Source: Thuidium tamariscinum
Taxonomy: Eukaryota > Streptophyta > Bryopsida > Hypnales > Thuidiaceae
NCBI GenBank assembly: GCA_947034885.2
Contig: OX344756.2
Span: forward strand, 22,737,489-22,801,488
Length of the DNA stretch: 64,000 bases
Reading direction: 5' to 3'
The notes under the pieces were generated by a model, which ran no database searches, was not told the DNA's origin, and saw nothing but the letters and a program-made list of their open reading frames with translations. This document shows positions 1 to 64,000 of this stretch, one piece after another (the stretch's first letter is position 1; each line of letters starts with the position of its first letter). A program made the position numbers and the translations under genes.

Positions 1-889
1 GTCTCCTTATCTTTTCGATTTCCTTTCTTTTCTTTTGGATGAGGTTCCAAAGTCAACCTATAAAAAATCCTAATAAAATCTAAACTCTTGATTACTAACT
101 AAATGGCTCCAAAGTCAAACCTTCCTACAACTAAGCTTTTCTAAACTTTTCCCTAAATTGGAAAACTTCTAAATGATCCCTAAGTCAAACTATTCTTCTT
201 CTTGTCTTTTCTATTTGTTTTTTGTCAAACTAAAATATGGTTTCCAAAGTCAAAATGGCTCAAGATTCCATCATCTCTCTCCCTCCCTTCCTTCTAAACA
301 ACAATTGGGGTTCACTTTTCTATTATTCTAGAGTTTGAGGATTGTGAGAGGATTGTGAGAGATCTTGAGTTGAGTTGAGGTTGGAATCAGATTGTGTTGC
401 AGGTTCAGAACTTCAAATTTTGGGGAGCTTACTCTGCTATTATGGTCGAGCATGGGCTGGATTGAACTTCTGGTTGGGATTCGAGTGTTGGATGCTGGTG
501 GGTTGGAAGGCAGGTAGCTCCTTACTGGAGAAAAGCTGGTCAACTCAGCTTAACTCAAATGTGAGCTTGTTAGCCTCTCTGTATTTCTTCCCTTGGGTCT
601 AGAGCCAAATGGCCGGCCGCTGGGTTTAATTACGTAAGTACTGACTGACAGTAGCCAGCCGAGGTGGCTACCGGGCTAACTGCCGAGGCCTGGCTACTAG
701 GCTGGGCTGCTGGTGGCTGGCTCTTGGCTTGGCTTTGAACAAAAAACAACAATCTCTGGTTAATTGGCGGTGGTTGCCAAATCCTTAACCAACAGGGTCT
801 CCTTTGAAAACCCTTGAAGCAAGACAAATTAGAATAATTTATCTAAGGCTAAAAACCCAATTTTTCACAATTTTACCTTTGAGGATGTG
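1..889. other. non-coding, no gene recognised
   Basis: AT-rich DNA with a GC-richer patch at about 610-730 made of imperfect GGCTGGC/GGCTAC repeats. The open frames on both strands are short, of odd composition and without recognisable motifs, so I call none of them. No element ends were recognised here. Confidence 0.5.
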
Positions 890-2450
890 TTGCTAAAAAC
901 AAGATCTAGGACGAAAGCTCCGCCATCTTAGAGGATTTGTCCTCGAATTCTGGCAAAATTTCGCAAGAGCCGTGCTAGAAATTAGTCCTTGGAGTTGTGA
1001 AATAGACTCCAAAACCCACACTTGGATCACAATGCAATAGCTAGGCCCGAAGGGGATTTTCAATAAACCAATCCAGGTTGTAAATCCGCCCAAAGAGACT
1101 AGTCACAAAGAATTATGATATCACAATGCAAAAGACTATAAACTCCACGTGAGTTTAGAAAAGTTAGCAATGGTTCAACTAATGAATTTCAAACACCACA
1201 AGTTGTTCAAAAATATTCAGTCAAATCAAATACAAGTATAGAAAGGCCTTGAAGTGTACCAACAAGGTTGGTGAAGCTCTTGAACCTTGTATACAAAAGA
1301 ATCCAAAGACTTGTAAGTTGGTGTAGACTAAGAGAATGGAATGAGAAGGATGTAGAATGATAATGGTATTGAAAATAGTGTAGAATGATCGGATAATGGC
1401 TATAGTTTGCAATGGTATTGATGTGGTATATGCGTATTGAGTTGATAATGGTGTGAAGTGAGGGGAGGGGGAGGCCTTTTATACATTTCCAAGGCCTCCT
1501 CCCCCCTCAAATTACTTGCTAAGTAATCTAAAAAGTCAACTTTAACCTTTAAGAATCTACACTACTGTTGTAATTACTCTATCTTTTGGAGAAATAGTCC
1601 GATTGCCAAACGGACAGCGCTAATGGCTTCAGAAGATCCAAATTAGTCTATGGGGAATCCCAACCTCTTACTTTCAGAACCTAATTGCGCTCAAAAGCTA
1701 ACATTTATGAATCGATAAAAAGGGTGGAAAATCCATCTTTTGGAATTGATTTTTTCCAAAGGTTTTGACTAGCCAGGGTTGTTGGGAAGGTTCAAGAATT
1801 TTGGAAAAGAGTTTAAATTGACTCAAATCGGACACCGTATGCTCCCCATACGTTGGATGGTCAACTTGCAACAGTTTTGGTAAAACTATCGAAACTTGAT
1901 CCTGCTGCTGGTTTTGGTATTTGCCGCTATCAGAAAGCCTTGAAATTTGGTGGGATGCTTATTTATACTAAAACATTCTATCCTAATTTTTAGTGGAATT
2001 TTACCATCACCGTGGAATTTTCTATGAATTTCCAATTGCCAGTAAAAGCAGTTGACTTCCCATGGAGTCATTTTCGTAATCCAGAAAATTACGAAGCTCT
2101 TAGGGGATCTTCTAGGAAGCCCCATAATGACAAGTGCAAAGTTTTGCTAGAAATATACACTGTCTAATTAAAGTAGAAATTGCACTAGGCCGGAATTAAT
2201 TCCTCCAGGGAAGAATCATTCCCGTACAAGGAAATCTCCACGAGTTGAGTTAATTCCTCCGGGGAGGAATCATTCCCGTACAAGGGAATCTCCATGAGTT
2301 AGCTTTGCTGTGACGTTCTTGAGTGACTACTGGAATCCCATGACTCCCAATTAGCCAAATTCCGCTAAGATTCTTCTTGAAAAGTCTGATAGGGCTTGTC
2401 TTAACACTTTTGCACTAAATTGTCTTTCGAATATTAGTTCGTGCTATCTC
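890..2450 (+). repeat. dispersed repeat, copy 1 (diverged)
   Basis: This stretch resembles 41562-43130 in order and wording, though strongly diverged. Shared landmarks are an ACAATGCAAAAG block, a purine-rich leader before CCTTTTATAC, a block around TTTTGGAG with CAAACG and GCGC, TTTTTAGTGG(A/G)ATTTTACC, and TTGAC(T/C)(T/G)(T/C)C followed by CCATGG(A/G). No coding domain was seen in either copy. The class is not assigned: it could be an old transposon of any type or a host-like repeat. Confidence 0.4.
2190..2306 (+). repeat. two-copy tandem repeat, about 56 bp
   Basis: Two adjacent copies share TTAATTCCTCC, GAATCATTCCCGTACAAG and AATCTCCA(C/T)GAGTT, with a handful of differences. It is a local duplication inside dispersed repeat copy 1. 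Confidence 0.7.
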
Positions 2451-2758
2451 CTAGTAACCGTGTAATATTATGTCTAATCACCTGATAAGATGTAGAACTT
2501 GGCTCTAAAGAGTCTTTTAAGATACTCTGCAGTAATTCTAACCAATTCCTCATCATTACCGGGAATTGTATCAATCCCACTACAAACACTCTTTTTAGTT
2601 GATTTTTAACCATAATAACCCTAAATATGAGCAATAAGCAAAAAAAAGAAAAATCCGAGGCCTGAGTGACAATGACGGGGCTCACAGCCCTTCAAAAAAC
2701 TTGTTCATAGTCCCTGCACGATAGTAAACGAAAATAAGAATCATTACCAGGTTGGTAA

Positions 2759-3510
2759 TTGAAAAGGATCTTTGATTTTATTACACTTGATCTAGCAAGT
2801 TCAAATTTGGAAATTCAGTGCTACATCAGCTATATCGTGCATGGACAAATGCAATTCAAAAAAGAGTGGAGTGATAAATGGACCAAAATCTCTTACAATT
2901 TGTTGCACCTTGCTTTTATTAATCCAAAGCAAATGTGGACATTCAGTGGATGCAAGGGCAAAAGTCGGGGGGAAAATCCACTTATAGTTTTTCTGACAAA
3001 GCTATCTTAAAATTGAAACCGGAGAGATTCTACACAAGCTTGGTGGATGAAATCCATGAAGATGAAGAGATCATGTCGAAGTCCTATTGCGTTGATCAAC
3101 AATGGCATGGAGAAACCATTTGAATGGCGAGAGAATGCAATGTGTTTGGTTGGATATATGTTTTCAATGTCCATTGCGATCACTAGAAGAAAAACACTGA
3201 AAATGTTGTTAATTTCAACGCACTACGTCAGGTAGATTGTGTTGAGACTGCGCTGCTAAAAACGCAGGAAAACCCTAAAAACGCAGAAAAACACAGAAAA
3301 CGCGTTTTTTTGTGTTTTTTAATGTTTTTTCCGCGTTTTCGGCAACGCGGCCTCAACACAATCTACCTGACGTGCTGCGCTGAAAATAACAGGGATTTCT
3401 TCTAGTGGATGTATTGATCAATGAAGCTTTCGAAGTTTTAATTGAAACCTTGAGAGGATGGAAACCAACTCCTGTCATTAGTAAAAAAAGCCAAACAGAA
3501 TTAGTGTGAT
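2759..3510 (+). pseudogene. possible FAR1/MULE-like transposase relic
   Basis: Several short open frames in different phases run along the plus strand. After the CACTA-type MITE, 3408-3500 encodes a peptide with NEAFEVLIETLRGWKPTP, resembling the region just before the second catalytic aspartate of FAR1/MULE transposases (E-x-F-x-W...L...P). Upstream, around 3110-3180, lies a peptide ending GYMFSMSIAI that could precede it. The rest is unrecognisable. It is clearly non-functional and interrupted by the MITE at 3181-3407. The family call rests on one short motif. Confidence 0.3.
3181..3407. mobile_element. CACTA-type MITE, 227 bp
   Basis: It starts CACTAGAAGAAA and ends with the inverse, TTTCTTCTAGTG. 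Inverted similarity runs about 60 bp inwards through a near-perfect TCAGGTAGATTGTGTTGAG block (3229-3247 and its complement near 3351-3369). The trinucleotide GAT flanks both sides (3178-3180 and 3408-3410). CACTA termini plus a 3-bp target duplication are the signature of the CACTA/EnSpm superfamily. The interior is rich in AAAACGC words. There is no coding capacity, so it would need a transposase from elsewhere. Confidence 0.8.
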
Positions 3511-4490
3511 AGGTAAGAGGTTCTAAAAGTGCTCAAGTTCTAAAATTGCCCACCTCTTCAAACCTATATTGTTTGTACATTTAGCTTTTTTTTAGCCTCC
3601 AGCAATGTGCAGACCATGCACAATATATTTTAGGAGGTGGGTGATTTTAGAGCCCTATGGCATTTCAACTTCATAATATCATAATTCATTCCACAAAACT
3701 CCAAAACAAATGAAACAACATGGGTTAGATGTCAATTTTATTTCTTTTTCAAGAAATGTTTCCTGAAAAATATTTCAAGAAGTTTCACCTCCCCAAAATT
3801 CAGTTTCAGTTCTTAAATGAGTGATTTATGGATCTCCTTAGAGCATCTGTAATGGTTGCATTGTAAATAAGCCCTGTATCGGCAAATACAGTGTCAGAAA
3901 ACGAGGCCTGTAAAGTGACGGGTTCTTTTCTACTAAAGGCGCCCCAATGCGCAGCCGCTTTACAAAACCCTATCGGTGATTTGGTGAGAGTCCGGCGAAA
4001 AGTTGGTGTGATTGCTGGAGTTCATGGGAGATTCACCGGTTGCCTTGCAAGGTAAGAATATGCACTCTTTTAGCATCCATTGGTTACTGATTTAGAAAAG
4101 AAAGTCAAGTTGTAGAATTAGAGTCAACTTTTCCATGGAGTCTGTTTGGTGAATCCTCTTGCGAGTTTCCTCCTCCATTGTATCAGGAGCCAAAATTTGT
4201 TGCATGCTCGTGAATAGGAATCAACTTTCTTTTCCATTTATTTGCAACTAAAGAATTAACTTCAATTGGCAAGTACTGAGCTAAATGAAACTTTCACAAG
4301 TCTTCCCAAAAATATCATTTTAGGGCTCCGGTACTTGCATCAATTCTTGATTTGGTAGCTGTTATTTATAAATTGAGTGTGGAGTGATTTCTCATAAGTT
4401 TCCTGTGACTATTAATAAGACTTACAATCTGTCCTTATATCCCCCCAAAAATTATTTGCAGAAAGATTGGTAAGAAATTGAAGAGGAAGT
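3511..4490. other. non-coding, possible transposon end near 3841
   Basis: AT-rich to about 3830. At 3838 the text TTAGAGCATCTGTAATGG resembles the start of many plant PIF/Harbinger elements: a TTA target followed by GAGCATCT. A more GC-rich leader follows (3880-4040). I could not find the matching inverted end, so the element is only suspected. No gene seen. Confidence 0.25.
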
Positions 4491-4898
4491 ATGGAGGCTT
4501 GGCGCATGGAGCTGGAGACTCAATTACAGCAAGGGCTTGAAGAATCTGAGGATGAATTCGAGGGAGAATTTTTCGGTGGGCTGTTCATACAATTATTGGA
4601 GGAATCCTCACCTCCGAACAAACCAGGGTTCGTGGGAGTGTGTTGTGGGCGCTTCATTCCCACCCTTGGAATTAAGCGATCACAACCAAGCTCTAGTCCT
4701 AACGATTCTATTACCTACGGGTGTCTAAGCGTCAATCCATTGTACCTTCCAAGCAATGGATCTTCTTTACTAGCCTACCTATCCTACCAAGGGTTTGTTT
4801 CGTTCTCTTGTCCTACTTCTAAGTTCCTTCTGTTTTACTCTAAGTGTTGGTTTGTTTCGTTCTCTTATCCTACTTCTACATGTTTGGAGTTGTTTTAG
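4491..4898 (+). CDS. weak open frame with acidic N-terminus
   Basis: The open frame begins with about 40 residues rich in Glu, Leu and Gln (ELETQLQQGLEESEDEFEG), a composition seen at the start of some PIF/Harbinger transposases. From about residue 75 it runs into the pyrimidine-rich minisatellite, where the translation is low-complexity. It could be a first coding exon whose donor lies before the repeat, or chance. No domain is recognisable. The Harbinger transposase body at 43299 lies in the same orientation beyond the giant hAT insertion, but a link is speculative. Confidence 0.2.
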   Translation: MEAWRMELETQLQQGLEESEDEFEGEFFGGLFIQLLEESSPPNKPGFVGVCCGRFIPTLGIKRSQPSSSPNDSITYGCLSVNPLYLPSNGSSLLAYLSYQGFVSFSCPTSKFLLFYSKCWFVSFSYPTSTCLELF

Positions 4899-5440
4899 CC
4901 TACTTTACGTATGATATTTCCTATCCTATCTCTACATCTTTGTATTTTATCCTATCCTACGTATTTGTATTCATCTTGCCCTACTTCTATGTCTTTGTAT
5001 TTGTTTTGGCCTACTCTATGTATTGGTATTTATCTTAATCTACTCTACGTATCTAAATTGAATCCTTCTACTCTACGTAGTTGTCTTGCTCTACTTCTAC
5101 TCTACGTATTTTAATTGAATACCTCTACTCTACGTATTGATATTTATCTTAATCTACTCTACGTATTTTAATTGAATACCTCTACTCTACGTATTGGTAT
5201 TTATCTTAATCTACTCTACATATTTTAATTGAATACCTCTACTCTATGTAGTTGTCTTGCTCTACTTCTACTCTACGTATTTTAACTGAATACCTCTACT
5301 CTACGTAGTTGTCTTGCTCTACTTCTACTCTACATATTTTAATTGAATACCTCTACTCTACGTAGTTATCTTGCTCCACTTCTACTTTACGTATTTTAAT
5401 TGAATATCTCTACTCTACGTATTTGTCCCTTTTTGCTTGT
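4750..5440 (+). repeat. minisatellite of CTCTACTCTACGTA units
   Basis: Imperfect tandem array built on CTCTACTCTACGTATTT and AATTGAATACCT, in units of roughly 55-60 bp with sub-repeats. The 5' part (4780-5040) is a looser version with CCTACTTCTA words. The open frames here are artefacts of the repeat. Confidence 0.75.
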
Positions 5441-6612
5441 TCCTTTTAACTCGTGGTTGTTCCTTTGTTTCAATCCTTACTTGCTAATCACGGGTTCCTA
5501 ATTACAACTAGTTTGTGGCCTCTAATTCTAACCGCTCGCTTACTCTAACCAGTTGCACTAAAGAAAGAAGGGATTGGGTTAAGGTTTAGGAACCCACCTC
5601 TATTGTGTACGTGGCGGCCTCTCCTAGCTCCTCTGCTTCCCACGCCATGTCCACCATAGCCATCCTTTGGCTCCGATTGGGCCCCAATTCCGTCCTTTTA
5701 ATTATCCCCTTCCAGGCGGGTTTACAAATAGGCCTCCTTCCTAGGCCGTTTTATGTTTCTACTATTTCCTAAACTACCTTCACAAGCCACCCTTGTGGTT
5801 GGGTTTTTGCTTTTTCAACCTATACTATCTCCTAAGTGTATTTTTCCTAACCCCAACTATACTATCCCCTAAGTGTCTTTTTCCTAACCCCGACTGTTTT
5901 TTACTAAAGAAAGACCCCAAGCTCAAACCCCTCGACCCCAAGGCTGAACCCCTGGACCCCGCCCGAACCCCTGACTCCGCCCGATACCCGGGGAGGCCCG
6001 GCGGTCTGCTGTAGCCTCGATGGAGAGGCCCGGCGGGTCTGCTGCGGCGCCGGCTGGGGGGAGCCCAGTGGGCTCTTTTGGCGCCCGACTGGGGGAGCCT
6101 GGCTGGGCTGGGTGAGCACTGGCTGGGCTGGCTAGTCTCTTATTTTTCACAACTTTTGCCTAACAACTAGCTACACTATTGAAGAAACTAATTTAACCAA
6201 ACCTAGACTAAACTAAATGACTACACAAGGGTTCACCCAAAGGGTGGGTCCCTACATACTCCTCTAAGAATGTTACTACTTTATTGTTGGATGCTAAACA
6301 TTGCATTAGTGCCAAATATGTTGGACACTAAATGTTGAGACTAGCTCAAAGATGGCCTCCTTTGACACCCCGCTAAGACTTAGGGGGTCCAAAGCTTCGC
6401 CATGAGGGGAGGTGTTTGACACGTGACTAAGACTTCCTATTTTTCTAGAGGTGGAGGGGGGTCATAGCTTCGTCGTCCCCTATGCGACAAGCTTACCCTT
6501 GTGCACAATAGAAGAGGGAAGTGAAAAGTAACAATTACCTATTTAAGAATGACGATCAAAGCTTCGCTGTCCTTTATGGGACTAGCTCAACCTTGTGCAC
6601 AAGAGAGGAGGG
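5441..6612. other. non-coding, GC-rich block and local duplications
   Basis: Around 5905-6130 the sequence turns GC-rich with CCCGGCGG, GGCTGGG and CCCCGCCCG words and long low-complexity frames (Pro/Gly/Ala), which I do not regard as genes. At 6450-6612 a segment with GCTTCG, a TATG.GAC core and CTTGTGCACAA is present twice, about 90 bp apart. It ends in GAGGAGGG (6605-6612), the left target-site copy of the giant hAT. Confidence 0.5.
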
Positions 6613-6830
6613 CAGGGTTGTCATACCAGGCGGACGTCCGGTTCGCCCGTCCGTCCGTCCGGGACGTCCGATAGAGCTCTCGCCTGTCCGGTAGAGTCAA
6701 CACATAGTTGACTTTTTGATAATGGAAAAATAGGCCACGTTGCTGCCACGTGGTTGCCATGTGGATTCCCGAACATGCAGGGCGCGGACGCGATCGTCAG
6801 GGCGCGGACAGGATTTGGGACCACCTTAAA
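6613..6830. repeat. left terminal region of giant hAT
   Basis: CAGGGTTGTCATA is followed by a run of CGTCCGTCCGTCC and GGACGTCCG words. Two copies of the inverse of GTCCGCGCCCTGA or close variants (GGGCGCGGAC) lie at about 6781-6815. The right end has the same words in opposite orientation. Repeated subterminal motifs are commonly bound by the transposase in hAT elements; that role is inferred here. Confidence 0.75.
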
Positions 6831-6904
6831 ATTAATTAATATGCTTCTACATATTTCCTTTTTATATTCCATATTCCCACTTTCCTAGTCACTCCAACAC
6901 TTTA

Positions 6905-7140
6905 TATTTTTTTTAATGTTACATCATATCACTCTAATTAGTCTAATGCCCAAACCATTTTCATATCCAAATTACTCCACCATTCCATTTTTTTTAGGTG
7001 TGAAATTACATCATTCTAACATCCAAACCATTTTCATATCCAAATCACTACACCATTTTATATTTTTAGGAGGTGTTAAATTACCTCACTATAACATGCA
7101 AACCATTTCCATATCCAAATCACTTCTACATATGTGACTC
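6905..7140 (+). repeat. three-copy tandem repeat, about 83 bp
   Basis: Three imperfect units share CCAAACCATTTTCATATCCAAAT and a following TTTTAGG.GTGAAATTAC block. It lies between the hAT left end and the kinase gene's 3' end; 7140-7450 holds nothing else recognised. Confidence 0.65.
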
Positions 7141-7450
7141 CTAAAACATAGGCATAGTGGAAAAAATTAAGTGTATGCATTTTTATACCAAACTATTGCA
7201 TCCATAGTTTTCATTTACGTTTTATCATCAATTCATAGAAGTCATAAAAAATGCCATGAGGAAAGACCAATGAAAGGGCATATTAATATATTTTGGGATT
7301 TTGAGTATGGTACACAATTACACATCCGATTTAATATATATTCAAGCTGTTTGGCAATTGCCAAGTAGGTACATAGGCTCCTCTACGAGGATGATTTTCT
7401 TCTATGCCTGAAATATATGCTAAACTACAAAAAATATTAAAAACAAAATA

Positions 7451-9052
7451 CTATGTACGATAACAACAATCCGGCATCGTCCAACAGTGGGGGGCCTTCT
7501 TCAATTTCTCTAGAACATCTGGCACTGTTGCCCTTTCACGCACATCTTCTTTTATGAGGCTTCCCAATTTGATCATGAAATTCTGATACTGCTCTGGGTT
7601 TTTCATTGTGAAGTATTTAGGGGCCCACTCTTCTTTCCAAATTGCAGAAGCTATCCATCCCACCGCATATGCATCAGCTGCCATAGAATACAAATGCGTT
7701 TTTTGCATGGCCTCAATGGAGTTTGATGAACCCTGCTCTCCGTATACATAAAACGATTCTGGGGCCGCAAACCTTCGCTTTTTTTTCTCCTTCGCAAGGA
7801 TCTCCATACTGGGATAGCCATACCTTGATGGTTCCTTCTCCACAACTCGGCTAGAAAGTCCCCAATCACATATCCCTATGTACACCCTATTTCGTTCCCA
7901 AGGATCAAAATGGAGCAAAACATTGGATGGAGATATGTCGTTGTGCATGTACTGCGCATCATGGCATTTCCCCACAGTGACAAGTAATGACAATGCCAAT
8001 TGCACTCGATTTCTCCGATACGTTGCAACCCATGAAAGTTCCTCTTTCGTTAGCCCCGTAGAAATGTCATTCTCAATCTCATTCAAATCCAGTGCTTCGC
8101 TCACTTTCGCATTGCATTTGGACAAGAAAGAAATTAGAGATCCTCCATTCCACCATAGTGTGTAGCCTTCCATTGTTTTAGGATGGAGGTACGCAATTCG
8201 AATGATGCCAGTATGATTCATTGGACACCCTCCTGCCTCATTGATGATTACTTGGCGTTTCTCCTTTTCATTCTTAGTCTTCAAGCTCTTCCCAGCAAAA
8301 AATATCCAACTAGGAATGCTCTCAAGTTTCGTAAAGATCACCTTCCTCACGGTCCCATACGACCCAATCGCAATTTGTTCCGGCATGGGGATGACTTTCA
8401 CGGAACTTCCTAGCCACTTGAATGTTCCACTCACGCAATGAGCCGTTATCGCTTCTTCAATTGTCACTTTCCATGGTGCTTGCTTTTTTCTACGTGAAGA
8501 AGAATATCGTTGAGCAAACGTTTGAATCTCCTTCACTTTTGTAACCATCTCTCTGTCCTCCGTGTCCCAGTCGCTACCATCTTCTTTCTTACCCGTGTGA
8601 TAACACCAATTACACACTATATTGGTTGTCAAGGCGACCACTTGTTTATCCAGCCACTCTTGGTGCAACCAATAATCTGAGAAGTTGTTGAATTCTTCTG
8701 ATTCTTCAAACTTTGACTCCAGCTCCCTTCGCAGGTCCCTCGTCAGTTTGTGGTACCCTTCTTCGTTGAGCGACACATACTCCCTGTTCAACATATTTGT
8801 ACTTCGACGAGTGTAGAACACCACAGCTATTTTTCTCCCCTCGACTATGAATTCATGTCCAGGTATTTGGGGATTTTGTTCTTTCTTGCGTTTTTTCTGG
8901 CCTGATGAGGAAGGATTTGATGAACTTGAGGCCATCAACGTGTTTATACATGGAATTACCGTCTCACCGATATCATCCAAGTCTACAAACATAGGACATT
9001 TGTCCACCGATCCACTCCCTTCACCTGCCATAATGGAAAAAAAAAGTTCCAA
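7451..9052 (-). CDS. protein-kinase-like cargo protein of the hAT
   Basis: Single-exon frame of 533 residues; a second Met at residue 8 (MAGEGSGS) is an equally good start. A basic patch (KKRKKEQ, residues 53-59) may be a nuclear signal; residues 60-220 match no family I know. From about residue 225 it is a protein kinase: glycine loop IAIGSYGTV (228-236), Lys in FAGKSLK (about 255), catalytic loop HNDISPSN (370-377), DWG for DFG (396-398) and AAPE (429-432). The key Lys, both Asp and the Asn are present, so it may be active, probably on Ser/Thr; the substrate is unknown. Its TATA-like box lies at 9227-9236, beside the motif array shared with the divergent RING gene. It is complete with a TAG stop. 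The neighbourhood and shared promoter motif argue for transposon cargo rather than a host gene. Confidence 0.8.
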   Translation of the reverse strand: MELFFSIMAGEGSGSVDKCPMFVDLDDIGETVIPCINTLMASSSSNPSSSGQKKRKKEQNPQIPGHEFIVEGRKIAVVFYTRRSTNMLNREYVSLNEEGYHKLTRDLRRELESKFEESEEFNNFSDYWLHQEWLDKQVVALTTNIVCNWCYHTGKKEDGSDWDTEDREMVTKVKEIQTFAQRYSSSRRKKQAPWKVTIEEAITAHCVSGTFKWLGSSVKVIPMPEQIAIGSYGTVRKVIFTKLESIPSWIFFAGKSLKTKNEKEKRQVIINEAGGCPMNHTGIIRIAYLHPKTMEGYTLWWNGGSLISFLSKCNAKVSEALDLNEIENDISTGLTKEELSWVATYRRNRVQLALSLLVTVGKCHDAQYMHNDISPSNVLLHFDPWERNRVYIGICDWGLSSRVVEKEPSRYGYPSMEILAKEKKKRRFAAPESFYVYGEQGSSNSIEAMQKTHLYSMAADAYAVGWIASAIWKEEWAPKYFTMKNPEQYQNFMIKLGSLIKEDVRERATVPDVLEKLKKAPHCWTMPDCCYRT

Positions 9053-9226
9053 TGGGCCTCCATATCAATCCCGAAGCAAGAAAGTTTCAAAAAAATTCAA
9101 AAAAACCGGGTCACATATGCAGGCCAAGCCCAGCACCCACCAAACTCACTCGCATAGGCCGTGGGAATGAACTAACATGTGAGGCATAGGGCGCGGACTT
9201 GGCAAAGGAATGAGGGCGGGGACTCG

Positions 9227-9545
9227 CTTTATATAGTCCCCCCCCCGCACGTCCCCGCCCCATCCCCATCGCGTTCCCGCCCCAACACGTGGAGTCCCCG
9301 CCCTGACACACGTGTCCCCGCCCTGACGGAGACGTCCGCGCCCTGACAACAAAGGAGTCCCCGCCCTGATGGAGGCGTCCGCGCCCCGACAACGAAGGAG
9401 TCCCCGCCCTGACGGAGGCGTCCGCGCCCCGACAACGAAGGAGTCCCCGCCCTGACGGAGGCGTCCGCGCCCCGACAACGAAGGAGTCCCCGCCCTGACA
9501 GCGATGGCGTCCGCGCCCTGACGTCCCCGCCTGCCCCTATATAAA
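9227..9545. promoter_or_regulatory. bidirectional promoter built on a GTCC(G/C)CGCCCTGA array
   Basis: Between the divergent kinase and RING genes, 9240-9560 is a tight array of about a dozen GTCC(G/C)CGCCCTGA units alternating with GGAGGCGTCCGC and ACAACGAAGGA spacers. It is bracketed by two outward-facing TATA boxes: TATATAAAG-type on the minus strand (9227-9236) about 180 bp before the kinase ATG, and TATATAAA on the plus strand (9538-9545) about 210 bp before the RING ATG. Further inverse copies lie at 9188-9197. The layout suggests the array is the common upstream control region; binding by the hAT transposase or a cargo protein is inference. Confidence 0.75.
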
Positions 9546-9753
9546 CCCGTCCCCGCCTCACTTGTCCCCGCCCTGCATACTCTCAAGCCTTCCACCTCTT
9601 CATTGAGTTGGTTGTGAGCGTCGTGCTGGGTCTTCTTGATTGCCACGTGGGAGGTTTTCACATTTTCCCGTGAAAATGGCTACACCGACAAGACCAAGGA
9701 AGGAGGAATGAGACAAGACCCGACTACGAGGAGGAAACAAACATCGTAAGCGG

Positions 9754-11961
9754 TTGCATGTTTTACGTAATCCCGCAAAACTTGCATTCAAAGGGTGGGA
9801 AGACGTGCCTGACCCATGGACTTACGAAACCTGTGCCAATTACATCGAGTGGTGCCACATTGACAAGGTCTTCCCAGAAGAGCGACACAACTATCACCGA
9901 CGCTTCCACAAGGCAAATTTAAAACATTGCATTGATGAGGAGTTCACAAATCGGTGCATCGAAGTGTACCAGGCGTTGTATGATGTCCCTATTGTCAAAC
10001 GCAATGAAGTGCATCTCTTCATTGCACGAGGGGTACATGCGGAACTGAAGTTGAACAAGAGAATGGACTGGTCAACTTTGAAGACAATGGGGGAGAAAGT
10101 CAACATTCCAACACCAGCAAATGGATTCATTCCAAGGGGGGTAAAAAGGTACCCGCAAGGTGGACTGGGTAAAACAATGACACAAGTTGAAGCACCACCA
10201 CTACATGACACTGAGGACTTTGCTACAGATAACGACTCGGATGGATCTCATGTGCCACATGCACTCAGCTATAGAACAAATCTACGGCTTAAAAAGAGGA
10301 GGGCTGAGCGTGCAACTCAAGAGGGTGTACAAGAAAATGTTGTGGAGGGACAGGTGCCAGCTACTGACGAACCAACAATAGGAATTGTTGATGTTACAGC
10401 AGCTGCAGATCGAATTCAGAGTTTGAGGATTGAAGTGGAAGAGAGCAATGCGCATCTGCATTCTTTGTATGAAGATGTTGCTAAATTGAGGGATGAACTC
10501 AAAGAGAAGAACAATATTATAAGTGAACAACAACGTCAGATAGAGGTGCTGCAGCATGCTCTTGAAGCAGCCACATTGGCCAATGATGGTCAGGATCCAC
10601 GAGGGGGAGCGGAAGGGCCTCCAATCCATGATGAAATTCCAGTGCAACATGTTGAAGTTGGTGCAACACAGCGTACTCAAGATGATGCATTGTCATTTGG
10701 AGAATTACCCACAAATGCAAGTCAAGCAATGCCAATTGACCAGAGCACTCAATTGACGGACGCACTTGCAAACAATTTGATATTGAAAGAGCAATTGAAA
10801 GCGTTGATGGAGCAATATTACCAGTGGAAGATGGCATGCGTCTTTTCAGTTGACAGGACTCAGCAAATGGCGTCAGAATTCCAAAAAATCGACAACAATT
10901 ATGGCGCACACAATCAAGAGAGGGTTTTTGGGTTGACATCGTGGGCCCTTGTGGATGATCATTTCAACATGGATGAAATGGTGACCAAAGACATTGGTGG
11001 TGGAACAACAATCATCGATTGGTCCAAACACCATTGGGATTTCAAGAATGAAGTTGGCTCTTCCCTCGACCAGAACGGCAATCCACTATTATTGTGGCCA
11101 AATCCTTCAAGCTTCGTGTATGATGGTACTACGTGTCCCATTTGTCTAAATCCATTTGGCCCTGAAGGTGGAATGCACCTAGGCACGTGCGAACACTTGT
11201 ACCATCCATTTTGTTTGATTAGCTTGATGGTTGTTCGTCGACGGTGTTCCTTGTGCAAGGCTCCTTTCCATGAGCGATTGTATGATTTATTTGGATTACT
11301 TTCATACATGCCACCACATTGGGAATATAATGCTGAAAATGCCCCTGATCATGCTCAGAAGTGGGGAACTGATTTGGTGTGGAGTTGGAAATTGAAGCTC
11401 CATTCCTTGGATAAACAAAACCTTTCAGCCGAATGGGGTTGGGAAAAAAATCCAGCTCAAATAGTGGAGGTGTGTCAACACTTGATTCCAATGAAGGACA
11501 AGTATAGCCAAGGACGACAGAATTTCTTCTATCAGTGCTTCAATGGGCATTGGGACGAGGTTTTTGAGAACTTTCAATTTGGACCTCATCCTAAACAGTG
11601 GTTTTGGAATAGGGATGGAGTTCGTATCACTAACGACGATGGGATTCGTATGGTGGACGACATTGACATGCCTAACCCTGCTGAACTAGTTCAACTAGAG
11701 GAGTCAGAGTGGCGAGAAACCTTTCGACATGAAGGGATGGATTTCTTGCTTGAACAGCATAGCCCTCGAACTCGCCAATGTCTTGAGAGCCTCAAACAAT
11801 CACAGATCATGAGGGCTGTATTGGAGGAAGATGGACCAGCACGGAGAACTCGATCCGCAGTTCGTAGACTTCGTTTAGGCTCGGACGAAGACCTTCCCGT
11901 CATTGCAGGGACACATGACAACGAGGCTGGCCCAAGTGGCAGTGCAATGGACATAGACTAA
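9754..11961 (+). CDS. RING-H2 finger coiled-coil protein, hAT cargo
   Basis: 735-residue frame. A coiled coil lies at about residues 215-275 and a second, weaker one near 335-360. A canonical RING-H2 runs from residue 461 to 501: C461-x2-C464-x14-C479-x-H481-x2-H484-x2-C487-x10-C498-x2-C501. RING-H2 proteins are usually E3 ubiquitin (sometimes SUMO) ligases, so that is the likely role. The N-terminal 150 residues and the Trp-rich 520-640 region are unfamiliar. An upstream ATG at 9676 lies in the same frame but meets TGA after eleven codons (MATPTRPRKEE), so either translation starts at 9754 or an older, longer N-terminus was lost. It is driven by the TATA box at 9538 and the shared array. The stop is TAA. 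Confidence 0.75.
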   Translation: MHVLRNPAKLAFKGWEDVPDPWTYETCANYIEWCHIDKVFPEERHNYHRRFHKANLKHCIDEEFTNRCIEVYQALYDVPIVKRNEVHLFIARGVHAELKLNKRMDWSTLKTMGEKVNIPTPANGFIPRGVKRYPQGGLGKTMTQVEAPPLHDTEDFATDNDSDGSHVPHALSYRTNLRLKKRRAERATQEGVQENVVEGQVPATDEPTIGIVDVTAAADRIQSLRIEVEESNAHLHSLYEDVAKLRDELKEKNNIISEQQRQIEVLQHALEAATLANDGQDPRGGAEGPPIHDEIPVQHVEVGATQRTQDDALSFGELPTNASQAMPIDQSTQLTDALANNLILKEQLKALMEQYYQWKMACVFSVDRTQQMASEFQKIDNNYGAHNQERVFGLTSWALVDDHFNMDEMVTKDIGGGTTIIDWSKHHWDFKNEVGSSLDQNGNPLLLWPNPSSFVYDGTTCPICLNPFGPEGGMHLGTCEHLYHPFCLISLMVVRRRCSLCKAPFHERLYDLFGLLSYMPPHWEYNAENAPDHAQKWGTDLVWSWKLKLHSLDKQNLSAEWGWEKNPAQIVEVCQHLIPMKDKYSQGRQNFFYQCFNGHWDEVFENFQFGPHPKQWFWNRDGVRITNDDGIRMVDDIDMPNPAELVQLEESEWRETFRHEGMDFLLEQHSPRTRQCLESLKQSQIMRAVLEEDGPARRTRSAVRRLRLGSDEDLPVIAGTHDNEAGPSGSAMDID

Positions 11962-13711
11962 GTGAAGTTTCTACTATCTAGCTAGTGAACTTATGTTTTC
12001 ATAGAAGACTTAGGGTCCTAGCTTAATATAGGCTTATAGAATTTTGATCTCGGCAATAGATATTATTCGTTATATTAGATATTGGCACATGCATTTTTAG
12101 ATGGTGTCATGGTCATAGTAACCTTGTCATATACTTTTCCAACTATGTATTCCATGACGCTTATGAAATATATATTATTTAGCCCAAAATCCAGGCCAAA
12201 ATCATTTTTTTTTTTTTTTGCACATACTCTTTTGAAACAACATCATACATATACAAAAATTATATCCTAAAATGAAATGTCATTGAATTGGAGTATTGTA
12301 CTATAATTCATTTCCATTTTTCCATGAATGAATAAAATTAGGGAAGGACAACAAATGCCATTATATTGGAAAAAAACTCATTTCTAATGTTGCTAATGAT
12401 AGAAAACAAGTAAATGGCATTCACTTGAGATACCACCAAAAAATAGAGGGCATTCTAGTGAGATGGAACAATTTCGCTAATCAAGCCCCAAAAAAATAGG
12501 GGGGAATGATATACAATAAATAAAGTGCATTGGTATGGCATGGGATAATGTTGCAAATGCTGCCAAAAACAATTAGGGAGGGAATGATATCCACAAAAAA
12601 TGGCATTCAATTGGGACGAAATAATCTTTCAAATCAATAAAATAAAACTATAAAGAGTTTAGGAAATAAATCGTCTTATGTTGGGATGGAACATGTGGCT
12701 AATGAATTTCGAATAATGAGGAAGGTAATGATCAAAGAAAAATGAATGGCATTCGGTTGGAAAAAAGTTAGGAAGACAACAGTAGTGCCATTTACTTCTT
12801 CCATAACTTGAGATGGAACAATTATGCTAATGAAGCCAAAAAAAATGAAAGAAAAGGAATTCAACAAAAGAAAAGTTGAAAAGGCATTGACTTGGAATGT
12901 AAGTGCTTTCAAAATAAATGCACCCAAAAGAGGGGTAGAGAGACCCAAGCTTTCGTAAATTTTATTTGGGAATGATTCTAAACTTCACTTACAAGTTAAA
13001 GTGATTGACTATAATCCCAAACACTCATCCTTCAATTTCCTATCACGTAATTGCCAGACCTACAATGGAAGTGTATTGTTACCCAAAGTACAAAAAAATG
13101 GGAAAAGTAAGTAGGGATGATTAAATTGGCATGGAAATAGGTACATATTTAATAAAAAATGGTTACCCAATATAAAAAAATTTAGTGGCGAAAAAATCAA
13201 TTTTCATTGACTTGAAATTGATGAAGTAAAATGTCATTGACTTGGAATAGGATTCAATCATAAAAACATGTACGGAATGAAATGAAAAGTCATTGAATTG
13301 GAGTGGAATTCATTTCCAATCTATGAAAAAAATTAGGTAAGGGAAAAAAACGTCATTTAGTTGGAGTGAAAGTGCATTTTAGATGTTCTTAATAAAAGCA
13401 AACAAATGTGAAAGAGATATGTAACAAACATTGTGTTTGATTACCTATTTTAATAAACGAGAAATGGTAAGCGAATGGAAAGACTTCCATTTCTTACCAT
13501 AAAAAACATTTATTATTGAGTTGGGATGGAAGAGTTTTCCTAATGAATAAAAAAAATAGGAAAGGGACTGACGGGAAAAAAAATTACAATTTATTAAGAC
13601 GGAAAAGATTTTGGTTCAGGGTTAAAAAATAAGGAATGAGAATGAAGGCAAAAAAAAATTGGTATTGAGTTACATGGACAAGTTTTGCTAAACCATAAAG
13701 TAAAAAACATA
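11962..13711 (+). repeat. field of diverged tandem repeats with (A/T)GGCATTGA.TTGG units
   Basis: After the RING gene's AT-rich 3' region (to about 12240) comes a long field of degenerate repeats of some 70-100 bp. They carry AAAAATGGCATT, TTGGGATGGAA, GAGTTTTGCTAATGAA and GGAATGAT words. The same repeat family continues at 31104-31745, on the other side of the nested MULE, showing that the MULE inserted into it. It ends with GTAAAAAACATA (13700-13711), the left target-site copy of the MULE. No gene seen. Confidence 0.65.
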
Positions 13712-13830
13712 GGGTTGCTAGCGTGTGAGCCTGTGAGCCTGTGAGCCTGTGAGCAGGAACTTTTTTTTGTTAAAAAAGAGGCAAAAAACCTATAACCGTG
13801 GATGTACCTATGACCGTGGGTGTAAGTAAT
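13712..13830. repeat. left end of the MULE
   Basis: The terminus carries GCTAGCGTGTGAGC, then CTGTGAGC repeated three times and GAGCAGGAA. CCTATAACCGTG and CCTATGACCGTG follow at about 13788-13820. The same words in inverse order form the right end. Confidence 0.7.
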
Positions 13831-14039
13831 GTATACTATTTTTGGAGTGGTTATTTTTGGTTCAGGCTTTAGGGTGACTGTAAAACCTAGAATTCTGGGT
13901 AAGAATTAGTAATTACAAATTTTGATTGCATGAAAAGTTCATTGTGCAACATGAAATTCATAACGCCTTTGGTTGCAGGTGGTATTAATTTCCTCATATT
14001 CAATATTTTGGAAATAGATAGTAATATAGTATTTCAAGA

Positions 14040-14660
14040 AAGATAAAGTATATATTCTACTTCCTATTTTTTCCATGTAGACCTAATTGGAGGTGACTAT
14101 TCATTCCACTTCCCCATTTTTATTCATGTACAACTATTAAGAGGTGACTATTTATTGTACTTCCCATTTTTTTCATGTGGAGGTCACTACCTATTCCACT
14201 TCCCTTTTTTGTTTCATGGACACGTATTAGGAGGTTACAATCTATTCTACTTCCCTTCCTATTTCATGTAATCTTATTTTGGGGTTTAGGGTTTAGAGTT
14301 CCACTTCCCATTTTTTTTATGAAGACCTAATTAGAGTTGACTATTTATTCCACTTCCCATTTTTTTTAAGGAGACCCAATTAGAGGTGACTATTTATTCT
14401 ACTTCCCATTTATTTCATGTAGACATATTTGGAGTTGACAATTTATTCCTCTTCCCACTCTTTTTCATAGAGACGTAGTTGGAGGTCACTATTCATTCCA
14501 CTTCCCATTTTACTTATATACTAGTATTGAGAGGTGACTACTTTTTCCACTTCATTTTTTTTATCATGAAGCACTATTTGTAGGTCACTATATATTGCAC
14601 TTCCTAATTTTATCTATGGAGACCTATTTAGACGTCAGTATTTATTGCACTTCACTTTAA
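14040..14660 (+). repeat. minisatellite, about 62-bp units, roughly ten copies
   Basis: Degenerate units combine TATT(C/T)ATTCCACTTCCCATTT, TTTCATG.AGAC and TATTNGGAGGTGACTA. The array is subterminal inside the left end of the MULE; 14660-15180 is AT-rich with nothing recognised. Confidence 0.7.
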
Positions 14661-15179
14661 GAAACACATTTAGGGTAAGGCCTTGTAATGTTTTCTACAT
14701 GATTCAATCTCATTAATATAGGAATCCATAAAGTTTTGGGGATGCAAATTTCTATGTGAAAGGCTTCAGGGTTCCGACCCCAAACCCGTAATAGGCATAG
14801 AGGCATACTTCGTTGAAGGTGAATTTCATTTTGACAATCAGTTTTTTTAACTTACACTGTGATTTTATTTTTTTTATTTTAATAATTTTTTTGGGCTTAA
14901 GTACACTTGTAAAGAACAACTACAGTAATTATATTCTTTTTGTAGGATCAAAAGTGTAATTCATGTAATGTAGTTCAAGTTATGGTGTTGAAAAACAAGA
15001 TTGAAGGTGGAATAAAGCAAATAATATTTAGCCATAAAAACAAACCACATGTAGATGTAAGAGAAAAAAACATATAGCCATAAAAACAAACAGTATATAG
15101 CCATAAAGCACTCAAATCCAATCATACTAAAAATCCAAACATACCAAGCTAACTCATAAGATATGTCAATCTTATAAGT

Positions 15180-18100
15180 CTAATTTGCAGTAGACTCTGT
15201 CGCAGAATCTCTATCACTAGAAGACTCTGAAGTCTCTCTACCCTCAGATGCTGATCCATCTATGAATTGTAAGACATTTAGAGCGTAAGAAGGTTTGCGT
15301 TGTTTGGGCTTAGAAGTACCAAACTCCGCAAATGCTGATGCCAGTTGCTCTGCATAGATTGGAAGGTCGAATGGCTTCTCAGGGCTCAAGATGAGTCTTC
15401 GTCTCTTCTTCACTTCGTCCTCCACGATCACTCCATCATTGCTACACATACACCAAATGCATTGTTAAATCCAAGAAACATTCCAAGTACAATGAAAACT
15501 AAAAAGCCTTAAATCGAAAAACTTACTTACTAGCTTTAGGGCGCCGAATGAATTTGCGAGGCACAATTACAACAGCATCTTGGTCTTGCGATAAAACCAC
15601 AGTTGTCGCATCCGAACTTGGAGCCGCGGTTACTGGTGCATCAACCTTCTTCATTGGCAAAAGAATGTGCTGGAAAATCCTCTTGTCTTCTTCCAACGCA
15701 ACAATATGCCGCCCTGTTGCTCGACATGCAGTAATAGATGCACCTGTCACAAACCAAAAAGTGAATGATTTGTATAATTGTTGACTACATAAAATGGAGA
15801 AGGTTTAAAGACATTCAAGAAATCAAAACTCACCTGTAGATGCAGTGCAATCAAGTACTATATCTCCTTCATCAGTGGTTCCTTCGATGATGAACTGCAT
15901 GAATCGGGCGTCCTTCTCTCGAGCTCCACGCCATGGCATTCGATCCATGTCATTCATCAACATGGTGTCCTCCGTAGTGTAATTCATAAGCAGGTCATCG
16001 CGGCGAAGGTCAACCTTCGTCTTCAGCATGGTCTGAGAGCGCCTAAATTCAAAATTCGATTTCCCTTTGTCTCCTAGATGTTTCACTAAGAGAGTGATGC
16101 CAAATTTCAATGTCTACAAACACAAACAGAACCCACATGAGAACAAGTAACAATCAATATAACAAATTCAATTCAAAAAACCATTTGAAACAAATGATGA
16201 AGTATTACCGTTTGCTCTGGGTGAATTGCCGATGTAAGATGCATCCGATTCATGCCCATCTAGTCCTTCTTCTTCTTGATGTTTGGGTACTCCTGAAGAA
16301 GTCCTGCAATGGTTTCCAAGGAGTCTTGGCCCCAAGAATGGAACACAACAATGCAGCCGTTGTCTTGCAAATGTTTCTGTGCAAACGCAAGAGCTTGGTA
16401 GATGGTAAAGTATTCCTTATCTGCGTTCCAATAAGGAATGTGCTTGGAGCCCCCTATGTCTGGCACCGGCAAGTTCTCCTGGCAGTCAAATATCATGAGA
16501 TCAAATCTCGGATGCCGATTGACCACTCCATCATAAACCCTTGCTTTCCCTACCACCATCTGCAAGTGCATTTCTTCAATATGTGAGGACTTTATGAATA
16601 CAAGTACAAACAAATACTCATTCATTTCTCCAATTGAAATGCACAATAAAATGATTGTAAAAATTTACCTTCCGCAAGAAGTCCAAGACTTCAGTGTAAC
16701 AATTCGGTCCCCGAACCTCTTCGTTGTCTACTACTTCACCAATCGAGACATTCAACAGTAATTCCTCGGAGTTGACATCGTCATCATCTCCAAGCGCGAT
16801 CACTTGTGTCCCTTGAGTGATTACCTCTTCCGTGAAGTCTGGAAGTACAGCCTTCCTCTTCATCCCGCCCTGAGAAGCACCTTGCATTTGAGAGCCTTCA
16901 TCCAATGTTGATGAGGCTGGAGCGCCACTGCCATCTATAATTTTCTTCCCTTTTGCCTTGTCCTTATCGTCCTTCTCTTTCTCCTTCTCCTTCTCCTTCT
17001 CTTCTAACTTAGCAAGACGCTCAGCTTCTTTCTTTTCTTTGTTCTCCAACGCCAGCTGAATGCGAGCAGCTTTCCTTCTGTCATTTGTGTCCCTCTTTGC
17101 AATCGCCTTTTGCTTCTGCTTTGCAGTGAGGCCAACAAATTCATCAACCTCCATAGTGACAGTACCAATTCCCTCTAGTGAGTTCCGCAGCTCCACCTCA
17201 GACGGATGTGTATACGCAATAGGGCAGTCAAGGTACCATCCTCCACCACTTAGATGAGCCGTGGTAAATGTGCGAATTTGATTTGCTGTAAACATGCAAT
17301 CCACCGAATTGCGGTCAAGAAATCCAGACAAAAATGGAGGAAGGTCTGCTTTCTGAATTGCGCCTTTTGCTTCTAGCTCATACTTGAAGTATCTGCCATG
17401 AGCAAACACAAGGTTTGGAAGAGAATTTAGAGGACAAAAAATTTTAAATCTATAATATACATGGACAAAGGGAGTTGTCAATGTCCAAGAAACCCCCAAA
17501 AAATTTTAAAATTTCATTGAAAAACTAATCAATACAGTTCAAGTGAAGAAAAGTAGGGGGTCCCGAAGGTACCTCTTGGACATCCGTCGGATCCGACATA
17601 TGTCTAAGAGGTATTCCGGGGACCCCCAACATTTTGAACTTTCATAAAAAAAAAATTTCCAAGTCATCCAGAAATTTATTCAAGTCATCCAAAAACTAGA
17701 AACTAAGTAAGTTTTGCAATTTGAATTCGTAATGACAAGAAATTATACTGCAAAACTCACCGAAAAAGAACCCTTCGCACAGCATGATTGGCCCCCTCGA
17801 AAGTATGAAAGTTGTCGCTTTTCTTGAAGTAGTTCGCTCCTCTCAACTGCGCCAAGAAACCTTGATCCCAAATCTTCGTTCTCCATCCTTCCAGATAATC
17901 CAATAACGTCTGTGGCTTTGAGGGAAGGTTCATGTTGATAGAAATGTTGTCTTGTCTTACAACCGCCTCAAAGTATTCCAGTGCTGCATCCTCCATCTGA
18001 AATAACCATTCAACAAATTAAAATCCATTTCAAGGTGACAATCGAGTCTCAATTTCAAAATACAATCATTCTTATAAATGAAATGTTTAAATATAAAAAT

Positions 18101-19721
18101 TATAGAACTCCTAATGTGATGATAAGGAGTGCTTACCCCAGCATACCAAACACAGCGATTCAGAAATGGACCAAGCAATAATTCAGATATTGGTTTCGGT
18201 GGAAAACGCTTTGATTCACGTGAAGGGATGGAAGAATTCCACCACTTCAAAATCTTGATTTTGTGAGCTGGAGTAGTATTGCAAGTTGCAATCATCTGCA
18301 ACTTTTCCAAGGTCATCTCTGGTATCTCATTTGAAACCCAATGCTTCTCCACCTACACCAAAAGAAATAGAAAATTAGATATGTAATGAATTTTCAAGTG
18401 AGGTTGTTCAATATACTTTGAAATACATAAATCACTTACTTCTTCCATGAATCCAGGCGTATTAGCTGGATTTGCCACCGCTAGCAATTTGGACATCTTC
18501 ACATTCAACTTCCCAGTCCTTTCTTTTGCCCCTGCTCTCATTGCCTCTGCAAGACCTAGTGCAGTCTTCTTATCTTCGGGTGTGACCTCAGTGTACTTGC
18601 GAGTAGCTGCGTCAGTGGCTTGAGAAATGTCTTGCTGGAAAATTGAGGTTCACAAATGACTTGAAATCAGTATAGAAAAAAACCCATCTGAAAACATAAG
18701 GCAATAATAAAAACAAAGAAATAGAACAGAAATTTTCTTACCCGGAAAACAAAGGATGTGAAGACTTCTTGTGGCATAGAATACCACGTCTTCTTTGTTT
18801 TCGGTAACCCACACCGCTTTAACTCGGATGGCCTCAACATCTCATTGAACCGCTCAATAGGTAACAAACCATACTTCTGGACTTGATATATCTGGTGTAC
18901 CAGATTGGTCTTCACATGTGAATCTTCTGTGGATCTGTTATACAAAACACATCTTTCAAAATTGGGTACACAAAGAATTCAAATTTTGACATTTCTAAGA
19001 AATTATGAATTCAAAACATAGAAATAAGAGGTAAAGAAATTGCATACTTGTTAATGTCATGCATGACATGCATGACAAGCTCAATTCTGCCCTTCGTCTC
19101 CAAAACAATGGAATCCACACACTAGTGCCATTTTGGATATTTGGAGTGCCTCCTGGTGATATAATTCATCCATGAGATGAGGCGGTGGTTTCCATCACAA
19201 ACATAAAACTTGAGGTTCTTCAAGAACCTCAACTCAGGATGGGACTCCAAATGGGCAATAAATGTGTTGTTCTTCTCCTTCCAAAGAGGATCCCACTTGT
19301 TCATCTCTTCTTCCGTAAACTCCGAGCTCTCCCCAGCTTCATTTGTGGTGGTCACATAGAAAACTGCTGCACCGTCACGATAACCCACTGCAAACTCGTG
19401 CTCAAGCATATCCAGATCACATTGAAGGGTAGGTCTCACCATTGGCATAGACACCATTCGACATAGCGGTATAGAAAGCCGAAATAAGTGATCCGGCTTC
19501 ATCCTAAGGCTTGATATAGTGTTCACCGAATCCCCCTTCTGAAACTGCCGCAAATCGTCCTCCAATAAGTCCTTGCCTTCTTCTATGAAGTCATATAGCA
19601 CATCTTGGTCCATTTTTCCCCCTCCAGGTACTGTTGAAATCTCTTGTTGAATTGTCTCTTCAGTGTTTGGAGTCTGAAGAATGATGTCTTCAAGAGAAAG
19701 GTTAACTGGAGACACATCCAT
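15180..19721 (-). CDS. ParB-like / beta-class DNA methyltransferase-like protein, MULE cargo
   Basis: Ten exons fit with correct GT-AG borders and unbroken phase: 19721-19048, 18934-18742, 18634-18440, 18352-18137, 17996-17761, 17392-16669, 16559-16209, 16113-15834, 15743-15527 and 15441-15180 (1,116 codons including the stop). Residues 170-185 contain FYVCDGNHRLISW, the ParB/Srx-type DGxHR motif. A Lys/Glu coiled coil lies near 615-660. Then come a motif IV-like FDLMIFDCQE (about 765-775) and, later, a motif I-like DIVLDCTASTGASITACRA followed by ATGRHIVALEED (about 946-975). That order (IV before I) is typical of beta-class N4-cytosine/N6-adenine DNA methylases, and a ParB plus methylase fusion is known in phages. 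The usual DPPY/SPPY is DCQE here, so catalysis is doubtful. Two in-frame TAG codons (about codons 200 and 846) interrupt an otherwise open model: decay, or unusual expression. Function is inferred. Confidence 0.65.
17536..17642. repeat. hairpin element H1, TCGGATCCGA core
   Basis: Inverted repeat with outer GGGGGTCCC (17556-17564) and GGGGACCCCC (17618-17627), inner CTCTTGGACAT pairing with ATGTCTAAGAG, and core GTCGGATCCGAC (17586-17597). It lies in intron 5 of the methyltransferase-like gene. Confidence 0.8.
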
Positions 19722-19909
19722 CTGCAAAATGAAAAATGAAATCAAGGTCTAGAAACAGAAATATATGGAGTAAAAATCTAAATCAATTCAAGACAAAATA
19801 CATACCTCTATTCACTAAATCCACAAGTTCAATGAGATATAGTAATAAATAATATTTCGAAAGGTTTAAATACAATATATGCATACACATATAAGAAATC
19901 CAAGTGCAC

Positions 19910-22403
19910 TTAGTCTATCTCTATATCCTCCTCTGAGTCTGAGCTTAAGTGAATGAATACTGGCTCCTGTGGACCTGTAGGACCGCTACAAGCACATGTA
20001 CAAAACTCCTGTAGTGATGGACCGTCCACTGTGATGGAGGTTTCAGCCTCTGAGCTATACTCTGTCTCAGAGCTCTCCAGAGACATGAACCTTCCTTTCT
20101 CAAATTGAATCTCCACAAGCCTCGCAAAGTGTCTATGACGATGAGACCTGATGTCACTCACCCGACTCATGACTGAACTCTCAAATGCATCTACCGCTCT
20201 CTCCGCTGCCTCCATGACATCATCAAAACTTACCAAGTCTTGCTCTGGAGCTTTGTCTTCCTCTTGAGAATCACTTGGAACATGGACATCTGGAATCCCA
20301 GAAGTAGGTTTCTGGGAAGGACCAGCTTCATGAGTCTTCAAAACACTTGGAAGAGATGATGTAGGTGAAGATGCCCCTCCTTTGCGGCTTTGCTGAAAAA
20401 TAGACCACATTCAAGTAAACAAGTAATAGAATTAGTAGGTCATTATTGAAAGATGAAGATGTTGGGAATTGAATGTAATTCTTAGATATATTTTAAAGTG
20501 ACAACAATCCAAATTCAACAAACTACACATACTCTATAGGCCCTTTGACCTTAACCTTAGCTTGACGTCAATGAAAAAAAAACCCTCCTTAGACTAGTAT
20601 AATATTCCAATTTCCATTAGAGGTGACATTGGATATTTGGATTAATATCTATTGAAAATCATTGGAACCATTTATTAATTCAATTTCAATATAAAGAGCA
20701 CATTCATAAAATTACAAATACAATAAACAATTTTATGGAACAACTAAAAAAACCTTGCAATTCACATGTGAATGAAGTAAAGGTAAATATGAATTTCAAT
20801 AAACATTAAACTCCTAGTTTGCCAGAAGAAGCTAAATCTTCATATTCTCTAGATAATAGTCAACAACAAATCAGTATCTTTAATCAATAACTAAGCTTTT
20901 TTAAACTCATATTCTTTCGAGACTAAAGACCTTAATCGAATTCATAAAATTTTGAAATTAGAAAATATAGATATTTGCAAATGTTTAGCCATCCAATTGA
21001 GAAACTAATCCATGTGAAAAAATGATTGAAAAAAATAAAAAATTAACATTAAATTCTATTGAAGATTGGATATGGCATTATATAAAATAATTCTAAGATC
21101 CCCATCATAAACGAAATTCCAATAATAAAAATATGAAAAAACATAGTAAACAAGAATTTGAAAGCCAAATCAGGAAATCCTTTTTTTCTAAATTTTTAAA
21201 TCTCAACCGTTGGATCTTAAAATCGTGGGGTCCCTGAGATTGAGGCCGGGTGACCGTCGGATCCGACGGTCACTAGGCCACAATCTCAGGGACCCCACGA
21301 TTTCAAGATCCAACGGCTGAGATTTAAAAATTCAGACTCCAGTCCGCATCGATCCCAGGCGCTACAGTTTCGGCATGACAGAAATCTAAATCGCTCGGGT
21401 AACAAGATCTCCTCGCAAAGGCTTCACACATGATTCAAACAGGACTCTAGTTCTGATCGGCGAAAGAATACAAACCAACTCGGTGCATGCGTGAGATCTC
21501 AAGGTGCATCCAATTTATACATGTACCAGAAATTCTTGAGACCGGAGTGCAAACCGGAATGTGAATCGACATTCAAGTCGCAATCCAAAGGACCTGGACA
21601 CCCCGAACCTACCTAGTTGGGTCTTGGACTTGCAAAACTTTTGAGATCACAAAGTTGACATCAGCGTCATCTTCTCGAACAAAATTCAGGATTGGACATG
21701 ACGAGATCATGAATTCTTTATCCGGTGAGGGAAAACGTCGATCACGCGGACCAACTCAGGCCGAAGCTGCCGCGGCAAGGGGAAATGACGGAAGTTCAAA
21801 TTTTTTTCTAAAAAAACGGCCACTTGAAGTCAAGAATCGCAGCAAGGTTCAGTTTCTTGGGGGTGCAGCCCGACCTCGTTGGAGGTAGCTCGGATCCGAG
21901 CCACCTTTGACAGGGTCAGGCCAGACCCCCGACAAACTGAACCTTGCAGAGTGAAATCTCCAGTTGACAGTTCGAGTTCAAAAAGTATTTCATCATGAAA
22001 GCTGAATTTGGGGGTCCAACCCAACCTCGTTGGAGGTAGCTCGGATCCGAGCCACCTCCGACGGGGTCAGGCCAGACCCCCGACAAACTGAATGGGCGAA
22101 AAAAAATCTACGTCTGGCAGTTTGAGTAAACAAAAATTTCAACATGAAAGCTGAATCCTTCACCGAACCGGTTATGGCAACTGGAGGAACATCTGGTGCT
22201 TGTCTTGAAGACTAGCTCACATCACTCAAGCGAATTCCTCAAAACTGATGATCAACGCCTAGTTCCAAAGATAAAAATCGACACAGAGAATGACTAGGAA
22301 AAAAAAAGGCGACCATCACCTGCATAGTCTTCCGAACTTTCCCTCCACGAGCTGGTGGAGTACTTGCACCCTCCCGCGCACGGCTCCTAGTTGCACGAGT
22401 CAT
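19910..22403 (-). CDS. small acidic Ser-rich protein with SUMO-interaction-like tail
   Basis: Two-exon model: 22403-22320 and 20392-19910, joined in phase 0 with GT-AG borders, giving about 188 residues. The N-terminus is basic (MTRATRSRAREG), the middle is low-complexity Ser/Pro/Thr, residues about 80-120 are a short helical stretch, and the C-terminus ends VFIHLSSDSEEDIEID. A hydrophobic V-x-I-x-L core followed by Ser and acidic residues resembles a SUMO-interacting motif. No other domain is seen. The intron (about 1.9 kb) holds three hairpins with TCGGATCCGA cores. It lies just upstream of, and on the same strand as, the methyltransferase-like gene, ending 189 bp before that gene's ATG, so the two could be one transcription unit or alternative first exons. 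I do not recognise the family. Confidence 0.5.
21191..21332. repeat. hairpin element H2, TCGGATCCGA core
   Basis: A near-perfect 142-bp inverted repeat with arms of about 70 bp. Outer AATTTTTAAATC pairs with GATTTAAAAATT, the middle carries CGTGGGGTCCCTGAGATT and its inverse, and the core is GACCGTCGGATCCGACGGTC (21252-21271). It lies in the intron of the acidic-protein gene. Confidence 0.85.
21842..21947. repeat. hairpin element H3, TCGGATCCGA core
   Basis: Arms begin GCAAGGTTCAGTTT and end AAACTGAACCTTGC. GGGGGT and ACCCCC lie inside, then GGAGGTAGCTCGG against CCGAGCCACCTTT. The core is TCGGATCCGA at 21890-21899. It lies in the intron of the acidic-protein gene. Confidence 0.85.
22001..22093. 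repeat. hairpin element H4, TCGGATCCGA core
   Basis: A diverged direct copy of H3 about 150 bp downstream: GGGGGTCCAAC and CAGACCCCC outer words, GGAGGTAGCTCGGATCCGAG in the centre, core at 22041-22050. It lies in the same intron as H2 and H3. Confidence 0.85.
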
Positions 22404-22706
22404 CTTGGCGTCCTGATGCAAAAATCAAGAAAACTTCAAACACAAGCGAGAGGCAGAAAGAATGAGTGTACTTGGCTGCCTCAAGAATGGCTGTACAGCG
22501 CTTGGAGAGTTTGGTTCCGCCGCCCGAAGGAAGGGATCCTGTACAGGCTGGAAGGAGCGACATTTCAGTTGCACCAATCTTTCTTAACGATAAGATTCGA
22601 AAATTAATTCTCCTCCCTTGCGTTCGGCGCGCGCCGCGGCAGAGGGGGAAAAAGTTCTGGAGGCGCGTCAGTCTCCTCGGAATCCACATCTGGAGTCCCA
22701 TTACAC

Positions 22707-23404
22707 CAGGGTTGCTTCCGTCGCGTCACGTCCGTCCGTCAGGATGTCCGTCCGCTGACGTGACGGGGAGCCGAGCGTCCGTCAGGATGAAATTCACGAC
22801 AGAATCCGCGACAGAGCATGAAAAATCGTCGACAGGGCCGTCAACGAGGCCGTCCACCGTCGACCGGACCGTCTAGGATAGAATCGAACCGATTAGGGCT
22901 AGCCGGCTGTAAACTTCAGAGCCTTGTAACTTTTGCAAAAAGTTTTCAAATTGGGCAAATGAGATGTTTTTCGGCATCTACAGAAACTGTAGATGCCGAA
23001 AAACATCTCATTTGCCCAATTTGAAGACTTTTTGCAAAAGTTACAAGGCTCTGAAGTTTGCAGCCGGCCAGCCCTAATCGGTGGACGGCCTCGTCGACGA
23101 CCCTGTCGACGGTGGACGGCCTCCTCGACGGCCCTGTTAACGGTCGACGGCCTCGTGGACGGCCCTGTCGACGGTGGACGGCCTCCTCGACGGCCCTGTC
23201 GACGGTCGACGGCCTCCTCGACGGCCCTGTTAACGGTCGACGGCCTCGTGGACGGCCTTGTCGACGGTCGACGGACTTCATCCAGGCCGTCGACGACGCT
23301 GTCAGCATTCGGGACGGCCTCTGACGCGTCCTAACTCGTCACGACTGACGCGTCATGACATCCGGACGGGAAAAGCCCACGTCACGTCGGGATAGACAAC
23401 CCTG
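22707..23404. mobile_element. non-autonomous hAT element, 698 bp
   Basis: It begins CAGGGTTG (22707) and ends CAACCCTG (23404), with the 8-bp target duplication CATTACAC on both sides (22699-22706 and 23405-23412). Subterminal CGTCCGTCCGTC and GACGTGACG words resemble the giant hAT's ends, and its right terminus shares CAGGGTTGTC with them. The interior holds a 193-bp palindrome and an array of GTCGACGG/CCTCGACGGCC units (23085-23290). No transposase is encoded. It sits about 300 bp upstream of the acidic-protein gene and is the innermost level of the nest: host, hAT, MULE, this element. Confidence 0.9.
22889..23081. repeat. 193-bp near-perfect palindrome inside the small hAT element
   Basis: Arms run from CCGATTAGGGCT (22889) to AGCCCTAATCGG (23081) and meet around 22985 in CTACAGAAACTGTAG. 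Mismatches are few. It could extrude a cruciform or give hairpin RNA. Confidence 0.9.
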
Positions 23405-23412
23405 CATTACAC

Positions 23413-25051
23413 ACGGCCCAAGATTTTGTTCTCTCTGTCAACGAGGCTTGAATGACGTGTGCAGAGCCAATTGGCCGGAACCCATTCATCTCTCTGTGTC
23501 AGTCTCGTGACTGGACTGCTCTACGGGACGTAGCCGCCACGTGTCATGGCCTCATTCGTGCTTAGGTTTAGAGAAAGGAGATTTGGTATATTAAAAAAAG
23601 GAATGAAGGAACCAATGAAATGTGGTATACCAAATAAATCATGAACAAAAAAGCATAATCAACTTTGACGTACAAATTACAGTTAGTATTACATAATCAA
23701 TGGAGAAGAAGTATTCTTTCAAATTATAATTTAAATCTGAATTATGATGTTGCTTCAGGAGAAGACTGAATTTGACCATACGCACCTATAGTACATCACC
23801 ATAATGAAGGCTTTTTGAACTTCATTCTTTATCCCTATAAGAGTAAATCATTTGTCCTATGTATCTCTTAGAAATGAGAATTGAGTTTTATGTTTGTAAT
23901 GATTGTTTTTGTGTTTGTATATTAATCTATTGAAGGTTCCAAATTCTCATAAAATTTTGAGTGCAATAGCATTTCTTATAATTTTTGGGAATAAGAAGGA
24001 AGATGTTTCCAACCATAAACCTCTATTCATTTTAAAATATGTTCTACACATAATAGTTTTAGTAATTTAATTATCTTGTTAAGGATTTCCTTGTTCACTT
24101 ACATTGACTAAAAAGTAGGTTCTCTTATTCACAATAAACACTTATTAATTTTGTAATTGTATACACTGGAGGTGAATTTTTATGTCGTGAAGAAGGACCT
24201 ATAAGACACAAGGAGTAGAATACCTATTGGTCAAATGTAAAGACTATTCATTATTTTTTAGAATATGTGAATATAGTTTATGTCATAAACATATGGTAAC
24301 ATAGAATTTAAATATCTTGCAATGTATGCCATAAGAGGTAGAATATGCTTAGATACAGAATATACTATAAGTCACTTATAAAGTTACCAAGAATGGAGTA
24401 TTATCGTTTTTCCAAAGTGCACTCAAAAATTATGCCTACCCTACACTATTGAATACATGAATGCTATAGTGAAGAGGAGAAAGAAAGATAAAAAATATCT
24501 TATAGTTTATCAAAGAGAATCCTTTATCCTGAAGCACATTCAATAATTTCACTTGGAACCCCTATCTACTGTTTGTCACTCAATCAGGTTCAGTTCTACA
24601 TGACCTAGAAGGCAATGATGTCATCAATTAGAAATGAATATGTTCTAAAATTTTGTAGTACCTATTCCTGTTTACTTTAGAGCCTGCCTAATCTCATTCT
24701 AAATTCAAAATTTCCATGAACCATCACAGATGCTTCCAAGGTGTAAGAAGTATTCTCAAAGCAATTCATTCATACAAATATGAAGAACTGCAGATTTTCA
24801 AATAAACGGCTCCGCTCTCTAGAATATTCACTTACGAGACAACATAACATATATCTCAAACTATTACAAAAACTCTTTGCACATTTGACTTACTATCTTC
24901 ATAATCTTATTCTGCAAACACTGGTATATATGAGATGGCTTCATATAAATAGTAGACAACATTATCTATTCTAGCGCACTCTCAAAAGTCGGGTGAAGTT
25001 GCGAACACATGATGCAATAGGTAAGCGAAGGAAGTTTCTAAAAAATCTTAC
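23413..25051. other. AT-rich, no gene recognised (inside MULE)
   Basis: Apart from a short GC-richer lead (23413-23570), this is AT-rich DNA without repeats, conserved motifs or a credible coding exon on either strand. It may be the long intron or 3' part of the gene whose first exon lies at 25243-25052. Confidence 0.4.
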
Positions 25052-25243
25052 GGATGCGGTGTCTAGCGCTCTTCCAACTTCCTGTATGCTTGTATTGTCC
25101 GCATAAGTCTCTTGGGTTGCTTCGGTGTCGCTTACGAGGTCCTCCTCCTCCTGCCCAGCACTCCCTCCTTCAAAGCGAAGAGATCTCCGTAGGTCTCCAA
25201 CATTCTGTGCTAACTTGGATGGCCCTCTACCTCCTCTCTTCAT
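25052..25243 (-). CDS. candidate first exon of a divergent MULE gene
   Basis: An ATG at 25243 opens 64 codons (MKRGGRGPSKLAQNVGDLRR, then an acidic stretch GQEEEDLVSDTEATQETY) ending at a good donor (GTAAGA at 25051). The basic start and acidic follow-up resemble the small acidic MULE protein further downstream on the same strand, and it could be an alternative first exon for that locus. Downstream exons were not found. It is divergent from the MULE transposase, with about 750 bp between the two ATGs. Confidence 0.35.
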
Positions 25244-25494
25244 TTTGGATAGTCTAAGAGCTTTAGAAGAAGAAAAGTACAATGCGGTTCGCCTCTTCCT
25301 TCTTCTCCTATGAACGGAAGTACCCAAGAAATCGCAACTACTCTCTACAAGCATGAAGTGAGAAAGGAGAACATCACAACTCTCACATTGCACTCTACTA
25401 TCACAAGAAACAGATTGGAATGAAGGCTCGGAGCCAAGTTTCCTCCTTATGTCGTAATTGAAAGTTTAGGGTAAGCCGCTTTCTCATCATCCGC

Positions 25495-25575
25495 TCTAAT
25501 GACATGCGCGGGAGTACAGTATGACATGCGTGGGAGTACACTATGACATGCGTGGGAGTACACTACGACATGTAA
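25495..25575 (+). promoter_or_regulatory. short tandem array between divergent MULE genes
   Basis: Three units of about 24-25 bp carry GACATGCG(C/T)GGGAGTACA(C/G)TA, with a partial fourth (GACATG). They lie between the divergent first exon (25243) and the MULE transposase ATG (25996). The position parallels the motif array of the hAT's divergent promoter, but the motif is different. A regulatory role is inferred from position only. Confidence 0.45.
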
Positions 25576-25995
25576 TGAATAACGTACTATAAGCAGCGCC
25601 GGCTAAATTGTATTAAGGGACGTAGGTATGGCGGCATTTCGGCTGTCAGTTTCTTCACCTCGAAGTCTTCATTTCTGCAGTTCCAGAGAATTAGTTCGCC
25701 GGCGATTGAGATGACTACTGACATGTCAGGTTTTTATGTAAATCTGATCTATGCAAAGCTGCCTATATACATGAAATTATATTAAAGGGCAGAGGAAGTT
25801 ATAGGCCTTGGATTGGTGGCACCATTTATAATTTGGCGTATTATACATCATAAATTCTCTTTTTTGAAGGGAGATGTTCTATTTCATAAATCCATCTGTC
25901 AGAAGGAAATTTAAGGGAATAATATTGCAGACATAATTGTTTTAATGTCATAGGGCCTTCAAAGAGGTCGGTTAGAAGCTATAACGTAAAGCACA

Positions 25996-28900
25996 ATGGC
26001 GGCTACTTTCCGTGAATTCATTTATACAGAAGACCCTAAACCTCAGAAGGTGGCAAAGTTCAAATGTATTCATAGTTCTATTCACCTCAACCTCATGTTG
26101 TACAAAGGTTCACAGTCTTCTCTTTTTCACACACCTCTTTACAATTTGAAGATGGCTTACATTAGAGTAGATGGCCGTGAAGTTCCTTTGGTTTTTCCGG
26201 TAGTAGACGGTGAACACGCTACAGTTTCCTCCCACCTTCTCCATGTTCGATTTAAGTTTATAGAAAGCTCCATATATGTTGAAGAAGAGAAATTTTTAGA
26301 TTCTGGTGAAGTGCACCAGTCCATCCCTGTTGTTGTGTCCGTAGAAGATGGAATGCGTTGTTGGTACCTATCTCCAGGAAACTATAGAGCATATGGGCTT
26401 CCTCTGTCCATGTTGAGTGTGTCCATGGAAATCCCCAGTCACCAGTCAGACAATTCTACAGTGAATATGCCATGTATTGAACAGGCCATTGCACTTAGTC
26501 CACCTCTGCAAGCTTTACCAGTCATTGAGAAGCGTAGAGCACTTCGTACAGTGAAAGTGGAGAAATTAGATCCAATCATAGAGTTGTCTTCGGATTCTGA
26601 AGGAGAGACTCCCAAATTCAATTTTGAGAATCTTGCTAGTTCTGTTCCGCTTGCAGCATCTAAGATGGAAGGAGTTGAATCACTAGCCGAAATCCCTTCA
26701 AGTAGTCCTTCAAATTTGACATCGCCACTCCCCCATTTAATTCCATATGTAGCAAGCGCAGAGAGTATAATGGATTGCTTGAAGAGACTTGGTACAATGC
26801 GCCGCTCTCGAAATGAGTTGTCAACAATGGATCTGGACACTATGAAGCACATTCAAGTTCCATTTCTTCCAGCCATCTTTGATGGAGATGTCATCTTCGA
26901 ATTGCCACCATGTCGCTCATCTTCTTCTTCATCAGGGGCCCGGAACTTGGAGGGGATGGATAAGCGATACGACGGACATCCGTGGTGCAAGTTGACGACT
27001 ACAAACATTCACAATTCCGACAACCTGAAATTCCGTAAGTCGTTCTGTGCTGGACATCTTTCTTGTGAGAATGAAAATTGTGATTACTTGAAGAGATCTT
27101 CAAAGAAAAATGAAACAGAGTGGACTGGATATACTATGTTCCCTTTTACTCCGGGAGAGTGTCCACGAGTAGATTCAACTCTAGTATGCAAGGTTTGCAA
27201 AACTTCCCCTACGTGTCTTAGTGCATGTCCGGCTAGAATATACTATGTATGCAGTGATAAAGTACAAGTGAGTAGAGCAGCAATTCACTTTGGAGAGCAC
27301 AAGCACCCTGTTGCTAAGGGCATGTACAGAGATTCTATTGAAAAGATTTGCGGACTTATAGCGGAGCAAGTGGCAAAGACACCCATGGCTACGAACTTTG
27401 CTATTGCTCTTTCTGCTAATAAAGACTTCTTAACAAACTACTTGTTTCACAATGGAGAGGGCGAGAAAGAGATGTTGAAGGAGGAGGAAATGGAAGAGGT
27501 TATGGATCGCTTCCAATACCTGAGTAGTCCAAGTATCCGCAACGTTATCTCTTCCTTCCGTTCAAACAATCGAGGAGGAGTGATTGACAACATTATGACC
27601 ATGAAGAGAGAGTCCAAGTTCGAATTCATACACGATAGCGTTTTTCCAGGACAAGGTAAAGATAAGGTCTACATTTTTAAAATGCTCACAGAGGGGCCTG
27701 GGAGTAGAGTGGACCTTGTGAAGCGCATGCAAGGAGGAGGTGATCTACAGAATGCTTGGTTGATGTTTGACCACGTCAAGCGTGTAAAGGACTGGACCAC
27801 AATGGCTTGCCACGTGTATGATACGGAGTACAAGAAGGTCATGACGGTAGCCATTTGTGATATGCAATCCGAAGACACAGAGGTTCAAGTACAGTTTTGG
27901 CGAAGTTTAAACGCGGTTATGCAACGACATGGAGTGCCTAACCCAAATTTCAAGGGATTCATGGCAGATAGCGCCATGGCGAATTGGAATGCAGTCCGCA
28001 TTGTCTATGGTAGCGGTTTAGCTAACGTTGCAATGGAGAATCGTGAAAGAACATGTTTGCTACATTGGAGTACCTCTCTCCATAGACATACGCAGAAGTA
28101 CATCAAAGAAGCATTTCAACAGCAACATATTTCATTATGCAAACAATACAAAGATTCAAAGAATATGGACCAAGCAGAGACACGTTACTTGGCAATACAA
28201 TCATGGTGGCTATCATCTAGAGCTGCAACTGAAGATGCACTTCATCACTTAGATCATTGGCTGGCTTTCTGGCATTTTCGATATCGGCAATGGGGAGGCT
28301 TCATGGACATGGTATGTAAATTTTGTGATGTCAATCTATGTGTATTTTTGGAAAAAACTGCAGAGTACTATGACAAACTTGACTAGAAAGTATAATGTCA
28401 ACAAAGTTGACGTGAAGACATCCCTAGATTTTGGAATCCTATTTGAATTATTTCTAATTTTTTCTTTTCATGTATGAAAAAGAGGGGGTCCCAGTAACAC
28501 TATAATTACATCACTCGGATCCGACGGACATATTAGTGGTGTCAGGTGGACCCCCTTAATTTTTGTTTTGAAAAAAATTAAGTGTATTGATAGAATGAAA
28601 AATTTGAAATGGAGACCTCATTTGAGACTACAAATGTGGATTAATGATATATTCATCATTATTCGAATTTTCACATACCTTGCTTATTGATGAAGACATT
28701 GCCAGTCGTACACATTGTTAGAATGTATATTACATAGGTACAAGTAGATATTGACTAAGAAGCTTCTTTTTTTGTACTGTATAAGACTAATTTCATTTGA
28801 GTTGTCTGGATTTACTAGAAATTGAGTTTGGAGGAGATGCTGGATTTACCATCGTGTAACCTTTCTGAAACGGTACATAACAAGTGGCTGCAAATGTCGG

Positions 28901-30207
28901 GCAATCGAGAGAACAACTTATTTGATGCAACATGTGATGACAGTATCCGTGCATGGATGCAAATGACAAATTACAGAGCATACTTGAAAGGACATGCATC
29001 AGGATTAGGACCATCAAAAGGAGAGTTGAAGCTAAGAGCTTCTAGGAGGAGTGGGGATCCCAAGAAAATTGCAGATGCCTTGAATGCTTTGCCTGGGTCA
29101 GAAGGTGTGGGAACCAGAATACCACACTTAGAAGGGGAAGAAATATTTGGAAGCATGAAGAGAAAGTTAGATGTGCCCATTGGTGATTCAGGTGATTCAC
29201 ATAGACCGAACAAAATCAATTTCTCTCAACCCCGTGTTAGAACAAGGTCTACAACAGCTTTGTCACCTTCTTCGCATGACAAAGGTAAAGAGTTGGAGGG
29301 AAATACTTCTCAACATGTTCCAGTTGCATTTGAGAGTGATTGCGACACATCCAAATGGCATATTGCAAAAATCAGCCACAAATCCAATGCAAGATGTCAA
29401 GCTCAACAGAAGGCCAGTAACATCAAGTGCACAGCGAAAATTTCAAGGGGAAAGAAGGGAACTCCAGCGCCAACCTACCGTGGAAGAAAAGAAGAATACG
29501 GAAGTAAGCGGGAAGTGGTTGTTGACTTCTGGTTTTGCTGGGATGACATTGAACGTTGTGTCAAGGGTTCCAAACGGAAGTGGGTTATTGATTGGCCAGA
29601 GATACCAGAGGTTTGGCCTGTTCTCACTAGAACAAACCTCAATCGTGAAAAAACATTGTTGTTGCAGCATGCTGGATTTCGCCTACAAACACGGCCAATA
29701 TTGTCACCACGTCGATTGTTCAACATGTCAAAGATTTTTAGCACTGTCGTGTATGACCAACCTCCACCACAAAACCCAGACACTTATCCAACAGTGAGGA
29801 ATAATCGTGCCATTCGAAGGGTTGCAAATGCACCTACTACCGAGCAACGGAATAAGTGGGAAAGTGCAGGCAATGTCAAAGGACAAATTCTGGAGGTTAC
29901 TTTGCTCCCTTCTCCTGGACTTGGTGCAATTGTAGTACTCGAGACAGGGTCAGATTCTAACAGGAATGCATATCGAGTTACAATAGGAATGTTTCCAACG
30001 TGTACATGTCCAGACTTCGTGAATATGGTTGTTTCAGCTATTGGTGGTCGACAACAGTACGTGAACTGCAAACACTTGTACTATTTGTACAGGTACTTTT
30101 GCAAGGTGGATGTCTACAAAGACAAATTCATTCATGCACCAAGTTATAGCTTCAATGAGTTGAAGCTACTTCTAGTTCAAGCAGGAATTATTGCAGTTCC
30201 AGAATAG
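25996..30207 (+). CDS. MULE transposase with WRKY/GCM-like and SWIM zinc regions
   Basis: Exons 25996-28311, 28364-28411 and 28819-30207 join in phase 0 to give 1,250 residues. Order: a novel N-terminal region (1-180); a SUMO-interaction-like IIELSSDSEGE (about 193-203); a Cys/His-rich zinc region of the WRKY/GCM type common in MULEs (about 325-480, including C-x-G-H-x2-C pairs and FGEHKHPV); the DDE region (about 585-700) with GFMADSAMANWNAV and RERTCLLHW; LPSCNLSETVHNKWL at the start of exon 3; and a SWIM finger CTCPDF...NCKHLYYLY (about 1183-1208). Its place inside matching MULE-type ends makes it the mobilising transposase. The frame is open throughout and ends in TAG. Intron 2 contains hairpin H5. 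The exact catalytic triad needs alignment. Confidence 0.8.
28477..28562. repeat. hairpin element H5, TCGGATCCGA core
   Basis: Outer AGGGGGTCCCA and GTGGACCCCCTTAA, core TCGGATCCGA at 28515-28524. The inner arms are looser (about 60 percent by eye). It lies in intron 2 of the MULE transposase gene. Confidence 0.75.
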
Positions 30208-31091
30208 GCATGGCTAGATATGTTTGTCTACTTCAATTGCATTTATAAATATATATTATGATTGTTGTTTGAAGTTAATTTCCTCATATTACAGAAGTAC
30301 TAGAAAGTGTTGATGCAACTATGCTTGTACATAAATGTAGAGTGTTCATGAACCCTGAAAATGAGGAAGAGTGACAAGACTCAAATTCCAGGGTTCATAT
30401 TCATATGTCCCATAACAATTGCCATTCTACAACGCGCTACTATAAGAGGTGTCTTGTTTGATGGTCATACATGGCAAAGGACCGATTGGGGGAATAGCCT
30501 TTCTCCGTCATCATGTGGAGAATTATATTCCCCTCGGTTCTTTGACATTTTCTTGAAAATACCAACTAAAGCATGTGTAGACAAATCACGACATCATGTA
30601 TACAACAGTATAGGTACGGTACCTAAATTTGAAAAATGATGACGTAGGGGCAATAATGAGACTAAAAAGGACACAAAATTAATTTTAATTTATTCTTATA
30701 GTATGACTAGGATATAGCTTCAATACAGGTGTTTGACATTTTTTAAGGTATGGAGAAACCAAGTCCTAAAATATGTATCATAAAGTTTGAAGGCATCAAT
30801 CTTCATCAAATGAAACTTTAAACGAAAAGAACTAAAATTTCACTGAAATCATTTTCATAGGTGACACGGTCATAGGTCACGGTCCTTGGTGATGCGGTAA
30901 TAGGTCACACGGTTATAGGTCTTAAATTTAAGAATAAATGGAAAAAAATTAGAAATTTTGGGCAAAAAATTGAAAAACAGTCATTTTATCCAAAAAATTT
31001 GAAAATATCTAGTTTCGAGGCTTCCTGCTCACGGGCTCCATGCTCACAGCTCACAGGCTCGCCGCTCGACGCTCGCACGCTAGCGTCGTTG
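30208..31091. repeat. 3' region and right end of the MULE
   Basis: After the transposase stop comes non-coding DNA. From 30870 the terminal words appear in inverse order to the left end: CACGGTCATAGG, CACGGTTATAGG and variants (four), then GCTCACGGGCTC, GCTCACAGCTCACAGGCTC and CGCACGCTAGCG. The element ends just before GTAAAAAACATA at 31092-31103. Confidence 0.7.
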
Positions 31092-31103
31092 GTAAAAAAC
31101 ATA

Positions 31104-32100
31104 ATAAAAAATAGTAAAGAGGTTGGTTAGCTGGTGGTACAAAAAAAATTCCCATTGACATTGGATGAAAGAGCTTTGCTAATCAATGAAGCCAAATACA
31201 TTTAGGAAAGGCAATGCAATGATTCAACTAATAAATATTGGTATTGCTAATTACGATAAAAGAGTTCTAGAAATTAATGAAGACCAATAGAAATGAAAAT
31301 CTGAAAAGAAAATGGTGACAAAAAAAGATAGAATGATGCAACAAAAAAAGGATGGCATACAGTTGGAGAATGAGAGCTTTGCTAATTAATGGGAAATAAA
31401 TAGGAAAACGAATGACGTAAAAAAAAATTGGCATTCAATTTGAATGCAAGAGTTTTAGGAATGAAGTAAAAAAAAAGGAGATAAAACGATTCAATAAATA
31501 AGGAATGATGCCACAAAACAAGGGGGCTAAATAATTCAACAAAAAGGAATGACAATGACTTTGCATAAAAGAATTTTTGCATTAGAGGCCAAAAATATAA
31601 GAGTTTCGCTAATTAATGAAGCAAAAGAAATGGACAAGGAATTGAATTAAGAAATAAAAAGATGGCATTGACTTCGGATAAGATAGTTTTGCTTTCGATG
31701 CATAAAAAATTGGAAAGGGGATGATGAGATGAAAAATTGAAGTGGCGTACTGGAGGTCTACAATTTTTTGTTTAAATCTCTACTACTTCTTTCATTTTAA
31801 ACAAATTAAGTTTTAGCCTTGTATCTAGTGCACTACATTTCCTCTATATTCCCTAAATATTTCCTCAAAATATCCGGAACATTTGCTAAATAGAAGAATC
31901 TAGACTTCTTTTTTTAAATCTAAAAATTCTTTTTAGTTCAAAGTACTAGTTTCTTCTTGGGGACACAAATAAGGTTCAAAGTAGTTCGGAGTGTTAGAAG
32001 ACATAAGGAACGACATGTTCCACCACAACAAAGGGTACATGCTCTTCCACGAAGTTTCTTCCAAACCTTAGTCCATTGAGCTCTTCAATTTGGCATCTTG
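31104..32100 (+). repeat. continuation of the hAT tandem-repeat field
   Basis: 31104-31745 carries the same degenerate units as 12240-13690 (CATTGACATTGGATGAAAGAG, TTTGCTAATNAATGAAG, GGAATGA). From about 31790 begins an AT-rich segment (to 32240) that is duplicated at 35480-35900 upstream of the hAT transposase. No gene seen. Confidence 0.6.
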
Positions 32101-32219
32101 CTTTCATGGTCTTGTCGGAATGTTGAACAAGTTGTTCTTCCTAAAATTAAAGGTTCCCCCGCTCCAAGAAAAGGAAAGATTGAAGGATCTCATGCCCAAG
32201 CGCATTTCAAAGTCCTCCC

Positions 32220-33485
32220 TCTTGTGCTGAATGCCCTGGCGTCCGCGCCCTGACTTCAAGTCCGCGCCCTGGCGTCCGCGCCCTGACATGAAGTCCGCAC
32301 CACGTATTAGAATTGTCCGCCCTTAAGTCCGTGCCCTGCATCCACGCCCTGACATAGCCAATGTCACGAAAACATTGGTGAGAGAAAGCTTTCTTGTCTC
32401 TCCATCACTATAAAGAATCTAAAAGAAGGCATGACTGAATTTAATGGTTCCTGGTTTCCATGAAAGGAGGGACACAATCTTGTAAGATCAATAAATAGGA
32501 GCAAGGAGGGATCCCATGCGGGAAGTCAACCTCATTTGTAGTGCATGCACGTTTGCGCACCAAGAATGGTCCACGCCCAGGAGTCCGCGCCCTGTCCAGG
32601 AGTCCGCGCCCTGGCGTCCGCGCCCTCACCTGACGTCCACGCCCTGAGTAGCGCCAATGCAGTGAAGTTCAAGCCTCCAACTCCTTGGCTTCCCTGGTTC
32701 TCATGCCCGATCGCATTTCAAAGTCCTCTCTTGTGCTGTATCCGTGCCCTGACTTCAAGTCCGCGCCCTGACATGAAGTCCGCGCCATGACACAGACAAT
32801 GTAACGAAAACATTGGTGAGAGAAAGCTTTCTTGTCTCTCCATCACTATAAAGAATCTAAAAGAAGGCATGACTGAATTTAATGGTTCCTGGTTTCCATG
32901 AAAAGGAGGGACACCATCTTCCAAGAGCAATAAATAGGAGCAAGGAGGGATCCCATGCGGGAGGTCAACCTCTTCTTCTTTGCATGCACATTTGCGCACC
33001 AAGAATGGTCCGCACCTGGAGTCCGCGCCCTGGAGTCCGCGCCTTGAAGTCCGCGCCCTGACCTAGCGTCCCTCCAACTCCTTGGCTTCCCTAGTTCTCA
33101 TGCCCGATCGCATTTCAAAGTCCTCTCTTGTGCTGTATCCGTGCCCTGACTTCAAATCCGCGCCCTGGCGTCCGCGCCCTGACATTAAGTCCGCGCCATG
33201 ACACAGACAATGTAACGAAAACATTGGTGAGAGAAAGCGTTCGTGTCTCTCCATAATGTAGAAGACGGCATGACTAAATTTAATGGTTCCCGGTTTCCAT
33301 GAAAAGGAAGGACACCATCTTCCAAGAGCAATAAATAGGAGCAAGGAGGGATCCCATGCGGGAGGTCAACTTCTTCTTCTTTGCATGCACATTTGCGCAC
33401 CAAGAATGGTCCGCACCCTGGAGTCCGCGCCCTGCGCTGGAGTCCGTGCCTTGAAGTCCGCACCCTGACCTGGTGTCCCTCCAAC
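32220..33485 (+). repeat. three tandem copies of a 410-440-bp unit carrying GTCCGCGCCCTGA motifs
   Basis: Each unit holds ACGAAAACATTGGTGAGAG (near 32365, 32805 and 33215), CATGACT(G/A)AATTTAATGG, CAATAAATAGGAGCAAGGAG, GCACGTTTGCGCACC-like text and a cluster of GTCCGCGCCCTG words. The two spacings are about 440 and 410 bp. The unit resembles a promoter (TATA-like CACTATAAAG and CAATAAATAGG) but no gene follows. It looks like an amplified, orphan copy of the hAT promoter module. Confidence 0.75.
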
Positions 33486-34095
33486 TCCTTGGCTTCTTTG
33501 GTTCAAAGGTTTTAGGAGTGTAGGGTTTAGGGTTTGAGTTTGGATTGTTTGACTTCATTTCAGATGGTTTTAGGGTTGAATTAAAAAACAAATCAATGTA
33601 TTCTAAACCTTCGGAAAAGAACCTATGTCATGCATCTGAAAAATATGTCTTCTAAGTTCATGTAAAAAAGATTTTATTGTAGCAATTATTTCTAATTGTG
33701 GATTCTATTTACAACCTTTCTACTTCAATTTAAGTTGTACGTTTTATTAAGGAAGAATCCATTGTAACAAGTATTTATAAAAATGGATCCTTTCACATTA
33801 AGAACAAAATATAACTTATAATTTTCCATTTCCCCACAATAAGTCAATAACCCTTGTAGTTATTATGCAGAAAAAAAGAATCTTTGCTTATGAATAATGG
33901 ATTTGAAGAAATGAAACTCATTTGTTCATTTAAAAAATGCATTCTATCAATTATTCAAGAAAGTGAATCTTTTCATGTGAATCCAAAATAATGTAAAGTT
34001 CTCATTCAATAGAAGAATATCTTGTACCTTTTATTTAGAAATGACTACCTTCTACGTGAATCTAAGAAACTGAACTTGGAAGTTTTAAAAAAATT
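33486..34095. other. AT-rich, degenerate repeats, no gene
   Basis: The text contains scattered AAGAATCCCTTGTAG-like words, which appear to be decayed relatives of the 172-bp satellite that follows. No coding or RNA gene recognised. Confidence 0.5.
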
Positions 34096-34880
34096 ATTTG
34101 TAACAAGCATCCACAAAAACAATTCCCTTCACGTGCATCCAAGAGAATGGAAGATCTAAGTTCTCGTTCAAAAAGAATCCCTTGTAGTTAAAATGGTCAA
34201 AACTGCATCCCCTTATAAGAATAGTGAATTCAAGAGTATGACGCTCATACCTTAGGCGACACGAATTACTTGTAACAAGCATCCACAAAAACAATTCCCT
34301 TCACGTGCATCCAAGAGAATGGAAGATCTAAGTTCTCGTTCAAAAAGAATCCCTTGTAGTTAAAATGGTCAAAACTGCATCCCCTTATAAGAATAGTGAA
34401 TTCAAGAGTATGACGCTCATACCTTAGGTGACACGAATTACTTGTAACAAGCATCCACAAAAACAATTCCCTTCACGTGCATCCAAGAGAATGGAAGATC
34501 TAAGTTCTCGTTCAAAAAGAATCCCTTGTAGTTAAAATGGTCAAAACTGCATCCCCTTATAAGAATAGTGAATTCAAGAGTATGACGCTCATACCTTAGG
34601 CGACACGAATTACTTGTAACAAGCATCCACAAAAACAATTCCCTTCACGTGCATCCAAGAGAATGGAAGATCTAAGTTCTCGTTCAAAAAGAATCCCTTG
34701 TAGTTAAAATGGTCAAAACTGCATCCCCTTATAAGAATAGTGAATTCAAGAGTATGATGCTCAAACCTTAGGCGACACGAATTAGTTGTAACAAGCATCC
34801 ACAAAAACAATTCCCTTCACGTGAATCCAAGAGAATGGAAGATCTAAGTTCTCGTTCAAAAAGAATCCCTTGTAGAGTTG
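34096..34880 (+). repeat. 172-bp satellite, about 4.6 copies
   Basis: Units starting TTGTAACAAGCATCCAC recur at about 34100, 34272, 34444, 34616 and 34788, exactly 172 bp apart and almost identical; the last copy is partial. The repeated 66-residue frames on the minus strand are by-products. Near-identity implies recent amplification or homogenisation. Confidence 0.92.
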
Positions 34881-35884
34881 TAGTTAGAATGGTAAAAAGT
34901 GAATCCCTTCCATGTGATTGAAATAAAACAAAATAGTATTCATTTAATGCAATGGTTTGCCACTCGTTTTAAATACAAAAAACAAAAAACAGAAAACAAA
35001 CAAAGCAATAGAAATTCATTTTAAAAAATCCCTTGTATGAAATATAAAACAAAAATGAATTTGTTTACATAAATCCAAAAGAATGTAAGATTTAATTAAT
35101 CGTAAACCAGAATTGTTCCCCTACAGCAATTGTTTAAGGAATTGAATGTGGTGAACATCAGTCTACAAGATTTGAATAACTTTCATTTCATAAATAATCC
35201 CTTTCAGCCAAACAATAATACTTTAAACATTCAACAAAATTGAGCATAATTTATGAAACGTAGCCTTTACGCAAACAAAGAATTTGCTTGAGGAATGTTG
35301 AAAGTGAAGAACAAAATATTTTGAGCTGTTTGTTTTCATCAGTACATATATTTCCCTTCAATGTTGTTTCTTTACAAAGTAAACAATGACATCTTCCAAA
35401 TCAAAGAAGGGGACATGGTTTTTCAAGAAGTTCCTTTGCAATATTTTTTTGATGATCTCTTAATTTTGGTATCTTCTTTTTTTAAAAGAAAACAACCCTA
35501 AACCATTGCATTTATTAAACAACAAAGCCAAAGGTTTTGTATGAAGGATACGGTTTAAGTATGTCCTATACATTTATTAAGTATTTCCTAAACATTCCTA
35601 AATCAAAGAATTTGTGTGATTTTTTTGGGAAATAAAATATTTCTTGCTTCAAAGTGGTAAAATGGTTAGGAGAACTAAGGAATGACATCTTGCAACACAA
35701 GAAACGGGACATGCACTTCCATAAATACCTTCCAAATCTTAGGCCGTTCAGCTCTTTAAGGTGGCATCTTGCTGTCATGGTGTTCTTTGAATTTAGAACA
35801 AGCTGTATTGGTTACATTAATGGTTCTCCCGCTCCAACAAAAGGTGAATTCAAAAATCTCGTGCCCAAGTGCACTGCAAATAGT
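34881..35884. other. AT-rich spacer, second half duplicated from 31.8-32.2 kb
   Basis: 35480-35884 is similar to 31800-32240: both hold a GGAA(C/T)GACAT block, CATCTTGCTNTCATGGT, GGTTC(T/C)CCCGCTCCAA and CTCATGCCCAAG(C/T)GCA-like text before a GTCCGCGCCCTG cluster. This marks a diverged duplicate of the region just upstream of the motif arrays. 34881-35480 holds nothing recognised. Confidence 0.5.
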
Positions 35885-36390
35885 GCTGGACGAGGACGTC
35901 TGCGCCTTGACTTCAAGTCCGCGCCCTGAAGTCCACGCCCTGTCTTCCTGTCCCCGCCCAGACTCAGGTGTGCATTTTGAACGTTGTCAAAGTTCACCGC
36001 CCTGAAGTCCCCGCCCTGACTTCCCGTCCCCGCCCTGATGCCAAGGATTCAGGTGTGCATTTTGGAGGTTGTCAAAGTTCACAAATTCTCCGCCCTGAAG
36101 TCCGCGCCCTGCCTTCTCGTCCCCGCCCTGAAGTCCGCGCCCTGACTTCCCGTCCCCGCCCAAACCGCTAGGGATTCAGGTGTGCATTTTGAACGTTGTC
36201 AAAGTTCACCGCCCTCAAGTCCGCGCCCTGACTTCCCGTCCGCGCCCTGACTTCCCGTCCGCGCCCTGGAGTCCCCGCCCTCAAGTCCGCGCCCTGATGG
36301 CAGGGATTCAGGTGTGCATAGACTTTGGGACTGAAGTCCGCGCCCTGTAACGGTGAAGTCCGCGCCCCTACCTTCCCCAAGTATATAAAG
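35885..36390 (+). promoter_or_regulatory. motif array and TATA box of the hAT transposase gene
   Basis: About 15 units of GTCC(G/C)CGCCCTGA, some with CTTCCCGT or AAGTCC spacers, are interrupted by a repeated GGATTCAGGTGTGCATTTTG segment of about 50 bp (near 35960, 36050, 36175 and 36305). TATATAAAG lies at 36382-36390, some 255 bp before the transposase ATG. The arrangement (array, then TATA box) is the same as at the kinase/RING promoter. Confidence 0.75.
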
Positions 36391-36642
36391 GAAATCCTGA
36401 ACCTTGCATTCCCTACATTTGTCACCTTGGCCTCTATCTCTTGGACTTCAATTCATTTTGAGCTCCTTGTGAGTCTACTTGGGTGGCAGATTGCCCTGGT
36501 TTGCTGCCGAGGTGATGTCAAAATCAGTTCAAGCAGTGGATTAGCGCTAACTGATGTTACTGATACTTTGCCCGTTAGATCTTCTGTCTTCTTAAATTCA
36601 GCACAAAGAAGGGGAAGGCATTTCAAATTATCTGTGAATGCA

Positions 36643-38625
36643 ATGGCAAGTCAGAGGAGGCAGACCAAGGACTGGGAACCGTGGCTGAACTTCACGGAGA
36701 ATGGGACTAAAGTGACTTGTGTTTTCTGTATTGGGACCTTCTGTTACAAACGTGAGCGTGCTTTTGCACATTTCGGATATGGCGCGAAATTGGAGAGGTC
36801 AATTTGTCCAAATATGCCTCGCGAAGTGCGACATAGGTTTGCCAATTGTGCAGGTTTTGTCCCACTACGAGTGGATGCCGGGAACATGTGTGAAGGAGAA
36901 CCAATTCACAGTGGACCGGCTAGAGCAACTCCACTTGCAAGTTCAAGCGAAGCCACTGAAAATGAGGTGACGGATGGGGTCACTAGTGGGAGAGCGGAAG
37001 AACGGGCAAACGTTCCTGAAGGAAATGAAATTCTACAAACGTCCAATAGTCTTGCAGGTTCAAATTCTACAAGATCGGGATCATTACGTCAGAGACGCAT
37101 GGCGGACGCATTCAACACTGCAAAGAGGAAGGAGTTGGATGACAAGTGGGCAAGTTTTTTCTATGAAGCAAATGTGCCATTTAATGTGGCAAGGCATCCA
37201 GCCTTCATTGAGGCTGTGAGGGCAACCTCAGTGGCGAGGTTTGAATATAGTCCGCCTTCTTACCATCAGTTCAGGACTAATTTAATTGAACCAAGGAGGT
37301 TGCAAATCGAGAAGAAGATTGAAGAGAAGGTTGGTTTTGCTGTCAAGCACTACGGGGTGACGATATGCACCGATGGTTGGGATGATGTCAATCGGAGGCC
37401 CCTCATGAATGTGATGATGTCATGCCCCGCAGGTGATGTATTTTTGGGGTCAATTGACACTACCTCACAAAAGAAAACCATGCGCTATATAGCAGACCAA
37501 ATGAAAGTTTACATTGAGAAGGTGGGTTCCAAATATGTGACACAAGTTTGCACAGATAATGCAGCAAACATGCTTGGGGCATTGAGAGACATTACTCTAA
37601 CCTATCCGCACATATTTGCGCAAGGCTGCATGGCACATGCATTGGATTTGATGTTGGAAGATTGGGCCAAGATTCAGGAATTTTCCGATTTAATTGACAG
37701 GGCAAGAAGATTGTGCCAATACATTCGAAATCATCATGCAACCATGTCGGTTTTTCGTGAGTTGAGTCCAAACCTACAACTCGTAGTGCCTAGCGAAACT
37801 CGCTTTGCTTGTAATTTCCTCATGTTACAGCGAGTGGTGAAACTCAGAAGAGTCTTGGAGCGGTTGAATAACCACCCCCGTGTTATAAATTATTATGATA
37901 CCCTACGAAACGAACAGAATGGACCACAGGCAGCTACCGCTTCACATAATGTCAGAAGAACCATTGAAGATGTGGCCTTTTGGCAACGATGTGTGAATTA
38001 CGTGTACATGACTGAAGACGTATTGAAGGCTTTGCGTGTGTTTGATGGACGAGAACCAGCCATGGGTCGGGCGTGGCTCGTGATGCACAACTTGCGAAGA
38101 CACGTGTATTCTTTGAGAGAACCACCTTTTAGCTTACGAGATGACATAGCAGTCACTTTGGAGAGATCTTTCAATGAAAGATGGGACATGATTTTTGAAG
38201 ATACGCACTGTGCCGCGGCCCTTTTGAATCCATACCTCTTGGATAACGTGGCGCTCAGGGTAGACGGAACTGCGCTACGTGCATTGTACAGAGTCATCCA
38301 CAAAATGGAAGATGTAGTGGGTGTCACTTTTGATGATGTGTTGGCGGAATTAACTCAATTTGAGGAGGGTAGTGGACCGTACAGTGCAGCTGAGACACCC
38401 AACATCCGTGTGACACAAATGCTTCCCCACCAATGGTGGCATAGGGTTGGAGATCGGGCTCTTTCAAAAATTGCCGTGCGTATTCTATCCCTCACGTGTT
38501 CGGCCAGCTCTTGTGAAAGGAATTGGAGTATGTATTCCTTTGTTCACAATAGGGTCCAAAATCGATTAGCCCCCGCGAAGGCAGAGTCATTGGTATATAT
38601 TTATACTAATAGCCGTGTACTTTAG
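36643..38625 (+). CDS. hAT transposase (BED finger, DUF659, hAT dimerisation)
   Basis: I chose the ATG at 36643 (MASQRRQTKDWEPW) because the upstream 106 codons of open frame are low-complexity and overlap the leader; 660 residues result. A BED-type zinc finger begins near residue 12 (WLNFTENGTKVTCVFC, then C and H). The DUF659 catalytic region has TDGWDD (about 244) and VCTDNAANM (about 305). The C-terminus has WWHRVG, then SASSCERNWSMYSFVHNRVQNRL with the catalytic Glu (about 625) and the hAT dimerisation block. All expected parts are present. The enzyme would cut at the CAGGG ends of 6613-41553. The frame stops at TAG but is followed in the same frame by a further 543 open codons. Confidence 0.85.
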   Translation: MASQRRQTKDWEPWLNFTENGTKVTCVFCIGTFCYKRERAFAHFGYGAKLERSICPNMPREVRHRFANCAGFVPLRVDAGNMCEGEPIHSGPARATPLASSSEATENEVTDGVTSGRAEERANVPEGNEILQTSNSLAGSNSTRSGSLRQRRMADAFNTAKRKELDDKWASFFYEANVPFNVARHPAFIEAVRATSVARFEYSPPSYHQFRTNLIEPRRLQIEKKIEEKVGFAVKHYGVTICTDGWDDVNRRPLMNVMMSCPAGDVFLGSIDTTSQKKTMRYIADQMKVYIEKVGSKYVTQVCTDNAANMLGALRDITLTYPHIFAQGCMAHALDLMLEDWAKIQEFSDLIDRARRLCQYIRNHHATMSVFRELSPNLQLVVPSETRFACNFLMLQRVVKLRRVLERLNNHPRVINYYDTLRNEQNGPQAATASHNVRRTIEDVAFWQRCVNYVYMTEDVLKALRVFDGREPAMGRAWLVMHNLRRHVYSLREPPFSLRDDIAVTLERSFNERWDMIFEDTHCAAALLNPYLLDNVALRVDGTALRALYRVIHKMEDVVGVTFDDVLAELTQFEEGSGPYSAAETPNIRVTQMLPHQWWHRVGDRALSKIAVRILSLTCSASSCERNWSMYSFVHNRVQNRLAPAKAESLVYIYTNSRVL

Positions 38626-40257
38626 GAAAGACCAGGAGCCGATCTAGTTCGTTGGTATGATGCAAATATCTACTCGGAGGATTCCGATCCAGATGCCCTT
38701 GGTCCGATCCCTTTGAATGAACGCAATCGGGAATTTGACGCAATGCAAGCAGAGGAAGAAGAAGAGGTTGGTGTGGAAGCCAATGAAGCACCTCAAGAGT
38801 ATCCGGCGAACCCAGATCTTTGGAGGCGAGGTGCCGATCACCTCGAGGAAGCGAGAAACTACTATGGAGATGCTGACGATGGAGAGGAAGAACCCGTTGG
38901 TGGTCGTTGGGGTCCTTGGGTATCTAATCCTCGTCGCAGTCCTTCACCTCCTCCTCCTCAAAATGAAGGGGTCGCAAAAGTCCAAGCTTTGTCATCTTCT
39001 TCAGAGGCCGCCAATCCAAATGACGATGACGTGGATGATGGTATCTCCCATAACAACAACGACAATGATGACGACCTCCCTCCAGGAAATGGCGGCGGAA
39101 ATGGAAATGGAAGCAATAATGGAAGTGGCGGTGAAAATGAAAATCGCGGCGGAAATGGAAATGGTGGTGGAAATGGAAATGGAAATGGTGGCGGAAACAT
39201 GGGGAGGATTGCAAATCCAAATTGTGGAGGATCTTCTCACAATCAAGATGGCAATACAGGGCCTACAAGAATGGGAGCATTAGTTCGTAGCAATATTGTT
39301 GTTGAACGACACCATGACAGAAACGTTAGAAATGCAAGAATGGCTTGCCCCATTGGAAGGAATCAATCGGCAAGTAATGTGAGAAGGCGTTTTGATCCAG
39401 AGCATGTAGACTACAATGATGTTTTTGCATTTATTGATGCACCAGAAGACCTTGCGCGTGAACCCACTCCAGTTGGTTCTGACCAAACTAGCCAAGCGCC
39501 ACATTTCCTAGACCCATCTTCACCAGCAACTTCCAATGCCATCCAAAGACCTTTTGAAGAAGGGTTAGGCTCTATGAGAAATGTTGATATGACTCCTCAA
39601 AACATTTCTCGTGGTACTGTTGGTGGTAGACCACCTACGGCACCTCGGCCCTCCATTCATCATGAAGTGGGTCAATATCAACAAGGTCGTGGAAGGATGG
39701 GAGGTCGTGGAAGGACGGGAGGCCGTGGAAGGGCTGGAGGCCGAGGAGGGATTGGAGGCCGTGGAGGGACTAGAGGTCGTGGAGGAAGAGAAGGTCCACA
39801 TATTGGAGAAGCATCATCGTCAAGGCCTACTCATCGTCCACTCCTTGGAATAGGGGCAAGAGACTCAAATAGGGTGGTAGAACCGTTCTTGGATACATAC
39901 GTACCAGGACCTAGTAGGTCAACCCCGGCATTTGTTGTTCCTCGAGTTTCAAGTGGGCCCACTATAAATTCTGATGCAGAAGACCCCAACACACTACGAC
40001 ATAAGAGGTTCAAGCGCAAACGTAGTCAAGGTCAAACTATTGTAGAGCTTCGAAATGAAAACTCAGAGATTGAGGGACATTGGACCACAGATAGTGGTGA
40101 AGCAGAAGATGAATATGACAGCAACGAAGATGCCAATGACGAGGATGATCCAAACTGCGATGAGGCACCACAGGATGATGATGTTGTTGTTCGAGATGCT
40201 AATGTAGTGGATCCTAGTGCCCAAGAAGTTCGTAGGTCGAGTCGTTTCAATAACTGA
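38626..40257 (+). CDS. in-frame C-terminal extension of the hAT gene: acidic, G/N-rich, RGG
   Basis: The 543 codons directly after the TAG are open in the transposase frame and begin ERPGADLVRWYDANIYSED, text of the kind that continues plant DUF659 hAT proteins. They contain acidic stretches, a Gly/Asn-rich tract (about 39090-39220), an RGG/GRG-rich tract (39690-39795) of the type that binds RNA, a basic patch (KRFKRKRSQ) and an acidic tail. It ends in TGA. Either the gene once read through this codon as sense and the TAG is a recent mutation, or the extension is expressed from an internal ATG (38713) or by read-through. The sequence alone does not decide. Confidence 0.6.
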   Translation, partial: ERPGADLVRWYDANIYSEDSDPDALGPIPLNERNREFDAMQAEEEEEVGVEANEAPQEYPANPDLWRRGADHLEEARNYYGDADDGEEEPVGGRWGPWVSNPRRSPSPPPPQNEGVAKVQALSSSSEAANPNDDDVDDGISHNNNDNDDDLPPGNGGGNGNGSNNGSGGENENRGGNGNGGGNGNGNGGGNMGRIANPNCGGSSHNQDGNTGPTRMGALVRSNIVVERHHDRNVRNARMACPIGRNQSASNVRRRFDPEHVDYNDVFAFIDAPEDLAREPTPVGSDQTSQAPHFLDPSSPATSNAIQRPFEEGLGSMRNVDMTPQNISRGTVGGRPPTAPRPSIHHEVGQYQQGRGRMGGRGRTGGRGRAGGRGGIGGRGGTRGRGGREGPHIGEASSSRPTHRPLLGIGARDSNRVVEPFLDTYVPGPSRSTPAFVVPRVSSGPTINSDAEDPNTLRHKRFKRKRSQGQTIVELRNENSEIEGHWTTDSGEAEDEYDSNEDANDEDDPNCDEAPQDDDVVVRDANVVDPSAQEVRRSSRFNN

Positions 40258-41134
40258 GTTGCACCAATGGTAGATCTCGTGTCTTTAAGAGTTGAAGATA
40301 ATTGTAGCAATTAAAAGAAAGATGGACGAGAAGCCAAAGGAATGTCTTAGATAACCGATGAGAAAGTGGGCATATTTAGGAAGTATAGATTCATTGTATT
40401 GTTATTGTACTTTGCAAATTGCAATGCATGAATTTTATAAATACTTTTGGTTATCATAAAGATTGAAGCCGACTAATATGTCTATAATGTTTTTGTATTT
40501 GACATTTTGACGTGCATGTTGGAAACATTGGTGAGTGCAATCATGTAATATATTTTGTAGGCTAATTCTATTTAATATGAGAGGCACTTTGACTTCAATG
40601 ATGAATTGGGTTTGATAGTTGAATTTAATTTCAAGGTTTGTGATGTGGCTATTTTATTTTGTACAATGGGGTACCAATAAAATAAAAGTCTTTTTCGAAT
40701 TCGCACTGAGAATTTTTTTGGTATGGCCAACTTTGAAAGCCTCCCGAGAGCTCAAAAAATAGTATTTAACCACAAAAATTTTTCCACAGCATAACCTTGA
40801 AGTTAATTATATGTATGACAAATTTCAAGGCCAAAAGATTTAGGAAAGAAAAGTTATTCAAAATCTACCAAGATGGGTAGTAGTGAGAAACATTTCACTA
40901 CTTTCAACTTTGACACCTTTTTAAGGAGTAAGGATTGAGTCTTGGTTTTTTTGCCGTGAAATTTTTGTCATGGAATAATCTCTATGTTCTTAATATGTTT
41001 TCAAACTATTTCAAGGTAAAAAAAGGTTTGGTGAAGAAGATATTTGAAATCTCTCAACAGGTGTAGTTCTTTGAAACTTTTGACAATTACCAATTTTGAC
41101 ACCCTACGAAGGGCTAAAAAATAAGTTTCTTACC
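40258..41134 (+). repeat. 3' region with copies of the foldback-arm repeat
   Basis: From about 40665 (TACAATGGGGTACC) to 41120 the sequence resembles the arms of the foldback at 46789-47776. Shared words are GACAAATTTCAAGGCCAAAAGATTTA, ATTCAAAATCTACCA, TTTCACTACT and CAACTTTGACAC. About three diverged monomers of roughly 150 bp are present. No gene seen. Confidence 0.55.
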
Positions 41135-41225
41135 ATGATTTTTTTTTGGTGAAGTCATCCCTATATTCCCTTTTTTTTTGGTGAAGTCATCCCTATATTC
41201 CCTTTTTTTTGGTGAAGTCATCCCT
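41135..41225 (+). repeat. 31-bp tandem repeat, three copies
   Basis: The unit TTTTGGTGAAGTCATCCC plus TATATTCCC is repeated three times, separated by T-runs. It abuts the terminal motif cluster. Confidence 0.85.
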
Positions 41226-41553
41226 TATGTTGAGGTCCGCGCCCTAACACTAACGGTGAAGTCCGCGCCCTACCTATACGCGTCCGCGCCCTGACATACA
41301 CGCTGAAGTCCGCGCCCTACTTGTTCGAGTCCGCGCCCTGACGTTGACGGTGAAGTCCGCGCCCTACCTGTACGCGTCCGCACCCTGATGGTGACACGAT
41401 GAAGTCCGCGCCCTAACGGAGACATCCGTGCCCTGGATCTTGTTTTCTAAGCTGACGTGTCAACCCAAAAAAGTCCCACTACTTTGAAAAATGGAGCCGT
41501 CCGGTCGGTCCGGGACGTCCGGTGACCCTGACTCGTCCGTTATGACAACCCTG
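41226..41553. repeat. right terminal region of giant hAT
   Basis: About ten GTCCGCGCCCT(A/G) motifs lie at 41234-41440, followed by GGACGTCCGG-type palindromes, and the end TATGACAACCCTG at 41541-41553. GAGGAGGG follows at 41554-41561. Motif orientation is opposite to that at the left end. Confidence 0.8.
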
Positions 41554-41561
41554 GAGGAGGG

Positions 41562-43298
41562 AGAAAAGGTGGGTACAAGTTTGCAACATACTCTCTGAGT
41601 CACCTCCCAAGTCACCCCTCGCTTCCTCACAAGCCTCTCCCACAACAACGTTCACTTGCTTTACAATGCAAAAGGTAGCCCAACATCAATTAACAAAAGT
41701 TCCCACACAACTTAGGGGGGTCTCAAGTTCCCAAGTAAAAACCACAAGAGCCAAGGGTGCAACAACCCCAAAACTAACAAAGGCTCCTTTGGCATTAAAA
41801 GCCAAAGGAAATCCGGCATAACCCGGGCCCAATAGTGCTCCTCCCTTAAATAGCTAGGAGTGAGAGAAAGAGAGAATGAGAGGAGAATGCCACCCCTTTT
41901 ATACTCAAAAGGAAGAAACACCCCCCTTTAATCTACTAAGAATAACTAGATGAGGAAATTTAGGAGGTCCGTACATGTTTACCAATCCCAAATCTAACTA
42001 TCCACCTAAAATCTACACAATTTGAATTGAGAAATTCAAATCTTACCTAACCTTACAAGAACTTGCAAAACCACCTAATTTACCTTCCCCAAAATCTACA
42101 AGTTCTCACATGGGAGAAGTTCCCATATGTTCCCACCTACTTAATTTGAAATTATTTACACCAAGCACTTGGAGCCACCTCCACTAACTTTTTGAGGTGG
42201 TACTTGCTCTCACATGTGCCCGGAGTTTCCCACGCGTTCCCTACACGTTCCCCACGGCCATTGGGGCTCAAACTCCCCAAAAAAGCATTGGGGGGCCTTA
42301 AATCCCCATTTCTCCTCCATGTGTTGTCCCCCAAAGGCTAACTTTTGGAGTTTAGCTCTGAATGGCAAACGAATTGCGCCATTGGGTCCAGAAGGCCATA
42401 ATTAGCCTACCATGAATTCTTCACCCTTTAAACTATGTCCAAATTCTCAAGGAATCTTAGTGTAAGCTAGGGTCAAAGTTGGGATAAATTCCCAACTTTT
42501 GGAGTTTGGCAATTTTGGACCCCAAACCTTCACTAATCTTCTAAATAGATGGAAGGGGGTAGGAATAGATCCAATACAGGCTTCATTCCAATGTCGTATG
42601 GCCCCAGTACGCCAGTCAACTGGAACTTCCGTCATTTAATTTGTCAGTTGGGGAGGAATGTCGTCGATTCGGGATCCTCCAACTATCGATTTGTCTTGAA
42701 ACTTGGGGAAGCGCTCCGTTGGTGTGAGACCGCCTCGCCGTATTTTTAGTGGGATTTTACCGCACTTTGGGATATTCTTTCAAATTCCCACCCAAAGTCC
42801 ACCGCGGTTGACCGTCTAGGAAAATATCCAAACAATGTCGGGAAATTTCCAAACTTTAGAGGGGATTATCCATGGGATTCCTCCACTTAGATGCAAATCT
42901 GCATCCCCACTACACGCTCCTGGAATTAGAAAATCACTCGGTACCTGCATTTCAAGGTTAGTATTCCGCCTGTATTCTCTTTGATGCTATGGGGAGTGGG
43001 GGATTCCCTCCAGATTCCTCCATGAGGACTTCCTAGTCTAGGCAAGGCCTTTTTAGGCTTCTTACCCTAATCCTGCACATCTCTATCAGTTTGGAATCTA
43101 TTTTGCTAAGACAAGGCCCATTTTGGATGTAAACTATCATAAATCCCACCTAACGACCAAATGGCGTATTGGTATGTGTAATGCCAATACCAGTTTAATG
43201 CCCTTTTGTGGGTTTTATAAGCCTAATTACGCCTTAGTTTATGTAGGAATTCGAAAAAAGAACCCGTGAGTCCTCGGTGACGAATCGGGGACTCACAT
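41562..43298 (+). repeat. dispersed repeat, copy 2 (diverged), to about 43130
   Basis: It resembles 890-2450 in the same orientation (CCTTTTATAC, TTTTGGAG.TTAG with CAAACGAATTGCGCC, TTTTTAGTGGGATTTTACC, CCATGGGATTCC). 43130-43298 is unique, with GTGAGTCC...GGACTCAC inverted words at 43267-43295 just before the Harbinger frame. No gene recognised. Confidence 0.4.
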
Positions 43299-45173
43299 GT
43301 GCCTGGATGTAGGTACGTGTATCGAGGATGGGAATTCGGCCACACTCGTCTTTTTCAGGACTATTTTGCAAATGATTGCACCTTTGATGATGCAAAATTT
43401 CGACGCCGTTTCCGTATGAGAAGGTCTTTATTCCTACATATTGTCGAAAAGGTGTCTACATTTGATTCGTGGTTTATCCAGAAGCCCGATGCTACAGGAC
43501 GGCTAGGATTGTCTTCCTTGCAAAAATGCACAATAGCTTTACGCATGTTAGCATATGGAGTGAGTGCCGATGCTACAGATGAATATTGTCGTGTAGGAGA
43601 GAGTACTGCCATCCTTGCTATGAAGCGATTTTCCATTGCCATTCGGGGTTGTTTTGAAGCTATTTTTTTGTGCCAACCAACTCAAGTTGATTCGTGTAAG
43701 CAATTAGATATCAATGCTGCTAGAGGATTTCCAGGTATGTTTGGGAGCATTGATTGTATGCATTGGACTTGGAAGAATTGTCCAGTGGCATGGCAAGGTC
43801 AATTCCAAGACAAGGATGGCTTTCGAAGCATTATCCTAGAGGCCATTGCTGACCAATCCTTATGGATTTGGCATGCCTTCTTTGGTTTGCCAAGTGGAAA
43901 TAATGATATTAATGTCTTAGACCGCTCTCCGCTAGTATTGAATTTGTTGCGGGGAGAAGGCAACGATCTTACATTTCAGGTGAATGGACATGAGTACAAC
44001 CGTTATTACCTCTTGGCTAACGGGATTTATCCTTCTTGGAGCTGTTTTTTGCAACCCCTTCATCAACCCCAAGGTGAGAAGCGAAAGCACTATACGAAGG
44101 GGTCGTTGCAAGAAACACTTACCGGTTTTGTCTCAAAATGGCTCAAAATCAATGAGTCCTGTGAGTCCTGTGACCCTTTGAAATAAATTTTTTTAAAATT
44201 GAAAAAAATATGGATAATTTGAAGAGCAATGAGAATATTATGTCTCTTGAAATTCAGACCTAAGAAATTTTTTCTCTAAATGTTATAGACAATGGAAAAT
44301 ACAATGAAAATAGCTCTTTTTTCACTAATTTGGTAAAAATAGTAAACAAATTCAAAAAAAGAAAATGAAAAATCCTTTTTTTCTTCAAAAAAAGGTCTTT
44401 CTTTTCCAACAAATTTCATATTTGGAAAAAATAAATTCTATTCTCTACACGTGCGCAAAGTCAGCCACTTTGACGACATGTGGAAGTTGGACAGTTTAAT
44501 ATTTTCAAAAATCCTTTTTAGGGATTGTGTAACTATACTATATATCTAAGCATGCCAATTTTCAGCTCAAAATTTGCATTTTTGGGTCAAAAATAGGACT
44601 AAAAACCCCCAAAATGGCCAAGGTAGACAGCCAATCGGGGGCAGTTTAAAAATAGTAAAATAATTTTTAAAAAATTGAAAAAATTACACAACATATAAAA
44701 CTTTTGTGCTCACCTTCATTCCAAATTTCAAGTTGATAGGGCAAACTATGCAAAAGTTATAAGCAAAAAACTACCTGTTGGAGGTCAAGGGGACAAAAAA
44801 TAGGACAAGTGTTTCTTGCAATCACCCGAAGATGCAATCTGCCGCAAGAAAAGATGTGGAGCGTGCTTTTGGCGTACTTCAAGCCCGTTGGGAGGTGATT
44901 AAAAATCCTTGCAGGTCATGGGACTTACAAACCATTGACAACATCATGATTGTGTGCATTATAATGCACAACATGGTGATTCAAGATGAACACTGGGAGG
45001 ACTTGGAACCTGTGTTCAATCAAGTGATTGGTAGTGGTGCCATGCGACGTGAGCTTACATTTCATGAGCTTAATGTTGGCAATAGAGAGCTAGAAAACAT
45101 GCAAGCACACTATGGTTTACGCAATGATGTCATTGAACACTTATGGCAATTAAAAGAAGAATCCACATTTTAG
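43299..45173 (+). pseudogene. PIF/Harbinger transposase, split by an insertion
   Basis: The first part (43299 to about 44099) has the plant Harbinger start RGWEFGHTRLFQDYFAND, FRRRFRMRRSLFLHI, the catalytic GSIDCMHW and GNNDINVLDRS. The second (from about 44832) has SAARKDVERAFGVLQARW with the catalytic Glu, then the C-terminal IMHNMVI block. A 728-bp element with its own target duplication sits between them. Apart from this the transposase is well preserved, though the expected N-terminal region is not found upstream. Its role was DNA cut-and-paste at TTA targets with a Myb/SANT partner; such a partner is encoded at 56825-58086 on the other strand. The Harbinger ends were not found. Confidence 0.8.
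44100..44827. mobile_element. 728-bp MITE with 4-bp target duplication (family copy 1)
   Basis: It starts GGGTCGTTGCAAGAAACACT and ends with the inverse, AGTGTTTCTTGCAATCACCC. GAAG flanks both sides (44096-44099 and 44828-44831). It interrupts the Harbinger transposase exactly at this site. A second copy is at 55633-56365. No coding capacity; superfamily not assigned. Confidence 0.85.
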
Positions 45174-46788
45174 GTTTGCTAAAATCTAAGTGGTAGGAGT
45201 AGGGAGGAACAATTGTTGAACATTTGATTCACTTTTGAACATTGTTATTTTATTTCACTTGGACACAAAGTGGACTTTGGATAAATTCCTATAGTCTCAA
45301 TTTTCATCATGATTTTTGGAAACTTTTTTGAATTAGGAAAATACACAAGCTTCTTAGAAATATATATTTTTTTACATTAGAATGACATAGTAACCATGAT
45401 TTTCAACTCTATAATACATATGATTGGTGAAAATTTCAATTTTTTTTAATATATTTTTAATTTGACATGAACTTCCTTCAATATTTCCTCACAAAATTCA
45501 TAGTAATTTCAAGTTTCCCCCAAAAAATTTGAAGTTCTTTTGACTTATAGTGGACATATGAATTCATCTTAAAAGAAAATGTAAATTTTTTATTCAAATC
45601 TAGTTGCAAAATGACAGCAAACATAGTAATGAACTGTGAGGCTCAAAATCAGTGGTCATGGCAATGTTATAGCCTCATGTTAACTTTGCATTGTTTTATT
45701 TTTTAGACTTTCCAAAATCTGAGTTTTTTAACAGCACACTTGACCCTGGAGGCGAATGTGGTATTCCCACCATATGCAAACTGGTTTCAGATGCTTTCTT
45801 AATTTGTGAACAAGTCATTCTTTATAGATATATCATTTAAAAAAAATAAAAATCTTAACTGTCCTTGAGAATGTTGTAAAAGAGAGCAATCCATATTAGA
45901 AATTAAAAAGCTTCAAACTTGATTTTCAATGTAACATTCTTCAGCCTTGAATTATTTCATCCTATTTGTACACAAATGTTAGGGCATTGTAGTTTAACCT
46001 AGAACGTCTAGATCCATCTCCATAATTGGCCACTTGGGAAAAATCATTTTAAAGTACTATTTGGAAGAATATTTTGGACTTAATGTACAAATAAAAGTTG
46101 TAGATTATGAATTTTAGATTCCATTTGTATGATTAGATTCAACAATTCTATCATCAATATTTTTTGGATAATTTTAAAATGAAAAATTCTGAATATCTTC
46201 TAAATTCAATTACAAGCAAAATATTATCATTTTTTGAGTAAAAAATTGTTGGGATGGATTTGAAATGAGGTTCTCTTCATATGGTGATTTCTTGAAATTT
46301 TTTTTAACTTAAAATCTATGATTTCATTCTTGCAAAACCAGGTTTGAACTAAAATCAATGCAATTTTTAGCTAGACAACTTTCCACATTCGCAATTTTAG
46401 AAAAATACAAATTCTAGTACCACCAAATCCCACCATTAGATAGGACAAAAACTTGATGAAGTATCACCACAAATTAGATGACTTTCATCCAAGTTATAAT
46501 GAGAAAGAAAATTGAGTTTTAGTTTGTACATCATCTAAAAAATGGACATCAAAGCCTTCCAGAGTTAAAAAGCATGATTACCAATTAATGATGACACAAG
46601 GTTTCATTGAGGAAATGTTAAGAAATGTATCAAACATCCTAAAGAATTTTGGTAAGACCATTCTTAGCATCCACACTATTTTATCCCTAAAAATCTAGGG
46701 CCTTAGGGGGTTTGATACATTATTGCTTCTAAAATGTTAAAGGTCCCAATGTCACTAAGTTATAGAAATCTCAACCATACAACCTTGT
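45174..46788. other. AT-rich, no gene recognised
   Basis: 3' side of the Harbinger transposase. The open frames are short and without motifs. I see no repeats or element ends that I can support. Confidence 0.45.
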
Positions 46789-47776
46789 ACAATGGGGTCC
46801 AAAAATATTTCAAATTCTTGAATTTACCAAAAAAAAATACATTTGCTGCCAACTTTAACGCCCTCTTAAGGGCAGAAAAATTATTTTTTTATCACAATTT
46901 TTTTTCCACAAGATCTACTCTATGTTATTAAAATTTATGACAAATTTCAAGGCCAAAAGATTTAGAGATAAAAAGATATTCAAATATACTAACATGTGTA
47001 GCTAAGAAATAAATTTCACTACTCCCAACTTTGACACACTCCCAAATAGTGGAAAAGAAAGTTTTGACCATGAAATTTTTAGCATGAAATTATCTATATG
47101 TTAATAAAACATTTGACAAATATCAAGTTCAAAATAAGTACACAAAAAAAAGATATTCAAAATCTACCACTTGACAAGTATAGCTATGAGAAACTATTTC
47201 ACTATGGTTCACTTTCACACCCTCCCAAGGGCAGAAAAATAGTGTATTTACAATGGATTTTTTTTCATGAGATCAAATCTATGTTGATAATATTTGTGCC
47301 AAATTTCAAGTTTAAAAGGCTTCCAAAAAAAAAGATATTCAAAATTTACCAACATGTGTAGTTATGAATTTGTTTTTCATAACTACACATGTTGGTAGAA
47401 TTTGAATATCTTTTTTTTGTGTAATTCTTCTGAACTTGAAATTTTTCAAATGTTTTATTAACATAGAGATAATTTCATTCTAAGAATTTCATGGCCAAAA
47501 CTTTCTTTTCCACTTTTTGGGAGTGTGTCAAAGTTGGGAGTAGTGAACTTTACTTTTTAGCTACACATGTTGGTAAATTTTGAACATCTTTTTATATGTA
47601 AATCTTTTGGCCTTGAAATTTGTCATAAATTTTAATAACATAGAGGAGATCTTGTGAAAAATAATTTGTGATAAAAAATGAATTTTCTGCCTTCAAGAGG
47701 TCGTCAAAGTTGGCAACAAATGTAAGTGTTTTTTTTTCATTGAAGAATTCGAATTTTTTTTGGACCCCACCATTGT
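46789..47776. repeat. foldback element of about 1 kb
   Basis: The left outer end ACAATGGGGTCCAAAAA matches the inverse of the right outer end TTTTTGGACCCCACCATTGT. Mirrored blocks follow inwards (CCAACTTTGACAC, GACAAATTTCAAGG, ACTAACATGTGTAG and their complements) to a centre near 47373. The left arm is about 180 bp longer through an extra monomer. Related monomers occur at 40665-41120 inside the giant hAT. No target duplication was identified. Confidence 0.7.
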
Positions 47777-47799
47777 GTAGGTGTTGTAGATGAGATTAA

Positions 47800-48041
47800 C
47801 CCCTGAGTGCCCAGCCCATGTTCACCAAAATGCAAACTCTTTAGAACTCATTCCACTGAAACAATCATTTAAAATACAATCTATAATTTTTGACCGTATC
47901 GATTGGTAGTAGAGAGAGGGTTACAGTTCCATGTGAAAGGACCAATGATTTCACTGTACCATTGAGAAGATTAAAACAGTCAAACAAGGACAACCCTTCA
48001 AGTCAAAGAGGCCATATTTTGGCCTCTTGGGCACTCAGGGG
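47800..48041. mobile_element. piggyBac-type MITE, 242 bp
   Basis: Ends CCCCTGAGTGCCCA and its inverse TGGGCACTCAGGGG are flanked by TTAA on both sides (47796-47799 and 48042-48045). CCC termini at a duplicated TTAA are typical of piggyBac elements. It is too short to encode anything. Confidence 0.85.
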
Positions 48042-48045
48042 TTAA

Positions 48046-48672
48046 TCAAATTTGAAATCACTTGGTCACATAAATTGCAAGATTATAATGTTTTAGAATA
48101 AAAAAGGATGCGACAATTTTTCTAACAATGCATTTGGAGGTGAAATTTGATTTCTAAACCTACTCAAATGAAAAAAAAATGAACTACAAAGGGTTTCAAA
48201 ACTAGCATATAAATACATTGGTGGCAAAATATCATTCAATTCACTCCTTGTGTTTGCAGGATGGCTTTGGAATGTCAAAAAATAGCATGGAAAATTGCAA
48301 AAAATACATTTACAACTAAACTTTCTACTAAAATGCTATGAATTGACATGAAAATTTAATCACAACAACTAGACTTCAAGGGAGTATAACCCAATAAAAT
48401 TTATTGAAAAGACATTTTTATAAGAAATTGTGTCACATAATTTTTCCTCACAACTGAATTCATTGTTCCTTTTGCACATAATAATATTAATAAGTTCTAA
48501 TGGAATCCTTTTGTTTCTAGGCCCCTAATTATAAAATGCAAGTGAATTTTTAGTTAACATAAATCCAAATAATTCAGCATTAAGTATTTTTTTAGATAAG
48601 TATCATCAAATTTCAAAATATGAAATGAACAAGGAAATTTTTGCAGCTATTGATGAAGCAAAAGAATCATGC
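48046..48672 (+). repeat. AT-rich segment resembling the interior of the next MITE
   Basis: About 48060-48170 matches 48815-48945 closely (AAGATTATAATGTTTTAG, CATTTGGAGGTGAAATTTG, TTTCTAAA.CTACTCAAATG). Both are followed by GATTGACATGAAA-containing monomers. No gene seen. Confidence 0.55.
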
Positions 48673-48676
48673 TTAA

Positions 48677-49645
48677 CCCTAGACCGCCCAAGGTCCAACC
48701 AAGCTTAAAAACTGTTTGCCTTTGCAAGTCTGAAGATTCAAAATTAGAGTATGTTATGAAGATTTTAACTGTACAAAATTGTAGTGTGCATGTTGTAGAT
48801 GGTGTGGAACAAATTTGGGGTCGTTTGACCATATAGATTAAAAGATTATAATGTTTTAGTGTTAATAAAAGGTGCGGAAATTTTCTTAAAAACACATTTG
48901 GAGGTGAAATTTGATTTCTAAATCTACTCAAATGAAATAACTTTAAGTTACAAAGTGATTCAAAACTAGAAGATAAAAACTTTGGTGAGAAAAAATATCA
49001 TACAAATGAATCAATGTGTTTGCAAAATGAATTTGAAATGTTAAAAAACAGTGAAGAAAGTAGCAAAAAATCACATCTATGACTGAACCTCCTTCTACTA
49101 AAATGCTTCTCAGTCACTCAAAACCTCTTGGATTGACATGAAATTTCAAGCACAAGAACTAGACAAGTACGCAAAACTTCTCCAACAAGAAATTTTGAAA
49201 AAGAATCATGTATGTAGAAGTTATGAGCCGCCAAAGTTCTCTAAATTGCAAAAAAGTCTGGATTTTGAACTTCGAATTGCTCCCAAGCATTCAAAACAAC
49301 TTGGATTGGCATGTAAATTTTACCACAATAACTATACCTTAAGGGGAAAAAAACCAACAAATATTATTGAAAAATAACATTTTATGAAAAAGATACAAGC
49401 CCCCAAAGTTGCAGCCATTACAACTCAGTGTGCGGAGCTCAAATGGAACCTGTGACTTTTGAATGGCTCTCACAAACTCAATACGTCTTGTATTGATCTG
49501 AAATTTTTACCATAACAACTAGACTAGTATGCACAACTTTCCCAACAATTTTTATTGAATTCAAACATTGGATGCAAAAGTTATGGCACTTGAAAGTTGA
49601 CTGCCAGTATGTGTGGACATATTTCGTCCACTTGGCGGTCTAGAG
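48677..49645. mobile_element. piggyBac-type MITE, 969 bp
   Basis: The left end CCCTAGACCGCC and right end GGCGGTCTAGAG (inverse CTCTAGACCGCC) are flanked by TTAA (48673-48676 and 49646-49649). The interior has two or three diverged monomers with TTGGATTGACATGAAATTT-like text. No transposase frame. Confidence 0.75.
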
Positions 49646-49742
49646 TTAAATGGCACAATAACTCTTACAAGAAACATAGAATGTTAATCATACTTTATAT
49701 TTAAATATGTATTACAAAACTTCAAGGCTTCAAGGCTGCACT

Positions 49743-50145
49743 TCAATAGAATGGAGGAAAGGCGTGCAAAGGCCTGGAAGTGTGTTGTACTGGTCCTGTA
49801 TGACCATCACCTTGATGCTCAAAATTCACCACAGGAGCTCTTGTCGATTCTTGCATAGACATATCTTGGGAGTAAGCAGTATTATGGCCATCAGACTTCA
49901 AATTTTCCCTATTAGAAAACAATCCATTTGTCCCTACAAGCAAACACAAGAATTCTAGCCACTTACATAAGAATCAATTCCATTTGAATGAACAATATAG
50001 GGAAACAGCAAGAGCCAAACCAAAGCCAAACCAAAGCATAATTCAATTATCCTCACCAGCAAAATTATAACTTGCTGTTGGTACCATGGGGGCTCTCGAA
50101 ATTGCAAGTTCTCCATTTGACGAAATGGGAAAGAGTTATCAGCTC
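49743..50145 (-). CDS. two candidate C-terminal exons of a host gene
   Basis: Exon 50145-50072 follows a TTGCAG acceptor and encodes ADNSFPFRQMENLQFREPPW then YQQQ before a GTTATA donor. The last exon, 49933-49743, follows CTTGTAG and encodes 62 residues ending HTSRPLHAFPPFY. Their phases do not join directly, so an exon may be missing or the donor mis-chosen. No family is recognised. The piggyBac element at 50496-55500 lies upstream on this strand and may sit in this gene's intron or promoter. Confidence 0.35.
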
Positions 50146-51137
50146 CTGCAAGCACATGCACCAATAATTCAAAGCTATATTTCAAGAATGTATGATGAAG
50201 AACTTATTATTGATCAAGTTTAATAATGCAATCTAATGACTCAATTGTCCACATAAGATCAATAATTCAGTAACAATGAAGCTAAACTTGACTTAAGTAA
50301 AGGGATTTCAGATATGATGCTAAGGAAGAAGGTTCTCAAAAGAAAATTTAGGAAAAAACCATATAAGTGAAGAAAACAAAAGGAAAATTTGAACATGACT
50401 AATCACTGTTTAGCAATCACAATATCAAGGACCTTCATACGTTTGTAATAAGGTAACTTACTCTAAATAGAACTAGTATTAAAGGAGCCTGTTAACCCCT
50501 TAACGCCGGGGGCACCAATTAGTGGCTTTTGGATGGAGAATCTACTGTGTAGATGAAAATTGTTGGGTGCGTTCCATCCGTTTTCGTCTTGAGTATGTGG
50601 TAGGCCCAGTTAGGAAGGCGTACAAGTTGCCAATACTGACATGCCGTCTTTTTTGAGTACGCAACATTAATTACTGTAATAAAAACGGGATGGCGAGTCC
50701 ATTTTTTGAGGCAAACCGTGGTGCCCGAATATTTCAATGGGTAGCCTTCCTGAAATTTGCAAGGTCTTGTATGAGCTGCCCAAGCTAGGGGAGACTGAAG
50801 TTTTGCCACGACTGGACTGTCAGGCTGACGTGCCTCCTAAGCACTGACGTGGCACCGATGTGGCGGTTGTAAGCGGTCAGCCTGAGAGGCTACTGCCGGT
50901 CTCTTTTCTTGAACTGGCCCGGACGAAAACCGTAGAACGTGACCGCCGTCGCATGCATGGCTTGCAGTAATCGCGCCCGCACTATCGACATAGGGAGCCT
51001 ACTGTACGCATCATGAACATGTTCGCTGAGGCAAAGACGGCTCAACTGTGAAGCAATGTCCACAGCAGTTGCGATGGACTGAAAATCTGCTGCGCTCTAA
51101 AATTTCTGATCTACCGTGAGAGAGAGAAGAGAGCACA

Positions 51138-52491
51138 ATGCCGAGACGAAGCACCAAAAAACAATATGACCTTCTACTACCTTATCCTCGCCCACATCCT
51201 AGCTGGTGTGTTGCTGAGGCAGGAATCATTGCCACTCATCTCATGACACAGCACGCAGCAAGGAATTGGCAAGTTCGATACATCCTGTCCATGTTAGATG
51301 AGGACTACTTGATCAGTCTCCCTAAATTAGTGAGTGATAGTACTCCAGAGTTCCATTTCGACAGATCGCCCGACAATCTGAGGCGCTTGTGGTGCACTTG
51401 GGCTGCCCGAATTCTTGGTTGGATCCTGGAGCGGCCGGAGGGACACAATCGAGGTTTCTCAGCACAAGTGTACACGATCCTGCGAGAGAAAATTTTTCCC
51501 TTTCCAAAGCTCGAGCATGGAGTCGTTGCGGTCAGCCAAGCGCACAGCACGCTTGCGGGGGGATCATCAACAACCAATCGACAGGGCGCGAAATCAGGCG
51601 CCTTCACATGCAGGACGAATCGGCAGTCCAAAGCAACAGAGCGCCGAAGATCGAGCGGCGATGGTGGAGGCGAACAACCACGGACCAAGACTGTGCAGAA
51701 TCGGAGATTGACTGTTGCGGTGCACCGGAGTGGCGATCGACGTGAACCCCGTCGACGAAGCGCTGATCAGCAAGCAATTAGCGCCTCCGACTTGTCTACA
51801 ACTGCACATGGCGCACGGCTCCTCCTCACTCTCCAAGATGGTAACCAATCTCCCAGCTGCGGCGACAACATCAACATGTGAGGTGAATCCAACATTGCAT
51901 CCTCATGACAGACCTCACATCACTCTACCTTTTTCTCTAGAAGTAGTCCTTGTTCAACGAGGACTACTCATGGACGAACTTCATGATGGGGACCACGAAG
52001 AGGATGCATACAACGCAGCTCACGTATTAGCAGAGGGCATTGACAGTACAACGAAACAAAGGTTCCTTTTCCTCAGATTCGAGGATGGAGGAACTAAGGA
52101 GATTTGTACTGGCGCGGTCCTCAGACCCTCTTGGCAGACTACGCCGTATGCACGTCCCGTGATGGCAAATGACGAGTGCCTTGCAAAGCAACGAATGCAT
52201 GACAGAGAAGGACTCTTCGAGGATGACGTACCAGAAGCGCCCTACGACGGACATCCGTTATCGGCCGAGGATTTCTTCAACGACATGGGCAGCACATCAG
52301 ATTCGACTTGCGCAAGGACCTTTGATGACGAAGACCTTGGCCGCGCTGGCAACATGGAGCTCCAACAACATCAGCTCGGTGAAAGCAGTAAGGCAGGGAG
52401 AGATTCGAGGACACACTATCGGAAGGGGAATTCCAAGCCGCTGGAAGACCTCGAGCGACCATTTGGAGAGCTAATCGTGACGAGCTTATGA
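51138..52491 (+). CDS. upstream open frame(s) of the piggyBac element
   Basis: Two overlapping frames, 51138-51881 (247 residues) and 51715-52491 (258 residues), precede the transposase. The first opens MPRRSTKKQYDLLLPYPRPH about 640 bp inside the left end; the second includes an acidic block and RFLFLRFEDGGTKEICTGAV, vaguely chromo/Tudor-like in pattern. They may be 5' exons joined to each other or to the transposase by introns that I could not define, or an accessory protein. A stop and about 100 bp separate the second from the transposase ATG. Function unknown. Confidence 0.4.
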
Positions 52492-52592
52492 GCACTGGCG
52501 AGTAGGGGCTGTCCACTTTGCAGACAGGGGGGACTCGAAAACGCAGAGAGCGCCGTGCAAGGTAGAGCAGGGCCGGCTCTTCAAGGAGTGCC

Positions 52593-54470
52593 ATGAGAAT
52601 GAGCGGGAAGGCTCCTGCATCACGGGCGATGCGTATAACGACTCCTTCTGAAGCAGGCGGGAAAGACGCTGGCAGGCAGGCGTTCGAAATTCAAAAAAAC
52701 GGTCCCTGCCAACAGACAGCTGGACATGACGATTCTGGCGGGTCCAGTAGTGATTCAGGGTACAGAGGTCCGAAAAAGAAGAAAGCTGCCAGCAAGGCAG
52801 GTCCGTCCAAAGCACATGGTCGGACTGCCCCACATTCACGACGGAGACCCGTGTCGGAAGTGGATCCGCTTTTGATTCGGTTTGGTGAAGACAGTTGGCT
52901 TCCAGACATTCCTCATTACCGAGACCCTGCCTTGCCGTTCACAGGCCCCACACCTGGTTGCACCCACCCTTACGGGCGTCTTCCGTCCGTGCTCGGAGTT
53001 TTCCAGCAGTTTTGGTCTCCGAAGATGCAACGCAGGATTGCGAGAGAAACGAACTTGTATGCATCGGAAGTTGTCAACAAGAATGGGCGAATACGAGGCA
53101 GTCATGATTGGACACCCTTGAATCTTGAGGAGCTGAGGGCCTACTTGAGTGTGAATCTGCAGATGGGTATAAAAAAATTACCCAACCGCCGCTTGTATTG
53201 GTCTCGTCAAGAATTGCTCTTTCACTGCCCAGTGATTTCTCGACTCATGAAGCGCGACAGATACGAAAGTATCACTCGATGTCTGCACTTAGCTTTAGCT
53301 CCGCCGGATGTTCAAGACCCACAGAGCGTTGCGCATGACAAACTCCACAAAGTGCGTTGGTTAATTGATGAGGTTTGCGAACGATTTCGCAGCTTGTGGT
53401 CACCAAATCAGCAAATAACTATAGACGAAAGCATGGTAATGTATAGAGGGAAGTATGCGCCGATCAGACAATATATGCCGAAGAAGCCCGTCCGTTTCGG
53501 TTTGAAGGTGTGGTGTGCCGCTGACGCTCTGTCGAAGTTCGTCTGCAACTTCGAAGTCTACTACGGCCGACTCAGAAACCCGCACGATGAACTGCCAGTG
53601 AGCGATGAGAGTGACAATGCGGATGACGACGAGACTGAATTCCCAGAGCGAGTCGGCAAGGGAGAAGGCCTCCAAGGACGTCATGTCGTCAAATCCTTGA
53701 TGACACATCTCACATGTAGAGGGCACATTGTAACTACGGACAACTTTTTTTCATCAGTTTCGTTGTTTCTAGATTTACTGCAAACTGGGATCATGGCGAC
53801 TAGCACATTGCGAGCTAATCGCAAGTATGTACCACGGTCAATGTACGCGAGGGAGGTCACGAAGCAGAAGGACCTGGGATGGTTGGATTATCGAATGCAC
53901 GTGGAGGGACGCATCTGTTGTTCCATTTGGAAAGACCGGAATGCAGTCGTCCTTCTTTCAACGCATGCGGAGGCATTGCCAGCTCCAGGCACTCGTCCGT
54001 TTGTTTATCGCAAAATTAACGGAAAGAAAAAAAAAGTCCGTACAGGGCCGATGCACCTCCAATATACTGAGAATATGCGTGGCGTGGATACCGCAGATCA
54101 ATTGAGAGGACTTTACTCTTCTCTCACGCGTAGCCACAAATGGTGGCACCGTTTGTTCTTTTATTTGTTGGACACGGCTGTGTGCAATGCATGGATTATT
54201 CACAGTGATCTCAGCTTCCGCTTCATGGAAGAACCGAAGACTCACTTGTCATTTCAATTGTTGTTGTTGCAGGAGCTCATAGCGAAATGGAGAGGGAGGA
54301 CTCACGGCTTCTCCAGACAGGCTCCGAACGTTGCAGCTGTTCACGGTACAAGGAGCATGGGCACGAAGAGGGGACAGTGTTTTGTGTGTCGACAACGCAC
54401 AAACCAAGCATGCCCAGGATGCCAAGCACACATCTGCAAGGGAGCATGCTACTGGCAGACACATTGGTGA
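52593..54470 (+). CDS. piggyBac transposase
   Basis: 625 residues. Residues 1-100 are basic and low-complexity with KKKKAASKAG. The DDE core (PF13843-like, DDE_Tnp_1_7) spans about 125-545: W-P-rich FQQFWSPKM, LRAYLSVNLQMGI, IDESMVMYRGKYAPIRQYMP with D278, VTTDNFFSS with D383, and MRGVDTADQL with D499, matching the D268/D346/D447 triad of the insect enzyme. The C-terminal zinc-binding cysteine-rich domain is CFVC-x7-CPGC-x3-IC...C (about 598-625). Such enzymes cut precisely at TTAA. The start at 52593 is the first Met of the frame; the acidic upstream frames could add more N-terminus by splicing. It ends in TGA inside element ends that match, so it may be active. Confidence 0.92.
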   Translation: MRMSGKAPASRAMRITTPSEAGGKDAGRQAFEIQKNGPCQQTAGHDDSGGSSSDSGYRGPKKKKAASKAGPSKAHGRTAPHSRRRPVSEVDPLLIRFGEDSWLPDIPHYRDPALPFTGPTPGCTHPYGRLPSVLGVFQQFWSPKMQRRIARETNLYASEVVNKNGRIRGSHDWTPLNLEELRAYLSVNLQMGIKKLPNRRLYWSRQELLFHCPVISRLMKRDRYESITRCLHLALAPPDVQDPQSVAHDKLHKVRWLIDEVCERFRSLWSPNQQITIDESMVMYRGKYAPIRQYMPKKPVRFGLKVWCAADALSKFVCNFEVYYGRLRNPHDELPVSDESDNADDDETEFPERVGKGEGLQGRHVVKSLMTHLTCRGHIVTTDNFFSSVSLFLDLLQTGIMATSTLRANRKYVPRSMYAREVTKQKDLGWLDYRMHVEGRICCSIWKDRNAVVLLSTHAEALPAPGTRPFVYRKINGKKKKVRTGPMHLQYTENMRGVDTADQLRGLYSSLTRSHKWWHRLFFYLLDTAVCNAWIIHSDLSFRFMEEPKTHLSFQLLLLQELIAKWRGRTHGFSRQAPNVAAVHGTRSMGTKRGQCFVCRQRTNQACPGCQAHICKGACYWQTHW

Positions 54471-55500
54471 ATCGCTTTTGGATATTCGAATGCATGTATT
54501 ATGTACCGTTGGAGCATCGACAGCTAAGTTTGTGTGTACAGAGCCTTTGAGCGCTTACTATAGTTGTTTATAAACGCTTCATGGATTGAGGACTTATACA
54601 AGGAAGACTCGCAGTCGGTAGCAAGGAGGCAGCCATTCTGAATTTTGGTCGACAGGAAATCGACGCTAGATGGACGTCCGAGCGCGGCATGCAACTACTG
54701 TGAGTGCCCGGACCTCACTGCCCCAGGCGATGACGAATCGACTAAAGCAGTCGCGACTTCTTCTTCGCGTCGTCGTGGCTTCGCCGTCCTGTTCGACAAC
54801 TTCCACGTGGAGCGACCGTCAGGGCTGTTGACGTACAGGGCAGGAGGAGCCCGACTGCAAAGTCACTGTAGCGGGGCAGCGTCGAGAAATGAAGAGGGCA
54901 GACCCAGTCCTGTAGACTTTGTACAGTCTGCTGATCCCTTCTGTAGCCTCCTATTCGCTAGAAATGGAGCGCTATGCTTGATGAATCGACTTCTCTGAGC
55001 ACCGTAGCATACCAGGAGGAAACACTGCATTTGCCTGCCTCATCTGCATGCACTGAGACTCTTATTTCTCACTGTTCTGCACTTTTTGTTTTTTGCGAAT
55101 GTTCACTCTCTCTGTAAATGCAAGCCGCAGCGCTTCGAAATCCCTACAACGATCATGCTTCTGCAATCATAACTTGGCCTGAGTGCTTCCAACTTCTCTA
55201 TTCAGTCATGTGCTTCTTCCGTGTCACTCTGTCATACGAGAATTTGTGCACGGATTCGATGCTGCCTGCAAGTGGAAAACAGTATCAACCGCCACAAATC
55301 ACGTCCCTCAACTGATTCACGACCGTGTTTCTGCACTGACCCTCTGCCGTGTGCATCGCCACCGCTTCGGGGTGCAGCCTGTGCCGCTAATTCGTTGCCT
55401 TCACCACTTCTGTCCCACCAGCACACAATTCCCCGGAGCCCCGCGGTAGTAGGCGCCAACAGCGCTTTCCAAGCGCGGTCACCCGCCCGGCGTTACAGGG
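54471..55500. other. 3' region of the piggyBac element
   Basis: GC-moderate, non-coding by my reading; short frames here have no motifs. It ends with the right terminal repeat GCCCGGCGTTACAGGG at 55485-55500. Confidence 0.5.
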
Positions 55501-55632
55501 TTAACATAGTTTTTTTTCCAACTATATGCATCCTATTGCAAATTGTATGAAAGGTACAACTATACATAGCTTTGAAACCTGGGAGAAATTTGACTCATTG
55601 AGCATGAAGGAACTCACAACAATTGAATTCAC

Positions 55633-56365
55633 GGGTCATTGCAAGAAAGACCGACCGATTTATGTAGCGTTTTCCACAGTATTGCTGAAATTTTCGGGAG
55701 TACTGTATAATTAGAAAATCAATTTTTTAAAAATGCAAAAAATACGTTTTAGGTATATACCTCTAAGAAGAAGGTACCTGAGGAAGGAAAAGTGTAGGAA
55801 AATTCTCTAAGTAGGAGAACTAGAAAAGTGTAAATTTTCATGAAAATAGGTACTTTGACATTTTAATTTGTAAAAAATAGGAAAAAGAATTTTAAAAGAA
55901 ACTAAAAATTGGAAATTGGGGAGAACTTTATGATGAAGAGATTTCACCAAAATAATGATCTCAAAACCATCTTAAATGTTCAAAAGTATGCGCGCAAGGG
56001 AGGCCTGTTTGCGCATATGTAGAAGAAAGAGAATAATGATTTTTAAGATCTCCTTTGGTAGAAACATGCCTACCTAGTATGGAAATAAGCCACAGAAATT
56101 TCAGCTTTAAATCATTAATTTTGGATGCTCCCCAGTACTAAAAACCCCTAAACCGCAAAGTGTGACAAATTAGCTTAATTGAAATTTAATTATAAAATGA
56201 TTTTTGAAAATTTCTGAAAAATAAGGAATTTGATTGTTGTCATGTCAAAAATCTTTAGTCAAAATTTCAAGTTAATATGGTTCATAATTTAAAAGTTATA
56301 ATCAATAACAACTTTGTCATTCAAAGTGTGACGCAAAATAGTATTGGTCTTTCTTGCATTTACCC
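55633..56365. mobile_element. 733-bp MITE with 4-bp target duplication (family copy 2)
   Basis: It starts GGGTCATTGCAAGAAAGACC and ends with the inverse of GGGTAAATGCAAGAAAGACC. TCAC flanks both sides (55629-55632 and 56366-56369). Its right part is similar to the right part of the 44100-44827 element (TTTCAAGTT.ATA, AAAAGTTATAA.CAA), and the lengths agree. It is non-coding. Confidence 0.8.
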
Positions 56366-56824
56366 TCACACCCTAACTAGGGCTAAATTAAATTCAAATT
56401 GCGATGAAATTAGCAAGAAAGCAACTGTATACCAATTCAAAGCAATCCTTAACCAATTCTAAGCAATCCTCAACCAACTCAAAGTAAGAGGTGAATTCAT
56501 AACAAATGTATTACCTAAATTCTTAACAAATTCTTAACAAAGCAGCTGAACTCGTAACTGTTTATATGTAAGGAAGGTGTACACTCATCAATTTAACTAA
56601 CCATTGTGTGATTTTTTTTTATTATCTTTAGGAATTAGAAAGACAACAATATTGTAATATGTTTAGGTTTCTTTATTGTATGACCTAAAAAAAGAGAATA
56701 GTAACCACAAAGATAGTTCAATCATTGTAGTAATTACCTTGAACGCAATTTACAAGACTTTCAAGAGTCACAAGCCAAATCCTAAACACCAAAGAAGACA
56801 GCCAAGAGCCACAAAGGGAAAAAT
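56366..56824. other. AT-rich spacer downstream of the Myb/SANT gene
   Basis: It contains short AACCAATTC/AACTCAAAG repeats at about 56430-56540 and nothing else recognised. It covers the 3' flank of the minus-strand gene ending at 56825. Confidence 0.4.
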
Positions 56825-58086
56825 TTACACACCTCTATGCCTTTGTGGATGAACATGCATAGCAATGGAGCGACGCCAATTTTGGAATTCTTCTGCGGTG
56901 AATTCCACCTGCGATGATTGGGTGTTTTGATAAGCAACATCGCCATTTTCTAACCCTAAGTCTTGATTTGGAAGCAAATTAGAGGTGCTTTGTGTTCCAA
57001 TACTTTGGAATTGATCCCTTGGAGAATTCTCGATTTGATCCCCCGGAGTAGGTGTCGACAAATTGTCTTGCTCGTCTTCACTTCCTGACAAATCAACTAC
57101 ATGAGAAGTGGGTGCACAAATAGGTGTTGGAGGAATTCTGTTTCGACTAGCATGGCGGAGCTCTTCAGCATTTTGATGCGCCTCCCTATCCGCTTCAGCT
57201 TGTCGTTGCACTACATTAGAGTCTCCAATAGCAATGCGACCCTTCAACTTCTTGAATTCTTCAGAACGGCGCAGGTCAAGATATTCTTGAGCTTGTTGGG
57301 GGTCAGCTCCAGGCATTGTAAATAGAGAGAGGGCAGCTTGATCTTGAAGAACTTGCGCCTTCTTAAAATTTGCAGCCGCCATGTCCACAGCAGCTCTTGC
57401 TTGAGCACAAATGGCACTCTCTCGCTCCTTCCGTAACTTTTGCTCTTCCTTCGCTATCTTTGTGCCCATCGGCCTTCCTCTCTTTCGCGAAGTCAACTGG
57501 TGGCTTGAAAGTGGTCCTCGAACATCTGGGTCTTGATTTTCTTGTCCATTACACCTGACCTCCAATCTTGAACATAACCGGATTCTTCAACCCTTGTTGA
57601 CGCATTTGGAGGTGGAGTTGATGTTTGTGGTGCCTGTTGTTGTTGCTGCTCTGCTGGAGTTTCCATCCACCTAGGGTGGTCCTTCAAAGTGATCCAACAA
57701 TGAAGAAAAACAAAACTTTGTTGCTTAGGGTGCTTCACTTTGTACAATTCAAGAGCATTTTGTAACACTTCCTCAAGCGTAGTACCAGACTCCCTCACTC
57801 TGTAACAATGACCATAGACTACTATGAATTTGGAAACATCGTGTTTTATGGTACCCCATTTGGTCTCAAGAGAACGACAAGGACATAAATTACACCCAGT
57901 AGGCCTGTTCGCGTTGTAGTGATCTTCAATCCTCTTCGAAAATGCATCCTTCCGTTGGCCATTCCCTTGAATCGGATCCTGCGAAATGTGAAGCACACTC
58001 AAACAAACTTGATGCTCTTCATCGTTGGAGAAGTTTTTCCCTTTCCTGGCACGAGAGGACAAAGTCGTCGCCATAACGATTCCCAC
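56825..58086 (-). CDS. Harbinger-associated Myb/SANT-like protein, frame-shifted
   Basis: The first frame (58086 to about 57500) starts near MATTLSSRARKGKNFSNDEE and has the Myb/SANT-like pattern of the PIF/Harbinger partner protein: VCLSVLHISQDPIQGNGQ, FSKRIEDHYNANRP, RSLETKWGTIKHDVSKF, then HCWITLKDHPRWM. The second frame (57565-56825) continues with the NAM-associated C-terminal pattern, TSRKRGRPMGTKIAKEEQK. The two overlap in different frames around 57493-57565, so a one-base shift, or an unrecognised intron, separates them. In Harbinger elements this protein helps the transposase enter the nucleus and bind ends. It ends in TAA. The transposase copy in this window, 43299-45173, lies on the opposite strand, convergent with it. 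Confidence 0.75.
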
Positions 58087-59482
58087 AAATCAACTTGCCG
58101 AGACGCTTTGAGGGGCAGGCAAAAAGACAAAAAATGCCGGTCATGTGTGGTTCCATACCGAGACCGTGAAACTACAGGCCCTCATAACGGTTGCATTGGG
58201 GCGTACATTTAATTCCAAATTACTTTTCAAATGGTACAAAGCCTTTACCGTTTCTGTTGCAGGTCCCATTGCAAATGCTCTTATACACAGTTCAATATGT
58301 TTTGCCAGCACCTCACACCGTATGTGGCCAACACAATGAAGAGGATTCCTCAATCTCAACGTGTGAAGCTTGTCATGCAATGGAACAGACTGGCTTCTTG
58401 GGCATTACATAAAGAGGGCCTCTCCGTGTACTTTTCTATATTAAATTTGGGAGGACAGACTTGAACGGCTATCACAAAAATGTTGACTGGACTTATTTGG
58501 GGGGATCATTCTAAACAAAGAGGCAGTCTTCTAAGGTTTATGTATTAGAGAACTGATGAGCTGCACTAGCATCAAATAGGTTATCAAACATAATTAGTTT
58601 GTACATTTTTCAATCACAATCTTTGATCTTCACAATCCAAGGGTGAAGGAAGGAAGTTGAAAGAAAACAAGGTTATGAGTTACAATTTGTCATGGCAATG
58701 GTGACGGGTTGCCATTTGCCAATGGGATGTTACCACGTTAACATTGAGAAATCAACAACTAGTTATGGCAGGCGTAATTGGCCATGGCAATTGACACTTC
58801 TGCATAATTTCAATGCATGGGGTAGTGTATCCTTTCTACAATTGCATGGAGCACAATTGCAATCACACTAATGAAAACATGATGCAAGAAATCTTGATCC
58901 GTAGACTAGCATCTTAGGACTTTAAGAGCTGCCTAGTTAGCTTGTTAATCAAAAAAAGAGGGAAGCTTAATCACACATTTGGGTTGGATAAACATGTTAG
59001 AAATGGTGAAGTATGTATATTTTCTAAATATTGCAAAGTTCATCTAATCTATAAGAATGTCATGTTGGATAGGAGCAATTGAAGAACTACAATTGATGGA
59101 AAAAAATATGTCCTTTAGTAGTAGACACTAGGTCTACCAAGGATCAAAAAGATTTTGTCACGTTTTAAAACTGTTATCCATGTGATAAGATAAAGTCATC
59201 TATTATCAAGCAACTTTGAGTAATAAGAAACATTGTATAGCAATAAGATTTGATATTTTTGTCACATGTAGATAACTTATGACTAGACTTAAGCAAAGAT
59301 CTAGAATGTTGCTTAAATGATGTATACACAAACTGTAAGTGGTAAAGGTTAAATTCGTAGAGTTTTCATATTATTTCCTAATTTCAATTTCATAGTAGTG
59401 AGTATAATACAATGAGTATTTATTTCTTTGTAATCATTAGAACAAGTTTTTGAGTATAAGCTCAATTTTTGATCATCCTACC
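58087..59482. other. non-coding, no gene recognised
   Basis: 58100-58210 is the likely promoter side of the Myb/SANT gene, with ACAGGCCCTCATAACGG and GCATTGGGGCG words of the kind found near PIF/Harbinger ends, but no inverted partner was proved. The remainder to 59482 is AT-rich without supported features. Confidence 0.4.
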
Positions 59483-62400
59483 TCACTTTACTTCTTCTTC
59501 ATCATTGAAAAATTCTTCAACAATCCACATGCCACTTGGATTGAATTCAGTGACGATTCCAGATATCAACGCACATAATATGGATGATCTCACGGTTGGG
59601 GGATTCATACCACGCACTTCCTCGCGCTGCAATGACACATTCGTGACACTTTACTACATTAAGTTTTGCTTCAAATGAAGTCTTTGTGGAAACCTTTGAT
59701 AATGTTATCAAATTTGATACATATTCTATTTGAAGTAAGAAATTTAAAAAATAATGCTTAAAATTGTTACATCTAGTCTTGAACATCTTATATCCATACT
59801 CCATAGATGTACCTCTATAGTGAAAGATCTATCTTCATTTCTTTCAATAATGTTAGTTATCAACAATTTAAATACAAAATAATAAATGATACAAGCATAT
59901 AAGTATCTCACCCTTTTTAATATTTCTTCTCTTCTTTTTTTGTCCTCTTCTCTTTTCTTTTCTTCATCTTCTTTTTCCTTTTCTTTTTTTTCAATTTCTT
60001 TTGCATTGGTTGCATAGTTTAAAAGATAATACCAAAGTAGATTTTCTTCTTCCGATGGTGGTTTAGCATATGAGTACTTTGGTCCATAGCTTGCTTCTGG
60101 ATCAAATGGCACAACACTTGAAATATTCTTGAATTTGGATGCAAGGTCTTCAAGAGCACTACAAAAGAAAATAAACATTATAACTTCTAAATGAACTTTA
60201 ATGTATACAAACCTCAAAGTATTTAATTAATGATTGAATGACTTCTTCAACATCAATCATTAGTACCAAGCATTTCTATTTTTATGACTACAAAAGTAAA
60301 AACAAGAATTTAAAATCAATATGCCATTTCAAATTCAACATATAAAAGAAATTTATTTGATTTTAAGGCTTAATATATAATATTTTAGGTATAGAAATTG
60401 AAATAAAATAAAAATTAGATATAATATTATTCTAAATTAGATAGAAATGATGATTTACATCCTGAATTCTAATCTATAAAGAAAGTGGTTCAAAATGACC
60501 CTAAACTATTGCATGATGGTAGAGAGATATCCGATCCTAATGGTGTGATCCGATCCTAATGGTGTGGTTGCAAATTCAATACCTAGTGGCAATAAGTTCA
60601 TTCTTGTATGAAATCAAAGCCTTTGTACTTGATAGATATCCTTGTAGTGTGTTTCTTCAATTCACTTGTTTCAAAAATATTTATAGACTATAAAGAAAGT
60701 AAATATTTAAATTTAATTTAAATTTTTTCATCTTCTATAAATTTTGAAAAATAAATTAGTCCAAACAATTTAGTAAATCAAAATAAGTATTTAATTATTT
60801 TGTCTAAATTATAAATATTATTGTAGTTTACAATAAATTCATTTATTGAAGGATTTTTTCAAAAATCATAATAGCAAAATTCTTATTTTGATGCATATTG
60901 AATAGTCTTGTAATGATGGTTATGAAGGATGAAACTAATTTATGAATACCATTATTCATCTTTATAAACATCATGTTGACAACTAACCTTTTTCTATCTT
61001 CAAAAACTTCTTCCCCTTGCAATATATAATTCTTGGAGTCCAAAACCTGGCCATTCCATTTTTTGAAAGTTAGATTTTAAAGCAATTCAAAATTAAATTC
61101 AAAATAAATAATATTTGTAAGTTCCTAGATACAAATTAAACATAAACAAACTAAAAAAACAACATCCTATTACAATTAATATTATATACTCTGTATCATT
61201 ATTAAATGTAAATGTATCCCATGTAATTGATTAGTGTTCTAAATTCCATATTTTGGATGATACATGGAAGGTACTTTATCACAATGTTTTGACTCTTTAA
61301 CTTTTTATTCATCTAAAATAATACTTTTAAAAAAAACTTTGTTTATAATCAATATGATGAAATTGAGGTAAATAGTATATTTATATAAGGCATAAGCAAT
61401 AACATGATAAAAATAATAATAATTTAGGTAATAAACAATCAATGTAGCAAAGTTCAAAAGTAGAAGTTAATCCTTCCATGGACACACCTTGAATGTTATT
61501 AAACTATGACATTTGTTATCATTTATAAAGATATTATTCATCATTGCTTTCTTTTTGTGCCTAGAATGATATAGTTAAAATTAGCAACATTACATAATCT
61601 TTTTTAGATTCTAAAGGTTTGTACTTTAGAAATCAACCATCATTTGGCATATATTTTCTAGTATGACATATATACTAAAGTATTGGATTGAATTTTGAAC
61701 AAATTTATCTTCAATCTAAAAGGTTTACACTGAACTAAATACAATTTGGAGGATACAATACACTTTACAATTTATTTCTACAAAATACAATGAGACAATC
61801 CAAAAAGAGAGACCAAATTCATTGTAGAAATTTTGTTAACTTTGTCTACATAGATTAAAGCAAATGACCATATAAAAACCTACAACTTGTCCAATGAATC
61901 AAATTGATCTTTTGTTGAATCACTTTTTGGTCTACATAGATTATATTTTCTAATAAGGTAGAAAAACATAAAAAAGACATGCTTTAGTCTCTAACATCTC
62001 AAAAATGGCCTTGAATGAACACTTTTAAGATCCAAAACTTCAACTTCCTAGAAGCAAACAATGAAAGTTGAGGAATTTTTTGAAGCAACCAATGAAAGTT
62101 GAGACATTTTCTACTTCAAAGGTGTCCATTCAAGTTGAGTTTATTGTTTAAGTAAGGTAGAACAATCCATTGCAATCAAATGACCTCAAAGTGAATACTT
62201 AGAAAATGACCCCATTACATGGGATTTCAATATGTGAGATTTGGGCCACAATTGATGTTTGAATGAAGTGATTAGTGAACTCTCTAGGAGCTTTCAACTT
62301 TTCAATGTGAATTAATTGTAAGAATTGACTTCTTTAACCTTCCAAGTAAAAATGATTGTGATTACATTATGTAGTTAGATGAGCATTATGGATTCAAATT

Positions 62401-62989
62401 TTGTTGATTTGGGGATAGTCTAAAAACTCTTAAATGAGGTCATGATGCATTGAACACTTCAAGAATTCATAGCAAATTCATACTTTGTCCAAAAAGAAGA
62501 GAAATTAGTTGCCCTTTCTAATTTATCTCATTTGTTTCTAAATTGGAAAAAAATCAAAAAATTTAAGCAACAATGTGACACCAAAATCCTTATTTTGACC
62601 ACAATTGGCTATCTTAAGTTGTAGACTGTCTTATATTTCCAACTTTTGGAAATTTATAATATATTACCAAGAGTTTGAAGAAAATTGAAAAACCACTTGG
62701 TGCACATTTCTCTTGAATTTGTCACTGAATAAATCTCATTCCAATGTTTTGATCATTTCACCTTTTGATGGAGTTGGACTAGAACAAGTGTCTTTTCCTA
62801 TACAAAGGTTCAAGAGAGTTTAACAGGCCTACCTCCACTGGATCAAATAAATGCCCTGAGACAACGGCTTGCAAATCTGACACCCCTGATGCATTACGTG
62901 AAATCTGCGTGCCCAATTGTGGACTCTGCTCGGGCAAACCATAATTACGATATTGGTAGAAGGAATCACTGGTTTCAGCTACTTCCAGG
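59483..62989 (-). CDS. multi-exon host gene, 3' part, unknown function
   Basis: Four exons have good borders and agreeing phases: 62989-62833, 61046-60988, 60158-59912 and 59626-59483. They encode LEVAETSDSFYQYRNYGLPE..., then VLDSKNYILQGEEVFEDRK, then ALEDLASKFKNISSVVPFDP...SYAKPPSEEENLLWYYLL followed by a Lys/Glu-rich coiled coil, and a C-terminus REEVRGMNPPTVRSSILCAL ending FFNDEEEVK and TGA. Exon-exon joins are in phase 0, 0/2 and 0. There is no transposase-like motif, and the long AT-rich introns and compact exons look like an ordinary host gene. I do not recognise the family. More exons probably lie beyond 62989, and one could be missed between 59912 and 59626. Confidence 0.6.
61047..62832. 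other. long AT-rich intron of the host gene
   Basis: Intron between the first two exons seen. No nested element, repeat or coding exon that I can support. Confidence 0.45.
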
Positions 62990-64000
62990 CTGCGCAGTAG
63001 AATTGTGGTCACCAAGTCTTAGTTGTTGTATCTTAAGTATGAAACATCATGATATCAACTACTTCATACTACATATGAGGCACCTTAGCAACAGCAGAAA
63101 CATTGTCATTAACACCAAAAACCATTTGATGTCAAATTTCATTAAAATGGCAGTATTCCATATGTCATTTTTCAGACCGCACGATCTGACCTAAAAACTG
63201 ACATCTAGGAGTAGTATATATTTTCATACATCTACAACACTTATAGATTTTTAAAATCTATAACAAATTTAGATTTCAAACCGCGCAGTTTGACTTGTAA
63301 AAAGTGTCAATCTAATGAAACACCATCATTTTAACAAAATTCGTCATTTTGGAAGTTTCACTAAGAAACATCACAAAAAATTTTGTTCAAAATGAGTCAC
63401 ATTTTGAAACATGCTCTTACAACATTATTCTTTCCTATGAGAGACCTACTAATTATTCTTCATGAGAGTCTCACCAAGGACATGCTAATGCGATAATGCT
63501 TTCTTCAAAGAATAAGATTGCTCATCATTGGAAACATTGAAGCATTGTTTTAGTACCTAAATGTTGCTTTTCACCTCAGGTTATTTTCTAAATACAAACA
63601 CTGCTCACTATTCCCTCAAATGTTGCTCATTGGAGAAAATGTTGCTCAAAATTCTTGCATAGAGGCTCATTTGTGGTAGTGATCATTTCGTATACTATCA
63701 TCGTTCTCTGCAACGTAGTTGTGCAAGTCTGTGTGTTCCCCACAAGAAATGGCACATTGAGTAGGGGCAGAGCGACTATGTTCTGTAATGTTAAAATCTT
63801 TATCATTGAGCGTAAATTATTTCGACATTCATTTGCACAAAGCTATCAAAACTGGTTGGAATAGCCATGTAAGTTTCAAGACACGCGCCTTGGAAAGTAC
63901 CCAAGTCATGGAATTCCGATCAATTGAACCAAAATGACGGTACAATAATAAACAATGATAAACAATACTGTTAATCCAAATCAGTCATTCAAAGGTAATG
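62990..64000. other. non-coding, upstream part of the host gene
   Basis: AT-rich with two copies of ACCGC(A/G)C(G/A)(A/G)T(C/T)TGAC(C/T)T about 100 bp apart (63176 and 63282) and several CATTGAAGCATTG/GTTGCTCA words near 63500-63650. These may be degenerate repeats. Further exons could hide here, but none is convincing. Confidence 0.35.

Follow-up and report, generated by a model that had tools for sequence, protein, structure and literature searches.

A methyltransferase-like gene inside a MULE-like transposon of the moss Thuidium tamariscinum

A ten-exon gene with a methyltransferase-like C-terminal domain was located in a 64,000-nucleotide stretch of Thuidium tamariscinum DNA (contig OX344756.2, below called the window). 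It is enclosed by an element of 17.4 kb (17,380 bases) that has inverted ends and is flanked by a target duplication of 11-12 bp. The explanation that we prefer, tentatively and rating it slightly short of probable, is that it is an accessory gene of an autonomous-type MULE-like transposon, with a product that most likely binds DNA without methylating it, recognizes motifs of its own element and counters silencing or helps transposition. The methyltransferase-derived domain has, judging from the sequence, apparently lost the catalytic DPPY, and the protein would bind DNA and perhaps SAM. Its targets would probably be the repeated non-coding motifs of the element, with five palindromes as the foremost candidates, and it would probably serve to shield the element from silencing or to aid its transposition, as VANC or MudrB do for other MULEs. 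Coordinates of all features are collected in Table 1.

Results and Discussion

Structure of the gene and its in-frame stops

The two other frames of the spliced sequence contain 56 and 63 stops, and the GC content is 45% in exons compared to 30% in introns, which places the ten-exon model far from chance. The ten exons and their phase were found as given in a preliminary description of this DNA, and so were the motifs: DGNHR in exon 1, FDLMIFDCQE in exon 7, VLDCTASTG across exons 8 and 9, and GRHIVALEED in exon 9. The phase was described there as unbroken, but the frame is not open; it is interrupted by TAG at codons 200 and 846, two stops that this description missed. All in-frame GT donors and all in-exon, in-frame GT..AG stretches of at least 60 bases were listed, unscored, for ways of removing these stops. 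Splice choices that remove the exon 1 stop exist, and each also deletes DGNHR; choices that remove the exon 7 stop exist as well, the smallest at a cost of 29 codons. A splice acceptor (TTCATTTTGCAG) is present immediately before the exon 1 ATG and a candidate first exon (22403-22320) joins exon 1 in frame, so the start of the gene may be further upstream. The same candidate exon forms part of a putative upstream gene, the frame of which is open through a GT-AG intron. The putative upstream protein has an acidic C-terminus and gave no family match above cut-off.

The present copy of the methyltransferase-like gene is broken by the two stops, and the idea of a working domesticated gene could therefore not be upheld for it. 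Over this reading frame two stops imply a neutral decay of only about 1.5%, and the breakage is probably recent. The stops also speak for another explanation, in which a host gene, captured in Pack-MULE style, is decaying and does nothing for the element. According to the account in PMC13317346, MULEs often take up fragments of host genes, and such copies usually prove to be pseudogenes. Against this, ten exons with every splice site and the frame have been retained across 4.5 kb, and the palindromes described below point the same way. Capture is considered unlikely, though not strikingly so.

The C-terminal domain

Pfam N6_N4_Mtase matched the C-terminal domain alone with 27.1 bits (gathering score 26.7) and the whole protein with 22.9 bits. 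A model made from nine phage enzymes scored 47.9 bits on the C-terminal domain, while none of 500 shuffles exceeded 5.0, and the best match of phage methyltransferases to the motif I region was 45% over 56 aa (E 3e-9). The score towards beta-class amino-methyltransferases is carried by the C-terminal half only, and for this half the beta-class methylase-like domain of the preliminary description is supported by both models. By these sequence comparisons the domain is a descendant of a bacterial or phage beta-class amino-methyltransferase. No relative was found with protein queries against viral and prokaryotic contigs, a search that says little about plant relatives.

Motif IV was sought by its spacing to motif I. 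DCQE is found 178 residues ahead of motif I, and in all nine phage enzymes the corresponding distance of motif IV is 169-182 residues. A D-hydrophobic-D strand arose within the expected spacing in 667 of 200,000 shuffles; the motif IV half alone scored 2.0 bits, which is within noise. A rival placement is HIPY, 163 residues ahead of motif I and thus outside the range. One alignment set HIPY, and not DCQE, under the phage D-P/L/I-P-Y, and HIPY shares three of four residues with phage DIPY. Neither DCQE, chosen by spacing, nor HIPY, chosen by one alignment, agrees with the catalytic (D/N/S)PP(Y/F/W) or with DLPY/DIPY. The motif IV position most likely reads DCQE, as had been proposed, and with DCQE in place of DPPY methylation by this protein is unlikely. 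The apparent loss of DPPY makes DNA binding more likely than methylation, and the binding or scaffold role that had been offered earlier as an alternative is the better half of that interpretation. If HIPY is motif IV, the argument for lost chemistry is weaker. The SAM-binding loop FxGxG was not recovered either; it reads TASTG, in which the last glycine alone is retained, and the phage enzymes have GSG. Counted by hand from the codons, a minimum of five base changes separates DCQE from any coding of DPPY; since decay amounts to about 1.5% only, DCQE and TASTG are probably features of the family rather than recent damage.

The product might alternatively be an active methyltransferase of DNA (or RNA), unusual in its motifs, by which the DNA of the element is marked. 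The SAM-side half is well preserved, with the acidic residue that follows motif I still present, HIPY is near the motif IV position, and motif IV is variable even among the nine phage enzymes (DPPY in four, DLPY in four, DIPY in one). A captured bacterial amino-methyltransferase is moreover described as an epigenetic writer in bdelloid rotifers (PMC8885841). However, the bdelloid enzyme is reported to retain SPPY (PMC8885841), whereas DCQE occupies the expected spacing here and the glycine-rich loop departs from that of the phage enzymes. An active enzyme is regarded as very unlikely.

The N-terminal part

DGNHR in exon 1 agrees with DGxHR, a motif that 268 of 50,000 shuffled versions of this protein also contained. 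The best family match of the N-terminal part was DUF1015 with 16.7 bits (cut-off 25.8), and of four shuffled controls two also gave a family match, the higher-scoring one with 15.6 bits. Pfam, PHROGs and NCBIfam scans gave no ParB or Srx match, and sequence searches of the PDB matched the DGNHR region to no solved structure. A phage tblastn of the N-terminal part returned nothing above noise; DUF1015, sought in three phage records, and ParB, sought in four, gave no match. Single-sequence structure prediction of exon 1 had a mean pLDDT of 33.3. Membership in the ParB family, claimed in the preliminary description, was not sustained in the face of the missing ParB/Srx match, a DUF1015 score near noise and the missing structure match, and a ParB/Srx assignment of this part is weak.

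Ends of the element and the transposase

The inverted ends align over 43 bp at 86%, with gaps, and qualify as MULE terminal inverted repeats. The outer box GCTAGCGTG occurs in the window at 13717(+) and 31084(-) only. Subterminal boxes (ACCTATRACCG) are present at 13788 and 13806 in the left end and with first bases at 30877, 30905 and 30920 in the right end; these five are found in the window at the two ends only and all point inward. Among random AT-rich window pairs, 28 of 34,026 shared any 12-mer.

A modelled transposase gene without stops lies within the element. Its candidate DDE residues and putative CxxH were assigned by eye from known motifs. The C-terminal SWIM finger scored 15.0 bits in Pfam, below the cut-off of 19.6, and no Pfam MULE match was obtained for the transposase. 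Single-sequence structure prediction of the transposase core had a mean pLDDT of 39.7. The earlier placement of the gene inside a MULE thus stands as far as a MULE-like element is concerned, on account of the ends, the duplication and the unbroken transposase frame; a Pfam MULE match of the transposase does not accompany it. No RNA families at gathering score and no tRNAs were found in the window.

An unrelated host gene could also lie between chance transposon ends that stem from different elements. At 17.4 kb the element would be a long MULE, which counts for this explanation, as do the modest, gapped inverted repeat and an inverted pair of equal score in the same window (6778-6813 and 36234-36268). 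Target duplications of MULEs are given as 8-11 bp (PMC6446971); the duplication here is 11 or 12 bp, and 12 bp just exceeds that range. On the other side stand the outer box, shared by the two ends alone, the five inward boxes confined to them and the identical 12-mer directly outside both. Chance ends are judged highly improbable.

Table 1. Features of the element and positions in the window.
Feature	Position	Strand	Remarks
Left target site duplication GTAAAAAACATA	13700..13711		11 or 12 bp, boundary ambiguous by one base
Left terminal region	13712..13824	plus	inverted repeat GCTAGCGTGTGAGCC... from 13717
49-bp tandem repeat array, 3' of methyltransferase-like gene	14049..14653	plus	12.3 copies; Tandem Repeats Finder
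Ten-exon methyltransferase-like gene	15180..19721	minus	1,115 codons + final stop; 9/9 introns GT-AG, single phase
Exons 1-5	19721-19048, 18934-18742, 18634-18440, 18352-18137, 17996-17761	minus	
Exons 6-10	17392-16669, 16559-16209, 16113-15834, 15743-15527, 15441-15180	minus	
Motif I and following strand VLDCTASTGASITACRATGRHIVALEED	15685..15858	minus	split by intron 8; Pfam N6_N4_Mtase; phage methyltransferases
In-frame TAG, codon 846	16260-16262	minus	exon 7
DCQE, expected motif IV (DPPY) position	16476..16487	minus	spacing to motif I
72-bp palindrome	17556..17627		intron 5 of methyltransferase-like gene
In-frame TAG, codon 200	19122-19124	minus	exon 1, 20 codons past DGNHR
DGNHR, putative ParB/Srx-like signature	19182..19196	minus	codons 176-180
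Putative two-exon gene or alternative 5' exons	19910..22403	minus	22403-22320 + 20392-19910; 188 aa
72-bp palindrome	21226..21297		modelled intron of putative upstream gene; dyad to 150 bp, 21187-21336
72-bp palindrome	21859..21930		modelled upstream-gene intron; tandem partner of 22010..22081
72-bp palindrome	22010..22081		modelled upstream-gene intron
MULE-like transposase gene	25996..30207	plus	modelled exons 25996-28311 + 28819-30207; 1,234 aa, no stops
72-bp palindrome	28484..28555		modelled transposase intron
Right terminal region	30867..31091	minus	outer box of inverted repeat at 31084
Right target site duplication GTAAAAAACATA	31092..31103		identical 12-mer directly outside both ends

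The palindromes

The five palindromes have a fixed 72-bp design with covarying sequences. In the whole window this family was found inside the element only, and each member is located in a modelled intron; modelled introns make up 3,628 of the 17,380 bases of the element. The core 10-mer has no copy in the window outside the element, and a scan of viral contigs with the palindrome pattern gave no relative. One design shared by modelled introns of the methyltransferase-like, putative upstream and transposase genes argues that the methyltransferase-like gene is a long-standing component of the element. The restriction of a family common to methyltransferase-like and transposase introns to the inside of the element is likewise at odds with the capture of a host gene. 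Palindromes of other sequence are present outside the element too.

For each of the five an RNA fold is predicted whichever strand is transcribed, with energies from -26.9 to -65.4 kcal/mol. Departures from symmetry are about equally of the G-T (16) and A-C (13) type, which fits symmetry at the DNA level rather than the RNA level, and RNA hairpins as the selected feature were for this reason not favoured. Still, the palindromes may be independent foldback or MITE-like insertions, or pre-mRNA hairpins, unlinked to the methyltransferase-like protein; this is a possibility of real weight, if not the probable one. Their placement in introns, where insertions are tolerated, and the predicted RNA folds agree with it. 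Target duplications were not seen around the palindromes by eye, however, and neither the balance of G-T and A-C departures nor the confinement of the core 10-mer favours this explanation.

The palindromes keep their symmetry despite sequence drift, a pattern that recognition of the dyad by a dimeric or two-sided protein would be expected to produce. The most specific form of the accessory-gene explanation, a dead sequence-specific binder derived from a bacterial or phage methylase that reads the intronic palindromes and shields the element or marks it for the transposase, is a possibility only, and an unlikely one.

Comparison with known systems

Among the matches listed in a literature search (titles and abstract openings), no published MULE or other transposon of a eukaryote was found to carry a ParB or amino-methyltransferase gene, and prior description is possible; the best 10 of 449 matches on moss and fern MULEs contained no such element.

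The N6_N4_Mtase enzymes (DpnA-type 5hfj, CcrM 6pbd and phage methylases) resemble the protein in the significant C-terminal half and in a candidate strand at the distance between motifs IV and I. Unlike the protein described here, with DCQE (or HIPY) and TASTG, beta-class enzymes have DPPY/DLPY/DIPY and xxGSG; nine introns and a large N-terminal extension further set the moss gene apart. ParB-methylase fusions such as Bacillus cereus Bce_0392 are similar in having a ParB/Srx-like motif, possible in the present case, N-terminal to an amino-methyltransferase. The ParB domain of Bce_0392 is described as a nonspecific nicking endonuclease (PMC5512222). In contrast, DGNHR and the methyltransferase domain are about 570 residues apart in the present protein, and the ParB-like part is putative. 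Bdelloid N4CMT is another case of a eukaryotic protein with an amino-methyltransferase moiety of bacterial type (PMC8885841), but one with catalytic SPPY and a chromodomain that deposits 4mC at transposons. The gene described here is itself carried by a transposon, seemingly without the catalytic motif.

Maize MuDR likewise combines a transposase gene (mudrA) with one accessory gene (mudrB). MudrB is not known to have a methyltransferase domain, and it is likened here by its description. Additional ORFs, among them mudrB, vanB and vanC, are reported for several MULEs, and mudrB, of unknown function, is apparently needed for integration (PMC6446971).

The VANDAL elements (VANA transposase, VANB and VANC) are alike in being of MULE type and in having accessory genes and element-specific non-coding motifs, including motifs in their own introns (PMC5735166). 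Arabidopsis VANDAL21 is closely comparable: its VANC-bound motifs are described as repeats in the VANB and VANC introns and upstream of VANA (PMC5735166). VANC, as presented in that source, has DUF1985 and DUF287 and no methyltransferase domain; conversely, neither DUF1985 nor DUF287 was matched in the whole methyltransferase-like protein (Pfam, E up to 1). VANDAL motifs are, as described, short and arranged in one-orientation arrays, whereas 72-bp palindromes are found here, and VANDAL inverted ends are given as absent or short and degenerate (PMC6446971), whereas the present element has inverted ends. Transposon proteins that counter silencing are known from few systems, and VANC is the described case found in these sources. 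If the accessory-gene explanation is right, the moss element would represent a second, independently built system of the anti-silencing type, with a methyltransferase-derived accessory protein and covarying palindromes of its own, and a bacterial modification enzyme would have been reused without its chemistry.

Structure and decay of the methyltransferase-like gene

The methyltransferase-like gene (1,115 codons and a final stop) was reconstructed by reading all frames and splicing. Ten exons were joined in a single phase across nine introns, all nine with GT-AG borders, the two alternative frames of the spliced sequence contained 56 and 63 stops, and GC was 45% in exons vs 30% in introns. Together these features show that the gene is real. 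The exons and phase of the preliminary description were recovered, but the frame is interrupted by two TAG codons. Either stop could be spliced out in frame through GT donors or GT..AG stretches, present as unscored sites; in exon 1 every such choice also deletes the DGNHR motif, and in exon 7 the smallest costs 29 codons. Stops arise from 4.0% of single-base changes in this sequence (weighted; 4.5% unweighted). On this basis, two stops point to roughly 1.5% neutral divergence from the last intact state of the gene, an order-of-magnitude figure from two events.

Features of the window (window coordinates)
Feature	Position	Strand	Remarks
Protein-kinase frame	7454-9064	-	537 aa, open
RING finger frame	9712-11961	+	749 aa, open; weak, 25.1 bits (cut-off 27.3)
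MULE-like element	13712-31091		17,380 bp
9-mer GCTAGCGTG	13717; 31084	+; -	only two occurrences in 64 kb
49-bp tandem repeat	14049-14653		12.3 copies; between left end and methyltransferase-like gene
Methyltransferase-like gene	19721-15180	-	ten exons
TAG, codon 846	16260-16262	-
TAG, codon 200	19122-19124	-
Palindrome	17556-17627		72 bp; methyltransferase-like gene, intron 5
Palindrome	21226-21297		72 bp; modelled upstream-gene intron
Palindrome	21859-21930		72 bp; modelled upstream-gene intron
Palindrome	22010-22081		72 bp; modelled upstream-gene intron
Palindrome	28484-28555		72 bp; transposase intron
Upstream frame	22403-22320 + 20392-19910	-	188 aa, GT-AG intron (modelled)
Hairpin	22888-23082		near-perfect; 96-bp arms (97%), 3-bp loop; between divergent genes
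31-bp tandem array	23079-23274		adjoins hairpin
Transposase gene	25996-30207	+	two modelled exons, 1,234 codons without stops
hAT-type transposase frame	36322-38625	+	767 aa; DUF659, Dimer_Tnp_hAT
Glycine- and asparagine-rich frame	38626-40257		543 aa; directly after hAT-type frame
Plant_tran transposase, two pieces, and separate frame with NAM-associated match (Pfam)	43281-45173; 57493-58089	+; -
DDE_Tnp_1_7 frame	52566-54470	+	634 aa, open; E 1e-78
Large inverted repeats	3207-3391; 46767-47797		outside element; core unrelated to element palindromes

The C-terminal domain

The methyltransferase-like character proposed for the C-terminal domain was borne out by two models. Pfam N6_N4_Mtase matched the domain alone with 27.1 bits (gathering threshold 26.7) and with 22.9 bits in the whole protein. 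A model of nine phage methyltransferases (ten loci were fetched; L006, with its gene split in two, was left out) scored 47.9 bits, the best of 500 shuffles reaching 5.0; this phage set was picked from matches to the query, which favours the score somewhat, and Pfam is independent of that choice. Five PHROGs methyltransferase families matched (E 5e-8 to 0.001). Among NCBIfam models, CcrM scored far under its threshold (E 8e-5), and a thymidylate synthase model also appeared, with E 0.1. Of the six PDB matches with E no higher than 5, the strongest three were DpnA-type methylases (two sequences, E 4e-4 and 5e-4) and CcrM (E 0.05); an unrelated ATPase was also among the six. In tblastn at E up to 0.01, the 61 residues around motif I matched 267 of 50,697 phage records (best match 45% over 56 residues, E 3e-9) and 33 of 72,556 plasmid records. 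Motif I itself reads TASTG, the sole glycine kept being the last.

The phage-model alignment covered only the C-terminal half of the domain. For the N-terminal half, where motif IV is presumed to lie, the score was 2.0 bits, inside the shuffle range. Motif IV, which reads DPPY in four of the phage enzymes, DLPY in four and DIPY in one, could correspond to DCQE or to HIPY. One multiple alignment set HIPY beneath the phage motif and, given the variation among the phage enzymes, HIPY would be a fair match except for its first residue. DCQE is preceded by a hydrophobic strand, FDLMIFD, similar to DMVLAD, which speaks for it as motif IV. Its distance to motif I is 178 residues, against 163 for HIPY and 169-182 in the nine phage enzymes. 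The D-hydrophobic-D pattern was seen in eight of the nine, and within the 169-182 spacing in 667 of 200,000 shuffles. We therefore place motif IV provisionally at DCQE. By either placement the DPPY motif is not intact, as had been proposed. By hand count, five or more base changes would be needed to turn DCQE into any DPPY coding. This exceeds what the slight decay of this copy allows, and DCQE was thus probably already there when the gene was intact.

The N-terminal part

The DGNHR motif, described earlier as a ParB signature, is present. DGxHR turned up in 268 of 50,000 shuffles of the protein, a suggestive figure, although the motif was picked after the fact. ParB models gave no match in the family-model scans. 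DUF1015, a family containing a DGHHR motif, scored 16.7 bits (E 0.0037; cut-off 25.8), and two of four shuffled controls matched some family, the better with 15.6 bits (E 0.016). ParB membership must be regarded as unproven.

The element and its genes

The ends of the element align over 43 bp with 86% identity, which alone is not decisive because a second inverted pair in the window scores equally. ACCTAT[AGT]ACCG occurs in five copies in the window, two on the inner side of the left end and three on that of the right, and GTAAAAAACATA adjoins both ends on the outer side. For comparison, random pairs of equally long AT-rich stretches had any 12-mer in common in 28 of 34,026 cases, and pairs drawn regardless of composition in 10 of 20,000. 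Inverted ends, boxes and GTAAAAAACATA together delimit the element, with an 11- or 12-bp duplication. The transposase has candidate DDE and CxxH residues, as we assign them from familiar motifs, and a SWIM finger that matches weakly, with 15.0 bits under a cut-off of 19.6. The location inside a transposon was thus upheld as to ends, boxes, duplication and transposase frame, but a Pfam scan gave no MULE match for the transposase, and the element is therefore labelled MULE-like.

The first exon of the upstream frame also joins exon 1 of the methyltransferase-like gene in frame (modelled), so both proteins may come from a single unit as alternative products. Hydrophobic-acidic stretches, presumably resembling a SUMO-interacting motif, occur in the upstream protein as HLSSDSEEDIEID and in the transposase as IIELSSDSEGE.

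Among the neighbouring frames, the matches to Plant_tran, which we take to be of PIF/Harbinger type, and to NAM-associated point to a plant host. The DDE_Tnp_1_7 domain is assumed to be of piggyBac type.

Palindromes in modelled introns

All five occurrences of the 10-mer TCGGATCCGA in the window fall within the element. Each centres a 72-bp dyad (GGGGGTC...TCGGATCCGA...GACCCCC) with boxes of the GGGGGTC / GACCCCC type at constant distance. Pairing across the five was 83.9% of 180 cells, a percentage owed partly to selection, since the first copies were spotted as palindromes; both-sided changes occurred in 19 of 36 pairs. Neither value was reached in 500 shuffles, and slid versions peaked at 50.9%. 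The copies at 21859 and 22010 are tandem duplicates. The notable feature is covariation of the middle between copies at constant length. Departures from symmetry were G-T (16) and A-C (13), near-equal numbers fitting the symmetry of DNA. All five lie in modelled introns, which make up 3,628 of the 17,380 bases. Palindromes of other sequence are present inside and outside the element, and a fixed pattern of the 72-bp design found no match in viral contigs. The 49-bp repeat, whose short words are enriched in the element, is a second candidate array of element-specific motifs.

Comparison with known systems

Bacterial ParB-methylase fusions exist (PMC5512222), and bdelloid rotifers captured a bacterial amino-methyltransferase that is functional and has SPPY (PMC8885841). 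The present gene differs from both, with DCQE or HIPY in place of the rotifer SPPY. Several MULEs carry extra ORFs (PMC6446971). In Arabidopsis, VANC encoded by VANDAL21 binds a short motif enriched in the non-coding parts of that element and also found in introns of VANB and VANC (PMC5735166). The domains of VANC were not found in the present protein. The arrangement is similar, an accessory gene together with repeated non-coding and intronic motifs, and by this analogy the favoured reading is an accessory protein that binds DNA and is built on an inactive methyltransferase, close to the binding role suggested earlier. The doubt over DCQE spacing leaves its standing unchanged, because it already rested on the C-terminal half. 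Such a protein, perhaps linked to the palindromes, would act like VANC or MudrB, beside which it is placed by mode of action and not by family membership.
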